Origin: Futiania mangrovi | Lineage (GTDB): Bacteria > Pseudomonadota > Alphaproteobacteria > Futianiales > Futianiaceae | Assembly: GCF_024158125.1 (NCBI RefSeq) | Contig: NZ_JAMZFT010000001.1 | Span: 372,001-436,000 of the forward strand | Length of the DNA: 64,000 nucleotides | Reading direction: 5' to 3' | The notes under the pieces: generated by a model | What the model was told of the DNA's origin: nothing | What the model saw: the letters and a program-made list of their open reading frames with translations, nothing else | The model's database searches: none | Part shown: positions 1 to 64,000 of the stretch, piece by piece | Numbering within the stretch: the stretch's first letter is position 1 | How the letters are laid out: every line of letters starts with the position of its first letter | Translations under genes and position numbers: made by a program

Positions 1-2
1 GC

Positions 3-761
3 GAGTTCTACATGCTGGGGGGCTATTTCGGCATTGTCGCGGTCATGTATTCCGGGATGCCGCTGCTTGCCGCCCTTCTCGTGTGCATGGTGCTGATCGC
101 ACTGATCGGCATGCTGGCGGAACGCCTCGTCTTCCGGCCGATCCGGGGGAGGGATCCGACGGATTCGATCATCTCTTCCTTCGGCCTCGCGGTTGCGATG
201 CAGAACGCAGCGCTGCTCGTATTTGGGCCGCAACCGCAGATCATCCGCACGGAAATGGCGCGCGTCACGTTCAGCATCTTCGGCGTCTTCATGACGCTTC
301 AGCGCGCCATCATTCCGATCATCGCGGCAGTTCTCGTGATCGTCTTCCACCTCGTGCTCCGTTACACCTGGACCGGGAGGGCGCTGCGGGCGGTCGCCCA
401 GCATCCGACGGTAGCGACCCTGTCGGGCGTGGACGTGAACCGCGTGGCGCTGGCGACCTTCGCCATCGGGGCCGCGCTGGCGGCGGGCGCCGGGGTAATG
501 ATGTCCAGCGTCTTCATGGTGCAGCCTGCTGTCGGCAACACCATCGCGCTGAAGGCGTTCACGGTCGTCATCCTGGGTGGCATGGGCAACATCTACGGCG
601 CGGTCGCAGCCGGTCTGCTGCTGGGCATCGTGGAGAGTTTCGTCTCCGGCTACATCTCGAACGAGGCACGCGAGATCGTGGGCTTCGCCCTCGTGATCCT
701 CGTGCTGATGGTGCAGCCGTCCGGCCTCTTCAGCTTTGGCAAGGCGGTCGACCGGGCATGA
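3..761 (+). CDS. livH: LivH, branched-chain amino acid ABC transporter permease (5' partial)
   Basis: Inner-membrane permease of a LIV-I/HAAT type ABC importer. The reading frame is open to the window edge and reads EFYMLGGYFG, the conserved region just after the LivH start, so the first residues lie outside the window and the in-frame ATG at 12 is probably not the true start. About 252 residues are visible, with repeated hydrophobic segments and the typical C-terminal stretch KAFTVVILGGMGNIYGAVAAG. Its stop overlaps the livM start as ATGA (758-761), so translation is probably coupled. The binding protein (livJ/K-like) is not in the window and may lie upstream. Confidence 0.93.
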   Translation, partial: EFYMLGGYFGIVAVMYSGMPLLAALLVCMVLIALIGMLAERLVFRPIRGRDPTDSIISSFGLAVAMQNAALLVFGPQPQIIRTEMARVTFSIFGVFMTLQRAIIPIIAAVLVIVFHLVLRYTWTGRALRAVAQHPTVATLSGVDVNRVALATFAIGAALAAGAGVMMSSVFMVQPAVGNTIALKAFTVVILGGMGNIYGAVAAGLLLGIVESFVSGYISNEAREIVGFALVILVLMVQPSGLFSFGKAVDRA

Positions 762-1711
762 GCAGGATCGTGACGAACCCCTGGGGATTCGGGCTGGCAG
801 CCGCCGCCCTCGGTGCGCTTGCACTGTTTCCGCTGACCGCGCCGAACAGCTATTTCCTCCACATCTTCATCATTGTCTTCATCTACGTGATCCTGGCTGT
901 CGGCCTGGACCTCGTGTTCGGCTATTGCGGTCAGTATTCCTTTGCGCAAGGCGCGTTTTACGGGATCGGCGGGTACACGGCAGCAATCCTTTTCCGGGAC
1001 CTGGAATGGGGGTTCTGGGCGACATTGCCGTCCGGGATCGTTGTCGCCGGGCTGTTCGGTCTGCTGCTTGGCGTTCCATCGCTGCGCCTGGCGGGTCACT
1101 TTCTGGCGATCGTGACCATCGCGTTCCAGACGATCGTCTATCTGCTGCTCGGCTCCTGGACGGGCTTTACCGGCGGGCAGTACGGGATCGGGATGCCGCG
1201 GATCGAGCCCTTCGCATGGGCCGGTCTGCCGCGCCATGAGGGCTTCTATTACCTGGCGTTGCTGGCGATGGCCCTGGCCGTCCTGATCGGCTGGCGGCTT
1301 GCCGCCTCGCGGATCGGCAAGGAGTGGGTTTCCATCCGCGACGACGAGATGCTGGCCAAGGCCGTCGGCCTCAACACAACGCGCTCCAAGCTCATCGCCT
1401 TCGTTCTCAGCGCCGCGTTCGCGGGCGGGGCGGGCGTTCTGATCGTCTATTATCTCGAGGGCGCGTACCCGCAGGACTTCGCGATCATCACGTCGGCCAC
1501 CATCATCGCCATGGTGGTGGTCGGCGGGCGCGCGACGATCATCGGGCCGATCCTCGGTGCGGTCCTCTTCACGGCCATGCCCGAGTTCCTGCGCTTCACC
1601 GAGGACTACAAGCTGATCATCTACGGTTTGCTCATGATCCTTGCGATGACCTTCCTGCCGGCCGGCCTGATCGGCCTTGGGCGGCGGCTCGTCACGAGGA
1701 GGGCCGATTGA
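758..1711 (+). CDS. livM: LivM, branched-chain amino acid ABC transporter permease
   Basis: Second membrane subunit of the importer, 317 residues, with about eight or nine hydrophobic segments. It has the family motif region FGYCGQYSFAQGAFYGIGGY (about residues 50-70) and a C-terminal GGRATIIGPILGAVLF loop. The frame is open far upstream, but the ATG at 758 is chosen because it overlaps the livH stop (ATGA) and gives the normal LivM N-terminus. The stop overlaps the livG ATG as TGATG at 1709-1713. LivM pairs with LivH to form the translocation pore. The exact substrate (Leu/Ile/Val, amide or other) cannot be read from sequence. Confidence 0.93.
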   Translation: MSRIVTNPWGFGLAAAALGALALFPLTAPNSYFLHIFIIVFIYVILAVGLDLVFGYCGQYSFAQGAFYGIGGYTAAILFRDLEWGFWATLPSGIVVAGLFGLLLGVPSLRLAGHFLAIVTIAFQTIVYLLLGSWTGFTGGQYGIGMPRIEPFAWAGLPRHEGFYYLALLAMALAVLIGWRLAASRIGKEWVSIRDDEMLAKAVGLNTTRSKLIAFVLSAAFAGGAGVLIVYYLEGAYPQDFAIITSATIIAMVVVGGRATIIGPILGAVLFTAMPEFLRFTEDYKLIIYGLLMILAMTFLPAGLIGLGRRLVTRRAD

Positions 1712-2496
1712 TGGCACTGCTGACGTGCGAAGGCGTGACACGGACGTTCGGCGGCATGGTGGCCGTCAACGAAGTGGATCTGCACGTGAACGAAGGCGAG
1801 ATCGTCGGGCTGATCGGGCCGAACGGCTCGGGCAAGTCGACGATGGTCAACCTGATCACCGGCGTGCTGCCGCCGACCTCGGGCCGTATCATGTTCGACG
1901 GACGTGACATCACCGGTCTGCCCTCGTGGAAGATCAACCGGCGCGGCATTTCCCGGACCTTCCAGTTGTTGCGCCTCTTCAAGTCGCTGAGCGTTGCCGA
2001 CAACATCTCCATGCCGCTGCATCCGCGGCACAGGGCGGGGTTGCTCGCGTCGATCCTTGGCCGATCCGAGGCAACCGCCGAGGACGAGGCGAGCTATGCG
2101 CAGGCATGCGAGTTGCTCGACCTTTTCGAGCTTCGTGCATTCGCCGACCGCCCGGCGTCCGACCTGTCCATCGGCCAGCAGCGCATGGTCGAACTGGCGC
2201 GCGGCATCATCGTCAACCCGAAGCTGTTCGTCCTCGACGAGCCGGCGGCTGGGCTGTCGCCTCCCAACGTCGACAAGCTCATCGCGCTGATCCGCCGGCT
2301 TCGGGACGAGCGCGGGATCACCATTCTCCTGGTGGAGCACGTGATGCGCGTGGTGCAGGAGTTGTGCGACCGCGTCATCGTGCTGGACTACGGGACAAAG
2401 ATCGCCGACGGGCCGCCGCGGGAGGTTTCCGAAGATCCCAAGGTCGTCGAGGCCTATATCGGCGGTGGAAAGGTGTCGCGGCGTGCTCGAGCTTGA
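1711..2496 (+). CDS. livG: LivG, ABC transporter ATP-binding protein
   Basis: One of two cytoplasmic ATPases of the LIV-type importer, 261 residues. Walker A GPNGSGKST is at about residues 36-44, an ABC signature LSIGQQ at about 152, and Walker B LFVLDEP at about 172, followed by a typical H-loop (LLVEH). The length fits LivG (about 255-265). The start at 1711 overlaps the livM stop. The 3' end overlaps the 5' part of livF by a few codons. It is expected to form a heterodimer with LivF. Confidence 0.93.
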   Translation: MALLTCEGVTRTFGGMVAVNEVDLHVNEGEIVGLIGPNGSGKSTMVNLITGVLPPTSGRIMFDGRDITGLPSWKINRRGISRTFQLLRLFKSLSVADNISMPLHPRHRAGLLASILGRSEATAEDEASYAQACELLDLFELRAFADRPASDLSIGQQRMVELARGIIVNPKLFVLDEPAAGLSPPNVDKLIALIRRLRDERGITILLVEHVMRVVQELCDRVIVLDYGTKIADGPPREVSEDPKVVEAYIGGGKVSRRARA

Positions 2497-3202
2497 CAGT
2501 GTCACCGCCGGGTACGGCAAGGCGCAAATCCTGAACGGCATCTCTCTCACGGTGCCGGAGGGGAAGATCATCGCGCTGCTCGGCGGCAACGGCACGGGCA
2601 AGTCCACGACGCTCAAGGTGGCCGCGGGCCTGCTGCAGCCGACGGGCGGCGAGGTGCGCTTCGCGGGCGAGCGGCTCGACGGCGTCAAGGCGAGCAAGGT
2701 GATCGAGCGGGGGCTGTGCCTCGTCCCGCAGGGAAAGGAGGTTTTCGCCGCCATGTCGGTGGAGGAGAACCTCGTCATGGGCGCCTATCACCGGCGTTCG
2801 GACAAGGCGGGGATCCGCGCCGACCTCGAGGCGCGTTACGCGCAGTTTCCTGCCTTGCGCGACCTTCGCAGCCGCGCGGCCGGCTATCTCTCCGGCGGCG
2901 AGCGCCAGATGCTCTCGATCGCGCGTGCGCTGATGGGACGGCCCAGGCTGCTGATGCTGGACGAGCCATCCGCCGCTCTTGCGCCCAAGGTGGTCGAGCA
3001 GATCGCGCAGATCGTGCTCGACCTGAACGACAGCGGCCTCACGGTGCTTCTCGTCGAGCAGAACGTCGCCATGGCCATGGCGGTGGCCGAGCATCTCTAC
3101 ATCATGCGCGACGGCCGGATCGCCTTCGACCGGCCGATCACCGCTGAGGACGAGGGGACCGACGATCTGAAGGCGTTCTATCTGGGACAGGACTATGGCT
3201 GA
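2483..3202 (+). CDS. livF: LivF, ABC transporter ATP-binding protein
   Basis: Second ATPase of the importer, 239 residues. Walker A GGNGTGKST is at about residues 34-42, signature LSGGERQ at about 136 and Walker B LLMLDEPS at about 156. The GTG at 2483 is chosen as start because it gives the family N-terminus (MLELDSVTAGYG) and has a GGAAAGG ribosome-binding site about ten bases upstream. A GTG at 2465 would add six unmatched residues. It overlaps livG at its 5' end and the following dehydrogenase by eight bases at its 3' end. Confidence 0.9.
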   Translation: MLELDSVTAGYGKAQILNGISLTVPEGKIIALLGGNGTGKSTTLKVAAGLLQPTGGEVRFAGERLDGVKASKVIERGLCLVPQGKEVFAAMSVEENLVMGAYHRRSDKAGIRADLEARYAQFPALRDLRSRAAGYLSGGERQMLSIARALMGRPRLLMLDEPSAALAPKVVEQIAQIVLDLNDSGLTVLLVEQNVAMAMAVAEHLYIMRDGRIAFDRPITAEDEGTDDLKAFYLGQDYG

Positions 3203-3959
3203 CTTCAGCGGCAAGCGATGTGTGGTCACCGGCGCGGCCTCGGGTCTAGGACGGGACGTGGCCGGCGCCCTTGCGAGGTCCGGAGCGCGTCTGTGCCTTG
3301 CCGACCGGGATGGCGATGCACTGGACCGGACGGCGCGCGATCTCGCGGGCGTCGAGGTGGCCCGAACGCTCGACGTGTCGCGCGACGAAGACGTCGCGGC
3401 CTTCGCGGCAGAGGTGCAGGAAAGCTGCGAAGCGGTCGACGTGCTGATCAACGCCGCGGGCATCCTCGGCCCTGCGGTGTCCGTTGCCGACTGCGGGGAG
3501 GCGGACTGGGACCGCGTGTTCGCGGTCAATGTGAAGGGCAGCTACCTGATGGTGCGCTATATCCTGCCGCTGATGCGCAAGGCCGGCGGCGGCGCCATCG
3601 TCAACTATGCCTCGACGGCCGGTCTGGCGGGGTCTGCGACACTCGGGCCCTACAGTGCGAGCAAGGGCGCGGTCGTGATGATGACGCGCAGTCTGGCGCT
3701 GGCTCATGCCGGCGAGAAGATCAGGGTCAATTGCGTCTGTCCCGGCTCCATCGAGACGCCCATGCTGGATGCGACGTTCGCCAGCGCGGGGGGCGCGGAA
3801 GCGCAGGAAGAGCGTCGCCGACAGTTTCGCGCGCGGCATCCTTTGCTGCGGTTCGGCAGGCCGGAGGAGGTCACTGAAGCCGTCCTTTACCTGGCGAGCG
3901 ACCGGGCATCGTTCACCACCGGCGTGGCGCTTCCGGTCGACGGCGGAAGGCTTGCATGA
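3195..3959 (+). CDS. SDR-family NAD(P)-dependent oxidoreductase
   Basis: Classical short-chain dehydrogenase/reductase of 254 residues. The cofactor motif TGAASGLG is at residues 12-19, NAAG near residue 90, the catalytic pair YSASK at Y153/K157, and the PG...T motif follows (VCPGSIETPM). Asp at the end of the second strand (LADRDGD) suggests a preference for NAD(H). It lies in the liv operon, overlapping livF by eight bases and the next oxidoreductase by ATGA, so it probably acts in catabolism of the imported compound. The substrate cannot be assigned. Confidence 0.9.
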   Translation: MADFSGKRCVVTGAASGLGRDVAGALARSGARLCLADRDGDALDRTARDLAGVEVARTLDVSRDEDVAAFAAEVQESCEAVDVLINAAGILGPAVSVADCGEADWDRVFAVNVKGSYLMVRYILPLMRKAGGGAIVNYASTAGLAGSATLGPYSASKGAVVMMTRSLALAHAGEKIRVNCVCPGSIETPMLDATFASAGGAEAQEERRRQFRARHPLLRFGRPEEVTEAVLYLASDRASFTTGVALPVDGGRLA

Positions 3960-5293
3960 CACCCGCCTCGTCGGGCGCGCCCGTCCTCTCGCCCGACTTC
4001 TCGGGCGAGCCGTTCTGGTGGGAGGACGCGCGGCCTTCTCCCGACCGGTGCGAAGACCTTCCGGCGTCCTGCGACGTTCTGGTGATTGGTGGCGGATATG
4101 CCGGACTGTCCTGTGCTCTCGCCCTCGCTCGCGGGGGAGCGAGCGTCATCGTCGCCGATTCCGAGATGGCAGGCTTTGGCGGGTCGAGCCGCAACGGCGG
4201 CCAGGCGAACGGCGGCTGGAACATGATCGACCTTGCTGCCCCCGATCAGGGGGCGATGCGCGCCCGCGTCGAAAGCGGACTGGAGTCGCAAGGCCACTTT
4301 GAGGAGCTTCTGGCGCGCGAAGGCCTCTACGACTGCTACGAACCGGTCGGAAAGTTCGTCGCAGCCTATGTGCCCCGGCACTACGACACGCTGCGGCGCA
4401 AGGCAGAGTGGGCGAGCGCGAACGGCTATCTCGACGCCGAGGAGGTCGCCCCAGAGAACGTGCACGAGGAAGTCGGCACCGAATTCTATCACGGCGGTGT
4501 CCGGTTCAGCCGGGGTGGCCTTGTCCAGCCTGCGCGGCTTCATGCCGGTCTGCTGGCGCGGGTCGCGGCTGCGGGTGCCACCGTTGCCAGTCCTGTCCGG
4601 ATCGACGGTTTCCGCCGGGTTCCGGGCGGCTACTCGGTCGAGACGACGGCGGGCGACATCAGATGCAACAATCTCGTCGTGACGACCAACGGGTACACAG
4701 GGTCCGCAACACCGGACCTGCAACGCCGCGTGGTGCCGGTTGCTAGCTACATCATCGCCACCGAGCCGCTTGCGGACGAGGTCGTTGATGCACTCATCCC
4801 CAGGCGCCGCGCGGTGTCCGATACGGCGCGCGTTCTCACCTATTTCAGGCTGTCGCCGGACCACCGTCGCATGGTGTTCGGCGGGCGGGCGAGCTTTGCC
4901 TCGGTCAGCCCGGAGGAGGGCGCGACCGGGCTGCACCGCATGATGACGGAGCGCTTTCCGCACCTGCGCGATGTGCGCGTCACCCATGGCTGGAAGGGAA
5001 ACGTCGCCTTCGCCCGGGACCGGCTGCCGCACATGGGCGAGGCGGACGGGTTGCATTGGGCGCTGTGCTGCAATGGGTCCGGGGTCGTGATGATGACGTA
5101 CCTCGGCGCGAAGATCGCCCAACGGATCCTGGACCGGCCCAATGCGCCCGTTTGCGCCTTCGACGGCACGGGCAGCGCCAATCAGGCATTTCCCGCGATC
5201 CCTCTCTACAACGGGCGGCCCTGGTTCCTGCCCGTCATCGGCTTGAGTTATCGCCTGAGAGATTTCGTCGATCGACTTCAGTCCGCTCGATAA
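3956..5293 (+). CDS. FAD-dependent amine/amino acid oxidoreductase (DAO family, PuuB-like)
   Basis: Protein of 445 residues with an N-terminal Rossmann FAD motif (GGGYAG, residues 45-50, preceded by DVLVI). It has the SSRNGGQ stretch typical of gamma-glutamylputrescine oxidase/glycine oxidase-type DAO enzymes, and a C-terminal CCNGSGVVMMTYLGAKIA segment that closes the FAD site. Such enzymes oxidise primary or secondary amines or amino acids with release of ammonia and peroxide. The start overlaps the dehydrogenase stop (ATGA). It is the last gene of the operon. PuuB is the nearest type I recognise, but the substrate is inference. Confidence 0.85.
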   Translation: MTPASSGAPVLSPDFSGEPFWWEDARPSPDRCEDLPASCDVLVIGGGYAGLSCALALARGGASVIVADSEMAGFGGSSRNGGQANGGWNMIDLAAPDQGAMRARVESGLESQGHFEELLAREGLYDCYEPVGKFVAAYVPRHYDTLRRKAEWASANGYLDAEEVAPENVHEEVGTEFYHGGVRFSRGGLVQPARLHAGLLARVAAAGATVASPVRIDGFRRVPGGYSVETTAGDIRCNNLVVTTNGYTGSATPDLQRRVVPVASYIIATEPLADEVVDALIPRRRAVSDTARVLTYFRLSPDHRRMVFGGRASFASVSPEEGATGLHRMMTERFPHLRDVRVTHGWKGNVAFARDRLPHMGEADGLHWALCCNGSGVVMMTYLGAKIAQRILDRPNAPVCAFDGTGSANQAFPAIPLYNGRPWFLPVIGLSYRLRDFVDRLQSAR

Positions 5294-5873
5294 TCTGGTG
5301 TCGGAAGGGGTTTTGTACGGACGCGCCCGTCTTGCAGCCCCGTTCTCCTGATGGGTGTAGCGCGGTTTCGGCAGTTGGCGCCGTTTGCCCAACGGCCGCA
5401 GGAAAATCAGCAAGAGATGGAAGGGGTTGGCGCGATCTTGTCCTCCGCCCGCCGCGTTCGGCGGCCGGGACCGGGAAGACGATGTCGTACGCCCAGTTGA
5501 AGACGAACGCGTAGACCAGGTAGGAGGCCGCGAAGGTGACGTCCATCAGGAACGCCTTCACAAGCCCGATCCCGAGGTACCAGGCGATCACCGGCAGGAG
5601 CACGAGCAGCAATCCCCCCTCGAACAGCAGCGCGTGCACGATGCGCGTTGCAAGCGTCTTGCGCACGCTGCCCTTCAGGCGGAGCAGGGCGTGGTCGAAG
5701 ATCAGGTTGTAGACATAGTTCCAGCATGTCGCGATCGTCGCGCTGATCACCACGACCGCGCCCATGTCCTGCAAGGGCTCGTCGAAGGCCAGCGCGCCCG
5801 CGGGCGTGACGATGAAGAGGGCGATGAGCTCGAAGCTCACCGCATGACGGATCCGATCGCCGGTGCTGCGCAA
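5235..5873 (-). CDS. PACE-family (chlorhexidine-type) efflux transporter, with C-terminal extension
   Basis: Four-helix membrane protein with two copies of the bacterial transmembrane pair signature. The first is RIRHAVSFE with CWNYVYNLIFD. The second is RIVHALLFEGG with FNWAYDIVFP. This is the hallmark of PACE proteins, which export biocides or polyamines by proton exchange. The frame is open upstream without an ATG. The TTG at 5873 is chosen because GGAG lies seven bases before it and it gives MRSTGDRIRH, the usual PACE start. The core ends near residue 140 (usual family length 140-150). The frame then runs about 70 unmatched residues and overlaps the end of the oxidoreductase gene by 59 bases, so the tail may be a read-on after loss of the original stop. 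Confidence 0.8.
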   Translation of the reverse strand: MRSTGDRIRHAVSFELIALFIVTPAGALAFDEPLQDMGAVVVISATIATCWNYVYNLIFDHALLRLKGSVRKTLATRIVHALLFEGGLLLVLLPVIAWYLGIGLVKAFLMDVTFAASYLVYAFVFNWAYDIVFPVPAAERGGRRTRSRQPLPSLADFPAAVGQTAPTAETALHPSGERGCKTGASVQNPFRHQIIERTEVDRRNLSGDNSSR

Positions 5874-6242
5874 GGGAACGCTCCCGCGTGGTCTCGATGC
5901 ACGGGTCGTCCCGGCGCTTTCACCGGCATGGGGGAGGTCGTCCTCGCTTGTGCGGGATATAGAGGCTTTGCCGTCCGGATTGAACAGACCGAAGCGCGAC
6001 TTTTCCTGCGTCGGCCCGAACGGCCGTCGCGATCGCGCATGGGGAGCCGCACAGGACAGTATCGGTCGTGCAGCAGACCGCGAACCCGGACGACAATCAG
6101 ACCATCGGCCGCGCCCGCTTCGCCAGCTTGCCAACTCCGTGAGTCCCTCAAGGGCGGGCACGGAGAGACGCTTCCCGGATGCTTACCTCTTGCTTACCCG
6201 GTTCTTTTGGATGGAGGGTCTTTGTATATAACATATTCAAAT
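5874..6242. other. Gene-free flank left of the island
   Basis: No convincing gene. The open frames here are upstream extensions of the PACE frame or out-of-frame shadows without ribosome-binding sites or recognisable protein. The last 60 bases turn AT-rich (6200-6242). A tandem CTTAC motif (6183-6199, cttacctcttgcttaccc) precedes the att repeat. Confidence 0.6.
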
Positions 6243-6291
6243 TATTGGTGCCGGCTGAGGGACTTGAACCCCCGACCCCCTGATTACAAAT
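6243..6291. repeat. attL: 49-bp partial copy of tRNA-Thr(TGT)
   Basis: Identical over 49 bases to 32538-32586. It covers the CCA end, acceptor 3' strand, T arm, variable loop and anticodon loop (ends ...gattacaaat). After this the sequence departs (gacgcc instead of the anticodon-stem partner), so it is not a functional tRNA. This is the half-gene left by integration into the anticodon-loop region. Confidence 0.92.
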
Positions 6292-6371
6292 GACGCCAGA
6301 TCACGCCTTCAATCAAGTGGTTAGCGGGCCTGACACCACGGTTTGACCGGTATTTGATTGCTGATTTTGCG
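6292..6371. other. Short spacer between attL and the island-borne tRNA
   Basis: About 80 bases with no gene or strong structure. It separates the att half-site from a second tRNA-Thr whose core shares accccctgattacaa with the att repeat. It could be the remnant of an earlier insertion between two att-like cores. Confidence 0.4.
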
Positions 6372-6444
6372 TGCCCCCACGACGATTCGAACGCCGGACC
6401 CCCTGATTACAAGTCAGGTGCTCTACCAGCTGAGCTATAAGGGC
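6372..6444 (-). tRNA. tRNA-Thr(TGT), island-borne
   Basis: Folds as a full cloverleaf on the minus strand. The acceptor GCCCTTA pairs with TGGGGGC (two G-U pairs), the D arm is AGCTCAGCTGGTAGAGC, the anticodon arm CCTGA-CTTGTAA-TCAGG gives anticodon TGT, and the T arm is CGGCG-TTCGAAT-CGTCG. The discriminator is A and no CCA is encoded (ACGC follows). The chromosomal tRNA-Thr at 32541-32616 does encode CCA and has a different acceptor stem. It reads the same codon as the tRNA used as attachment site. Confidence 0.88.
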
Positions 6445-6457
6445 TACGCCCGTTCCC

Positions 6458-6485
6458 ACTATCACGCTAACGCTCTGACTCGCAA
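6458..6485 (-). promoter_or_regulatory. Putative sigma-70 promoter of the island tRNA-Thr
   Basis: On the minus strand TTGCGA (6480-6485) and GATAGT (6458-6463) are 16 bases apart, and the -10 box ends 13 bases before the tRNA 5' end. The position and spacing fit a tRNA promoter. The -35 box is imperfect. Confidence 0.5.
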
Positions 6486-6526
6486 CCCATCTTGCCAGTA
6501 AAACTTGGTCGTGCGATGCTCAACCC

Positions 6527-6844
6527 ATGAGCGAGAACGACACCAATCGCGGACGCGACCTGCCCAAAGGGCCTGACCATCTTCCGATGCCCGATCAAGA
6601 CACGCCCGATAGCATCGAGTACCGCATCATCCTGGCACGCAGCAAGGCGATGAAGACCCTAGAGCCGTATATTCGCGACCTGCCGGAAAACAAGCTGTTC
6701 CCGACCGCCTCTGTCGGCACGGCAAAGACCGAGGCGAAGCATCGGAAGAAGATCGCAAAAGCCCTTACCGATGCGATGAAGGCGGGTGTCCCGCCGTCCG
6801 ATTTCCCCGAGGCGTTGTTTAAACGGGCGGGCATCCGGGTCTAA
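6527..6844 (+). CDS. Hypothetical protein, 105 aa
   Basis: Charged soluble protein of 105 residues with no family I recognise. The N-terminal third is polar (MSENDTNRGRDLPKGPDHLP). The rest looks helical and Lys/Arg-rich (AKTEAKHRKKIAKALTDAMK). The ATG at 6527 lacks a strong ribosome-binding site. It is the first protein gene inside the left end of the island. It converges on the minus-strand operon ending at 7005, with a 160-bp gap that contains a palindrome (6974-6988). GC-rich codon use supports it as real, but there is no functional clue. Confidence 0.5.
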   Translation: MSENDTNRGRDLPKGPDHLPMPDQDTPDSIEYRIILARSKAMKTLEPYIRDLPENKLFPTASVGTAKTEAKHRKKIAKALTDAMKAGVPPSDFPEALFKRAGIRV

Positions 6845-6973
6845 ACCCGCGTCTGTCGTCGTGCTCGTGATCGTCGATTGGGTCAATGCACCATCAGCAC
6901 CGCGAGAGATGCGGCAGAGCGCGTCAGCCAGTGGGGGAGCGTGGGGTTGCCCCTATGGCGGCAGGGCAGCGGC

Positions 6974-6988
6974 TATAACCGAGTTATA
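6974..6988. promoter_or_regulatory. Palindrome tataac-cga-gttata (copy 1 of a dispersed set)
   Basis: Perfect six-base half-sites around a three-base centre. The core ATAAC-CGA-GTTAT recurs at 15393-15405 and 17331-17343, and a variant is at 15422-15438. All copies are in element A. This copy lies between converging genes, unusual for a simple operator. Repressor site or stoperator-like site is inference. Confidence 0.55.
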
Positions 6989-7004
6989 CGCCCAAGCCAC
7001 GCGG

Positions 7005-7928
7005 TCACGCGCGGCAACGCATCCAGGTTGGCACGTTCTCATGGTCGGGATTGGCTTCTGCCCACTGCATGATGGCCCAGCACTCCTCGACCGCGTCGCA
7101 TTCCAGGTCATTGTGGTTCGGGATGCGGTGCCAGAACCGAAAGCGCTCGGTTGTGGAGCCAAGCCGATAGTCAATGATCTGGCTAGCCGTCTTCAAGGCG
7201 CGTGCGGCTTCGCAGGCAGATGAGTAGATGCGGCCTTCGATGAACACGTTGGGGTGCTTCGCGTTCATCCGCGCAGTCACCCGCTGATGGAACGCCGGGT
7301 CAGCCCAGCGCTCGGAAATTTGTTCAACACGCCGCTGGCGAACCTCTGGCTCGGCAAGGCGGGCTTTCAAACTGTCAGCACGACGCCTCACCCATTCTGG
7401 ATCGGCTATGCAGCGTTTCAGTGCACTGATTGAACGGTTGCGCTCTTCGGCACAGGCCAGGCGCGCTTTGAAGATATCCGAATGCCTTTTGCGTGCCCTG
7501 GCATTATTGGACCAGTATTTCTTTAATCCTGCGGTCTGCCTTGCTCGCGTCTCGTCACTGGGCAGGCTGTTATCGCCACCCGTTCGCAGGTTGTAGCCGC
7601 CCGGTGCCAATGTGCCTCGCTGCGCAATCTCGAACGCCTCAAGGCGGTTCAACTCGTCTAGGTCGTCGCTCTCGTGCAGCATTTCGACGCTGAACGCGTC
7701 CGCGCCATACTTTCTGATGGCGTGCGCGACGGCACGGCAACCTGCCGGTCTGTTGAGTGCATCCCAGACATGGCTCCGCCACCTTGCGCTGAGTCTGTCG
7801 GTTGTCTGCCCGACATACTGCTTCCCGCTGGGGCTGGTGATCAGATAGACGCATCCCACTTCGGGCCGACTCCGTTGTTTCGTCGCGCTGATCGTGGACG
7901 AGCCTGGGCGCAGAACGCGAGCAGTCAT
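7005..7928 (-). CDS. GIY-YIG homing-type endonuclease
   Basis: Protein of 307 residues. The N-terminal GIY-YIG domain (about residues 25-110) shows VYLITSPSGKQYVGQT, then the Arg-bearing helix SARWRSH, then a conserved Glu (LNRLEAFEI) and GGYNLRTGG. The C-terminal half holds short repeats of the type seen in phage homing endonucleases (KARLAEPEVRQRRVEQ, then WADPAFHQRV). It ends with an intron-encoded-nuclease-repeat-like motif (IEGRIYSSACEAARAL). The ATG at 7928 directly follows the stop of the glycosyltransferase gene (TGA then ATG), so they are co-transcribed. It is probably a free-standing selfish nuclease; no intron is visible nearby. Confidence 0.85.
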   Translation of the reverse strand: MTARVLRPGSSTISATKQRSRPEVGCVYLITSPSGKQYVGQTTDRLSARWRSHVWDALNRPAGCRAVAHAIRKYGADAFSVEMLHESDDLDELNRLEAFEIAQRGTLAPGGYNLRTGGDNSLPSDETRARQTAGLKKYWSNNARARKRHSDIFKARLACAEERNRSISALKRCIADPEWVRRRADSLKARLAEPEVRQRRVEQISERWADPAFHQRVTARMNAKHPNVFIEGRIYSSACEAARALKTASQIIDYRLGSTTERFRFWHRIPNHNDLECDAVEECWAIMQWAEANPDHENVPTWMRCRA

Positions 7929-9248
7929 TCAGGATGGACCCGACAATCTCGGGCGGTTCTTGACCAAGCCGTGATCCGTTTTTCTCCACAGAGAGGGGCA
8001 AACCACCAATTCCACCACGGCAATCGCCATCGCGACGGTGTGCAGGAAGGCATAGAGCGGCAAGGCGAACGCATCCCAGGGCGACCGTTCGGCCCTGATC
8101 GCCGCGACCATGAAGACGATGATGGTCAGGGCGTAGCCGGTGAACAGCAGAACGGCCAGCGGGCCGTGAGGATCGTTGAAGGCGACGGCCATCCCGACAG
8201 GATGGGATGCGAGGCACAAAAGCTGGACCGGGAGTTGAACAGCAAGGGCGACACGATCACGCAGCCGCATCGGCGGGGTCCAGCGGTCGATAGCCTTCGG
8301 CAACAGGCCGTGGACAAGCACGGCTTGAAGCCAACCTTTAATCCAGCGAGAACGCTGTTTCACCCACGCGCTGATCTCTCCGGGCGCTTCCTCCCCTGTG
8401 ACGGACAGGACGACTGACGACGTGTAGCCAGCGCGCGCCAGCCTGACTGCAAGGTCTGCATCCTCAGTAACCGAGTGCGCGTCGAAGGCCCCGACCGCCA
8501 TCAAGGCATCGCGCCTTAAGAATTGAGTGGTCCCGCCAAGGAGGAACGGAACACCTAGCCATGACAGGAACGGGAGCACTCCCTGAAACAAAACGAGATA
8601 TTCAAGTGCCCACAGCCTCGTGACGAGCGGCCCGTCATGGTCACAGGCGAGAACACCCTGAACAGCGGCGCACCTGGGATCAGACAGGAGCCGTGCGACT
8701 GCGCGTCTCGGCTGATCTGGTGCGGGGCGGTCTTCGGCGTCATAGACCACGACGACGCTTCCAGTAGTGTGCAACAGGCCGTAGTTGACCGCCCTCGGCT
8801 TTGTCCGCGGCCTGCCGTCAGGCACAACCAAGACCTGAAACGGCCAGAAGTCGAGTGCTGCGCGTGTCTCGTCGTCGTCCTGCTCGACCAGCAAGACGAT
8901 CTCAAGCGACGGGTAGTCGAGGGCGCGCATCGCGGCCGCAAGGTCCGGGATCACTGACGGCTCGCGATAGACGGGTAAGAGGACGGTCAGGCGCGGCCAT
9001 CGTGCAGGCTCCGGGTCGGTTGCGTCCTGCCACCTGATGAGGGCGGCAGCACGCAGCACGAGGACGGCGAGGAAGCAAGGCACGAGCAGCCATGCCAACG
9101 GCGGCCAGATCAGCGGCAGCAGCGCGACCAGGACGACGACCGCCCCAAGCCAAGGCTCCCTGATCGAACGAGCAGACAGGTGCTCTGGAACGGAAGAAGC
9201 CGCCCGCTGGGCGGCTTCGGTGACGTGGGAGAAGGTTTCGTGTCTCAT
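7929..9248 (-). CDS. Membrane-bound family 2 glycosyltransferase
   Basis: Protein of 439 residues resembling CesA/BcsA- and NfrB-type GT2 enzymes. Two hydrophobic helices are at about 35-70. The GT-A domain starts at PRLTVLLPVYRE (about 85). The metal site is YDAEDRP (D170-D173), the acceptor motif TED is at 261-263 and the processive-type motif QRSRW at 298-302. Two or three C-terminal membrane helices follow. The ATG at 9248 is chosen over upstream extension because it overlaps the stop of the 80-aa gene. It transfers a nucleotide-activated sugar at the inner face of the membrane. In a phage-like element such enzymes may alter the host surface, but the acceptor is unknown. Confidence 0.85.
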   Translation of the reverse strand: MRHETFSHVTEAAQRAASSVPEHLSARSIREPWLGAVVVLVALLPLIWPPLAWLLVPCFLAVLVLRAAALIRWQDATDPEPARWPRLTVLLPVYREPSVIPDLAAAMRALDYPSLEIVLLVEQDDDETRAALDFWPFQVLVVPDGRPRTKPRAVNYGLLHTTGSVVVVYDAEDRPAPDQPRRAVARLLSDPRCAAVQGVLACDHDGPLVTRLWALEYLVLFQGVLPFLSWLGVPFLLGGTTQFLRRDALMAVGAFDAHSVTEDADLAVRLARAGYTSSVVLSVTGEEAPGEISAWVKQRSRWIKGWLQAVLVHGLLPKAIDRWTPPMRLRDRVALAVQLPVQLLCLASHPVGMAVAFNDPHGPLAVLLFTGYALTIIVFMVAAIRAERSPWDAFALPLYAFLHTVAMAIAVVELVVCPSLWRKTDHGLVKNRPRLSGPS

Positions 9249-9487
9249 CCTGTCCACACCTCCCCGAGTTCGGAGGCATCGCGGATGGTGCGCTGATCGC
9301 CAGGGCGCATCTTGCGGGGGCGTGACGACACGGCGACGTGCTTCATCTCTGGACGGGCCCTTGCTCGCGCCGCGATGTTCAGTGCCTGGGTGTAGGAGGA
9401 ACACTTGATGCAGTAGAGGGCACGGCCATTCCTCGCCTCGCCCCAACCGGACAGGAACGTGTCCTGCATGTTGACGAACCACGTCAT
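9245..9487 (-). CDS. Hypothetical protein, 80 aa
   Basis: Small basic protein with two Cys (LYCIKCSS near residue 30) and many Arg. No family recognised. The ATG at 9487 overlaps the stop of the upstream 63-aa gene (ATGA), and its own stop overlaps the glycosyltransferase start, so it is the second gene of a four-gene minus-strand operon. The longer frame upstream of 9487 lies antisense-style over the 63-aa gene and is not used. Confidence 0.6.
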   Translation of the reverse strand: MTWFVNMQDTFLSGWGEARNGRALYCIKCSSYTQALNIAARARARPEMKHVAVSSRPRKMRPGDQRTIRDASELGEVWTG

Positions 9488-9675
9488 GCCGCGCGCACCA
9501 CGCTGCGGAGGCGAGAAATCTCGCTCTGGTGCTTGAGGGCGATCAGGGCAAGGGCAACGTCCAGCGCAAAAGCGCCGTCGTCGCGCAGGATGCGCGCAAC
9601 GTCCTTTTGGTTGCCGTTGAGGAAGAAAATGGCGATGCGCGTCGCGTCGCGTTCGGTCAGTTCGGGCTTGCTCAT
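9484..9675 (-). CDS. Hypothetical protein, 63 aa
   Basis: Small, mostly helical protein (KPELTERDATRIAIFFLNGN, then QKDVARILRDDGAFALDVAL). The middle could be a helix-turn-helix-like segment, but I cannot assign a family. It opens the operon 9675-7005 and has GGAG upstream on its strand. It overlaps the next gene by four bases. Confidence 0.6.
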   Translation of the reverse strand: MSKPELTERDATRIAIFFLNGNQKDVARILRDDGAFALDVALALIALKHQSEISRLRSVVRAA

Positions 9676-9691
9676 GGTTGCTCCGTTGATG

Positions 9692-9721
9692 AAAAAAAAG
9701 CGGCCCGTGGGGCGGGCCGCT
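9692..9721 (-). terminator. Rho-independent terminator
   Basis: Nine-base-pair GC stem (agcggcccg / cgggccgct, 9699-9721) with a five-base loop. On the minus strand it is followed by a run of eight U (A-run at 9692-9699). It ends transcription of the leftward genes 11173-9771, and the 63-aa gene operon begins just beyond it. Confidence 0.85.
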
Positions 9722-9770
9722 TTCGTTCATCGGTGGCGCTTGGGGTCTCGAAACAACCGATCTTTTGAGG

Positions 9771-10169
9771 TCAGATTCCCGCGATCAGGAGCACGAGGGT
9801 TAGCCAGCCGAGACCTTCGACAACGCCACGCAGGATGCGCCAGGCGCGGCGCGCAATGGTCGGGCGGGTTGTCGATCCGTGCAGGCGGTCAAGCGCCCGC
9901 ACAGCGCGGTCAGCAGGCAGGGCAAACCACTCGCGCCCTGCATCTGTGCGGAAACGGTCGAGAGCCGCGTGAGCGCGGCGCTCTGCCGCCCGCACGTCGT
10001 CAACGTGCCACTTCGCGACGACGTGGTAAGGCTGGGGCGACCCCGTATCGTGCAGTTCTGCGGCCCGCTCCTCCGGTTCCCGCGTCGTAAACCCGACCTT
10101 GCAGACGCGAGGCATGGCCGGGTTGGCAATGACGTAAAGCCAACCCGGTTCGATCACGTTCAGGGCCAT
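9771..10169 (-). CDS. T5orf172/GIY-YIG-like domain protein with C-terminal membrane helix
   Basis: Protein of 132 residues. The N-terminal part GWLYVIANPAMPRVCKVGFT, then TREPEERAAELH, then a conserved AERRAHAALDRFR and GREWFAL, matches the T5orf172/Mug113 branch of the GIY-YIG superfamily. A hydrophobic helix (LGWLTLVLLIAGI) closes the C-terminus. The ATG at 10169 overlaps the stop of the preceding gene (ATGA). Nuclease activity is expected from the family but not certain, as domains of this branch are often only DNA-binding partners. Confidence 0.75.
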   Translation of the reverse strand: MALNVIEPGWLYVIANPAMPRVCKVGFTTREPEERAAELHDTGSPQPYHVVAKWHVDDVRAAERRAHAALDRFRTDAGREWFALPADRAVRALDRLHGSTTRPTIARRAWRILRGVVEGLGWLTLVLLIAGI

Positions 10170-11173
10170 CACTTGCAAGCCGCGACCAAGGCGTCCGCGC
10201 GCGAGATCGTCGCTTCGCGCACAGGCAGGCGCTTGAGGCCTTCAGGCATGATCAGGAAATACTTGTCGCCTTTGCGCTCGACGCCGAGGCCGACCTGTCC
10301 CATGTCCCAGCGCAGGGCCGACGTGACGGTCGAACGGCTCCACCCCGTCACTTCGATAAGGTGTTCCAAGGTCGCGCCGCGCTGCATGGCTTGGGCGAGC
10401 AGGTGACGTTTCGAGCCGTCAGTCATCGGGCGCACCTTGGCGAGGTCCGTCGCGGGCTTCTGGATCACCCGATCCTCAAGGGTGCGTGCCTTGCGGGCGG
10501 GCTTGTCCGCTTTCGCCGTGTCAGCCTTGGGCGCGTGCGTCGGGCCTTGGTTCGCGATGATGCCTTCGGCCAGCAACTCGAACGCGACGACAACGCCCCA
10601 GTCGGTCAACACCTGGTCAACACCTACCGCTCCGTTCGGCTTCTCGCAGTTGGCATCGAGCAGGCCCTTCGAGGACAGCGACGAGATCACGCCCTTGACC
10701 TGATTCTTGGTCAGGCCCGTGCGCTGCGCAATCTCGGCCACGTCGGCCCAGGTCATGTTGTCCGCGCGCATCGCGTCCAGGGTCTCGGCCCCGTTGCAGT
10801 CGATCCCGGCTTCCAGGTGCGCGACGACGACGCGCTTTTCAAGGTCGGTCAGGTTCTGGACCACTTCGCTCAGCGTCGGTTCGGTCGGTTTCCCAAGGAG
10901 AGTTTCCAGCTTGCCGGACGCGATCTCGTCCCGGGTGGGTTCGGCCCCGCTCAACAATGCCTCGTTGCGGTGCGCATCGCGCTGCTCGTTGAACACTTCA
11001 ACGATACCTGCGAACGCCGCGAGGGCGGCCTTCTTGGTCGTCGCGCTGCCCAGGACCTCGGCAATCCGCCCGTCCTCATAGGTCTCGACCACAACGTCCC
11101 AACCTTGATCATAGTGGGCGTTCGCATGTTCGCGGATGAAGGCGACGAGTTGGGTGGTGTTGAACTTCGGCAT
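10169..11173 (-). CDS. DUF3489-like helix-turn-helix protein, 334 aa
   Basis: Residues about 110-200 contain a winged-helix-like segment (WADVAEIAQRTGLTKNQVKG, then SSLSSKGLL). The C-terminus carries a second HTH followed by a beta hairpin (LEHLIEVTGWSRSTVTSALR, then LGVERKGDKYFLI), typical of DUF3489. The ATG at 11173 has GGAG eight bases upstream, whereas the 31 residues of the longer frame have no such signal. It is the first gene of a two-gene leftward unit and is divergent from the methyltransferase, so it may act as a regulator of element A. No direct evidence of its target. Confidence 0.7.
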   Translation of the reverse strand: MPKFNTTQLVAFIREHANAHYDQGWDVVVETYEDGRIAEVLGSATTKKAALAAFAGIVEVFNEQRDAHRNEALLSGAEPTRDEIASGKLETLLGKPTEPTLSEVVQNLTDLEKRVVVAHLEAGIDCNGAETLDAMRADNMTWADVAEIAQRTGLTKNQVKGVISSLSSKGLLDANCEKPNGAVGVDQVLTDWGVVVAFELLAEGIIANQGPTHAPKADTAKADKPARKARTLEDRVIQKPATDLAKVRPMTDGSKRHLLAQAMQRGATLEHLIEVTGWSRSTVTSALRWDMGQVGLGVERKGDKYFLIMPEGLKRLPVREATISRADALVAACK

Positions 11174-11417
11174 GATCGTGTCTCCGTTGATGGGGCACAC
11201 AGCGCGCCCGGTGACACGTTCATAAGTTCCATCTTTGTTCTCGCTCAACCGGGGTTCGCGGGGCAAAGATGTTGTTTGTTTGAGACACCTTGGCTGGCGT
11301 TGCCCAATCTGGGGGCGCTTGCTCGAACGTCCTGACCTACGCGCTAGGCGTGGTGCATGTGTGATTGCGCGGCCCCTACATATCGCGTAATCCTAAGCAA
11401 AAGTGAGCAAGCGACAC

Positions 11418-12545
11418 ATGGCCTTCGAGATTCCCCGTTCTGAAACCCAAATCTACCCAATGAACCGACAAGATGCTTTCCGCAGGGCAAGCGCAAAACT
11501 TGCTGGTCATTCGGCCTTTAGCAGTCCCGAGCACAACCTGTGCAAAGGGGACTCGCTCGAATTGCTCAAGATGATTCCGAGCAATTCAATCGACCTCGTG
11601 CTGACTGATCCTCCATATCACTCGACGAAGAAGGCGAACATCTACGGCGACGCGAGTTTTGGCGACGATGAGGAATATCTGACCTGGATGGATCAGTATT
11701 TTGCAGAATGGCACCGCGTCCTTAGGCCCAATGGTTCAATCTATCTTTTCTGCTCGTCGGAAATGATGCCCTTCCTTTATGTTCAGGCGTCCAAGACGAT
11801 GAACATGCACAGCACGATCACCTGGACCAAGCCGAACGAGCCAGGTTATGACGGCTGGAAACAGAAGATGAAGAAAACGGCATTGCGCCAGTGGTATCCG
11901 CACAGCGAGCGGATTATCGTCTGCTCGCCCGCGCGCGAGGGGAACCTTCACAAATCCCCGTTCGGCCTTTTCCTGCGCGATTGCAGGAAGCAATGCGAAT
12001 TGTCCTCGAACGAACTCACGGAGATTATCGGGGCCTACGGCAAGGTCAACAACGGCGGTGCTGTCTCGAACTGGGAAACAGGCCGTAACATTCCGAGCCG
12101 CGAACAGTATGCCAAGATGTGCGCCGCCTTCATCGGCACAGGTAAGATTGCTCTGATGCCTGCCTATGAGGACGTGATCCGCGCCTTCAACGTCGATCCG
12201 AGCCAGCCATTCACCGACGTCTGGGAGCACATGAACGTGCGCCAGTACAAGGGCAAGCACCCAGCCGAGAAGCCGCAGGACTTGCTCAAGTTGATCATAT
12301 CGACCAGCAGTTATGAAGGCGACGTGGTTCTCGACTGCTTCAATGGCTCAGGCGCGACCATGCTCGCGGCCCATGACCTCAACCGCCGTTCCATCGGGAT
12401 CGAGATCGAAGACAAGTGGGTTGAGTATGCGGCGGCAAGCCTTTCTGCGCGGATCAAGGAGGGCAGGACGCAATCTGCTGCGCCGCGCGCCCAGATCGCG
12501 CCGAACGGCAAGGCCCCTGCTGAATTGCCTCTATTCTCAGTTTAG
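11418..12545 (+). CDS. Site-specific DNA methyltransferase (beta class) with inserted XRE-type HTH
   Basis: Protein of 375 residues. Motif IV TDPPYH (DPPY at 64-67) comes first and the AdoMet motif I DCFNGSGAT (306-314) near the end, the beta-class order of N6-adenine/N4-cytosine methylases. Between them, about residues 175-225, lies a segment SSNELTEIIGAYGKVNNGGA followed by VSNWETGRNIPSREQ that looks like an XRE helix-turn-helix and may serve in target recognition or autoregulation. The ATG at 11418 is preferred over GTG 11403; neither has a strong ribosome-binding site. It overlaps by nine bases, tail to tail, with the probable restriction gene. Confidence 0.87.
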   Translation: MAFEIPRSETQIYPMNRQDAFRRASAKLAGHSAFSSPEHNLCKGDSLELLKMIPSNSIDLVLTDPPYHSTKKANIYGDASFGDDEEYLTWMDQYFAEWHRVLRPNGSIYLFCSSEMMPFLYVQASKTMNMHSTITWTKPNEPGYDGWKQKMKKTALRQWYPHSERIIVCSPAREGNLHKSPFGLFLRDCRKQCELSSNELTEIIGAYGKVNNGGAVSNWETGRNIPSREQYAKMCAAFIGTGKIALMPAYEDVIRAFNVDPSQPFTDVWEHMNVRQYKGKHPAEKPQDLLKLIISTSSYEGDVVLDCFNGSGATMLAAHDLNRRSIGIEIEDKWVEYAAASLSARIKEGRTQSAAPRAQIAPNGKAPAELPLFSV

Positions 12546-13490
12546 CATCCGGTTGTGCCGGAGGACATTGGCCATCCACTCAAGCGTTGGATGGATGCCC
12601 GCATCTTTGCAGACGACATTGCAGTGATGGTGTCCCCAGCCGAGGTTGTAGGGGCGGTGATTGAATACTCCGTAGGCCAGTTCCTGAATATGGAACAGGT
12701 TGATCTCGGTCACGGTCAAGTCGTGCCGCTCACGACCTGACGCCTGCGGCAAGCGGCTCAAGAAGCCTGCGGCACTGATCGGTTCTAGGCAAAGTGGGCA
12801 AACTAGTTCCCGCGCACTGTTCAGAATGCGAGTTTCCTCGAGCCGCCCATAATCGAGGAGGCCCAATTGGGTCGCATTCTCTAGCACCGCCGTTCTGCGG
12901 CGACGAATCTCATCCTCTGACATACCTGCGGTGAGCATCTTTTCTTCCGCATCGACTGCGTGCCAGAAAGCCGCCTCAAGTTGAATTCTCGTTGTGCCAA
13001 GTGTTGCAGTGTCGGCATACTCGTAAAGGCGAATGCCTGCGCCCTTCAATCCAGTGCTCGTGAAGCCGATATTGATCCGCGCATCGTTCTCGGAAGTGGT
13101 ATTCGCAATTCGCGCCGCGAAGTGACCACCCAAAGGGGCCGTGCGCGACGTGGGAGGCGTGAACCCATATTGATCTGGATTGAATTGCAGCCACTCATCG
13201 CGGCGCTCGAAATAGACGAGGGCATTGACCCCAATCTCTAATTCATGCCGGGTAAGGTCTTGCCCCTCTGTCTCGAAATAGTCGCGAGGTGGCACCAGAA
13301 CGATAAAACCGTTCTCATATGGGAGCGCGCGAATGGCTGGGATTTGCACCCAGACCGCGAATGGAATCAGAACAGTTGAATTGCGACCAACTCGGTTCTG
13401 GAAAATCTGATCGTCGTCGGCTCCACGCGTCTGCCCTGTCTTGTAAATCTTGCGGTCCAAGAGGCTCGGTAACTTGGGCAGTCTCGCCAT
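12537..13490 (-). CDS. Probable type II restriction endonuclease (HNH-like, tentatively BstXI-like)
   Basis: Protein of 317 residues, convergent with and overlapping the methyltransferase by nine bases, a layout typical of restriction-modification pairs. The C-terminus holds CPLC (231-234), then FHIQELAYG (H268) and WGHHHCNVVCKDAG (H287-H289, C290, C294), a Cys/His-rich pattern like a zinc-supported HNH or beta-beta-alpha-metal nuclease. The similarity to BstXI-type enzymes is my recollection only. The ATG at 13490 is two codons into the longer frame (GTG 13496). If it is the nuclease, the neighbour is the protecting methylase. Confidence 0.6.
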   Translation of the reverse strand: MARLPKLPSLLDRKIYKTGQTRGADDDQIFQNRVGRNSTVLIPFAVWVQIPAIRALPYENGFIVLVPPRDYFETEGQDLTRHELEIGVNALVYFERRDEWLQFNPDQYGFTPPTSRTAPLGGHFAARIANTTSENDARINIGFTSTGLKGAGIRLYEYADTATLGTTRIQLEAAFWHAVDAEEKMLTAGMSEDEIRRRRTAVLENATQLGLLDYGRLEETRILNSARELVCPLCLEPISAAGFLSRLPQASGRERHDLTVTEINLFHIQELAYGVFNHRPYNLGWGHHHCNVVCKDAGIHPTLEWMANVLRHNRMLN

Positions 13491-13654
13491 GGGCACTCGT
13501 CCATTAGTTGTTGCAAGACATGGCTACCTCGAACGTCACGCGAAGTAAATCACTCCTCCACCTCAGAAAGCCGACCTCCACCTTCGATTGCCCGCTGCGA
13601 CGCCCTTCCTCACCATGTAACGTCATGTCATGATGCAACCTCAAGGAGATCGCC

Positions 13655-13855
13655 ATGGCAGTGCAGTCGCGCGTGTTACCTGAATGGCCGGAGTGGATGA
13701 GCGAGGAAACCGCCGCCCGCTACATGGACACGTCCCAGAACACCCTCAACTACTGGCGGGCGCACGGGAAAGGCCCTGCGTTTAAACGCATCGGGCAGAG
13801 AATGGTGCGCTATCAGAAGGCGGAACTCGACGCCTTTATGGAGGCGCAGGGATGA
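13655..13855 (+). CDS. HTH_17/excisionase-type DNA-binding protein, 66 aa
   Basis: MerR-like winged helix of the excisionase/HTH_17 type: WMSEETAARYMDTSQNTLNY, then WRAHGKGPAFKRIGQRMVRY, then QKAELDAFMEAQG. A good ribosome-binding site (AAGGAG) lies seven bases before the ATG. The stop overlaps the next gene (ATGA). Such small proteins act as excisionases (Xis) or as transcription regulators of integrated elements. It is the only clear Xis candidate in element A. Confidence 0.82.
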   Translation: MAVQSRVLPEWPEWMSEETAARYMDTSQNTLNYWRAHGKGPAFKRIGQRMVRYQKAELDAFMEAQG

Positions 13856-15045
13856 CCACGTTCCGCGAAAGACAGGATGAGACCGACTTCTTCTGGGAAC
13901 AGGACGAATTGCTTCGGACCTATCGCGGGGTCGTGAAAAAGATCGTGCCTCGCGCGCAGCACATGGCTCGCAAGCATCCGCGCCTCCAGAAGGAAATCTC
14001 GGAATCGACACTGCGGAAGGCGATCAGCGGCGATCACGTCTGGGAACCTATCGCGCAGCTTCTGGCTGAGTTGCGGCGTGAGGTGGCACGCGATCCGCGT
14101 CCGGCTTGCGAACCGCCAGAGATCCCGGAAACCATCGACGCATTCCGCAAGGTGGCGCTCGAATATGCGCCAAACACCTGGTGGTATCGTGCCCTTGCTC
14201 TGGATGACCTCTGCAAGCCGAGTTCGTTCCAGACCTGGATGTCGCGCGGTGAGCCGAAAGAATGGCCTGCGGTCAGGGAGCGTGCCGTTGCATGGCGTTT
14301 GCGCGTCATGTCCGCACTCGATCGCTGGGAACGGTGCGCCCGCGAGCAGTTCGACCGTTTCGAGATGCTCGATACCTGGGTTAAGGACGTTCTCGACGCC
14401 AGGGGCGAAGTCGCGGCCTTGCAGGAGTTCAAGCGCCTGCGGGACTACGAGACAATCTCCTATCACATGTGCTTCGATCCGGCGAACCCTGAACGGCCTC
14501 AGTTCGAGTTCCGTCACCGCAAGGACGAGAGCGAGGACGCGGCGGCGCTCAAGAAGCTGGCCGATGCAGGTTTTCCGCGCTACCGCGCTGACGACCCGAA
14601 ACCGGAAACCTGCGAAGTCGTCAGGACGTTCCAGAACTTTGTCTCGGACGATTTCCGCTGGGAATGGTCCTCGCAGGTGATCGTTGAGCGGACGCTGCGT
14701 TGGGACGCATGGACGCGCGGCATGGCGCGCACGGACAGGTTGCTCAAGGTTCGCGTCAAAGTGCCGTCGTCCCTGGCCGTCGAAGGCGAGACCATTGAAC
14801 AGGACCGCCGCCGCGTCTGGATCGAACGCAAGGCGGAATGGTACTACGAGTTCTCGCCCTACGTCTGGCGGTGGCGGGACGTTGATGAGCACGACATTCC
14901 CGGCGGGGCCGATGCACGGGACGAGGCAATGAGGCGCGCGGGCCTGGATGCTGAGGGGCGTGAGCCTGTTATTGACGGCTACCTTCTGGACTGCATCCCG
15001 CCTATCGAGAAAATCGAACCTGGGCGGGTTTACACCGTCGAATGA
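13852..15045 (+). CDS. Unknown protein, 397 aa, coupled to HTH_17 gene
   Basis: Large acidic and basic mixed protein, rich in Trp (for example NTWWYRALAL, WEWSSQVIVERTLRWDAW, YVWRWRDVDEHD). No domain I recognise. It overlaps the HTH_17 gene by four bases and is followed directly by a terminator. The N-terminal part (KKIVPRAQHMARKHPRLQKE, then ISESTLRKAISGD) resembles a DNA-binding helical region. In this position many phage-plasmids carry a replication initiator, so that is a possibility, but there is no motif to prove it. Confidence 0.65.
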   Translation: MTTFRERQDETDFFWEQDELLRTYRGVVKKIVPRAQHMARKHPRLQKEISESTLRKAISGDHVWEPIAQLLAELRREVARDPRPACEPPEIPETIDAFRKVALEYAPNTWWYRALALDDLCKPSSFQTWMSRGEPKEWPAVRERAVAWRLRVMSALDRWERCAREQFDRFEMLDTWVKDVLDARGEVAALQEFKRLRDYETISYHMCFDPANPERPQFEFRHRKDESEDAAALKKLADAGFPRYRADDPKPETCEVVRTFQNFVSDDFRWEWSSQVIVERTLRWDAWTRGMARTDRLLKVRVKVPSSLAVEGETIEQDRRRVWIERKAEWYYEFSPYVWRWRDVDEHDIPGGADARDEAMRRAGLDAEGREPVIDGYLLDCIPPIEKIEPGRVYTVE

Positions 15046-15048
15046 AAG

Positions 15049-15074
15049 AAGGCCGGCTTGTCGCCGGCCTTTTT
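15049..15074 (+). terminator. Rho-independent terminator
   Basis: Nine-base stem aaggccggc / gccggcctt with a five-base loop, followed by T residues (71-74). It starts three bases after the stop of the 397-aa gene. The A-run on the other side makes it possibly bidirectional, serving the leftward gene ending at 15094 as well. Confidence 0.88.
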
Positions 15075-15093
15075 CGTTTCATGGGTTAGGCAA

Positions 15094-15291
15094 TCAGGCG
15101 AAGGAGGTGCTTGCCGCCGTGCCCTGCGCAAGACGGGCATTGTAGCGCAGCACGGCAAGGGTGCCCATCGCGGCGCGGCGGAAGGACCAGCGGATCAGTT
15201 CGCGGGCATTCTGCGGGTCACGTTCGCGCGCCATCACGTCTTCGATCACCTGGTCGATATGGCGAAGGTCTTCGGCAAGTCCGGGGTTCAT
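15094..15291 (-). CDS. Hypothetical protein, 65 aa
   Basis: Small helical protein (LAEDLRHIDQVIEDVMARER, then DPQNARELIRWSFRRAA). The ATG at 15291 has GGAG eight bases upstream on its strand. No family recognised. It is transcribed leftward from the repeat-rich region 15390-15625, whose palindromes could be its operators. Confidence 0.55.
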   Translation of the reverse strand: MNPGLAEDLRHIDQVIEDVMARERDPQNARELIRWSFRRAAMGTLAVLRYNARLAQGTAASTSFA

Positions 15292-15392
15292 GGTCGGGTC
15301 TCCGTTCTGATGCGCGTCGGGCGCGGTTGATGCTTTGCATCATATCGCCCAGGTGCGGCATGGCTCGACCAAGGATGAAGGTTACTCCTGGA

Positions 15393-15405
15393 ATAACTCG
15401 GTTAT
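15393..15405. promoter_or_regulatory. Palindrome ataac-tcg-gttat (copy 2)
   Basis: Same palindrome as at 6974-6988 and 17331-17343, in the opposite orientation at the centre (tcg rather than cga). It lies about 100 bases upstream of the leftward 65-aa gene. Confidence 0.55.
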
Positions 15406-15421
15406 GCAGGGCGGGCGTTCA

Positions 15422-15438
15422 GGATAACTGGCTTATCC
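15422..15438. promoter_or_regulatory. Palindrome ggataa-ctggc-ttatcc (variant copy)
   Basis: Perfect six-base half-sites with a five-base centre. The inner part ataac-tgg-cttat resembles the ATAAC/GTTAT set. It lies 29 bases after copy 2, as expected for a paired operator. Confidence 0.45.
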
Positions 15439-15463
15439 AGTGCTATCGCTGCTGCGCTCAATA

Positions 15464-15624
15464 GCGCGCGCGTGCATATGCGAAAAAAAATGATGATGAT
15501 TGCGGCGAAACTCATCATCATCATTTTTTTGTTCATATGCGTGTGCGCGCGTTCTGGTGCAGCATTCTGGTTTCGACGCCTCGGGATCATCATCATTTTT
15601 TTTCGCATACACATGCGCGCGTGC
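15464..15624. repeat. Three-armed repeat: GC/CATATGCG-A8-(ATG)4 module
   Basis: Arm 1 (15464-15500) reads a cgcgcg stretch, then catatgcg, a run of eight A and atgatgatgat. Arm 3 (15586-15624) is its reverse complement, identical over atgcg-A8-tgatgatgat. Arm 2 (15511-15549) is a third, imperfect inverted copy. Arms 1 and 2 can form a long hairpin with a short loop, and arms 1 and 3 an alternative one. No good gene is inside. The structure could be a partition or replication site, a transcription-blocking hairpin or a binding-site cluster. Confidence 0.7.
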
Positions 15625-15633
15625 AGATAGCCG

Positions 15634-15882
15634 TCATTCCTGAGCATAAACGCCCACGGCGTTCAGGATCGGCACTTTTGGAAAGCGGTCCTGCCGTCGC
15701 TGAAAGGCGATGAGCGTCACCTGCGCGAGATCGTCCTTGCTGATGCGTGCATGGCCAGCTTCTGCAAGCGCCGTGCAAACATGGAAGTAGAAGGCGACCT
15801 TTCCCATGTCCTCTGTCACCTCGTCGCCGATCTGCTCGGCCAGCTTCCGCAGCGGCAGGCTGATTGTCATTTGCTCGTCCAT
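15634..15882 (-). CDS. Hypothetical protein, 82 aa
   Basis: Small helical acidic protein (ISLPLRKLAEQIGDEVTEDM, then GKVAFYFHVCTALAEAGHAR). The start ATG 15882 is chosen because GGAGG lies five bases upstream; an ATG at 15894 would add four residues. The middle (HARISKDDLAQVTLIAFQRR) may be a helix-turn-helix, which would make it a candidate for binding the nearby repeats. No family recognised. Confidence 0.5.
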   Translation of the reverse strand: MDEQMTISLPLRKLAEQIGDEVTEDMGKVAFYFHVCTALAEAGHARISKDDLAQVTLIAFQRRQDRFPKVPILNAVGVYAQE

Positions 15883-15966
15883 TGCATCCTCCATCGTCGA
15901 ACCGACGATACAGGGCAGCGCGTTCTGCCGCGACCGATCCTTCAGGAGAGGGCGTGACCACCCAAA

Positions 15967-16022
15967 ATGTCAGCCTTGGTGACGTATCTCGCGAGCGCGG
16001 TATGTCAGCCTTGGTGACGTAT
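15967..16022. repeat. 21-bp direct repeat, two copies
   Basis: The 21-base unit tgtcagccttggtgacgtat with a leading a occurs at 15967-15987 and 16002-16022, so one copy per 35 bases. Each contains gtca...tgac half-sites. It lies upstream of the leftward 82-aa gene and of the rightward small-gene cluster. Likely a protein-binding iteron pair; with only two copies it is not a CRISPR. Confidence 0.65.
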
Positions 16023-16331
16023 TCTGCGCCCATCGACGAAAACCGCGTTCAGCGCGTCAGCGAAGGCGGTTCGTGCCTCTGCCCTACATCGACGCCCAAA
16101 CGCGCAAGACGCCGCCTCACGCCTCAGCTCTGCCGCGCTCTGCACCATGCGCCGCGCATGTCGTCGCCGTCGTCCTGCATCGCGCCCCGTCGGTCGCGGT
16201 CAAGCATCGGTCAAACTGATGGCTGCGCGCGGTCAACGGCTTGATGGTGCAGACGTTCCACCTTGATTGATCATCAGTTCGCGGCGCTCCACCTTCGATC
16301 TCGGTCGGATCGCCCAAAGTGAGGTTGTATC
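16023..16331. other. Non-coding stretch between divergent small genes
   Basis: No convincing gene. Open frames here lack ribosome-binding sites. The stretch holds the space between the leftward 82-aa gene and the rightward cluster starting at 16365, so it probably contains the promoters of that cluster. Confidence 0.4.
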
Positions 16332-16334
16332 GTG

Positions 16335-16367
16335 CAAGGGACTGACAACGCTAGGAGAAGTCCCTTG
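16335..16367 (+). promoter_or_regulatory. Hairpin enclosing the ribosome-binding site of the 61-aa gene
   Basis: A perfect nine-base inverted repeat, caagggact (16335-16343) and agtcccttg (16359-16367), encloses a 15-base loop that contains AGGAG. The 3' arm ends in the TTG start codon. The transcript would expose the AGGAG in the loop but pair the start codon, suggesting control of translation. Confidence 0.5.
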
Positions 16368-16550
16368 AAGAAGCCCAAACCTGCTCCAAAGGCAGACGAC
16401 CGCCTCGCCGCGCTCCACGCCCAAGGCCTCGACGTGACAGGCATTGCCGACCGCGACGGCACGCCTCTGGTTCAGTGGCGCAAGCCGCCGACCGAAGCCG
16501 AGCGCGCGCAAGCCAACCTGATCCTGCCGGGAGCGCTGCACGATGCTTGA
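16365..16550 (+). CDS. Hypothetical protein, 61 aa (TTG start)
   Basis: Short basic protein (KKPKPAPKADDRLAALHAQG, then LDVTGIADRDGTPLVQWRKP). TTG at 16365 is chosen because AGGAG lies about seven bases upstream. GTG at 16332 has no such site. The stop overlaps the next gene start (16543). First of a chain of small overlapping genes. Confidence 0.5.
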   Translation: MKKPKPAPKADDRLAALHAQGLDVTGIADRDGTPLVQWRKPPTEAERAQANLILPGALHDA

Positions 16551-16749
16551 CGCCGCAACTCTCGTGGACGTTCGGCGCACTGACTGCGCCATCACTTTCT
16601 TCTGGTCTGACCAACCCACCGGCTACCAGCGCAAGGTGGCCGAGGACGCGAACCCATCGAACGGCCTGCGCGTCGGCCATTCCTGGCCGGGACCGCGTGA
16701 CGAAGGCGCTCCCGGCGTATACCGGATTACCGGAGGCAGGCCGTTTTGA
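16543..16749 (+). CDS. Hypothetical protein, 68 aa
   Basis: Compact protein with beta-like pattern (VRRTDCAITFFWSDQPTGYQ, then KVAEDANPSNGLRVGHSWPG). The ATG lies inside the end of the previous gene (eight-base overlap). No family recognised. Confidence 0.55.
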   Translation: MLDAATLVDVRRTDCAITFFWSDQPTGYQRKVAEDANPSNGLRVGHSWPGPRDEGAPGVYRITGGRPF

Positions 16750-16979
16750 CAAAGCGCACGGTCAAGACCTTCGAGGAACGCCCCCTCGACCACATCATCG
16801 AGAGCGAGACGGTGGACTATGACAACCGCTCCTTCGCCTTCTCGGTGTTCGGCCACGAAGACCCGGCCATCGTCACCGTGATCATCGGGAAGGAGCAGCG
16901 CACCCTGTCCCGTGATGCCCACACCGAAGGCTTCACCCGCCTGCTCGACGCCATCAAGCGCGTGCCGCCCGCACGCTGA
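16746..16979 (+). CDS. Hypothetical protein, 77 aa (TTG start)
   Basis: Small protein with alternating hydrophobic strands (SFAFSVFGHEDPAIVTVIIG) and a C-terminal helix (GFTRLLDAIKRVPPAR). The start TTG at 16746 overlaps the previous stop by four bases. An AGGC tract lies upstream. No family recognised. Confidence 0.5.
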   Translation: MTKRTVKTFEERPLDHIIESETVDYDNRSFAFSVFGHEDPAIVTVIIGKEQRTLSRDAHTEGFTRLLDAIKRVPPAR

Positions 16980-16990
16980 AAGGACCGAAG

Positions 16991-17326
16991 ATGAAACACC
17001 CGAACCCATATGCCGACTTCTGGCTTGCCAATACCCACGCCTGGACGGTCGAACCTGGCGAGGAGGCTCAGGTCTTTTCCTCAGGCGAGGACGCGCTGAC
17101 CCCTTGGGCGACTGACGACGGCACGCTGCTCCTCGTCTACACATCGACCCGGAACGAACTCGTCGCCCTGCACAACGCCTCCGTGGGCGGTGCGGATGCC
17201 CTGCGCGCCTGCGATCTGCCTGGCTGGCCGTGGCGCATCCTGCTCGACGATCTGCCGCCCGCTGCATCGGCCAACCGCGCGCCGTTCACGTTCCCGGTCA
17301 AGCAGCAATCAGACGAAGCGGCCTGA
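16991..17326 (+). CDS. Hypothetical protein, 111 aa
   Basis: Protein of 111 residues rich in Trp and acidic residues (NPYADFWLANTHAWTVEPGE). AAAGGA lies about seven bases before the ATG. Same strand and compact spacing (11 bases) as the small genes before it. A palindrome copy follows its stop by five bases. No family recognised. Confidence 0.6.
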   Translation: MKHPNPYADFWLANTHAWTVEPGEEAQVFSSGEDALTPWATDDGTLLLVYTSTRNELVALHNASVGGADALRACDLPGWPWRILLDDLPPAASANRAPFTFPVKQQSDEAA

Positions 17327-17330
17327 CGGA

Positions 17331-17343
17331 ATAACCGAGTTAT
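17331..17343. promoter_or_regulatory. Palindrome ataac-cga-gttat (copy 3)
   Basis: Identical in its 13-base core to 6975-6987. It sits between the stop of the 111-aa gene and the AAGGAG of the next gene, the usual place for an operator over a promoter or an RNA element in the leader. Confidence 0.55.
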
Positions 17344-17360
17344 ACAAGGAGCAAACCGCC

Positions 17361-17498
17361 ATGATGAACAATCACCTGGAACTTCGATCTCGGTCGCGTT
17401 CCGCGTCGATGCTTGCGATGATCAGGGCGAGCGGTTTTGCTCTCTCCTCCTTGGTTGCAGTCAGTCAGGCGGGTCTCTGGAAACGGAGGCCCGTCTGA
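17361..17498 (+). CDS. Small protein, 45 aa
   Basis: Short protein with a Ser/Arg stretch and a hydrophobic segment (ASGFALSSLVAVSQAGLW). A good AAGGAG lies ten bases upstream of ATG 17361. The stop overlaps the next ATG as ATGC-style coupling (17498). It follows palindrome copy 3 directly, so it may be a leader or regulated first gene. Confidence 0.45.
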   Translation: MMNNHLELRSRSRSASMLAMIRASGFALSSLVAVSQAGLWKRRPV

Positions 17499-17920
17499 TG
17501 CCGTATGCTTCTGGCCGCAAGACGGGCAAGCCCCGCAAGTCGAAGGACGAGTTGTCCGAACGCATGGACGCCAAGCTGCGCGAACTGCGCCTGCACGCGG
17601 GCAACGAAGAATTCGACCCCGTGGTGCTTATGGCGATCATCGGCGCGGAGGCCTACGACAAGGGCGAAACCGTCGTGGCACTGGCCGCGATGAAGGAAGT
17701 CGCCCAGTATGTCCGACCCAAGCTGTCGTCCGTGAACTTCGAGGGCAAGGTCGAAATTGAAGCGGTCGACTCCCGCATCAAGACAATCGAGATGGCACGC
17801 CGCATGGGCGTTCCCGTTGATGGGATGATCCAGCAGCTTGCCAAAGAACGCGGCATGACCCTGGCCGAGGCGTGGGCAGCAGTTGACAACATCGCCATCC
17901 CCTCCCTGACGGTCGAATGA
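17498..17920 (+). CDS. Hypothetical protein, 140 aa
   Basis: Basic N-terminus (GRKTGKPRKSKDELSERMDA) then a helical body (EAYDKGETVVALAAMKEVAQ, then IKTIEMARRMGVPVDGMIQQ). It resembles in general style small terminase-associated or DNA-binding phage proteins, but no domain is certain. It is coupled at both ends (ATG at the previous stop; stop shared with a 23-codon ORF). Confidence 0.6.
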   Translation: MPYASGRKTGKPRKSKDELSERMDAKLRELRLHAGNEEFDPVVLMAIIGAEAYDKGETVVALAAMKEVAQYVRPKLSSVNFEGKVEIEAVDSRIKTIEMARRMGVPVDGMIQQLAKERGMTLAEAWAAVDNIAIPSLTVE

Positions 17921-17991
17921 TGAACGCGGACCTGGACGCAGCCCTCGCGCTCGCGATGATGGTCGCACTCGTCTGCATCGCTCTGCGGTAA
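17920..17991 (+). CDS. Possible 23-aa membrane peptide
   Basis: The ATG at 17920 overlaps the previous TGA and opens a 23-codon frame dominated by hydrophobic residues (LALAMMVALVCIAL). Translational coupling and composition suggest a real membrane microprotein, but the length makes chance likely. Confidence 0.3.
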   Translation: MNADLDAALALAMMVALVCIALR

Positions 17992-18378
17992 GCGCCCCAG
18001 CCAGCTAGGCGAGCGCCGGGCGTCTCTGGGTTCGCCCCTACCGTCGCCCCCGAACACCCCAAACCTCACTGGCTGACGCGCTCTGCGAAGGTAGGCCCGT
18101 GATCGTGGTCGCAAGTGATCATCCATCAAGACGGTTCGCCTGCGATTGCCGATGGTTGGCACCACGAGCGCCACGAGATTGATGGCGTCTTGACCGTAAC
18201 ACCTCATTTTCCCGCCCGTTGCCAGTCGTGGACCTCAAACACCGGATGGTCGTCTCGGGCTGTCTCGCCGCATCGTCGCGCCAGCCCAAGCACCGCTCAA
18301 GGACAGGTCTGGGCTTGGGTTGCGGTTGCTCCTTCCTGCGACGAGCCGGGCCTGTCCGCCCAACCAGAGGAATGAAGA
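17992..18378. other. Gene-poor stretch
   Basis: About 390 bases without a convincing gene. Open frames on both strands lack ribosome-binding sites or recognisable protein. It contains an inverted gcccaagc/gcttgggc-type pair around 18289-18327. The next gene has a ribosome-binding site at its end (GAGGAATGAAG). Confidence 0.4.
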
Positions 18379-18801
18379 ATGCCGGAACCGCTTTACATTG
18401 CCAAATCCGAAGCCGACCGAGACTCCGACTTGTTCAAGCGGACGGTCGCGAAGGCAAACGAACTCGGCGTTGACGTGGTGCACGTCAAGCCGGAAGACAC
18501 GATCCTGACCCGTGATCAGGCGCGCGACCGCGACACCTACATGAAGGCCCGCAAGATGGCCGAAGCCATCGGCCAGACGGTGCAGGTCGTTGACAACCCG
18601 ACCGACGACGGCACGCAGAAGCAGGTGATCCAGGCGACGCACCACCTGACCGACGACGCGCTCTATATCCGGGCGGGTGCTGTCGATCCGCGCACCTACC
18701 AGCGCCTGACGACGCAGGCACGCGCCGAGATGAAGCGGATCGTGCCTGTCAGCACCTGGGACGATGCGCCCGAAGACATTCGCGCGGCACTGACGGCCTG
18801 A
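18379..18801 (+). CDS. Hypothetical protein, 140 aa
   Basis: Charged alpha/beta protein (PLYIAKSEADRDSDLFKRTV, then AKANELGVDVVHVKPEDTIL). AGAGGAATGAAG precedes the ATG. Same strand as and four bases before the next gene, so probably co-transcribed. No family recognised. Confidence 0.6.
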   Translation: MPEPLYIAKSEADRDSDLFKRTVAKANELGVDVVHVKPEDTILTRDQARDRDTYMKARKMAEAIGQTVQVVDNPTDDGTQKQVIQATHHLTDDALYIRAGAVDPRTYQRLTTQARAEMKRIVPVSTWDDAPEDIRAALTA

Positions 18802-18805
18802 CACT

Positions 18806-19522
18806 GTGTCGGTGAACCGCTTCACGACCAACAAGAGCGACCACGCGCAGCAGCATATGTGGGCTGCCGTGGTGTTGATGGCCGTCAACGACGCTTTCAC
18901 TGTCATGCGGGACCGGACAGAACTCGACCGGGCAGAGGCCCTGCGCTTCTTGCTCGCGCCTCATGGGGCCTGGGCCAAGTCGCGGGAACATGTCTGCTCA
19001 TGTGCAGGTGCAGAACCCGACCGTCTGCACACCTGGGCGCTCGAAGTCATGGCCGGAAAGGTGGTTTTTGGCACCCCTAAGGAAGTGCAGGCATCGCGCG
19101 ACCTTTGGACCGCCATGAACGCGCCGCGCGAGAAGCCGCAGCCAACCGCGAAGGCCGAGATCGCTCCTGCACCCGACGCAGGGGCGATTCCGCTCCCCTC
19201 CATCGTCGATACCTTTGGCGTCTTCGACGTGCGAGACGACGGCACGCTCGTCTGCCCGAACTCTCGCCCGCTGACCGGCCCGTCCTTGCCGCGCGAAAAC
19301 TCCCAGCAAGGGCGCGTCCTGAAAGCCCTGACGATGCAACGGGGCGGCACCCTCAACAGCCTCCGCAAGGCCTACGCGAAGTGGGAACAGGTCGCGGTCG
19401 AGTTGTGCCGCCGCCTCGACCTGGAACTGATCTACCGTCACGATGGGCATGAGGTCGATGGCATCGTTGATGCCGATACCAAGGTCTTTGTCAGACGGCG
19501 GCTCCTTTCACCCGCTGCATGA
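18806..19522 (+). CDS. Hypothetical protein, 238 aa (GTG start)
   Basis: Protein of 238 residues. The N-terminal helix region (QHMWAAVVLMAVNDAFTVMR) and a CSCAG motif come first, then a Pro/Ala-rich linker, and a C-terminal segment with a winged-helix look (QGRVLKALTMQRGGTLNSLR, then KAYAKWEQVAVELCRRLDLE). The GTG at 18806 lies four bases after the previous stop. Its end overlaps the convergent integrase by 32 bases. Function unknown; a regulator or structural protein are both possible. Confidence 0.6.
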   Translation: MSVNRFTTNKSDHAQQHMWAAVVLMAVNDAFTVMRDRTELDRAEALRFLLAPHGAWAKSREHVCSCAGAEPDRLHTWALEVMAGKVVFGTPKEVQASRDLWTAMNAPREKPQPTAKAEIAPAPDAGAIPLPSIVDTFGVFDVRDDGTLVCPNSRPLTGPSLPRENSQQGRVLKALTMQRGGTLNSLRKAYAKWEQVAVELCRRLDLELIYRHDGHEVDGIVDADTKVFVRRRLLSPAA

Positions 19523-20370
19523 TCTCGTCTGCGACCGCCTGAACGGCGTTCCGCACGTCAGGGGTCACGACGTAGGAGTCGGTCATGTTGCCCGCAGCGT
19601 GACCCATCTGCGCCGCGCGCTGCGCATGGGGGATACCGATCTCGGTCGCGATGGAATCCCATTCGTTGCGCGTGTCCTTCGGACGCCATGTCTGCGTCTT
19701 GTAAGTCAGGGTCGGCAGAGACTGGAGGTAGCCCTTCGACGAGTGCGACGGGAAGACCCAGAACCCACCCGACTTGATCTCGCGCAGGCGCTTCAACTGG
19801 CGCACTGTCCAGGTCGAGATCGCCACATCACGCGGCAGGCCGCGCTTCGGGTCGCGGACGTGAATCTTCGCGCCGTCGAGGTCAACGTCCTGCCACCGGA
19901 GCGAGAGCACCTCGCCTTTGCGCAGGCCCGTCAGCAGCAGAACCTTGAGCGCGCTCTTGGAATAGAGGTCGTCGATCCGATCAACCTCGCGCCACCAATG
20001 GAACACGTCCTTGATCCGCTTCGGGTTGCGGATCACCGTCGACCAACCCTTCGGGAGCGAGGTCGTCGGAACTCGCGTGATCACCTCACGCCGCTGGGCA
20101 TCGTGCATCACAGCCGAGACGACGCGCATCAGCGCCTTCGCTGTCACCACGCTCGAACGAGACAGCCGCCTCCACGTTGTCAGCACGTCCTGCGGGGTGA
20201 TCTCGACGGTCGCGCGCTCGAACCAGTCGGGGACATGGACCTTCAAGGTGCGCTCATACTCAGTCAAGGTCGAGGACTTTGCCTTGGAGCCGAAGTGACG
20301 GTACTCGTGCCACGTCTGCGCGAACGTCTCGACCTGACCCGGCTGCGGGCGGGGATCGTCGCGCGAGATA
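19491..20370 (-). pseudogene. Tyrosine recombinase (integrase A), 5'-truncated
   Basis: C-terminal catalytic domain with LLTGLRKGEVLSLRW (first catalytic Arg), the box II region KDTRNEWDSIATEIGI and MGHAAGNMTDSYV (His and Tyr nucleophile). The core-binding domain is also present: FAQTWHEYRHFGSKAKSSTL, then TEYERTLKVHVPDWF. The N-terminal arm-binding part is missing. The frame is open to 20381, where TAG closes it, with no good start codon; the only early one is TTG 20267 inside the core-binding domain. Exactly there the sequence runs into the other integrase on the opposite strand. Probably inactive. Confidence 0.85.
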
Positions 20371-20385
20371 CGCGCCTTGCGCTAC
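20360..20385. other. Fusion point of the two truncated integrase genes
   Basis: Leftward integrase A and rightward integrase B meet head to head within about 20 bases, leaving no room for promoters, start codons or an att site. The likely breakpoint is near cgcgccttgcgctac (20371-20385). It marks the border between element A and element B. Confidence 0.7.
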
Positions 20386-21534
20386 CGCCGGCACGGGCGC
20401 ACGCACAAGCTGACGGTGGGGCCTTATCCGGCGATCGAACTAGCCGAAGCGCGCGAAGAGGCGCGGGCGGCGCTGCGCGACGTGGACAGGGGCGAAGACC
20501 CGAAGCTGAAGCGCGAGGCGGCAGGCATTGCCCGGCGCACGGCCCCGGAAACTTACCGCGAGGCCGTCGAAGACTACCACACGCGCTATCAGGTGGGGCA
20601 GCGGGGTAACGCCACCGCGGGCGAGGTTCTGCGCGCGTTGCTCAAGGAAGGCGGCCTGCGCGTATCCAAGGACGGCCACGAAAGGATCGTGCACCCCAAA
20701 TGGATCAACCGACCCGTTGCGGACATAGACGCGCGGGCGATCCGCAAGCGGCTGGAAGAAATCCGCGACGGCAGGGAAGGGGAAGAGCCGCGCCCCTACA
20801 TGGCGAACCGCGCGTTCGCGTACTGGTCCCGGTTCTTTGCATGGGCGGCCGAGCCGGGAATCGAGAAGGTGCCTCTATCGCCCATGATCGGGCTCAAGAA
20901 GCCCTGGGACGGCGAGGAAAGCCGCTCGCGCGTCTTCAATGACGACGAACTGAAGGCGCTTTGGCAAAGCTGCGACAAGCTGCCCGCGCACCGGGGCGCA
21001 TTCGTCCGCCTTCTCATGCTGACCGGCAAACGCAAGCGTGCGCTCGCGGGCATGCGTTGGGCGGACGTTGACGAGGCGGGAATATGGACCCCGCCGACCG
21101 ATCCGAGGCGACGGGCGCGGACTAAGCGACAGCACCCCATTACCCTGCCGCAGCGGACGCGCGAGATACTGGCGAGCCTGCCGCGCGATCCCGAAAACCC
21201 CTTCGTATTCGTGGGCAGGCACAAGGGGCGGCCGCTCTACCCCGGTTCCGACCTTCAAGAGGCGGTGCAGGAAGCATCAGGGGTGCCGGACTTCTATTTC
21301 CACGCCCTTCGCCACACTGTCGAGACACGGCTTGCCGTCTTGAAGATACCGCCACACGTCCGCGACGCGGCTCTGGACCATGTTCCGGCACGCGGGGCGG
21401 GTGCGGGATACGATCACCACGACTATCGCGAGGAAGTGGCCGGGGCCCTCGAAAAGTGGTCTCGCGAAGTGGGGCGGCTGATCGGCGATGAGCCAGGCAA
21501 AGTGATCGATCTCTTTGCGGAGGGCGGGCGATGA
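20374..21534 (+). pseudogene. P4-like tyrosine recombinase (integrase B), 5'-truncated
   Basis: About 386 residues of a P4/DUF4102-type integrase. It begins abruptly inside the N-terminal domain at ALRYRRHGRTHKLTVGPYPA, where complete proteins have about 50 more residues. Catalytic features are present: TGKRKRALAGMRWADVD (Arg), FHALRHTVETRL (H-x-L-R) and LDHVPARGAGAGYDHHDY (His, Tyr). TTG 20377 is the only possible start and has no ribosome-binding site. Integrases of this group insert at tRNA genes, which fits the att sites. The stop overlaps the next gene (ATGA). Confidence 0.85.
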
Positions 21535-22196
21535 ACTCTACAAAGAAACGACCGGACCGATCCAAAGATTTAAATATGAAGGGTGGTGGAATCGAGCGAA
21601 TCCTTCGGAAAGCTGTCGGTCTTCCGGAATCTACGAATTCGGGTGATAAATTTGAAAGATTAAGAATTGCCGTAGCTCGAATTGATATTGCTTCATCTAG
21701 ATACGGAAAATTTCCAAACCCTAAGGAAACGCAATCTCAAATAAGAGAATTAATTGATGGCATGCAGAGCACAATTAAGATGCTCAGTGCGATGGATTCA
21801 GAGGTTATTATTTCGTGTGACGCAAGGGATCCATTTAAGGGTCAACATTGGGCTGGATTAACTGGAACAACATCGATAATGCTTATTCGAATGGAGACAA
21901 TTCTTAAGGAAATTTCGGAGCGAGTTGATGCACAAGTAGATATTCAATTTTCTGGACGCAATCGCCCTCCAAACTTGAGGGCCCGATTCATCGCGTTTGA
22001 GCTGGCTCAATACCTTAAGGATGAAACTGGCAAAATGCCTGGGTTCACGTGGAATGCGGAAAAGGGAGTGGCGTATGGCCAGTATGGCAAGACGCTTCAT
22101 CAACTCTTCCACCACTTGGACGTCCAGGCGGATCTGCGCGCGCCCGCAAAATGGGCACTAGAACACCTCCGAAAGCAGGAGACTTCTGATACCTAA
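21531..22196 (+). CDS. AT-rich hypothetical protein, 221 aa
   Basis: Soluble protein of 221 residues, no family recognised. It has a long helical middle (SQIRELIDGMQSTIKMLSAM) and conserved-looking C-terminal part (NAEKGVAYGQYGKTLHQLFH). Its base and codon use (many A/T third positions) differs sharply from the flanking GC-rich genes, so it was acquired separately. The ATG overlaps the integrase B stop by four bases, so it was transcribed with the integrase. It may be cargo next to att, a common place for defence or addiction genes, but nothing in the sequence shows its action. Confidence 0.65.
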   Translation: MNSTKKRPDRSKDLNMKGGGIERILRKAVGLPESTNSGDKFERLRIAVARIDIASSRYGKFPNPKETQSQIRELIDGMQSTIKMLSAMDSEVIISCDARDPFKGQHWAGLTGTTSIMLIRMETILKEISERVDAQVDIQFSGRNRPPNLRARFIAFELAQYLKDETGKMPGFTWNAEKGVAYGQYGKTLHQLFHHLDVQADLRAPAKWALEHLRKQETSDT

Positions 22197-22266
22197 ACAG
22201 GTCCTGGGGGGAACCCTACGCTCCGCATAGAAACGCTTCAGAGCGGCTTGAGATGCGGAGAAAGAG

Positions 22267-22473
22267 ATGACCGATAGTCTTTCGGACCACGCTTTGGTCA
22301 GCGCCCACCGCGTACGTGAGTTGTTGGGCGGGATCTCGCGGGCAACGCTCTTCCGGTGGCGTCAGTCTGTCCCGGACTTCCCGCCTGCCGTACGGATTGA
22401 AGGTCGGACCTACTACCGTGTGCGGGATGTAGCCGCTTGGCTGCAGTTGCGGCAACGCCGCATAGGCCAATGA
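22267..22473 (+). CDS. AlpA-family regulator/excisionase
   Basis: 68-residue MerR-like HTH: LVSAHRVRELLGGISRATLF, then RWRQSVPDFPPAVRIEGRTY, then YRVRDVAAWLQ, the AlpA pattern of P4-like satellites where it controls integrase expression and excision. A GAGAAAGAG tract precedes the ATG. Its stop overlaps the next gene (ATGA). It starts a rightward operon with the primase. Confidence 0.88.
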   Translation: MTDSLSDHALVSAHRVRELLGGISRATLFRWRQSVPDFPPAVRIEGRTYYRVRDVAAWLQLRQRRIGQ

Positions 22474-22667
22474 GCTGGAACCAAAACGCCCCGCCCGCGA
22501 TGGCGCGCGGAACGGGGCGGGATAGGAAAGCAGCGGCGGCGCTTCCAGAGCCCGATAATATCCAACGCCTTACCGAGCGGCAAGCGCGCAGGCTGGTCCG
22601 CACGCGCCCGCTGTCCTGGCCCATCGCCCGCCCCATCGCGCGCATCTGTTTCGGGGAGGGCCGGTGA
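22470..22667 (+). CDS. Small basic hypothetical protein, 65 aa
   Basis: Arg-rich small protein (RGTGRDRKAAAALPEPDNIQ, then RLTERQARRLVRTRPLSWPI). ATG at 22470 overlaps the AlpA stop, and its TGA overlaps the next ATG (TGATG). Of the kind often found between alpA and the primase in satellites. No family recognised. Confidence 0.55.
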   Translation: MSWNQNAPPAMARGTGRDRKAAAALPEPDNIQRLTERQARRLVRTRPLSWPIARPIARICFGEGR

Positions 22668-23044
22668 TGGCTGCCCTCGACGATCAGACGCGCGACCGGC
22701 TGGCGAAGCTGCTCGGCATGCTGGGCAGCGACCACGACGGCGAACGGGCCGCCGCGGGGCTCAAGGCCGACCGTCTCGTCAAGAAGATCGGCGCGAGTTG
22801 GTACGACATCCTCAAGCCACAGGAGACGACCAGGGCGGCCGACCCCGTCTGGCGTGATCCGCGCGACTGGCGCGAGGCATTGGCCTTGTGCCTGAGGTAC
22901 TCGGAGTGGCTTAACGATTGGGAAGACGAGTTCTGTCGCTCCGTCTGGAAACGCCGGACCATCACCGAGCGGCAGGAGTTTTACGTCTGGACGGCGCTCG
23001 AGAAGGTCCGCGCCGCCGTAACCACGGGCGGGGGTGACGCATGA
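22667..23044 (+). CDS. Hypothetical protein, 125 aa, upstream of primase
   Basis: Helical protein (DQTRDRLAKLLGMLGSDHDG, then ERAAAGLKADRLVKKIGASW) with conserved-looking W residues. This N-terminal pattern (LAKLLGMLGSDHDGERAAAA) is common in proteins encoded next to RepA/primase genes of proteobacterial prophages. The stop overlaps the primase ATG by four bases. GTG at 22664 is an alternative start. Confidence 0.65.
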   Translation: MAALDDQTRDRLAKLLGMLGSDHDGERAAAGLKADRLVKKIGASWYDILKPQETTRAADPVWRDPRDWREALALCLRYSEWLNDWEDEFCRSVWKRRTITERQEFYVWTALEKVRAAVTTGGGDA

Positions 23045-24807
23045 GGGACCTTGCGCGCCACATGGAAGCCGTCGCCCGCCATCTCCTCGGGGAGCCGAAT
23101 GCGCGCCTGTCGAGCAAGACCGAGCTGCGCTACGGCACCCACGGGAGCCTGAGCGTCGACCTGAAGAAGGGCACCTACTACGACAACGAGGCGGGCAAAG
23201 GCGGCGGCGTGCTGCACCTCATCGGCCGCGAGACCGGCCATCGCAACGGCGCGGCCTTCGATTGGCTGCGCAACGAACTGGGCATCGAGATCGGCGAGAC
23301 GGAGCAACAGAGCCGCATCGTTGCCGAGTACGACTACCGCGCCGCCGACGGCGACCTCCTGTTTCAGGTGGTACGGTTCGAGCCGAAGGCCTTCCTTCAG
23401 CGCAGGCCGGCCGGCGGGGGCGGCTGGATCTGGAACTTGAAAGGCATCGACCTTGTGCCGTACCGCCTTCCCCAGATCCTCGAGGGCGGCGACCGGACCA
23501 TCTACATCGCCGAGGGCGAGAAGGACGTTCACGCGCTCGAAGGGCTCGGCCTGCTGGCGACATGCAATCCGGGCGGTGCGGGCAAATGGCGGGAAGGATT
23601 CTCGCAATACCTGGCCGGCGCCGACGTCGTCATCCTGCCGGACAATGACGAGGCCGGGCGCGATCACGCGGAGAAGGTGGCCGCATCGCTCCGGGGCAAG
23701 GCTGCCCGCGTCCGCATCGTGCATCTGCCGGGGCTGCAGGAGAAGGGCGATGCCGCCGACTGGATCGCGGCGGGCGGGACGGCCGAAGAACTGGACCGGC
23801 TGGCCGAGGCAGAGGCAGAGGCAGAGGGGCCCCGCGTGCGGTTCCAACTGCTGACCATCGACCGCCTCGGCCTCAGCACCGCGCCCGACTACACCATGAA
23901 AGGCATGCTGCCGCGCGAGGGCATGGCGGTTTTCTGGGGGCATCACTCGACGGGCAAGTCGTTCCTTCAGCTCGACATGGCGATGAGTATCGCACGGGGC
24001 GCCGAGTGGCGCGGACATCGTGTCCGGCAGGGCGCTGTCGTCTACATCGCCGGAGAAGGGCAGCACGGCTTCCGGCGGCGGATCGAAGCCTACCGCCGCA
24101 TGCGGATGGCGCACGATGAGACCGCCCCGCCCTTCTACCTGATGCCCGAACCGCTCGACCTGATCGATGCGCACGGCCAGCTGATCGCCGACATCCGCGC
24201 CCAGGGCGTCACGCCCGCGGTGGTGGTGCTCGACACCCTCAACCGGACCCTGCGCGGCTCGGAGAACAAGCCCGAGGACATGGCCGCCTACATCGCGGCG
24301 TCGGATGCAATCCGCGACACCTTCGGATGCCTCGTCTCGATTGTGCATCACTGCGGCGTTGATGGTGACAGGCCGCGCGGACACACGAGCCTCAGCGCAG
24401 CTGCCGACGCCATCTTCGCCGTCAAGGATCACGGCAAGGTGAAGGCGCTCACTGCAGAGAAGCAGAAGGACGGCCCGATTGGCGAGGCGATGCACTTCCG
24501 CCTCGATGAGGTCGACCTGGGCGAAGACGACGAAGGCGACCCGATCAGCTCATGTGTCGTCGAACACGTCGAGACGCAGGCCGAAACCTTCACCGGCCCG
24601 AAGCTCACCCGCAACCAGGACACCATGCTGATGATCCTCGACGGCGCGGGGCCGGGCGGCTTGAGCACCGAGGAATGGAATGGACGCGCCCGCATCGCCG
24701 GACTGGCGGCAAAGCGCGCGGCCGATCTGTGGGACCTGCGCAATGCCCTGAAGGACAAGAGCCTCGTCTACTGCTCGGGAGATCTCTGGCATGTGCGTCG
24801 GGACTGA
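23041..24807 (+). CDS. Toprim primase / RepA-like AAA helicase fusion
   Basis: Protein of 588 residues. A zinc-finger-less N-terminal primase-like region (TYYDNEAGKGGGVLHLIG) is followed by a Toprim domain with IYIAEGEKDVHALEGLGLLA (catalytic Glu) and VVILPDNDEAGRDHAEKVA (DxD). A RecA-like ATPase of RepA/AAA_25 type follows (Walker A GHHSTGKSF at about residue 300; Walker B region VVVLDTLN). A short C-terminal winged helix ends it. It should prime and unwind the element's own origin, probably the repeat region just downstream. It ends the alpA operon. Confidence 0.9.
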   Translation: MRDLARHMEAVARHLLGEPNARLSSKTELRYGTHGSLSVDLKKGTYYDNEAGKGGGVLHLIGRETGHRNGAAFDWLRNELGIEIGETEQQSRIVAEYDYRAADGDLLFQVVRFEPKAFLQRRPAGGGGWIWNLKGIDLVPYRLPQILEGGDRTIYIAEGEKDVHALEGLGLLATCNPGGAGKWREGFSQYLAGADVVILPDNDEAGRDHAEKVAASLRGKAARVRIVHLPGLQEKGDAADWIAAGGTAEELDRLAEAEAEAEGPRVRFQLLTIDRLGLSTAPDYTMKGMLPREGMAVFWGHHSTGKSFLQLDMAMSIARGAEWRGHRVRQGAVVYIAGEGQHGFRRRIEAYRRMRMAHDETAPPFYLMPEPLDLIDAHGQLIADIRAQGVTPAVVVLDTLNRTLRGSENKPEDMAAYIAASDAIRDTFGCLVSIVHHCGVDGDRPRGHTSLSAAADAIFAVKDHGKVKALTAEKQKDGPIGEAMHFRLDEVDLGEDDEGDPISSCVVEHVETQAETFTGPKLTRNQDTMLMILDGAGPGGLSTEEWNGRARIAGLAAKRAADLWDLRNALKDKSLVYCSGDLWHVRRD

Positions 24808-25390
24808 CGTCCGCCGGGAAGTGTACGGAGGTACGGGTCCTAAAGGACCCCGTACCGTACATCCGTATCCCTCACAGGGCGTATCCGTATCGTATCCGTA
24901 CCGTACATCCGTATCCCTTAGCAGGCAGATGCAAGGCCGGACTGGGGGGAGGGACCCAGCCCCCTTCCGTGTTCGATGCTCCTAGGGCAAACTGCACGCG
25001 CCGCGCCCCCATGGGGGGGAGGGCGGCGAAAAAGTCTGGAGGGGCAGAAGGCGGAACCGCGCCCCCCCCCGTGTTTTTTTCTGACCGCGAAATTAGGGAG
25101 GGGGTCTGAGGAGGTGCGCAGTCGACTTCATTCATGCTCCAGGATCGGATTCTTGCTGCATTTCAGACTGGTTGGCTTTCTTTCCCAAAAACTTGAATAT
25201 TTTTGAAGTTAACCTGTCTGAATTTTGCTTAATGTTCATTGCGGCGATCGAGTGGTTTTTATGCTAGTGGCGTCATCTGGGAAGAACGTGCCAAGTGCGC
25301 ACAAGCGTATTAATGATTCTTCGAGAGCATACTGTTCAAGCTACCGAAAACACGCCCTGACCGAAAACCCTGCCCGAGCAGATCGCCGCG
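24808..25390. other. Putative replication origin: hairpin, iterons and AT-rich tract
   Basis: Gene-free region after the primase. It starts with an imperfect hairpin (24823-24860; gtacgggtcc / ggaccccgtac around taaa). Two copies of a 22-base unit built on cgtaccgtac and atccgtatccct follow at 24851-24872 and 24897-24918, with extra gtatccgta units between them. Then come C/G homopolymer tracts (24940-25075) and an AT-rich stretch (about 25140-25350). Iterons plus an AT-rich tract beside a primase-helicase gene is the layout of plasmid and satellite origins. Confidence 0.5.
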
Positions 25391-25546
25391 GTGCGCCACA
25401 CACTCACCGACATGGGAACGGCTACGCCGGAGCAGATCGCCCGCCGTTTCCTCCGCGCCCGCACGACCGCCGTGCAGTCGCTGCTCGAAAGCCTCGCGGC
25501 ACTCGGGCAGGCCGAGGTGCAGGAGGACGGCCGCTACGCCGCGTGA
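25391..25546 (+). CDS. Small winged-helix-type protein or fragment, 51 aa
   Basis: The frame VRHTLTDMGTATPEQIARRF then LRARTTAVQSLLESLAALGQ then AEVQEDGRYAA is a typical HTH/wing of small replicon proteins. The start is uncertain: GTG 25391 or ATG 25412, with no clear ribosome-binding site. The upstream DNA changes composition abruptly, so this may be the 3' remnant of a longer gene. Four bases separate it from the following ATG. Confidence 0.4.
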   Translation: MRHTLTDMGTATPEQIARRFLRARTTAVQSLLESLAALGQAEVQEDGRYAA

Positions 25547-25561
25547 GGAATGGAGGCGCAG

Positions 25562-26233
25562 ATGATCGACGAGATCGCACGCAACATCGACCCGAGGCTC
25601 AACAACGTGAATGGCCGCGTTTTCTATTCGGGCCGCGCGGCCTTCGAAGGCCAGGGCCGGGTCTATGTGCTGGGGTACAACCCCGGCGGCGCCCCGGACG
25701 AACACGAAGGAGAGACGATTTCCGCTCACACACGCTACGTGCTGGATGAAACGCCTGCGTGCTGGTCCGCCTATTGCAACGATAGCTGGATGGGGAAGGC
25801 GCCCGGGCAAAAGCCCCTCCAGAGGCGAGTGCGGCATTTGCTGAATGCGCTGGGCCTCGACCCGCGAGAGACACCCAGCAGCAATCTGATCTTCAAGCGG
25901 TCGTCAAACAGTTCGGCCTTCACAACGGCTGAGAAGAAGGAATTGGCGGAGGCCTGCTGGCCTGTGCACGATGCAGTCCTGCGCCTGCTGGCCCCTTCGG
26001 CAATCATCTGCCTCGGCCATGAAGCCGGAGACCAAGTACGCCGCCGCGTCGGTGCGACCCAGAAACTCGACACCTTTACCGAGCGCAACGGCCGTGAATG
26101 GAGCAGCCATGCCTATAAAGCTCCAAGTGGTTTGCTGGTGTTCTCGCTCACTCATCCAGGCCGCGCGGACTGGACCGCTGCCCCATCCGACCCCTCCCCC
26201 TTCGTCCGGGATATGCTGCGACAGACAGCCTGA
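25562..26233 (+). CDS. Uracil-DNA glycosylase-superfamily-like protein
   Basis: Protein of 223 residues. The pattern GRVYVLGYNPGGAPD (about residue 32-46), a middle strand PSAIICLGHEAGDQVRRRV, and C-terminal LVFSLTHPGRADW (about residue 192-204) corresponds to the UDG-like fold (GxNPG near the N-terminus, HPS/HPG near the C-terminus). The ATG at 25562 is chosen for its GGAGG five bases upstream; the ATG at 25550 is too close to its GAGG. It may excise damaged or modified bases, or act in defence; neither is shown. It is followed by the Mrr-like gene. Confidence 0.65.
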   Translation: MIDEIARNIDPRLNNVNGRVFYSGRAAFEGQGRVYVLGYNPGGAPDEHEGETISAHTRYVLDETPACWSAYCNDSWMGKAPGQKPLQRRVRHLLNALGLDPRETPSSNLIFKRSSNSSAFTTAEKKELAEACWPVHDAVLRLLAPSAIICLGHEAGDQVRRRVGATQKLDTFTERNGREWSSHAYKAPSGLLVFSLTHPGRADWTAAPSDPSPFVRDMLRQTA

Positions 26234-26280
26234 CGGGCGGGAATGATGCAGAACTCAACCGTGGCCAAGGAGTGCGCCGA

Positions 26281-27279
26281 ATGACGATGTGGATGGTCCG
26301 CGCGGAAGTGGGCGGCAGGCTCTTTCAGGCCTTTGTCGAGCGCAGCCTCGTTGCCGTTGGCGGTGCGGAATTCGGGGACTTGAGTACGCTCACGACGCGC
26401 GAGCAAGTGCTTGCCCGCGTGAAGGCCCACCGGCCGGAGTGGAAGCCCCAAACCCAGATCGTTTCGGCGGGTGTGCTGTTCCGCATGCTGCGCCAGATCG
26501 AGGAAGGCGACCGCGTCGTCACCTACGACCCACAGCGCCGGGTCTACCGGATCGGTATCATCGCCGGCCCCTACCGCCACGACATGAACTTCGACGGGGA
26601 GCACCCGGCCGTCCGCCCGGTGCGCTGGGAGAGCCAGGAAATCCCACGCGACACGCTATCGACCAGTACAAAGAACTCACTGGGCTCGACGCTGGCGGTG
26701 TTTCGCGTGCCCGACGATGCCGCGGCAGACGTCCTTCGCGCGCTGCGGAACGAGCCGGAGGCAGCAGCCAACGTCGCGGAGACGGAGGAAGTCGAAGAGC
26801 AGTTCCTGCTTCACGACATCGAAGAGCGCAGCGTCGAGTTCATCAAGGACCGAATCGTCCGGCTGGACTGGAACGAGATGCAGGAGCTTGTGGCGGGCTT
26901 GCTACGCGCGATGGGCTACAAGACCCGCGTGTCGCCCAACGGCCCGGATCGAGGCAAGGACATCGTTGCCTCGCCCGATGGTTTCGGCTTCGAGGACCCG
27001 CGTATCGTCGTCGAAGTGAAGCACCGGCCTGGCACCCAGATGGGGGCCCCGCAAATCCGCGGCTTCCTGGGCGGCCGGCATCCCGGCGACAAGGGCCTTT
27101 ACGTCAGCACCGGCGGCTTCTCCAAGGACGCCCAATACGAGGCCGAGCGGGCAAACATCCCGATCACGCTCATGGACCTGGACGAGCTCGTGAAGGCGAT
27201 CCTCGACAACTACGACGCAATGGACACCGAAACCCAGCGGCTCGTCCCACTCAAGCGGATCTTCTGGCCGGTAGCGTGA
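26281..27279 (+). CDS. Mrr-like restriction endonuclease
   Basis: Protein of 332 residues. The C-terminal Mrr_cat PD-(D/E)xK domain shows LDWNEMQELVAGLLRAMGY, GPDRGKDIV (D223, D227) and VVEVKHR (E245, K247), followed by GAPQIRGFLGG, the usual signature of type IV Mrr enzymes that cut methylated DNA. The N-terminal part (about 1-110) is a small beta-rich module that may read DNA (YDPQRRVYRIGIIAGPYRHD). The ATG at 26281 has AAGGAG eight bases upstream. As this island also encodes two DNA methylases, its specificity must tolerate their marks. Confidence 0.85.
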   Translation: MTMWMVRAEVGGRLFQAFVERSLVAVGGAEFGDLSTLTTREQVLARVKAHRPEWKPQTQIVSAGVLFRMLRQIEEGDRVVTYDPQRRVYRIGIIAGPYRHDMNFDGEHPAVRPVRWESQEIPRDTLSTSTKNSLGSTLAVFRVPDDAAADVLRALRNEPEAAANVAETEEVEEQFLLHDIEERSVEFIKDRIVRLDWNEMQELVAGLLRAMGYKTRVSPNGPDRGKDIVASPDGFGFEDPRIVVEVKHRPGTQMGAPQIRGFLGGRHPGDKGLYVSTGGFSKDAQYEAERANIPITLMDLDELVKAILDNYDAMDTETQRLVPLKRIFWPVA

Positions 27280-27442
27280 AGGGGCTTGGGGTGCGCCATT
27301 CCGGCTTAAAGGCCGGCTCTATGGGGTGGTACTTGTGACTCGGTAGATACTGTTTGGATGGACCACCTCCTCGATGAGGGCTAGCCTTGTTGCTGCCTGG
27401 GAGCGAAAATGGTCATATGGCGAGAAAATAGGATAACCCGTG

Positions 27443-28534
27443 ATGTCTCAGGAAGCAGACGAATTAGAAGAGCTAAACGATCCAGAATTTACCGAGGACG
27501 ATACGTCGGAGACACCCCCGAGCGATATTGTAGCGTACAATGAACTTCGCTCGTGTGCTGACTTGGCGCGAATGACAGAAGACGGGACCATTGAGCTGCA
27601 GCCGGACTTTCAAAGAGACGTTGTTTGGAATTCCGCCGAGCAATCGCGATTTATCGATTCCTTGGTAAAGCAGCTTCCGATTCCAAGTATGTGTTTTGCT
27701 CTGGATCACACTAAAGATACATGGATCGTAATTGACGGTCTTCAGAGAATGACTTCGATCGTTAATTTCCTCACGGGTGGAGACTGGCGACTATCGCGCC
27801 TAGATGACATTGACGCCCGCCTTTCCGGCAAGCTCGCTGCTTCATTCAAGACGGGTAAAGGCGAAGAGAAGCGAATTTACGATCGGGTCCAAAATAAGAC
27901 GCTGCCCATTACGGTGCTTCGATGCGAATTTTCGAAGCGATCTCACATGGAGTACCTGTTTACGGTTTTTCACAGGCTGAATTCGGGTGGTGCAAAGCTG
28001 AACAACCAGGAAATACGGAATTGTATCTTTAGTGGACCGTTCAACAATCTCTTGCGAGACCTTGATCAACTTGAGAGTTGGCGAAGGTTTAATCAAATGC
28101 AACCGGGTAAAAATTACCGCTTTGTAAAGCAAGAGGTAATACTAAGGATATTTGCGTTTGCAGAGGAGCTGAGCAGTTACTCGGGCCAGATTGGCAAGTT
28201 TTTAAACGACTATATGCACCCTCGGCGACACCTGAGGGCTGAAGAAATCGAAACAAAGCGCCAGCTCTTTACACAAACCTGCGATGCCATCGATAGGATC
28301 TATCCCGACGGCCCCGGTGACCGCTTCCCGACTGCTGTAACGGAGGCCCTATTTGTCGGTGTGATGAAAAACATTGATCACGTGGCGGCCCTGTCAGGCG
28401 ATGAGTTGGCGGCACGCTTCGCCGAGCTAAGGGCCTCTAAGCCTTTCAGTGAAGAGGATCTATCTGAGGGGCTTTCGAAAAGGGACAAGGTCACCCGGCG
28501 CATCGAAAAGGCGGTTGATATTTTCGCGCCATGA
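27443..28534 (+). CDS. DUF262 (ParB/Srx-fold, GmrSD_N-like) protein
   Basis: Protein of 363 residues. The N-terminal DUF262 domain shows PDFQRDVVWNSAEQSRFIDS (about residues 54-73), LPIPSMCF and WIVIDGLQRMTSI (D98-M103; the DGxQR motif), then YLFTVFHRLNSGGAKLNNQE. There is no recognisable C-terminal HNH (DUF1524), so it is the short form. ATG 27443 follows GTG 27440; a weak AGGATAACCC precedes it. It overlaps the HEPN gene by four bases (ATGA), so both proteins are made together. The family occurs in restriction of modified DNA and in toxin-antitoxin-like pairs. Confidence 0.85.
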   Translation: MSQEADELEELNDPEFTEDDTSETPPSDIVAYNELRSCADLARMTEDGTIELQPDFQRDVVWNSAEQSRFIDSLVKQLPIPSMCFALDHTKDTWIVIDGLQRMTSIVNFLTGGDWRLSRLDDIDARLSGKLAASFKTGKGEEKRIYDRVQNKTLPITVLRCEFSKRSHMEYLFTVFHRLNSGGAKLNNQEIRNCIFSGPFNNLLRDLDQLESWRRFNQMQPGKNYRFVKQEVILRIFAFAEELSSYSGQIGKFLNDYMHPRRHLRAEEIETKRQLFTQTCDAIDRIYPDGPGDRFPTAVTEALFVGVMKNIDHVAALSGDELAARFAELRASKPFSEEDLSEGLSKRDKVTRRIEKAVDIFAP

Positions 28535-29031
28535 TTTCCTATTCCTATATAGAGCGGAATTTAAAGTCCTTGGACCTCCGTTATCGTAATAGCAGGAGTA
28601 TACAGGATGCAAATTTTGCAAGTAAATTAGCAATCTTAGAACTCTGCGGGTGGATTGAAGAGTCGATGGATGATTGTATATTAAGGGCGAGCGTTAGATC
28701 TCTTAATGATTATAATAATAGGAAATATTTGGTGAATAAACTAAATAAAATATATGGATTCGATTATGAAAATCATTTTAAATCAATGATAGTGCAGATC
28801 GTTGGAATAATTGGTTATGAGAAGCTTTCAAAGATGGTTTCAACGCCTGTGCGCGTAAAATTTGTCGAAGAGTTAAAAAATTTGAAGCGTAAAAGAGATT
28901 CGTTGGCGCATACCTATACAAGAGGCGTGACCAATCATTATGATGCGCCTTCGATAACGATTGGTCGATATTCTGATCTGAAGGCAGGGCTTGGTGAATA
29001 TGATTCCGCGCTACGAAGATACTGTCGCTAG
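28531..29031 (+). CDS. HEPN-domain protein (putative ribonuclease), AT-rich
   Basis: All-helical protein of 166 residues with an R-x4-H motif RDSLAH (R122-H127) at the expected place in the last third of a HEPN domain, preceded by a helix KFVEELKNLKRK. The motif matches the RiboL-PSP and MAE_28990/MAE_18760 groups of HEPN nucleases. Strongly AT-rich compared with all neighbours, so recently acquired. It is coupled to the DUF262 gene (ATGA overlap). It could be the toxic effector and DUF262 the sensor or control part. The activity is inferred from the motif only. Confidence 0.7.
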   Translation: MISYSYIERNLKSLDLRYRNSRSIQDANFASKLAILELCGWIEESMDDCILRASVRSLNDYNNRKYLVNKLNKIYGFDYENHFKSMIVQIVGIIGYEKLSKMVSTPVRVKFVEELKNLKRKRDSLAHTYTRGVTNHYDAPSITIGRYSDLKAGLGEYDSALRRYCR

Positions 29032-29396
29032 AATTCTACCCATAGCGCCAAAGGTTTCCGAGGTGTGGCGATCAGCTATCCATCATTGAATCTGGTGGGC
29101 AACATCAGTTGGTCGCAAAACTGAAGCGCCTGCAGTCATAAGGGGGGTGTGTGTGGGGTGGGCTCCCGGTGGGCTAGTGCGCCGTGCGCCGGAGATGCCC
29201 ATTACACCATGCTTCCCCTTCCGGCTATTAAGCGTCCCCTCACTAATCCGGCGGCTTTTCTCAGGGGAGCGCACTTAGCATGGCCCTCGTAGCCGCGCAG
29301 CGCCTCGGTTGCTAAGATTTCTCTTAATGGCCTGATCTGAGCGCCGTTTGGTCCCTCATCTGAATGGGGAGTCCGTCAACCCAGAGGAGACGGACG
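29032..29396. other. Gene-free stretch before the IS remnant
   Basis: No convincing gene on either strand. The composition returns from AT-rich to GC-rich near 29060. Parts from about 29345 look like the left end of the decayed IS element (leader before orfA). Confidence 0.4.
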
Positions 29397-29780
29397 ATGC
29401 GCAAGAGCAGGTTCACCGAGGAGCATATAATCGTGATCTCTGCGGATCAGGAGTGTGGCCTGGCGGCAGCAGAGGTTTGACGCCGGCACGGGATCCACCA
29501 GACGGGGTTTTTCAAGTGGAAGAGGAAGTTCGGCGAGATGGATGTGTCGCACGCGCGGCAACTAAAATGCTGGAAGCTGAGAACACCCGGCTGAAGACGC
29601 TACCGGCCGACCAGATGCTGGACGATGTTGTCTTGACAAATCTGCTAGGGAAGTCCTGACGACGCCCCTGGAACGAGGGACGGCAGCTCTGCGGGCGATG
29701 TCAGCGCACGACATTTCCAAGCGCCGGGCCCGCGGGCTCCTCGGCGTCGATCCGAATACCGTCAGACGCGAGCGCGTGTC
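29397..29780 (+). pseudogene. IS3-family (IS407-like) transposase remnant, orfA and start of orfB
   Basis: The frame from ATG 29397 reads MRKSRFTEEHIIVISADQEC then GLAAAEV, an IS407-type OrfA, but TGA at 29478-29480 replaces a Cys codon. RRHGIHQTGFFKWKRKFGEM follows in frame. A one-base deletion near 29564 then shifts the frame to MLEAENTRLKTLPADQMLDD, with a stop at 29657-29659. Downstream, TTPLERGTAALRAMSAHDIS and KRRARGLLGVDPNTVRRER match the start of OrfB, which is then lost. A decayed fragment, not mobile. Confidence 0.8.
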
Positions 29781-29861
29781 GGGCAACGCTCAATTCGTCC
29801 CTTGCACCACCGGGGCCGGCCACACATGACAACACCCTTGCAAGTGTGTCAGGTATGGAGC

Positions 29862-30278
29862 TCATTCGGGTGCGAGAAAGCTTTGCAGGCAGCTTTCAAG
29901 TAAGCACTGGTCTCGTGTCTCGCACTCCCAAACGACCAAAACCCGCCATCCGGCTTCAGCCAACGCCTTTTGTGCGGCGGCGTCGCGCTCGACGTTCCGC
30001 TTGAGTTTCGGTCCCCAGTAGGCAGTGTTCGACTTCGGTACTCGACCGTCGAGGCAGGCAGCCTTATCGTGCTGGTGCCAGAAGCACCCGTGGACGAAGA
30101 TCGCGGCACGCCGTGGACCGAACACGAGGTCGGGTTTGCCGGGGAGGTCCTTTCGATGGAGGCGATACCGGTAGCCAAGACGGTGAACAAGACGGCGAAC
30201 CACCATCTCGGGTTTCATGTCTTTGCTGCGGATGCGGCGCATATTCTCGCTTCGCCGCTGCGGCGATAGCTTGTCCAT
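29862..30278 (-). CDS. vsr: Very short patch repair endonuclease Vsr
   Basis: 138 residues, normal Vsr length. Conserved features are SENMRRIRSKDMKPE, LPGKPDLVF (catalytic Asp50) and FVHGCFWHQH (63-70), then WECE near the C-terminus. It nicks beside T of T:G mismatches that arise from deaminated 5-methylcytosine and so protects the sites of the neighbouring C5 methylase. It overlaps no gene but lies one base from the NaeI-like gene, on the same strand. Order Dcm, nuclease, Vsr is the standard cassette. Confidence 0.95.
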   Translation of the reverse strand: MDKLSPQRRSENMRRIRSKDMKPEMVVRRLVHRLGYRYRLHRKDLPGKPDLVFGPRRAAIFVHGCFWHQHDKAACLDGRVPKSNTAYWGPKLKRNVERDAAAQKALAEAGWRVLVVWECETRDQCLLESCLQSFLAPE

Positions 30279-30279
30279 T

Positions 30280-31158
30280 CTAAATCGGTCGCCCGTACTT
30301 TTCCGCTAGGTCCTTTTCGGCCTGTGTCGAGGGCCTGAAGGGAACAAAGTCAGCAATAGGTAACCCGAGCGCAGTCATGAGCTTGCGATCATATTCCTTC
30401 GACAGAATCAGAATGCCTTCATTTCTTAAAATGTCGCGAGTTCCCCTGCCACCATCCGCTCTGACCCGTCGCATGAAGTCCTTCTGCTGCCCGACGCCCT
30501 GGACCGCCTCACGAGTGACCGGCATATTCAGTGTTGCCCGAAAGAGACGCTTCATGCGTTCATTTCCATGCTTTCCAGCGAAGATATGATCTACCTCATC
30601 ATCGCTAAGGCTGCGCCAGAAGTTGGGGGGATACGGTAACTGTTTGAATATCCATAGTATGTTTTCCCAAGCTTCGGCCCTAAGGCTGGTCTTCTTGTCC
30701 TTGTTCTGTCCTTGGCGCAGGTATTCGGGGCGGGCGATGACGAGGCCGAGGTAGCAAAGGGCGGTCTTTTCATCTGCTGCACTTAGGATACAGGGATGGC
30801 CGATTGCCTCAGTTGGGATCATCCATCCACTGCTCATAGTGTGCTTGATGTCCACGTCATGACCGCAAAGAACGGTATCCAACCGGCCGCGCGGCAGGTT
30901 CAACTCTGCCCGCAACATAATCTCAACAAGCGTGCCGATGTAAGTGCGCTCGACCTTCTCAAGTTGCGCATAGCTCCGGCGTCGCGTTGTGGCGGTCTTG
31001 ATTACCCAATCAATTTCCCGGCGAAGCATCGCTGGAATCCGGGACTCCAAACCGTCAGGTCCACCCGCTCGCTCCTGAATGTCTTTGAGAATCTTGTCGA
31101 GAACCACGAAATCAGGGTGACCGGGGGCGACGATGCTCGCTGGGATCTTTTTCTTCAT
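30280..31158 (-). CDS. NaeI-like type II restriction endonuclease
   Basis: 292 residues with the catalytic set of the NaeI family: E79, D94, D103 and K105 in LVEIMLRAEL...RGRLDTVLCGHDVDIKH, with the same D-9-D-2-K spacing as NaeI (E70, D86, D95, K97). The following GWMIPTEAIGHPCILSAADE is also family-like. The start ATG 31158 follows GGAG; a TTG at 31167 would add three residues. NaeI recognises GCCGGC; the specificity here is inferred from the family only. It works with the Dcm-type methylase immediately upstream. Confidence 0.85.
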   Translation of the reverse strand: MKKKIPASIVAPGHPDFVVLDKILKDIQERAGGPDGLESRIPAMLRREIDWVIKTATTRRRSYAQLEKVERTYIGTLVEIMLRAELNLPRGRLDTVLCGHDVDIKHTMSSGWMIPTEAIGHPCILSAADEKTALCYLGLVIARPEYLRQGQNKDKKTSLRAEAWENILWIFKQLPYPPNFWRSLSDDEVDHIFAGKHGNERMKRLFRATLNMPVTREAVQGVGQQKDFMRRVRADGGRGTRDILRNEGILILSKEYDRKLMTALGLPIADFVPFRPSTQAEKDLAEKYGRPI

Positions 31159-31216
31159 GAACTCCAACCCTTTCGGGCCGGAGTCTTCTCACGCGGTTCG
31201 CGACGAGTCCACTAGC

Positions 31217-32173
31217 TCAAGCAGTGAGCCGTGCCGTCCGTCCGGATAGGGCTTCCTTGATCTGGGCCGAGACAGCACGCGCGACCGGAGGAGGGAACGC
31301 GTTGCCTACTTGCCGATACGCGTTCGTCTTTCGGCCAACAAATTTCCAGTCATCAGGGAACCCTTGGATTCGGGCGACCATTTGAACGGTTAATCGAGGC
31401 ATTCCAACAAAGTCAGGACCAGGCGCCGTTTCCGCAATCGTCTTGCCGTTCACGCCCAGCATCTGCCAAGCTCGACGTGCCCGGGTCGGACCGAGATCAG
31501 GTCCACCATGCTTCTTCGATCCACCCACAATGGTGGGCGCAATCTCGTCCGCGCGCTCGGCCCAAGCCTTGGCACCCGGCCAGCCACCCTCAGCCATTAG
31601 GTCGCGAAGAACCTTTCCTACCGTCGGCGGGTTTTGGTGCCGTTCCTCCGGCCACTCAAACCCGTCAGCATGGTCTCTCTGGACCGCGACAATCACGACC
31701 CTTGGGCGCAGTTGCGGAACGCCGAAGTGAGAGGCATTCAGGAGCCGCCAGTCGGTCACGTATCCGAGCTGACTCAATTGCCGCTTGAGCCCCTCCCGGT
31801 AATCGAAGAACACGGCGTCCAAGAAGCCCCGGACATTCTCGATCATCACGGCGCGGGGTCGGATAGCATCGACGATGTCCAACGCGTCGGGAAACAGGTT
31901 GCGCTCGTCTTTTTCACCGAGTTGCTTCCCCGCAACTGAGAAGGGTGGGCACGGCAGACCTCCGGCGACGAGATCGATGCCACGAAACTTGTGGGCATCC
32001 TCTTTGAAGCGGCGGAGATCATCCTCGATAACGTTCCAGCTTGGCCGGTTTGCCGTCAGTGTCGCGCAGCAGTGGGCGTCAATCTCGACCAGTGCCTCAT
32101 GGCCGAAGCCAGCCTGTTCTAGTCCTAGCGCTTGGCCACCTGCGCCTGCGCAGAGTTCCACCGACGACAACAT
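31217..32173 (-). CDS. DNA (cytosine-5-)-methyltransferase
   Basis: 318 residues with all main C5-methylase motifs: AdoMet site ELCAGAGGQALGLEQAGF (about 6-23), catalytic GGLPCPPFS (Cys75), ENV (112-114), a QLRPRVVIV motif VIII, a variable recognition region, and QVGNAFPPPVA near the C-terminus. It is the protecting enzyme for the NaeI-like nuclease and the source of the 5-methylcytosines served by Vsr. ATG 32173 is the family start (MLSSVELCAG). It is the first gene of the leftward cassette. Confidence 0.95.
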   Translation of the reverse strand: MLSSVELCAGAGGQALGLEQAGFGHEALVEIDAHCCATLTANRPSWNVIEDDLRRFKEDAHKFRGIDLVAGGLPCPPFSVAGKQLGEKDERNLFPDALDIVDAIRPRAVMIENVRGFLDAVFFDYREGLKRQLSQLGYVTDWRLLNASHFGVPQLRPRVVIVAVQRDHADGFEWPEERHQNPPTVGKVLRDLMAEGGWPGAKAWAERADEIAPTIVGGSKKHGGPDLGPTRARRAWQMLGVNGKTIAETAPGPDFVGMPRLTVQMVARIQGFPDDWKFVGRKTNAYRQVGNAFPPPVARAVSAQIKEALSGRTARLTA

Positions 32174-32537
32174 GTAGATGGCTCCTTCTTGTAGGCCCCC
32201 ATCCCTGCTCTAATCGACTCCTGCTCTGCTGTCAGCAGCGAATCGATGTTCCGGCTTTGTTTTGAGCGCTTGGTTGCGGATCAGCAATGAGTACCCGCTG
32301 CCCCCAAGCTTAATTGTATCCGGCTCATTTTGGCGTCTCCCCAAGCTTGTATCGGTGCCCAAGGCTGTGCGGCGAAACCCTCGCGCGGCATCCGTAGTCG
32401 GGCTAAGGGCAGCTGCCAATTCTGCGGGTGAGGGGCTGCGAGTTATGTTTGCTGTTACCCCACATGTTACCCCATCGTCAAAATCACCTTTTGTGGCCTT
32501 TGAGGAATTCCAATAAATCATTATTATGTATCAATAA
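32174..32537. other. Right end of the island, gene-poor
   Basis: No convincing gene; the open frames have no recognisable protein. It contains a direct pair gttacccc-acat-gttacccc (32453-32472) close to attR, which may be an integrase arm-type site; a similar cttac pair lies beside attL. The last 40 bases are AT-rich and contain ATT/TAT stretches next to the att repeat. Confidence 0.45.
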
Positions 32538-32616
<79 letters not shown>

Positions 32617-32879
32617 GCCGGGGCCGGGTCGGGGCGTCCGTAATTTGACGCGCACCATTGCCTCCCGGGCGATGCCGCGCGTTTTAGCCGATCGCGGCGC
32701 AGCTGGCCAGATGCCTTCCTCTGCGGGCGCGGTTTGCTCCGCCTGTGCGCGTGCGCGTCCCCTCGCGTGACGGCCATGCGCGCCGCCTTCGGTCCTCGCG
32801 CGCTCAGGGGATGCGTTCGGGCGTGCAATCCTCTATATCTCGCGCCCGGCGCCGCCCCTTCGAAGAGAGAGTCCCACGC

Positions 32880-34581
<1,702 letters not shown>

Positions 34582-34589
<8 letters not shown>

Positions 34590-35175
34590 ACCCATGCGTG
34601 ACCTGACGATGCCCCGTGCCCGCCTGATCCCGCTCGCCCTCTGCCTTGCGCTCGCTCTGCCCGCGGGCGCGCCGGCGCTGGCGCAGCAGTCCCAGGGCGG
34701 CGCGCAGCAGCAGGGTGGCCAGCCCGAGCCGCAGCGCAAGGAAATCGACCTCTCCGCCGAGGACCTGGAGCGTCTGGCCGCCGCCTGTACCGGCGCGGTG
34801 ACCGAGATCGCCGCGCGCCGGGCGCCCGCGCCCTCCATCCGGCACGGCTTCAGCGACGGTCACGTGGCCCTGATGGTCGATTACCTGCTCGACCCCTCGC
34901 TCGACGATGCCAACTGGATCGAGGCGCTGTCGCAGGCTCTCAACCGCAAGGTACAAAGGGGCGAGCTTGGCCGGATCGAGGAGCGGGAGCCCAGGGGCAC
35001 CTATCTCGCGACCGGCGTGGTCGCCACGCTCGACAATGACGATGGACGCCGCGCCTTCGCGTTCTGCGAGTTCCGCGACTACCGGAAGGGGCAGGGGCCC
35101 CAGTTCGCGCGCATCCGTCTTGCCCGGTCCGAGCCCGCGCTGTTCGGGCGCTGGGTCGGCGTTCCGATGTTCTGA
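34582..35175 (+). CDS. Putative secreted/periplasmic protein, 197 aa
   Basis: An N-terminal signal sequence ([20 protein letters not shown] with a likely cleavage after AQA-like ALAQ) is followed by a Gln/Gly-rich linker and a domain with [35 protein letters not shown] and two Cys (likely one disulfide). No family recognised. ATG 34582 is preceded by GGAGGAGAG and overlaps the end of metG by eight bases; ATG 34594 or 34609 are also possible and would shorten the leader. Confidence 0.75.
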
Positions 35176-35178
35176 CGC

Positions 35179-35991
35179 TCAGGGTCCTGTTCCGGCGGCG
35201 GGGTGGCTGCGCCGGAACAGGTCGTAGAGTGCGATGGCGGCGGCATTGGAGACGTTGAGGCTTTCCATCGCCTCGCTCATCGGAATGCGGGCGAGCAGGT
35301 CGCAGGTTTCCGCCGTGAGGCGCCGAAGACCCGTGCCCTCCGCGCCCAGTACCAAGGCCACGCGTGCGCCCATCTCCACGGTGTCGAGCCTGGCAGAAGA
35401 GCCGCCCGCCAGCCCGATTCGCCAGTAGCCGAGGTCGGCAAGCTCCTCCAGCGCGCGGGCGAGGTTGGTTTCCCGCGCGATCGCGACGGTTTCCGCCGCA
35501 CCGGACGCGGCCTTCGCAAGCGCGCCGAAGAGCGGGGGGGAGTGCCGCTCCTGCATCACCACGCCCGCGACGCCGAAGGCGGCCGCGCTGCGCAGGATCG
35601 CGCCCACATTGTGCGGGTCGGTAACCTGGTCGAGGACGAGGACGGGCCCTTCGCGCCGGGCAATGTCCGACAGCGCGACGGAGGGCAGGTCCGCCGCCTC
35701 GATCGCGAGTCCCTGGTGCACCGTGCCCGGCCCGAGGAGGCGGTCGAGGTCGCGTGCCTCCATCGATTCGGGTTTGGGATGGTCGGCGGCGAGGTGCGGG
35801 GCTGCCTGATCGAGCATGGCGGGCGTGCCGGCGATGCGGCGCACCCGCCGCGCCGGATTGGCGAGCGCGGCCAGCACTGCATGGGTGCCCCAGATCCAGC
35901 CGCCATGGCCGGCGGGACGCTGCGGGCCTTTCGGACCGTGGCGGGCGGCATGGGAACGGATATCGCGGCGGGAGACTTTCTTCGGTCGCAT
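35179..35991 (-). CDS. rlmB: 23S rRNA (guanosine-2'-O-)-methyltransferase RlmB-like (SpoU/TrmH)
   Basis: 270 residues. A basic N-terminus (RRDIRSHAARHGPKG) and an L30-like substrate-binding domain (WIWGTHAVLAALANP) come first. The SPOUT domain has its three motifs: LDQVTDPHNVGAILRSAAAF, LVLGAEGTGLRR and IPMSEAMESLNVSNAAAIAL. It forms 2'-O-methylguanosine in 23S rRNA. It is convergent with the 197-aa gene three bases away and divergent from the YrhK-like gene. Confidence 0.9.
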   Translation of the reverse strand: MRPKKVSRRDIRSHAARHGPKGPQRPAGHGGWIWGTHAVLAALANPARRVRRIAGTPAMLDQAAPHLAADHPKPESMEARDLDRLLGPGTVHQGLAIEAADLPSVALSDIARREGPVLVLDQVTDPHNVGAILRSAAAFGVAGVVMQERHSPPLFGALAKAASGAAETVAIARETNLARALEELADLGYWRIGLAGGSSARLDTVEMGARVALVLGAEGTGLRRLTAETCDLLARIPMSEAMESLNVSNAAAIALYDLFRRSHPAAGTGP

Positions 35992-36088
35992 GGGCGAAAG
36001 GGATAGCCGATCCCGGGGCTGCGTGCCAGCGGGTGCGCGAGGCTCTCTTGCGGCGGCCTGACCGGCACTCGACAGGGAAGGGGCGGAG

Positions 36089-36400
36089 ATGACGGAAGAG
36101 ATGATGCAGAGCGACGTACGCCGAAAAGACGTGGGCCGCAGGGTACGGGACGTCGAGAGCGCCTACGCCCTGTTGCGCCTGACGGCGGACTTTCTCGCCG
36201 CCATCCTGTTCCTCGCCGGAAGCGTCGCATTCCTCTGGCCGTCATGGGCAGATTTCGCCGTCTGGTGCTTCATCGTGGGCAGCGCCTTCTTCCTGATGAA
36301 GCCTGCGATGCGGCTGGCGAGCCTTGCCCACGCCCGTTCCATCGCGCACGAGGCGAAGCTCGAGCTTGGCATGCTCGAACGGCGGATCAGGCCCTTCTGA
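36089..36400 (+). CDS. YrhK-like membrane protein
   Basis: 103 residues with two hydrophobic helices (LTADFLAAILFLAGSVAFLW and FAVWCFIVGSAFFLMKPAMR) joined by a short loop, as in the YrhK domain. Inner membrane; no function is known for the family that I can cite. AGGGGCGGAG precedes the ATG. Confidence 0.75.
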   Translation: MTEEMMQSDVRRKDVGRRVRDVESAYALLRLTADFLAAILFLAGSVAFLWPSWADFAVWCFIVGSAFFLMKPAMRLASLAHARSIAHEAKLELGMLERRIRPF

Positions 36401-36443
36401 CGGGGTGCCCCGCCGCCCGGTGCGGAATTCGGCCGGGCGGGGC

Positions 36444-36471
36444 TTGACACACCTTCGTCAGGAAGGATAGT
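36444..36471 (+). promoter_or_regulatory. Sigma-70 promoter upstream of tRNA-Tyr
   Basis: A consensus TTGACA (36444-36449) and GATAGT (36466-36471) are 16 bases apart, about 40 bases before the tRNA-Tyr gene. It probably drives tRNA-Tyr, tRNA-Gly and perhaps tuf. Confidence 0.6.
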
Positions 36472-36512
36472 TCCCCGGCCTCAGCCGGAGTTCTGGCTTC
36501 GGTTGCGCGGGC

Positions 36513-36597
36513 GGAGGGGTGCCCGAGTGGTTAAAGGGGACGGACTGTAAATCCGTTGGCTTTGCCTACGTTGGTTCGAATCCAACCCCCTCCACCA
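36513..36597 (+). tRNA. tRNA-Tyr(GTA)
   Basis: Class II tRNA of 85 bases with encoded CCA. The acceptor GGAGGGG pairs with CCCCTCC, anticodon loop CTGTAAA gives GTA, and the variable arm is long. Followed by tRNA-Gly and tuf, the usual alphaproteobacterial order. Confidence 0.97.
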
Positions 36598-36651
36598 TCC
36601 GCGCACTAGGGCCATGCATCCCGGCCGGTGCCGCCGCGGGCGCGCCAAGGC

Positions 36652-36725
36652 GCGGGTGTAGCTCAATGGTAGAGCAGCAGCCTTCCAAGCTGACGACGAG
36701 GGTTCGATTCCCTTCACCCGCTCCA
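36652..36725 (+). tRNA. tRNA-Gly(TCC)
   Basis: 74 bases with encoded CCA. The acceptor GCGGGTG pairs with CACCCGC, anticodon loop CTTCCAA gives TCC and the discriminator is T. It lies 54 bases after tRNA-Tyr, probably one transcript. Confidence 0.97.
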
Positions 36726-36782
36726 TCCGCCGCGCGTGCGGCCCCGATGCGGGCAATCGCGCGCGTCCTCGCCCATCGGCAC

Positions 36783-36811
36783 TTGAATTTTGCGGAATTT
36801 CGACCTAAACG
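36783..36811 (+). promoter_or_regulatory. Putative promoter of tuf copy 1
   Basis: TTGAAT (36783-36788) and TAAACG (36806-36811) are 17 bases apart in an AT-richer patch between tRNA-Gly and tuf. The -10 box is weak. Confidence 0.4.
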
Positions 36812-36888
36812 CCGCCCCTAGTCAGCCGCTGGGGGATGGGCCCGCTGCGGCCACCCTTGTGCAATGCCGGTCAAATCAGGGAAGTACC

Positions 36889-38079
<1,191 letters not shown>

Positions 38080-38098
38080 CACGAAGGAACGAGAGCGC

Positions 38099-38124
38099 CC
38101 CCGGCCAAAACAAACCGGCCGGGG
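38099..38124 (+). terminator. Hairpin after tuf copy 1 (no U-run)
   Basis: The stem ccccggcc / ggccgggg with a ten-base A/C-rich loop lies 20 bases after the stop. It lacks a U-run, so it may act as a weak terminator or 3' stabiliser. The identical hairpin lies between tuf copy 2 and rpsJ (54806-54831). Confidence 0.5.
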
Positions 38125-38302
38125 CAGCTCACGCCGCGACACCTTGGGCGCCTCCACCCGGAATACCGGGCGGGGGCGCCCTCGCGTCTTCGGCGGGACC
38201 GGGCAGGGGGCGGCTGCAGGCCTCCGAAAGGGCACGATTCGGCCTTGCCGTGGCCGCCCCGGTTCGGTAAGAAGCGCCGGCCTGAAGTGAGAATTCGCTT
38301 GC

Positions 38303-38378
38303 AGGGGTGTAGCTCAGTTGGTAGAGCAGCGGTCTCCAAAACCGCAGGTCGGGGGTTCGAGTCCCTCCGCCCCTGCCA
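38303..38378 (+). tRNA. tRNA-Trp(CCA)
   Basis: 76 bases with encoded CCA. The acceptor AGGGGTG pairs with CGCCCCT, anticodon loop CTCCAAA gives CCA and the discriminator is G. It precedes secE as in most proteobacteria. Confidence 0.98.
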
Positions 38379-38474
38379 CCTCCGACCGGAGTGTGGCGGG
38401 ACCGGACTTTCGAGTGACGGCGCGGCGCCGCGGGAAAGCTGGCGTGTCGCGCCATTGCGCATTGAGGGTAGACG

Positions 38475-38672
38475 ATGGCCAAACCAAGCCCCGGACAGTT
38501 TGCCCAGCAGGTCCGGCAGGAAGCGAACAAGGTCACCTGGCCGACGCGGAAGGAGACCGCGATCACCACGGTGATGGTGTTTATCATGGTCGCGGTGATG
38601 GCCGTCTTCTTCCTGCTCACGGATCAGGTGGTCAGCTTTGCGGTCCGCACGATTCTTGGTCTTGGCGGCTGA
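38475..38672 (+). CDS. secE: Preprotein translocase subunit SecE
   Basis: 65 residues: QVRQEANKVTWPTRKETAIT then one membrane helix (TVMVFIMVAVMAVFFLLTDQ), the short single-helix form of SecE. It stabilises SecY in the SecYEG channel. It lies between tRNA-Trp and nusG, as usual. GAGGG about eight bases before ATG. Confidence 0.95.
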   Translation: MAKPSPGQFAQQVRQEANKVTWPTRKETAITTVMVFIMVAVMAVFFLLTDQVVSFAVRTILGLGG

Positions 38673-38687
38673 GGCGCAGGGAAGTCG

Positions 38688-39218
38688 ATGACGCATCAGT
38701 GGTATATCGTCCACACCTACTCGAACTTCGAGAAAAAGGTGGCGGAATCGATCCGCGAGGAGGCGCACCGCAAGGGCCTCGACGACAAGTTCGAGGAGAT
38801 CCTCGTGCCGACCGAGGACGTGGTGGAGGTGCGCCGCGGCCAGAAGGTGAAGGCCGAGCGGCGCTTCTTCCCCGGTTACGTCATCGTCAAGATGCAGATG
38901 ACCGACGACACCTATCACCTGGTGAAGGACACGCCGCGCGTGACCGGCTTCCTGGGCTCCGGCAAGAAGCCCATGCCGATCTCGGAGCGCGAGGTCGCCA
39001 ACATCATGCACCAGGTCCAGGAAGGCGTGGAGCGGCCGAAGCCGTCCGTGTCCTTCGAGGTGGGCGAGCAGGTGCGCGTGATCGATGGCCCGTTCCAGTC
39101 CTTCTCCGGCCTCATCGAGGAGGTCGACGAGGAGCGGTCGCGGGTCAAGGTCGCCGTTTCGATTTTCGGCCGGGCTACCCCGGTCGAGTTGGAGTACGGC
39201 CAGGTCGAGAAGACCTGA
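38688..39218 (+). CDS. nusG: Transcription termination/antitermination factor NusG
   Basis: 176 residues. NGN domain (MTHQWYIVHTYSNFEKKVAE ... FFPGYVIVKMQM) and C-terminal KOW domain (FEVGEQVRVIDGPFQSFSGL). It binds RNA polymerase and couples to Rho or S10. 15 bases after secE, same operon. Confidence 0.97.
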   Translation: MTHQWYIVHTYSNFEKKVAESIREEAHRKGLDDKFEEILVPTEDVVEVRRGQKVKAERRFFPGYVIVKMQMTDDTYHLVKDTPRVTGFLGSGKKPMPISEREVANIMHQVQEGVERPKPSVSFEVGEQVRVIDGPFQSFSGLIEEVDEERSRVKVAVSIFGRATPVELEYGQVEKT

Positions 39219-39344
39219 CCGTCGTCCGCGTGGGAGGCGCATCCGTCCTTGTCGCCAGGGGCGGGGGTGGCCGGACCACGCACCCTTCGGGGAACTGAAC
39301 GGGCCCGGGCGCTTCCGGGCCGGATTTGAAGGGAGTTGTGAGCT

Positions 39345-39773
39345 ATGGCGAAGAAGATCGTCGGCAGCCTGAAGCTGCAGGTGCCTGCCGGCAAGGCCAA
39401 CCCGTCCCCGCCGATCGGTCCGGCGCTGGGTCAGCGCGGCCTGAACATCATGGAATTCTGCAAGGCGTTCAATGCCCAGACCCAGGGCATGGAGCCGGGC
39501 ATGCCGATTCCGGTCGTGATCACCGTCTACCAGGACAAGTCCTTCACCTTCGCGATGAAGACGCCGCCGGCGAGCTTCTTCCTGAAGCGGGCAGCCAGCG
39601 TCGGCAAGGGCTCCAAGGCCCCGGGCCGCGAAGGCGCCGGCTCGGTGACGATGGCGCAGGTGCGCGAGATCGCCGAAGCCAAGATGAAGGATCTGAACGC
39701 AAACGACGTCGAGGCCGCCATGCAGATGGTCATCGGCTCCGCGCGTTCGATGGGCCTCGAGGTGAGGGACTGA
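39345..39773 (+). CDS. rplK: 50S ribosomal protein L11
   Basis: 142 residues with the Pro-rich N-terminus ([20 protein letters not shown]) and C-terminal rRNA-binding domain ([20 protein letters not shown]). It forms the GTPase-associated centre. GAAGGGAG precedes ATG. The usual nusG-rplK gap of about 125 bases may hold a promoter. Confidence 0.98.
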
Positions 39774-39775
39774 CC

Positions 39776-40474
39776 ATGGCCAAGATCGGAAAGCGCCTCA
39801 ATGCACTGAAGTCGGGCGTAGATGCCCGTCAGCTTTACCCGCTGGGTGAGGCGATCAGCCTCGTGAAGGCGAACGCGAACGCGAAATTCGACGAGACGGT
39901 CGAGGTCGCCGTGAACCTCGGCGTCGATCCGCGCCACGCCGACCAGATGGTTCGCGGCGTCTGCGCCCTGCCGCATGGCACGGGCAAGACGGTGCGCATC
40001 GCGGTCTTCGCGCGCGGCGACAAGGCGGACGAGGCGAAGGCGGCGGGCGCCGACATCGTCGGGGCCGAGGAGCTGGTCGAGCAGATCCAGGGCGGCAAGA
40101 TCGACTTCGATCTCTGCATCGCGACGCCGGACATGATGGGCCTCGTCGGCCGCCTCGGCAAGGTGCTGGGCCCGCGCGGCCTGATGCCGAACCCGCGTGT
40201 CGGTACCGTGACGCCGGACGTCAAGGGCGCCATCGACAGCGCCAAGGCCGGCCAGGTGCAGTTCCGCGTCGAGAAGGCGGGGATCGTGCACGCCGGCGTC
40301 GGCAAGGCTTCGTTCGACGCGGACAAGCTGGAAGAGAACATCCGGGCCTTCGTCGACGCGGTCGTGAAGGCGAAGCCCACGGGTGCCAAGGGCACCTATG
40401 TGAAGAAGGTTGCGCTGAGCTCCACGATGGGGCCCGGCGTGCGGATCGACGTCTCGAGCGTGGCAAGCGCCTGA
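39776..40474 (+). CDS. rplA: 50S ribosomal protein L1
   Basis: 232 residues, standard L1 fold; [17 protein letters not shown] is the conserved signature. L1 stalk protein and, in other bacteria, translational repressor of its own operon. Starts two bases after rplK stop. Confidence 0.98.
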
Positions 40475-40737
40475 GACGCCGGTGGAGGGGCGCGGCCGGT
40501 TCGCCGGATGCGCCTCGCCTCCTGTCCGAGACTGCAGGTGTCTCAAGGGTTTGCCCGAGGGACTTAATGTCTGCCTGCAATAGACAGGGTTGCAAGTTTT
40601 TGGGGCTGGGAACGGCCCGGACGGCTTGAGCCCTGGGACAGGCTAGCGCGCCGCACATCCGTTTCGGCGGGTTTGCGGCGGTCCCGAAGCGGGCGGACGG
40701 GGAATGAGCCCCGCCGTCCTGAAGTGTGGAGCGAGAG
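40475..40737 (+). promoter_or_regulatory. rplJ leader region
   Basis: 263 gene-free bases before rplJ. In other bacteria this leader contains the promoter and the L10(L12) binding structure for feedback control. Here it holds GC-rich inverted segments (for example ggtgtctcaaggg / ccctgggacagg around 40537 and 40630). The structure itself cannot be confirmed by eye. Confidence 0.4.
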
Positions 40738-41253
40738 GTGGATAGAGCCGAGAAGAAAGCACAGGTCGAGGAGCTCGGTCGGGTGTTTTCCGAGGCCGGC
40801 GTGGTAGTGGTTACGCACTACTCCGGGCTCTCCGTCGCCGAAATGACGGACCTGCGCGTGCAGATCCGTGATGCGGGGGCGAACTTCAAGGTCATCAAGA
40901 ACCGCCTCGCCAAGATCGCTCTCGAAGGCACGGACGTGGCATCGATCGGCGGGCTCCTGACGGGCCCCACGGCGATTGCCTGGTCCGCGGATCCCGTGGC
41001 CGCACCGAAGGTCGTCAGTGAGTTCTCCAAGAAGAAGGAGAAGCTCGTGATCATCGGTGGCGCGCTCGGTCAGCAGGCGCTCGATGCGGATGGGGTGAAG
41101 GCACTTGCCTCGCTGCCGTCGATCGACGAACTGCGGGCCAAGCTCGTCGGCCTGTTGCAGACGCCCGCAAGCCGGGTTGCCGCGGTGCTTCAGGCGCCGG
41201 GCGGCCAGGTGGCGCGCGTGCTCAACGCCTACGCCACGAAGGACGCCGCCTGA
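40738..41253 (+). CDS. rplJ: 50S ribosomal protein L10
   Basis: 171 residues. GTG 40738 is chosen because [17 protein letters not shown] is the alphaproteobacterial L10 start and GGAGCGAGAG precedes it; GTG 40726 would add four residues. It binds L7/L12 dimers through its C-terminal helix. Confidence 0.95.
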
Positions 41254-41299
41254 GAGGCGGTCTTTGCGTCAGGGTTCAAGCGTCTAAGGAAACTGAGAA

Positions 41300-41677
41300 A
41301 TGTCTAAGCTGGAACAACTCGTTGAAGAACTCTCCTCGCTGACCGTCATGGAAGCCGCCGAGCTTTCCAAGATGCTCGAGGAGAAGTGGGGCGTCTCTGC
41401 CGCGGCTCCGGTCGCGGTTGCGGCTGCGGCCGCTCCGGGCGCGGCTGCGGAAGCCGCCGAGGAGAAGACCGAGTTCGACGTGATCCTCGCCGATGCCGGC
41501 GACAAGAAGATCAACGTCATCAAGGAAGTCCGTGCGATCACGGGCCTCGGCCTCAAGGAAGCCAAGGACCTGGTCGAGGGCGCGCCGAAGCCTGTGAAGG
41601 AAGGCGCCTCCAAGGACGAGGCCGAGAAGATCAAGAAGCAGCTCGAAGAAGCCGGCGCGAAGGTCGAGCTGAAGTAA
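41300..41677 (+). CDS. rplL: 50S ribosomal protein L7/L12
   Basis: 125 residues: N-terminal dimerisation domain, Ala-rich hinge ([20 protein letters not shown]) and C-terminal factor-binding domain ([20 protein letters not shown]). Recruits translation GTPases. 46 bases after rplJ. Confidence 0.98.
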
Positions 41678-41850
41678 AGAGATCGGTGGGCCGCATCTTG
41701 TCACTGGCCCCCGACCCAATGCGGCGGCGGCTCCGGGAGGGTTCTCCCGGGGCCGTCCGCCTGCGTTTTGGAACAGGCATTTGCGTTTTTACATATTCGA
41801 TTGTTTCCGCCGGCAGATTTTGGGCCGGCAGACGCTGAGCGAGGCAGGAC

Positions 41851-50195
<8,345 letters not shown>

Positions 50196-50223
50196 CTGGC
50201 GGCCGGAAGGCTTGAAGAACAGG

Positions 50224-50253
50224 GACAGGGGGCGGCCCGCGCTGCCCCCTGTC
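50224..50253 (+). terminator. Terminator hairpin after rpoC
   Basis: Perfect ten-base stem gacagggggc / gccccctgtc with a ten-base loop, 28 bases after the rpoC stop, followed by GCCTTTC. Weak U-run, but strong stem and position support termination. Confidence 0.65.
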
Positions 50254-50314
50254 GCCTTTCAGGCCCCAGGATTTCCGGGGAATTTTCAGCTTCTGAAGAT
50301 TTCGCAAACAGGGC

Positions 50315-50343
50315 TTGACGGGGCAGGGGGCCACCCATAGTAT
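50315..50343 (+). promoter_or_regulatory. Sigma-70 promoter of the str operon (rpsL)
   Basis: TTGACG (50315-50320) and TAGTAT (50338-50343) are 17 bases apart, about 185 bases upstream of rpsL, just after the rpoC terminator. It leaves a long leader with room for control. Confidence 0.65.
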
Positions 50344-50527
50344 CCGCGCACCTTTTACGGCGGGGTACGTGGCTGCCACCAAACGGCCCCGACAGAAAGC
50401 TGCAAAAGGTCGGAACATGACGGGGCTTTTGGGCTTCGTCCTCTGAATGGCAAGCGCCGCGGGATCATCCCGACGTGCGCTGATGTTTTTTTGTTGGGCG
50501 CAAGCCCTGGAGAGCAGAGCGAGCAGG

Positions 50528-50899
50528 ATGCCGACGATCAATCAGTTGATCCGCAAGCCGAGGAAGGCTCCGGTCGACCGGAACAAGGTTCCGGCGCTGG
50601 AGGCGTGCCCTCAGCGCCGCGGCGTGTGCACCCGCGTTTACACGACGACGCCCAAGAAGCCGAACTCGGCGCTGCGCAAGGTGGCCAAGGTCCGCCTGAC
50701 GAGCGGCTACGAGGTGATCGGCTATATCCCGGGCGAAGGTCACAACCTTCAGGAGCACTCGGTGGTGCTGATCCGCGGTGGCCGCGTGAAGGACCTTCCG
50801 GGCGTGCGCTATCACATCGTTCGCGGCGTGCTCGACACGCAAGGCGTCAAGGATCGCAAGCAGCGCCGGTCGAAGTACGGCGCCAAGCGGCCGAAGTAA
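50528..50899 (+). CDS. rpsL: 30S ribosomal protein S12
   Basis: 123 residues: [30 protein letters not shown] (streptomycin-sensitive Lys at the K43 position) and [17 protein letters not shown] precedes ATG; the longer upstream frame is unmatched. First gene of the str operon. Confidence 0.98.
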
Positions 50900-50911
50900 G
50901 GAGGGGCGCGC

Positions 50912-51382
50912 ATGTCACGGCGGCATCGTGCAGAGAAGCGGGAAATCCTTCCCGACGCCAAGTTCGGCGACATCGTGGTTGCGAAGTTCATGAACAACCT
51001 GATGCGCGACGGCAAGAAGTCGGCGGCGGAAGGCATCGTCTACGGCGCGTTCGACCGGATCTCCGAGCGGACGAGCAAGAACCCGATCGACGTGTTCCAC
51101 GAAGCGATGGGCAACGTAAGCCCGGCGATCGAGGTGCGGTCCCGCCGTGTCGGCGGTGCGACCTACCAGGTTCCGGTCGAGGTGCGCACCGAGCGCCGCC
51201 AGGCGCTGGCGATCCGCTGGCTGATCACGGCGGCGCGGGCGCGGTCCGAGCCGACCATGGTTGACCGGCTTTCGGGTGAGCTGGTCGACGCTGCCAACAA
51301 CCGCGGCAACGCGGTGAAGAAGCGCGAAGACACCCACAAGATGGCAGAGGCGAACCGCGCCTTCTCCCACTACCGCTGGTAA
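50912..51382 (+). CDS. rpsG: 30S ribosomal protein S7
   Basis: 156 residues, [39 protein letters not shown] is the S7 signature. Organises the 3' domain of 16S rRNA. GGAGGGG precedes ATG; 12 bases after rpsL. Confidence 0.98.
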
Positions 51383-51439
51383 TCGACGGATATCTGGACG
51401 GCCCTACCCGGTACGGGACGAGGCGAAAGGCAGGACACC

Positions 51440-53536
<2,097 letters not shown>

Positions 53537-53593
53537 GCGGCGGGTTCGCCCGTCTGACGCTGGACTGACAGAGTAGAAGGCACGGAGAGGCCA

Positions 53594-54840
<1,247 letters not shown>

Positions 54841-54850
54841 GGGAAGTGCG

Positions 54851-55159
54851 ATGCAAGGACAGAACATTCGCATTCGGCTCAAGGCCTTCGATCATCGGGT
54901 TCTCGATGCATCGACTCTTGAGATCGTAAATACGGCACGCCGGACGGGTGCGCAGGTGCGCGGCCCGATCCCTCTGCCGACGAGGATCGAGAAGTTCACG
55001 GTGCTGCGCTCGCCGCACATCGACAAGAAGAGCCGTGAGCAGTTCGAGGTCCGCACGCACAAGCGTCTGCTCGACATCGTCGAGCCCACGCCGCAGACGG
55101 TCGATGCGCTTATGAAGCTCGACCTCGCGGCAGGGGTTGACGTCGAGATCAAGCTTTAA
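54851..55159 (+). CDS. rpsJ: 30S ribosomal protein S10
   Basis: 102 residues: [16 protein letters not shown] ... [20 protein letters not shown]. Also NusE in antitermination. GGGGAAG precedes ATG 54851. First gene of the S10 cluster, 64 bases after tuf. Confidence 0.98.
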
Positions 55160-55175
55160 GGGGAGCGGCACCGAG

Positions 55176-55916
55176 ATGCGCTCTGGTGTAATCGCACAGA
55201 AAGTCGGGATGACCCGTCTCTATTCGGACGACGGTCGTCAGGTTCCGGTCACCGTGCTCAAGCTCGACGGCTGCCAGGTCGTCGGTCAGCGCACGGTGGA
55301 GCGGGACGGCTATGCTGCCGTCCAGCTTGGCGCCGGTCTTGCCAAGGTGAAGAATGTCACCAAGGCGATGCGCGGCCACTTCGCCGTCGCCCAGGTTGAG
55401 CCGAAGCGCCGTCTCGCGGAGTTCCGCGTGAGCGAGGACAATCTGATCGACGTTGGGGCGGAGATTACTGCCGACCACTTCGTGACGGGTCAGTACGTGG
55501 ACGTCTCTGGCGTGTCGATCGGCAAGGGCTTCGCCGGTGCCATGAAGCGGCACAACTTCGGCGGCCTGCGCGCCTCGCACGGTGTGTCCATCTCGCACCG
55601 CAGCCACGGTTCGACGGGTCAGAACCAGGATCCGGGCCGTGTCTTCAAGGGCAAGAAGATGGCGGGTCACATGGGGGCCGTGAAGGTCACCACCCAGAAC
55701 CTGGAGGTTGTCCGCACGGACCCTGAGCGTGGCCTGATCATGGTCAAGGGCGCGGTCCCTGGCTCCAAGGGCGGTTGGGTGACGATCCGTGACGCCGTCA
55801 AGCGGTCTCTGCCGGAGGGCGTTCCGCTTCCCGGTGCATTCCGCAAGTCCGATGGCGTAGCCATCCCGGCGGCGGACGAGGGCGCGGCTCAGAACGAGAA
55901 GGGCGGCGAGGAATGA
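55176..55916 (+). CDS. rplC: 50S ribosomal protein L3
   Basis: 246 residues, [40 protein letters not shown] is the signature loop region, and the C-terminus is extended ([15 protein letters not shown]), as in alphaproteobacteria. GGGGAG precedes ATG 55176. Confidence 0.97.
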
Positions 55917-56533
55917 AGGCCGAGGTAAAGACGCTCAGCGCCGGGAGCGCGGGTTCGATCGAGCTGTCCGACGATGTGTTCGGGCTCGAGCCGCGCGCCG
56001 ACATCCTGCAGCGCGTGGTGACGTGGCAGCTTGCGAAGCGGCAGGCGGGTACGCACAAGACCAAGACCCGCAGCGAAGTGCGTGGGTCGCGCAAGAAGAT
56101 CTATCGCCAGAAGGGCACCGGCGGCGCCCGTCACGGTGACCGGTACGCACCGCAGTTCCGCGGCGGCGGCAAGGCGCATGGGCCCCAGGTCCGCAGCCAC
56201 GCCATCGACCTGCCCAAGAAGGTGCGTCAGCTGGGCCTCAAGCTCGCGCTTTCTGCGAAGGCGAAGGCCGGCCAGCTCATCGTGATCGACTCGCTCGCGG
56301 TCGATGCGGCGAAGACGAAGACGGTGCTCGAGGCGCTCGGCAAGCTCGGGATCAACTCTGCTCTCATCATCGACGGTGGGGCGGTGGATACGAACTTCGG
56401 CCGTGCGGCGCGCAACATCGTCGGCGTCGACGTGCTGCCGTCGGTGGGCGCCAACGTCTACGACATCCTTCGCCGCGACACGCTTTGCCTGACCAAGGCT
56501 GCGGTCGAGCAACTGGAGGCGCGTCTGAAATGA
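55913..56533 (+). CDS. rplD: 50S ribosomal protein L4
   Basis: 206 residues; [20 protein letters not shown] is the conserved loop that enters the exit tunnel. Starts within the rplC stop (ATGA). Confidence 0.97.
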
Positions 56534-56823
56534 CCGACGTGAAGCACTACGACATCCTGCTGGCTCCGGTAATCACGGAGAAGTCGACGCTCGGGTCCGA
56601 GCACGGGCAGGTAACCTTCCGCGTCCCGCTGACTGCGACCAAGCCGGAGATCAAGGCCGCCGTCGAGGCGCTGTTCGAGGTCAAGGTCAAGGCGGTCAAC
56701 ACGCTCCGCGTGAAGGGCAAGACCAAGGTGTTCCGCGGCATTCGTGGCCGTCGGAGCGATTACAAGAAGGCGGTCGTGACGCTTGCCGAAGGGCAGATGA
56801 TCGACGTCACGACGGGTCTCTGA
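56530..56823 (+). CDS. rplW: 50S ribosomal protein L23
   Basis: 97 residues, [15 protein letters not shown] ... [18 protein letters not shown]. Tunnel-exit protein that docks trigger factor and SRP. ATG overlaps the rplD stop by four bases. Confidence 0.97.
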
Positions 56824-56845
56824 GACGGCCAGTGGGTGAAGCGCG

Positions 56846-57682
56846 ATGGCATTGAAGCAATACAAGCCGACGACGCCGGGCCAGCGTGGCCTCGTTCTCG
56901 TCGATCGTTCGGCGCTCTGGAAGGGTGAGCCCCTCAAGCGTCTGACCGAGGGCCTGACCAAGAAGGGCGGGCGCAACAACTACGGCCGGATCACGGCGCG
57001 GCGCCGCGGCGGCGGTGCGAAGCGGCTCTATCGCATCGTCGATTTCAAGCGGCGCAAGTTCGATGTGCCCGCGACGGTCGAGCGGATCGAATACGACCCG
57101 AACCGGACGGCGTTCATCGCGCTGATCACCTACCAGGACGGCGAGCAGGCCTACATCCTTGCTCCGCAGCGCCTGAAGGAAGGCGATACGGTGGTGGCCG
57201 GTGAGCGGGTCGATGTGAAGCCCGGCAACGCGATGCCCTTCACGGGAATGCCGGTCGGCACGATCGTTCACAATGTCGAGCTGAAGCCCGGAAAGGGCGG
57301 TCAGATCGCGCGTTCTGCGGGTGCCTACGTGCAGTTCGTCGGCCGCGACCAGGGCTATGCGCTGCTGAGGCTTTCCTCCGGCGAGACCCGGATGGTCCGG
57401 CAGGAGTGCATGGCGACGGTGGGTGCGGTGTCGAACCCGGACCACTCGAACCAGAACCTCGGCAAGGCCGGCCGGACCCGTTGGGCGGGCAAGCGCCCGG
57501 CGGTTCGCGGCGTGGCCATGAACCCGATCGACCACCCGCACGGTGGTGGTGAGGGCCGCACCTCGGGTGGCCGTCATCCGGTCACGCCTTGGGGCAAGCC
57601 GACCAAGGGCAAGAAGACCCGCCGCAACAAGGCGACGGACAAGTACATTTCGCGCAGCCGCCACGCGCGCAAGAAGCGGTAG
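56846..57682 (+). CDS. rplB: 50S ribosomal protein L2
   Basis: 278 residues; C-terminal [20 protein letters not shown] carries the universally conserved His of the peptidyl-transferase region. 22 bases after rplW. Confidence 0.98.
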
Positions 57683-57694
57683 GGGAAGAGCACC

Positions 57695-57973
57695 ATGGCG
57701 CGTTCTGTCTGGAAGGGCCCGTTTGTCGATCCGTATCTTCTGAAGAAGGCGGAGGCGTCAGCGGAGTCCGGACGCAAGGATGTGATCAAGATCTGGTCGC
57801 GGCGGTCGACGATCCTGCCGCAGTTCGTTGGCTTGACCTTCGGGGTCTACAACGGCCAGAAGCACATCCCCGTTTCCGTCTCGGAAGAGATGATCGGCCA
57901 CAAGTTCGGCGAGTTCGCGCCGAGCCGGACCTACTACGGTCACGCGGCCGACAAGAAGGCGAAGAGGAAGTAA
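57695..57973 (+). CDS. rpsS: 30S ribosomal protein S19
   Basis: 92 residues, [40 protein letters not shown]. Binds the 16S 3' domain with S13. GGGGAAG precedes ATG. Confidence 0.98.
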
Positions 57974-57977
57974 CGCC

Positions 57978-58358
57978 ATGGGCAAGCAAGCGAGATCGCG
58001 CAGCCTCGGCGACAACGAGGCGCTGGCTCTGGGCCGCATGATCCGGGTCAGCCCGCAGAAGCTGAACCTGGTGGCGGGCATGATCCGCGGCAAGAAGGTC
58101 GACCAGGCGCTCAACCTGCTCGCCTTCTCGACCAAGAAGGCGGCCGCCGACGTCCGCAAGGTGCTGCAGTCGGCGATTGCCAATGCCGAGAACAACCACG
58201 ACCTCGACGTCGACGACCTGGTGGTCGCCGAGGCGACGGTCGGCAAGAACCTGGTGATGAAGCGGTTTCATGCCCGGGCGCGTGGCCGCGCCTCGCGCAT
58301 CGAGAAGCCGTTCAGCCAGATCCGCATCGTCGTGCGTGCCCAGGAGGAGCAAGCCTAA
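57978..58358 (+). CDS. rplV: 50S ribosomal protein L22
   Basis: 126 residues; [19 protein letters not shown] and C-terminal [20 protein letters not shown], the tunnel hairpin. Four bases after rpsS; stop overlaps rpsC ATG (TAATG). Confidence 0.97.
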
Positions 58359-59050
58359 TGGGACAGAAGGTTAATCCGATCGGGCTGCGTCTTGGCATCA
58401 ACCGCACCTGGGACTCGCGCTGGTTCGCCGGCAAGAAGGAGTATGGCTCCCTTCTGCACGAGGACCTCGCCATCAAGTCCTTCCTCAAGAAGCGGCTGAA
58501 GCAGGCGGGTGTGTCCAGCATCGTTATCGAGCGTCCGCACAAGAAGTGCCGCGTGACGATCTATTGCGCGCGTCCGGGGGTTGTGATCGGCAAGAAGGGC
58601 GCCGATATCGAGCGTCTGCGCCGCGACCTGTCGAAGTTCACAAACTCCGAACTGCACCTCAACATCGTCGAGATCCGCAAGCCGGAGATCGACGCGACGC
58701 TGATCGCCGAGTCGATCGCGCAGCAGCTGGAGCGCCGGGTCGCATTCCGCCGCGCGATGAAGCGGGCGATGCAGAACGCGATGCGGCTGGGTGCGCTGGG
58801 CATCCGGATTCAGTGTTCGGGCCGTCTCGGGGGTGCCGAGATTGCACGGATGGAGCAGTACCGCGAAGGGCGGGTGCCGCTGCACACGCTGCGCGCGGAC
58901 ATGGACTTCGGGACCGCGACTGCGTTCACGGCTTACGGCACGTGCGGCGTGAAGGTCTGGGTGTTCAAGGGCGAGGTCATGGAGCATGACCCGATGGCCC
59001 ACGAGCGCCGTGTCACCGAGATGCAGGAGGGGGGGCGCCCGCGTCCGTAA
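58358..59050 (+). CDS. rpsC: 30S ribosomal protein S3
   Basis: 230 residues; [22 protein letters not shown] domain with [16 protein letters not shown], and [11 protein letters not shown]. mRNA-entry-site protein. Coupled to rplV. Confidence 0.98.
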
Positions 59051-59087
59051 TGGATGCGGTGCGGCCAGGCCTTGAGGAACTGACGCG

Positions 59088-59501
59088 ATGTTGCAACCGA
59101 AGAAGACCAAATTCCGCAAGCAGCACAAGGGGCGCATCAAGGGCGTTGCGACCCGCGGCACCGACCTGAACTTCGGCTCGTTCGGGCTGAAGTCGGTCGA
59201 GCCGGAGCGGGTGACGGCGCGCCAGATCGAGGCTGCTCGCCGTGCCATCACGCGCCACATGAAGCGTGCGGGTCGTGTGTGGATCCGCCTCTTCCCGGAC
59301 GTGCCGGTGTCGAAGAAGCCGACCGAGGTGCGGATGGGCAAGGGCAAGGGCAGCCCGGAATACTGGGTGTGCCGCGTAAAGCCCGGCCGCATCATGTTCG
59401 AGATCGATGGCGTGCCCGAGGCAGTCGCCCGCGAGGCCCTGCGCCTGGGCGGTGAGAAGCTGCCGGTGCGCTGGCGCATCGTGACGCGCCTTGGCGAATG
59501 A
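59088..59501 (+). CDS. rplP: 50S ribosomal protein L16
   Basis: 137 residues, [38 protein letters not shown]. Near the A-site tRNA elbow. 37 bases after rpsC. Confidence 0.98.
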
Positions 59502-59517
59502 TCCGGAGGGAAGTGTG

Positions 59518-59715
59518 ATGACCGCCGTTTCCGAATTCCGGGACATGACGCCCGACCAGCTCCAGGACGAGCTTGCAAAGCTCAAGAAGGAGCAGTTCAA
59601 CCTGCGCTTCCAGAAGGCGACGGGTCAGCTTGAGAACGTTGCGCGCGTGCAGGCCGTTCGCCGCGACATCGCGCGGGTGAAGACGGTGCTGCGCCAGAAG
59701 GCGGCGCAGGCCTGA
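59518..59715 (+). CDS. rpmC: 50S ribosomal protein L29
   Basis: 65 residues, two-helix protein ([20 protein letters not shown] then [20 protein letters not shown]). ATG 59518 is chosen, with GGAGGG eight bases upstream; ATG 59491 lies inside rplP and adds nine unmatched residues. Confidence 0.95.
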
Positions 59716-59731
59716 GAGAGGGACGAACGAC

Positions 59732-59980
59732 ATGCCGAAGCGGATCCTTATGGGGACTGTGGTGAGCGACAAGGGCGACAAGACCGTCGTGGTCAATGTC
59801 GAGCGTCGCTTCAGGCACCCTCTCCTGAAGAAGATCATTCGCCGCTCGAAGCGCTTCCATGCGCACGACGAGGGCAATACGAAGAAGGCGGGCGACACCG
59901 TGTGGATTCGCGAGTGCCGTCCGGTATCCAAACTGAAGCGGTGGGAAGTGATCGAGCCAGAGGCCGGCAGCAACGCCTGA
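59732..59980 (+). CDS. rpsQ: 30S ribosomal protein S17
   Basis: 82 residues; [20 protein letters not shown] and [21 protein letters not shown]-fold primary binder of 16S rRNA. 16 bases after rpmC. Confidence 0.98.
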
Positions 59981-60020
59981 GACCAACGGTCCGATATCGT
60001 CCGACTTTGAGGAGCAGACC

Positions 60021-60389
60021 ATGATTCAGATGCAGACCAACCTGGACGTTGCCGACAACTCCGGCGCGCGCCGGGTCCAGTGCATCAAGGTGCTGGGCGG
60101 GTCGAAGCGCAAGTACGCGCACGTCGGCGACATCATCGTCGTCAGCGTGAAGGAGGCCATTCCGCGCGGCCGTGTGAAGAAGGGCGACGTGCGCAAGGCC
60201 GTCGTCGTCCGCACGGCCAAGGAAGTGCGCCGTGCCGACGGCAGCGCGATCCGTTTCGATCGCAACGCTGCCGTCATCATCAACAACCAGGGCGAGCCTG
60301 TGGGCACGCGCATCTTCGGCCCGGTGCCGCGGGAACTGCGCGCGAAGAACCACATGAAGATCATCTCGCTCGCGCCTGAGGTGCTGTGA
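60021..60389 (+). CDS. rplN: 50S ribosomal protein L14
   Basis: 122 residues, [40 protein letters not shown]. Forms intersubunit bridges. GAGGAGC precedes ATG. First gene of the spc-type cluster. Confidence 0.98.
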
Positions 60390-60396
60390 GGACGTC

Positions 60397-60714
60397 ATGG
60401 CTGCGAAAATCAAGAAGGGCGATACGGTCGTGGTCCTCACGGGCCGCGACAAGGGCCGGAAGGGCGAGGTTCTGCGGGTGATGCCTGCTGAGAACCGCGC
60501 CATCGTGTCCGGCATCAACATGGTGCGCCGCCATCAGCGGCAGACGGCTGCTGCCGAGGGCGGCATCGTCTCCAAGGAGGCGTCGATCCATCTGTCGAAC
60601 CTCGCCATCGCCGACCCGAAGTCGGGCGAGGCGAGCCGGGTGGGGTTCAAGGTTCTGGATGACGGCCGCAAGGTGCGCGTCGCCAAGAAGTCGGGAGAGG
60701 TGATCGATGTCTGA
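60397..60714 (+). CDS. rplX: 50S ribosomal protein L24
   Basis: 105 residues; KOW motif [20 protein letters not shown]. Assembly initiator at the tunnel exit. Its end overlaps the rplE start by eight bases. Confidence 0.97.
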
Positions 60715-61261
60715 GGCGTATGTTCCGCGCCTTCAGCGCGAGTATGCGGAAACCATCCGGCAGTCGATGGTCGACCGCTTCGGCTACACGAACCCGATGC
60801 AGGTGCCCAAGCTCGACAAGATCGTGCTGAACATGGGTATCGGCGAGGCGACCCAGGACCGCAAGAAGGTCGATTGGGCCGTGCGCGACATGACGCTCAT
60901 TGCTGGTCAGAAGCCGGTCGTGACGTCGGCACGCAAGTCCATCGCCGGCTTCAAGCTGCGCGAGGGCATGGCAATCGGCTGCAAGGTGACGCTGCGCCGG
61001 GCCCGGATGTACGAGTTCATGGACCGCCTGGTGAACATGGCTCTTCCGCGTGTCCGCGATTTCCGCGGCGCCAACCCGAAGAGCTTCGACGGCCGCGGCA
61101 ACTTCGCCATGGGCCTGAAGGAGCACATCGTGTTCCCCGAGATCGACTACGACAAGGTCGAGCAGGTGTGGGGCATGGACATCATCATCTGCACCACCGC
61201 GAAGACGGACGACGAAGCGCGCGAGCTTCTGCGCGGTTTCCAGATGCCGTTCAACAAGTGA
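60707..61261 (+). CDS. rplE: 50S ribosomal protein L5
   Basis: 184 residues; [20 protein letters not shown] and [20 protein letters not shown]. Binds 5S rRNA. Coupled to rplX. Confidence 0.98.
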
Positions 61262-61285
61262 CGGCACGGGGAACGGGAGAACGAG

Positions 61286-61591
61286 ATGGCTAAGAAAAGC
61301 GCAATCGAGAAGAACAAGCAGCGCGAGAAGCTGGCGAAGAGCTATGCGTCCAAGCGTGCGCGGCTGAAGGCGATCGCGATGGACAAGTCTGCGACGGCCG
61401 AGGAGCGGTTCGCGGCGAGCATGAAGCTGGCGGAACTGCCGCGGAACGCATCGCCGACGCGCGTGCGCAACCGCTGCGAGGTGTCGGGCCGTCCGCGTGC
61501 CTACTACCGCAAGTTCCGCATGTCGCGGATCGCGCTGCGTGATCTGGGCTCGACCGGCCAGGTGCCCGGTCTGGTGAAGTCCAGCTGGTAA
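61286..61591 (+). CDS. rpsN: 30S ribosomal protein S14 (zinc-free form)
   Basis: 101 residues, long form without CxxC motifs ([20 protein letters not shown] has one Cys), so zinc-independent. 24 bases after rplE. Confidence 0.98.
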
Positions 61592-61604
61592 GGAGAAAGC
61601 GGAG

Positions 61605-62003
61605 ATGGCGATCACCGATCCGATCGGCGACATGATCACGCGCATCCGCAATGCGCAGGAGCGTGGGCGTCCCACAGTGGCGTCCCCGGCATCCACCCTG
61701 CGGGCCCGGGTGCTGGACGTGCTTCAGGAAGAGGGCTTCATCCGCGGTTATGCGCGGGTCGAGCACGACAATGGCAAGGTTGAATTCGAGATCGAGCTCA
61801 AGTACTTCGACGGGCAGCCGGTGATCCGCGAGATTTCGCGGGTGTCGACGCCGGGGCGCCGCGTGTACTCGCAGGTCAAGGAAATCCCGCGGGTGCGCAA
61901 TGGCCTCGGCATCTCGATTCTCTCCACATCGCGTGGCGTGATGTCCGATGCGAAGGCGCGCGAGGCGAATGTTGGCGGCGAGGTTCTGTGCACCGTCTTC
62001 TGA
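61605..62003 (+). CDS. rpsH: 30S ribosomal protein S8
   Basis: 132 residues; [16 protein letters not shown] and C-terminal [20 protein letters not shown]. In other bacteria the repressor of this cluster. AAGGAGAAAG precedes ATG. Confidence 0.98.
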
Positions 62004-62036
62004 CGGGGGCCTGGAAGTAGGGACGGAGACGGGCAA

Positions 62037-62570
62037 ATGTCTCGTATTGGAAAGAAGCCCATCGAGCTGCCGAGCGGTGTAACCGCGACGCTCGACGGCC
62101 AGTACCTGGAAGTGAAGGGGCCCAAGGGCACCCGCTCGCTGACCCTGGTCGACGAGGTGAAGGGCACGGTTGAGGGCAATGTCGTCACGGTGATGCCGCG
62201 CGACGAAACGAAGCGTGCGCGGTCGATGTGGGGCATGAGCCGGACGCTCGTGAACAACCTCGCGGTCGGCGTGTCGGCGGGCTACACGAGGGATCTGGAA
62301 ATCACCGGCGTCGGCTATCGCGCGGCGGTGCAGGGCCGGAACCTTCAGATCCAGCTCGGGTTCAGCCACGACGTGGTCTACCCGATCCCCGAGGGGATCG
62401 AGATCAAGTGCGAGAAGCCGACCTCGATCTCGATCAGCGGTGTGGACAAGGACCGTGTCGGCCAGGTGGCCGCCGAGATCCGCGCCTTCCGTCCGCCGGA
62501 GCCCTACAAGGGCAAGGGCGTGAAGTACGCGGGCGAGTACATCTTCCGCAAGGAAGGCAAGAAGAAGTAA
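62037..62570 (+). CDS. rplF: 50S ribosomal protein L6
   Basis: 177 residues, [21 protein letters not shown]-terminal [20 protein letters not shown]. Near the sarcin-ricin loop. Confidence 0.98.
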
Positions 62571-62580
62571 GGGCGGAGCC

Positions 62581-62937
62581 ATGGCAAACCGGAATAAAGT
62601 GCTTGCACAGCGTCGCACCCGCGTGCGCAACAAGCTCAAGTCGGTCGCGGGTGCGCGTCCCCGGCTCAGCGTCTTTCGCTCGTCGAAGCATATCTATGCG
62701 CAGGTGATCGACGACGTGGCCGGACGAACGCTGGCGTCGGCATCGACGATCGAGGCGGAGCTGCGCGGCAAGGCGAAGAACGACAGCGCCGGTGCGGCCG
62801 AGGTCGGCCGCCTGGTGGCGGAGCGGGCGAAGGCCGCGGGCGTGACCGAGGTCGTGTTCGACCGCGGTGCGTACATCTATCACGGCCGTGTGAAGTCGCT
62901 CGCCGATGCGGCGCGCGAAAACGGTCTTAACTTCTGA
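62581..62937 (+). CDS. rplR: 50S ribosomal protein L18
   Basis: 118 residues; [21 protein letters not shown]-terminal [20 protein letters not shown]. 5S rRNA binder. 10 bases after rplF. Confidence 0.98.
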
Positions 62938-62951
62938 AGGCGGGACGAGCG

Positions 62952-63506
62952 ATGGCACGACCGGAAGCAATGGACAGCCGCGAGTCGGAATTCGTCGACA
63001 AGCTGGTCCACATCAATCGCGTCGCCAAGACGGTGAAGGGCGGCAAGAACTTCGGTTTCGCGGCGCTGGTCGTCGTCGGCGACCAGAAGGGCCGGGTTGG
63101 CTTCGGCCACGGCAAGGCGCGCGAGGTGCCGGAGGCGATCCGCAAGGCGACGGAAGCCGCCAAGCGCGATCTCGTCCGCGTTCCGCTGCGCGAGGGCCGT
63201 ACCCTGCACCACGATATCGACGGGCATTGGGGCGCGGGCCACGTTGTGCTTCGTGCAGCCCCTCCGGGTACCGGGATCATCGCCGGCGGCCCGATCCGCG
63301 CGGTGTTCGAGACGCTGGGCGTCCAGGACGTAGTTGCGAAGTCGCTGGGGTCCTCGAACCCCTACAACATGGTTCGCGCCGTGTTCGATGCGCTGAAGAA
63401 GCAGCAGAGCCCGCGTTCGGTTGCTGCACGCCGCGGCCTGAAGGTCGGCGATCTCGTTTCGCGCCGTCAGGACGGCGTGAGCGGCGACGCCGCCGTGAGC
63501 GAGTGA
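62952..63506 (+). CDS. rpsE: 30S ribosomal protein S5
   Basis: 184 residues; [20 protein letters not shown] with the double-stranded RNA-binding fold and [20 protein letters not shown]. Decoding fidelity protein. 14 bases after rplR. Confidence 0.98.
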
Positions 63507-63517
63507 GGAGAAGCCCG

Positions 63518-63709
63518 ATGGCGACGAAGAAGACCGTCACGGTCGAGCAGATCGGCAGCCCGCTGCGCCGCCGCAACGACCAGCGCCAGACCCTGATCGG
63601 GCTGGGCCTCAACAAGATGCATCGGACGCGCACGCTGGAAGACACGCCTTCCGTGCGCGGCATGATCGCCAAGGTAAGCCACCTCGTCCGTGTCGTGGAC
63701 GAGGCCTGA
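63518..63709 (+). CDS. rpmD: 50S ribosomal protein L30
   Basis: 63 residues; [20 protein letters not shown] then [23 protein letters not shown] 63518 with GAGGAGAAG upstream. The longer upstream frame overlaps rpsE and is unmatched. Confidence 0.96.
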
Positions 63710-63752
63710 ACCGCTGAACGCCCGGATCGGGGCGATTGGGAGTGCCGGTAGA

Positions 63753-64000
63753 ATGAAACTGAACGAGCTCAGCGACAATCCGGGCGCCCGCAAGGCGCGG
63801 ATGCGCGTCGGCCGGGGCATCGGCTCGGGCAAGGGCAAGACCGCCGGGCGCGGCGTGAAGGGCCAGACCTCGCGGTCGGGCGTCGCGATCAAGGGCTTCG
63901 AGGGCGGCCAGATGCCGATCCATCGGCGCCTGCCGAAGCGCGGCTTCAACAAGCCGAATGCGAAGGAATTCGCCGAACTCACGCTCGGCAAGCTCGAGGC
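63753..64000 (+). CDS. rplO: 50S ribosomal protein L15 (3' partial)
   Basis: First 82 residues visible, [20 protein letters not shown] then [20 protein letters not shown], the usual L15 N-terminus. Cut by the window end. secY is expected next. Confidence 0.97.

Follow-up and report, generated by a model that had tools for sequence, protein, structure and literature searches.

The window analysed here, a stretch of 64,000 nucleotides from Futiania mangrovi, contains an island bounded by 45-bp att-like direct repeats, of which the left copy lies at 6247–6291 and the right copy, at 32542–32586, is located inside a tRNA-Thr(TGT) gene according to tRNA and repeat comparison. A family scan recognised a 66-aa excisionase-like HTH_17 protein (13655–13855, + strand), adjoined by a gene encoding a 397-aa protein (13852–15045, +) that served as the marker of the whole family in profile searches. 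Directly after this gene stands an ordinary GC-rich terminator-like hairpin with a T run (15046–15074, +), located by repeat search and from the sequence. A conserved small gene of 65 aa (15094–15291, − strand; ORF comparison) follows in the reverse direction, with a −10-like hexamer TATGAT assigned by eye at 15339–15344 (−). The space between the small gene and the three-armed element at 15464–15625 contains the palindrome ATAAC-TCG-GTTAT, that is ATAACTCGGTTAT (15393–15405), and a second inverted repeat, GGATAACTGGCTTATCC, noticed by eye (15422–15438). This arrangement agrees with the sequence-only reading, which had placed the element in a control region with palindromes. Further to the right are an 86-aa gene of unknown function (15634–15894, −), also detected in L031 and L084 by ORF comparison, and two copies of a 21-bp direct repeat revealed by repeat search (15967–15987, with GTCA-N7-TGAC inside, and 16002–16022, both +), which recur in genomes G385 and G386. 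The tyrosine integrase ORF found by family scan (19491–20267, −) encodes 258 aa, compared with 415 aa in L083.

Two HTH-like stretches can be seen by eye in the 397-aa protein. No Pfam or PHROGs match was obtained for it at the default limit, and at E values up to 1 only single weak PHROGs matches appeared; sequence comparison with the PDB gave no match of meaning, and no known initiator was matched. Two AlphaFold models are of low confidence, the model of the protein having a pLDDT of 52.6, and fold searches returned no meaningful match.

Several other features of the region were recorded. Just outside the island, a Guanidine-II riboswitch (mini-ykkC) scores above the Rfam cut-off at 5901–5949 (−). 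The segment 20377–24918 contains a further integrase, an ORF that by eye resembles AlpA and a primase-helicase-like gene with Toprim/AAA_25 domains, after which come two exact 23-bp repeats (24850 and 24896); it has the look of a second element within the island, equipped with iteron-like repeats of its own. A family-2 glycosyltransferase, which by eye appears to be a cargo gene common to three islands, is encoded at 7929–9482 (−) of the window, at 1442–2809 of the reverse complement of L083 and at 15384–16733 of the reverse complement of L082; the window copy was assigned by Pfam and the other two by their similar N-termini, by eye. By eye, three ORFs resemble a DNA methyltransferase (11403–12545), a Vsr endonuclease (29862–30278) and a Dcm-type methyltransferase (31217–32173), and they may represent defence-type cargo.

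The element consists of three arms (15464–15500, 15514–15552 and 15586–15625), as established by reading the sequence and by a repeat search of the window, and each of them runs from the inside outward through a triplet repeat, an A/T tract and a stretch of purine-pyrimidine (RY) alternation. In arm 1, a 19-bp RY tract (15464–15482), whose RY class is conserved in 13 copies, precedes an A8 tract with TGATGATGAT triplets (15483–15500, +), which forms the 5′ half of a covarying inverted repeat. Across a loop of 13 nt (15501–15513), the 3′ half is provided by the ATCATCATCAT triplets and T tract of arm 2 (15514–15530, +), followed by another 19-bp RY tract (15534–15552). Arm 3 constitutes an extra half-element, with ATCATCATCAT and a T tract at 15586–15603 (+) and a 22-bp RY tract at 15604–15625, the longest in the window. 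The repeat search aligned 15465–15500 with 15514–15549 and with 15586–15621, both inverted relative to arm 1, which confirms the module of one direct and two inverted copies described in the sequence-only reading; what that reading had called alternating GC and catatgcg is strict purine-pyrimidine alternation. Together with its flank, arm 2 is 76% complementary to arm 1 over 51 nt; arm 3 matches arm 1 at 92% over 36 nt at a distance of 85 nt, and is a direct repeat of arm 2 at 81%. RY runs of at least 15 bp are confined in the 64-kb window to those of the arms (22, 19 and 19 bp) and one of 15 bp at 32744. A genome-wide search found the element in single copy in its own genome, which rules out a dispersed repeat.

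The arms fold strongly in silico. For arms 1 and 2 together, z-scores of −6.2 (+ strand) and −6.5 (− strand) were obtained and none of 200 shuffles folded as well, while the whole 172 nt folded as DNA gave z = −6.3. With RNA parameters, the pairing of arms 1 and 3 reached −64.0 kcal/mol when arm 2 was blocked, and that of arms 1 and 2 reached −53.7 kcal/mol when arm 3 was blocked. On the basis of this blocking test the two hairpins are true alternatives, as had been proposed from the sequence. An intrinsic terminator was considered and rejected, since the stem beside the T run is formed by TGATGATGAT and is not GC-rich, and the T run itself is situated inside the larger repeat; the GC-rich hairpin at 15046–15074, after the 397-aa gene of the same locus, offers a direct contrast and bears out the earlier view that the element is no standard terminator. 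No Rfam family matched the element at the curated cut-off, where only sub-threshold microRNA-type matches of 19–27 bits were seen. The arms did not stand out in a simple Z-DNA energy sum, in which other 60-bp bins scored as well.

Relatives were sought by DNA pattern, by DNA similarity and by protein. A pattern scan of genome contigs yielded 54 loci, of which only three carry the structure, namely L011 (Defluviimonas sp. WL0050, genome G385), L031 (Paracoccus limosus) and L050 (a Rhodobacteraceae MAG); the remainder lack an inverted partner. DNA search in 394 genomes of the family of G385 matched G385 and five others, among which G500, G521 and G601 carry the structure, whereas the matches in G658 and G683 look like chance. 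Two further class-wide matches, L006 and L007, were noted. The genome sets of the window's own genus, family and order contain only the window's genome. Profile searches with the 397-aa family gave hits in 9 of 390 and 11 of 355 genomes, two overlapping sets, and contributed 13 further genomes; among plasmids, a search by protein located the element on the Rhodobacteraceae plasmid pSC52_1, at 30% protein identity. Altogether 21 loci were collected, from 20 genomes (including that of the window) and one plasmid, and the 19 other genomes with relatives of the 397-aa protein all fall in the order of a Defluviimonas genome. Window sequences used as queries against plasmids, phages and IMG/VR gave nothing of use, nor did additional phage, plasmid and IMG/VR searches; one Acinetobacter phage match covers 28 bases only and is spurious.

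Among the 14 relatives found by protein alone, nine have the composite element in the same place, 3′ of the gene (G859, G1000, G1008, G912, G431, G412, G682, G508 and SC52), three have an RY tract only and two lack the element. G508 is a weaker case, since 7 of 50 shuffles reach its RY run of 15; in G431 the half-element is present in two direct copies, together with one inverted triplet arm. RY runs of 20–26 bp with no clear core occur in G878, G949 and G598, the last with a shortened gene, while G616 and G464 are without the element. In 17 of the 20 genomes none of 50 shuffles matched the longest RY run, and the best ungapped hairpin gave the same count (17/20), although G616 and G464 have hairpins of a different type, differently built in the case of G464. 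A covariance model (R1), built with an imposed structure, matched 6 of 295 genomes at E ≤ 0.001, always at a gene of the 397-aa family and in the same place, and recognised the pSC52_1 locus, left out of model building, at E = 6.4e-11. Place and architecture are kept even in distant relatives with 16–22% protein identity to the window protein. The search for the arm in other elements, suggested at the outset, has thereby led to the islands of relatives, where the element sits beside the 397-aa family gene.

The arms themselves vary in number and order. Besides the window, G385 and G386 have a third arm and G387 does not; three of the four closest copies contain it, and it is missing from most relatives. 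The third arm is a local extra and not a core part of the element; a three-armed form, as first described, holds for the window copy and is not general in the family. An independent three-armed version occurs in a distant relative (L093, 3220–3370), with reversed triplet order (AATAATCATCA twice direct and once inverted). On pSC52_1 (L116, 10375–10468), triplets and A/T tract exchange their order and both RY flanks (25 and 20 bp) are kept.

The islands share a core order of integrase, HTH gene, 397-aa gene, one or more reversed small genes, the element and rightward genes, with the integrase at the opposite end in the window and in L083. A tRNA-Thr(TGT) gene is present in the window, L081 and L116, and none was found in the other stretches examined. 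An integrase and an excisionase-like HTH gene at a tRNA site, as used to recognise phage satellites of the PICI-like type, are both found here. Moreover, terminase large-subunit domains are encoded beyond the element in L079, L080, L082 and L116 (the SC52 element), the last also with a DUF4055 protein, fitting phage satellites, which the islands resemble. In the window, no terminase was recognised among the scanned ORFs that separate the element from the integrase, so the window copy is a putative satellite. In several relatives, approximately 0.4–1 kb beyond the element has no assigned gene and contains further palindromes. Lineage-specific palindromes (ACTGATAGGCTATCAGT, GTTGCGANNNAGTCGCAAC and others) were observed there in L079, L089, L091, L092, L102 and L116.

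An alignment of 13 copies was used to determine what is conserved. Standard pairs account for 88.6% of cells, and 13 of 36 pairs have changed on both sides; in the A/T-rich triplet stem, for instance, TGA is replaced by TGT or TTA on both sides. As a stricter control, whole 3′ arms were exchanged between copies in 5000 swaps. The inner triplet stem has 133 of 143 Watson-Crick cells compared with 112.8 after swapping, and the junction 55 of 65 compared with 39.4, values reached in 0/5000 swaps for both. By contrast, the outer arms pair in 125 of 182 cells against 123.1 when swapped (1869/5000), their own partner being no better than a foreign arm, and the A/T tract shows a weak preference for its own partner (59/78 against 56.4; 312/5000). 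The same picture emerged with nine clade representatives. One long covarying stem is rejected on these grounds, as the outer arms failed the arm-swap test. The long hairpins first proposed fold strongly, as stated above, and only their inner A/T part and the junction show the compensatory pairing expected of a selected stem or cruciform.

The outer arms nevertheless retain their R/Y class in 98% of cells, with 79% base identity. In the outer arms, 599 differences between copies are transitions and 72 are transversions, compared with 266 and 502 in the loop and 144 and 216 in the inner stem. These counts, taken over pairs of copies, lack independence; any two alternating sequences will naturally align in phase, and alternation would also survive transitions of the CpG type. 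Within single copies, 10 of 13 five-prime arms alternate perfectly over 16 nt and the other three do so in 13 of 15 steps. Since the outer arms fail the swap test yet keep their R/Y class, they represent a conserved RY tract rather than a selected stem. Long RY alternation that persists through base change, as expected of a Z-DNA tract, is found at the sequence level and is suggestive of Z-DNA. The element shows conservation of two distinct kinds and co-occurs with a single gene family, and random low-complexity growth, named earlier as the outcome if arms and covariation proved not to be conserved, is not borne out.

Among the explanations to be weighed, neutral growth or a chance repeat is very improbable. 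Slippage can create dinucleotide and triplet repeats and CG to TG/CA transitions preserve RY alternation; however, the same place and architecture recur in the distant relatives, the RY tracts show a strong deficit of transversions, and the inner stem has changed on both sides. A structured leader RNA of the rightward operon, either an attenuator or a P4-CI-like immunity RNA, would account for the strong folding and the covarying inner stem, and G·T wobbles slightly exceed A·C wobbles on the + strand. This excess (31 versus 19 clade events) is not significant (P = 0.12), and a strand bias was rejected accordingly; RY alternation has no obvious role in RNA, no Rfam family was found on the element at the cut-off, and promoter-like sequence is seen by eye close to the first rightward gene in L089 and L090, all of which make an RNA leader unlikely. 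TATGAT, TACAAT or TATATT stands at the place of the small gene's −10-like hexamer in 16 of 17 loci inspected by eye, with the palindrome between it and the element. Owing to this position and the lack of a significant wobble strand preference, the RNA switch considered in the sequence-only reading is unsupported, and for the partition locus named there no supporting evidence was found. A packaging (cos/pac) site read by the island's own or a helper terminase, about as improbable as the RNA leader, would agree with the terminase domains beyond the element in L079, L080, L082 and SC52 and with the DUF4055 protein in SC52; against it, the element is intact in the window, where the scanned ORFs between element and integrase include no recognised terminase, and it is tied to the 397-aa gene.

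A supercoil-sensitive transcription switch appears nearly as likely as a replication origin, and packaging site and RNA leader less so, although the switch too is doubtful when taken by itself. RY tracts and cruciform core would absorb negative supercoils and couple or insulate the divergent genes, and the 397-aa protein would bind the neighbouring ATAAC-GTTAT palindrome. The element indeed lies between the leftward promoter-like site (16 of 17 loci) and the rightward operon; the palindrome recurs in relatives, exactly or as ATAACTTGGTTAT, ATAACTCAGTTGT or ATAACTGAGTTGT, with a regular-expression match in 11 of 20 loci; and RY alternation is conserved as such and not as pairing. Nonetheless, the element is separated from the −10-like site of the small gene by well over 100 bp and from the start of the rightward genes by at least 0.4 kb, and the RY tracts persist at three loci where the core is degenerate.

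RY alternation matters for the handedness of the DNA helix. Because of this, and because the promoter-like site of the small gene is beyond the palindrome, we infer that the element acts at the DNA level. Its shape is kept while its letters change, which would probably make it the islands' replication start or control switch. Our tentative preference is for a cis-acting DNA locus that is most likely the replication origin of the island, served by the adjacent 397-aa protein. The anatomy consists of an A/T-rich inverted repeat between RY-alternating tracts, in non-coding DNA between the leftward small gene and the rightward operon. In an origin of this kind, the A/T-rich core may serve as the unwinding element, extruding as a cruciform or melting. 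The RY tracts, which tend to become left-handed when negatively supercoiled, may set or take up torsion at the edges of this core. Binding of the element by the 397-aa protein (in some lineages by host DnaA) would start replication once the island is excised, and the third arm could be a duplicated half-site.

Four points underlie the origin reading: a core rich in A/T, a putative DNA-binding protein encoded next to it, DnaA boxes in some copies and the precedent of PLE, the Vibrio cholerae phage satellite. TTWTNCACA boxes occur at tract junctions in 4 of 14 copies (2, 2, 2 and 1), and exact boxes are absent from the other 10, including that of the window. An A at every third base, at least three times in both arms, is found in 13 of 14 copies and satisfies the middle-adenine form of the DnaA-trio, a weak pattern; runs of at least three consecutive 3′-GAT-5′ trios occur in 0 of 14, which excludes a strict DnaA-trio origin. 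No iteron common to all loci was found. These missing window boxes, strict trios and common iterons speak against an origin, as do the 397-aa protein without a match to a known initiator and the relatives found by protein, 2 of 14 without the element and 3 of 14 with an RY tract only.

The locus belongs to a known class, the cis-acting loci of mobile elements, and there is a real chance that it is something further from known systems. It may, though we hold this with slightly less confidence than the origin, represent a new type of cis-acting module in an undescribed family of satellite-like islands, in which a covarying A/T repeat lies between RY tracts under selection for their propensity to form left-handed DNA, irrespective of sequence or pairing. 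Such a module would be a torsion-driven origin or switch, opened by the matching unclassified two-HTH protein, to which half-sites can be added to give two or three arms. Among the mainly open-access papers searched, none was recognised as describing the element or the island family. To our knowledge, selection for purine-pyrimidine alternation apart from sequence and pairing is rarely visible in bacteria, and one mobile-element family here gives a natural alignment showing a pattern of this type. If the locus is an origin or a switch, it would allow a direct test of whether non-B DNA plays a part in the life cycle of phage satellites. The 397-aa protein and the locus can also serve as a search tag for an island family without a name in the literature searched.

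Known systems share single traits with this locus. PLE encodes the initiator RepA, without primase or helicase, and has repeats at its origin; a satellite origin with its own non-primase, non-helicase initiator would be analogous to what is proposed here (PMC7145576). The islands differ in having one RY-flanked inverted repeat instead of the iteron sets described there for PLE (PMC7145576), a tyrosine-type integrase, and a 397-aa protein without detectable RepA_N relation (no Pfam match, no meaningful PDB match and a low-confidence model). PICMI, likewise a small integrative element with an integrase and an AlpA/HTH_17-type regulator, is searched for with a model that requires primase and Fis (PMC10803314). 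Pfam recognised neither of these in those core ORFs of the window that were scanned; the present islands have the 397-aa protein instead, along with a terminase in several members. The DnaA-box/DnaA-trio layout of bacterial oriC (PMC8287927) is echoed by the GC-rich part, the A/T tract, the triplets with A at every third base and the boxes of 4 of 14 copies; the element departs from it by the absence of a 3′-GAT-5′ trio run, by its inverted-repeat layout and by the lack of boxes in most copies. With Z-DNA- and cruciform-forming sequences it has in common the long RY alternation and the A/T-rich inverted repeat. Such sequences occur at promoters and origins, whereas here both are combined in a fixed layout that is conserved in one mobile-element family.

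Follow-up and report, generated by a model that had tools for sequence, protein, structure and literature searches.

Head-to-head fusion of two truncated integrases within a tRNA-Thr(UGU) island of Futiania mangrovi

How do two integrase genes come to lie head to head in a chromosome, each without its own beginning? This question is raised by a locus of Futiania mangrovi, of which we analysed a stretch of 64,000 nucleotides (the window, to which all coordinates refer) and in which a leftward and a rightward tyrosine recombinase frame, IntA and IntB, belonging to two neighbouring elements A and B, meet within a few bases:

19491-20381, minus strand: IntA, tyrosine recombinase from which the N-terminal 119 residues (arm domain plus linker) are missing; its sequence is 95.3% identical to residues 120-415 of a Defluviimonas integrase
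20377-21534, plus strand: IntB, tyrosine recombinase lacking about 44-48 N-terminal arm-domain residues, as judged from Pfam and from alignments to relatives
20374-20384, no strand: fusion point, at which the homology of element A ends and that of IntB starts

The IntA frame is open from 20381 to 19494 and closed upstream by a TAG at 20384-20382; its first in-frame start, a TTG at 20267, lies within the core-binding domain. The IntB frame is open from 20338 to 21534, and its first possible start, TTG 20377, is located right at the fusion. Pfam recognised the central and catalytic domains of IntA (PF00589, E 1.6e-14) and no arm domain, although the arm profile PF13356 matches weakly even in the intact relative of IntA. 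IntB possesses the catalytic domain (PF00589, E 2.5e-12), and PF13356 was matched at profile positions 36-82 of 83 only. Compared to full-length relatives (about 20 aligned per protein), IntA lacks about 90-100 and IntB 44-48 N-terminal residues, and the close Defluviimonas relative fixes the exact loss of IntA at 119. A complete N-terminal arm-DNA-binding domain, which the relatives possess, is thus missing from both proteins. The DNA homology of element A ends at 20383 and the protein homology of IntB begins at about 20374-20383: the two either adjoin or share a few bases, with TGCGCT as a possible microhomology. Remnants of the missing integrase pieces were not found in the window, nor was the DNA lost from element A (513 bp) found in the surrounding 144 kb. 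The head-to-head fusion of two truncated integrases is real and not a chance arrangement. The original prediction had stated that the leftward integrase lacks its N-terminal domain, that the rightward one begins inside its own, that the two frames meet near the junction and that a stop codon at 20382-20384 closes the first frame, and it had proposed to count the missing residues by alignment to full-length homologues; all of this is borne out by our data.

Aligned catalytic residues of IntA are R154, K179, K235 (instead of H), R238, H261 and Y270. The lysine in the HxxR box is shared with G784, a relative from an intact subfamily, and on this comparison we count it as a trait of the subfamily and not as damage. 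The catalytic residues of IntB appear to be kept, judged from its own sequence. For the retained part of IntA, dN/dS relative to the Defluviimonas copy is 0.21, against 0.04-0.11 in four neighbouring genes; both truncated frames remain open, and decay following the truncation is not evident. These values and the open frames may fit a loss that is fairly recent, or mild relaxation, but do not decide the matter.

The fused genes lie inside an island whose ends are marked by a direct repeat of 47 bp (47/47 identical) at 6245-6291 and 32540-32586, which corresponds to the 3' half of a tRNA-Thr(UGU) gene plus one adjoining base. Three copies or parts of this tRNA gene are of importance here:

6245-6291, minus strand: displaced 3' half of tRNA-Thr(UGU), holding the core ATTTGTAAT (on the plus strand ATTACAAAT, ending at 6291)
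6371-6444, minus strand: whole tRNA-Thr(UGU) that element A carries, 74/74 identical to its Defluviimonas counterpart
32541-32616, minus strand: complete tRNA-Thr(UGU), with the second 47-bp repeat (32540-32586), supplied by element B

The island between the repeats measures 26.3 kb and contains the whole tRNA-Thr(UGU) at 6371-6444 as a second complete copy. A displaced tRNA fragment and a complete tRNA gene stand in the same orientation at the two ends, as is the case in genomic islands at tRNA genes. Neither the junction, the rest of the window nor the 80 kb on its left side yielded a third long (47-bp) copy of the core or att site, and searching the whole genome with the tRNA region returned no further long core copy. 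The lost internal att site was probably the 9-bp anticodon-loop core and not a third 47-bp repeat. The core of the tRNA-Thr carried by element A differs from the target core in one base (ACTTGTAAT vs ATTTGTAAT), a change that may keep its own integrase off it as a target. We also observed a second tandem pair resembling arm sites (TGCTTACCTCTTGCTTAC, 6180-6197) that lies outside the island, 47 bp to the left of its left core, and is oriented like the tRNA-side end of an element. The pair suggests that an older element X lies further left, its other end and its integrase being gone; no further core copy for such an element was found in the 80 kb left of the window.

The extent of element A can be read from an intact copy in another genus, Defluviimonas sp. 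WL0050 (G1071; NZ_JAOWKZ010000003.1), with an integrase of 415 aa that is 95.3% identical across all 296 retained residues of IntA. The following features belong to element A:

6292-20383, minus strand: element A, cut off at its integrase end; both ends 92-94% identical to the intact Defluviimonas element, the middle cargo different
6343-6361, minus strand: arm sites of element A, a pair that reads CAATCAAATACCGGTCAA on the minus strand and lies 52 bp inward of the core
11403-12545, plus strand: cargo, type II DNA methyltransferase (BstXI-type system)
12537-13496, minus strand: cargo, BstXI-family restriction endonuclease

DNA identity between the window and Defluviimonas is 94% over 6246-6908 and 91.6% over 13840-20383, where it stops at the fusion. 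In Defluviimonas, the element splits a tRNA-Thr(UGU) gene in the anticodon loop, with the 5' end of its integrase toward the host 5' half. The 5' half of the host tRNA-Thr is followed there by the core ATTTGTAAT and, after about 155 bp, by the integrase; then come the cargo, the whole tRNA-Thr and the arm pair, and 52 bp further on the core ATTTGTAAT again with the 3' half of the host gene. The left end in the window agrees with this layout, including the whole tRNA. Since the whole tRNA is identical in the two genomes while their host tRNA halves differ, it must travel with element A. The Defluviimonas layout further implies that element A spans 6292-20383 here and that the lost att site lay to the right of IntA. 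A more distant sister, the G784 element of 14.3 kb at a tRNA-Thr(UGU), has an integrase 43-46% identical to IntA (found in the family-level search) and largely the same gene order, at a polarity opposite to that of element A. Six-frame tblastx against G784 gave only noise, and plasmid searches with two genes of element A gave no matches.

Element B is likewise cut off at its integrase end; its features are:

20384-32539, plus strand: element B, with an AlpA-like gene, a primase-helicase and defence genes
22267-22473, plus strand: putative excisionase, AlpA/HTH_17-like (weak matches)
23041-24807, plus strand: primase-helicase; a related gene occurs in the G059 element, which has the same integrase type
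26272-27279, plus strand: cargo, Mrr-like nuclease (PDC-S02)
27440-29031, plus strand: cargo, PD-T4-2 A and B genes (two ORFs)
29862-32173, minus strand: cargo, Vsr, NaeI-family endonuclease and C5-cytosine methyltransferase (three ORFs)
32453-32474, plus strand: arm-site pair of element B, TGTTACCCCA twice with period 12, at the tRNA end, 66 bp from the tRNA-side repeat

Genomes of the same class yielded relatives of IntB at about 30-35% identity, none closer than about 35%; searches of genome contigs and viral contigs revealed no close relative, and matches on plasmids, all below 30% identity, suggest Alphaproteobacteria. Relatives with single elements, to which the prediction had looked, thus exist with a complete integrase for element A (Defluviimonas), and for element B only down to this distant level. 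Among the IntB relatives one layout recurs: the integrase lies 95-210 bp from the att copy distal to the tRNA, its 5' end faces that copy, and it reads toward the tRNA (G059, 47-bp repeat, tRNA-Thr; G262, 50 bp, tRNA-Pro; G147, 56 bp, tRNA-Thr; G058, tRNA-Lys; and G317, with a 44-bp repeat at which no tRNA was found). These relatives have tandem pairs of heptamers (period 11-12 bp) immediately ahead of the integrase and also at 50-90 bp from the core on the tRNA side; such pairs are probably arm-type integrase sites. The pair at 32453-32474, a motif pair not expected by chance in 64 kb, matches them, which shows that the tRNA end of element B is intact at the right and that its left att site and the front of IntB are lost.

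The polarity of element A in Defluviimonas and that of the IntB relatives together imply that both integrases once faced one internal core divergently. We therefore consider it highly probable that the composite island arose from elements A and B inserted divergently at a shared tRNA-Thr(UGU) core, and that the junction results from a later deletion. Element A would have split the tRNA-Thr gene by recombining at the anticodon-loop core ATTTGTAAT, its integrase toward the 5' half and its other end, bearing its own replacement tRNA-Thr, abutting the 3' half. Element B, extending to 32539, would have recombined at the same core and rebuilt the complete tRNA-Thr at 32541-32616, with IntB facing the shared core from the opposite side, so that the core lay between two divergent integrases. 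In either order of integration, the second element would have used a core that had tRNA sequence on just one of its sides. A deletion of about 0.75-0.87 kb, presumably a single event, could then have removed about 513 bp of element A (119 codons along with the promoter, the leader and arm-site DNA), the 9-bp core, and about 235-350 bp of element B (44-48 codons plus leader), the latter length being estimated from relatives; both integrases would thereby have lost their arm-binding parts, natural starts and promoters. The original prediction of two elements in tandem at one tRNA, with integrases facing away from a shared att site, fits the polarity of the Defluviimonas element and of the IntB relatives, and a deletion through that att site and both 5' ends accounts for the junction.

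Polarity also raises a difficulty for this model: most relatives of both integrases agree in polarity and would be arranged head to tail, and G784, the nearest relative of IntA but one, has the opposite polarity at the same tRNA. The common polarity of most relatives and the opposite polarity of the syntenic G784 had suggested an inversion of element A after a head-to-tail tandem integration. This candidate is ruled out because the Defluviimonas copy has the polarity of the window and the same ends. In an integrase tree the polarities are not cleanly separated, and closely related elements, such as A and its sister in G784, appear to have switched their integration polarity. Insertion of element B into IntA is likewise ruled out, because no remnant of the IntA 5' end was found beyond element B, either in the window or in the 144 kb around it.

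The discrepancy between two former elements and their present junction can have other explanations. On the one hand, the two elements may indeed have met at a shared core, with the gap produced in several steps, either by successive small deletions or by a third element gained and then lost. The older element X, which apparently left only its tRNA-side arm pair at 6180-6197, speaks for several rounds of insertion and loss at this site; the junction itself, however, bears neither foreign sequence nor an insertion-sequence scar, and the homologies of A and B abut within a few bases, so that we regard a stepwise gap as rather unlikely. On the other hand, the short integrases could be naturally arm-less and active. 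Both frames are open and retain the catalytic residues visible in the alignments, but the arm part is present in all full-length relatives, IntA has no start before the TTG within its core-binding domain, the first start of IntB is the TTG at the fusion, and both have lost the upstream DNA in which relatives hold their promoter and arm sites, which makes this reading extremely improbable. An assembly chimera, in which intact copies of A and B were wrongly joined, is very improbable as well: no repeat exists at the junction to drive a mis-join, the contig measures 1.45 Mb, PF13356 finds no other arm domain above its cut-off in the genome, and the missing 513 bp of element A do not occur within the 144 kb searched around the locus.

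The truncations should also affect excision. Besides IntA and IntB, a genome-wide search with PF00589 revealed two proteins only: one XerC-like, whose best NCBIfam match is XerC at a score below the curated cut-off of that model, and one XerD-like, as judged by its sequence. Because no complete non-Xer tyrosine recombinase was found in the genome, site-specific excision looks lost. Judging from these sequences, IntA and IntB should excise neither their own element nor the two together, and the composite island of anti-virus genes is probably no longer able to cut itself out. That the island is locked in the chromosome, as suggested, is therefore probable, and its excision by an integrase of this genome unlikely; the two remaining 47-bp repeats could still recombine at a low rate.

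Tandem integration and displaced fragments of both kinds are already known: among its 3919 islands, the Islander survey counted 125 tandem arrays (two or more), 2083 sites centred on the anticodon and 159 islands whose 5' fragments are displaced (PMC4383910), and elements using the 5' portion of a tRNA gene are cited as less frequent (PMC6563490). As in the Islander tandem islands, two elements here share one tRNA gene, a displaced fragment and a rebuilt tRNA mark the outer ends, and the core lies in the anticodon loop. In contrast to those arrays (PMC4383910), whose members each possess an integrase and a tRNA fragment of their own, our island has lost the internal site, and both of its integrases are broken. 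Fixation through loss of the att site or recombinase has been discussed as grounding, and in grounded (cryptic) prophages such a loss, of either or both, likewise fixes an element in the chromosome (PMC6379469). However, our locus differs from these in that a single junction of neighbouring elements saw the loss of two unrelated integrases, and in that the islands carry defence genes and no recognised phage structural genes. The Defluviimonas element resembles element A in its integrase, ends, whole tRNA-Thr and polarity in tRNA-Thr(UGU), but is a single element with a complete integrase and an intact att region, and no counterpart of the BstXI-type genes was detected in it.

The locus is a clear instance of a known process, the immobilisation of an island, with an unusual tRNA-carrying element, and provides a base-resolution view of how two mobile defence islands would become one fixed chromosomal block. 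Where neighbours share a core with their integrases divergent around it, one deletion can disable both. The intact copy of element A in a named genome makes the states before and after comparable and immobilisation testable. A shallow literature search returned no description of islands with both tRNA halves displaced and a whole tRNA carried, and the locus points to such islands, with a complete spare of the tRNA gene they break, as a class that has been little noted. It is quite possible that element A stands for alphaproteobacterial islands that recombine in the anticodon loop, displace both host tRNA halves and carry a whole replacement tRNA, and that can stack and then be fixed together by loss of the shared core.

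Several further observations concern element A and its relatives. Both displaced halves and a whole tRNA also occur at tRNA-Thr or tRNA-Leu regions with IntA relatives (G697, G725, G828, G875, G930, G863 and G719), in which, unlike in element A, the whole tRNA adjoins the 5' half. The arm motif pair of element A is found twice more internally (16197-16214 and 18179-18196), at positions conserved in G784 and Defluviimonas, and these internal copies may be regulatory. A module with glycosyltransferase, T5orf172 and HTH genes (7929-9482 and 9771-11266) is inverted in Defluviimonas relative to the window and G784. Finally, a cluster of inverted and direct repeats of 36-51 nt (ATCATCATCATTTTTTT...CGCGCG) at 15450-15621 is partly common to the Defluviimonas element.
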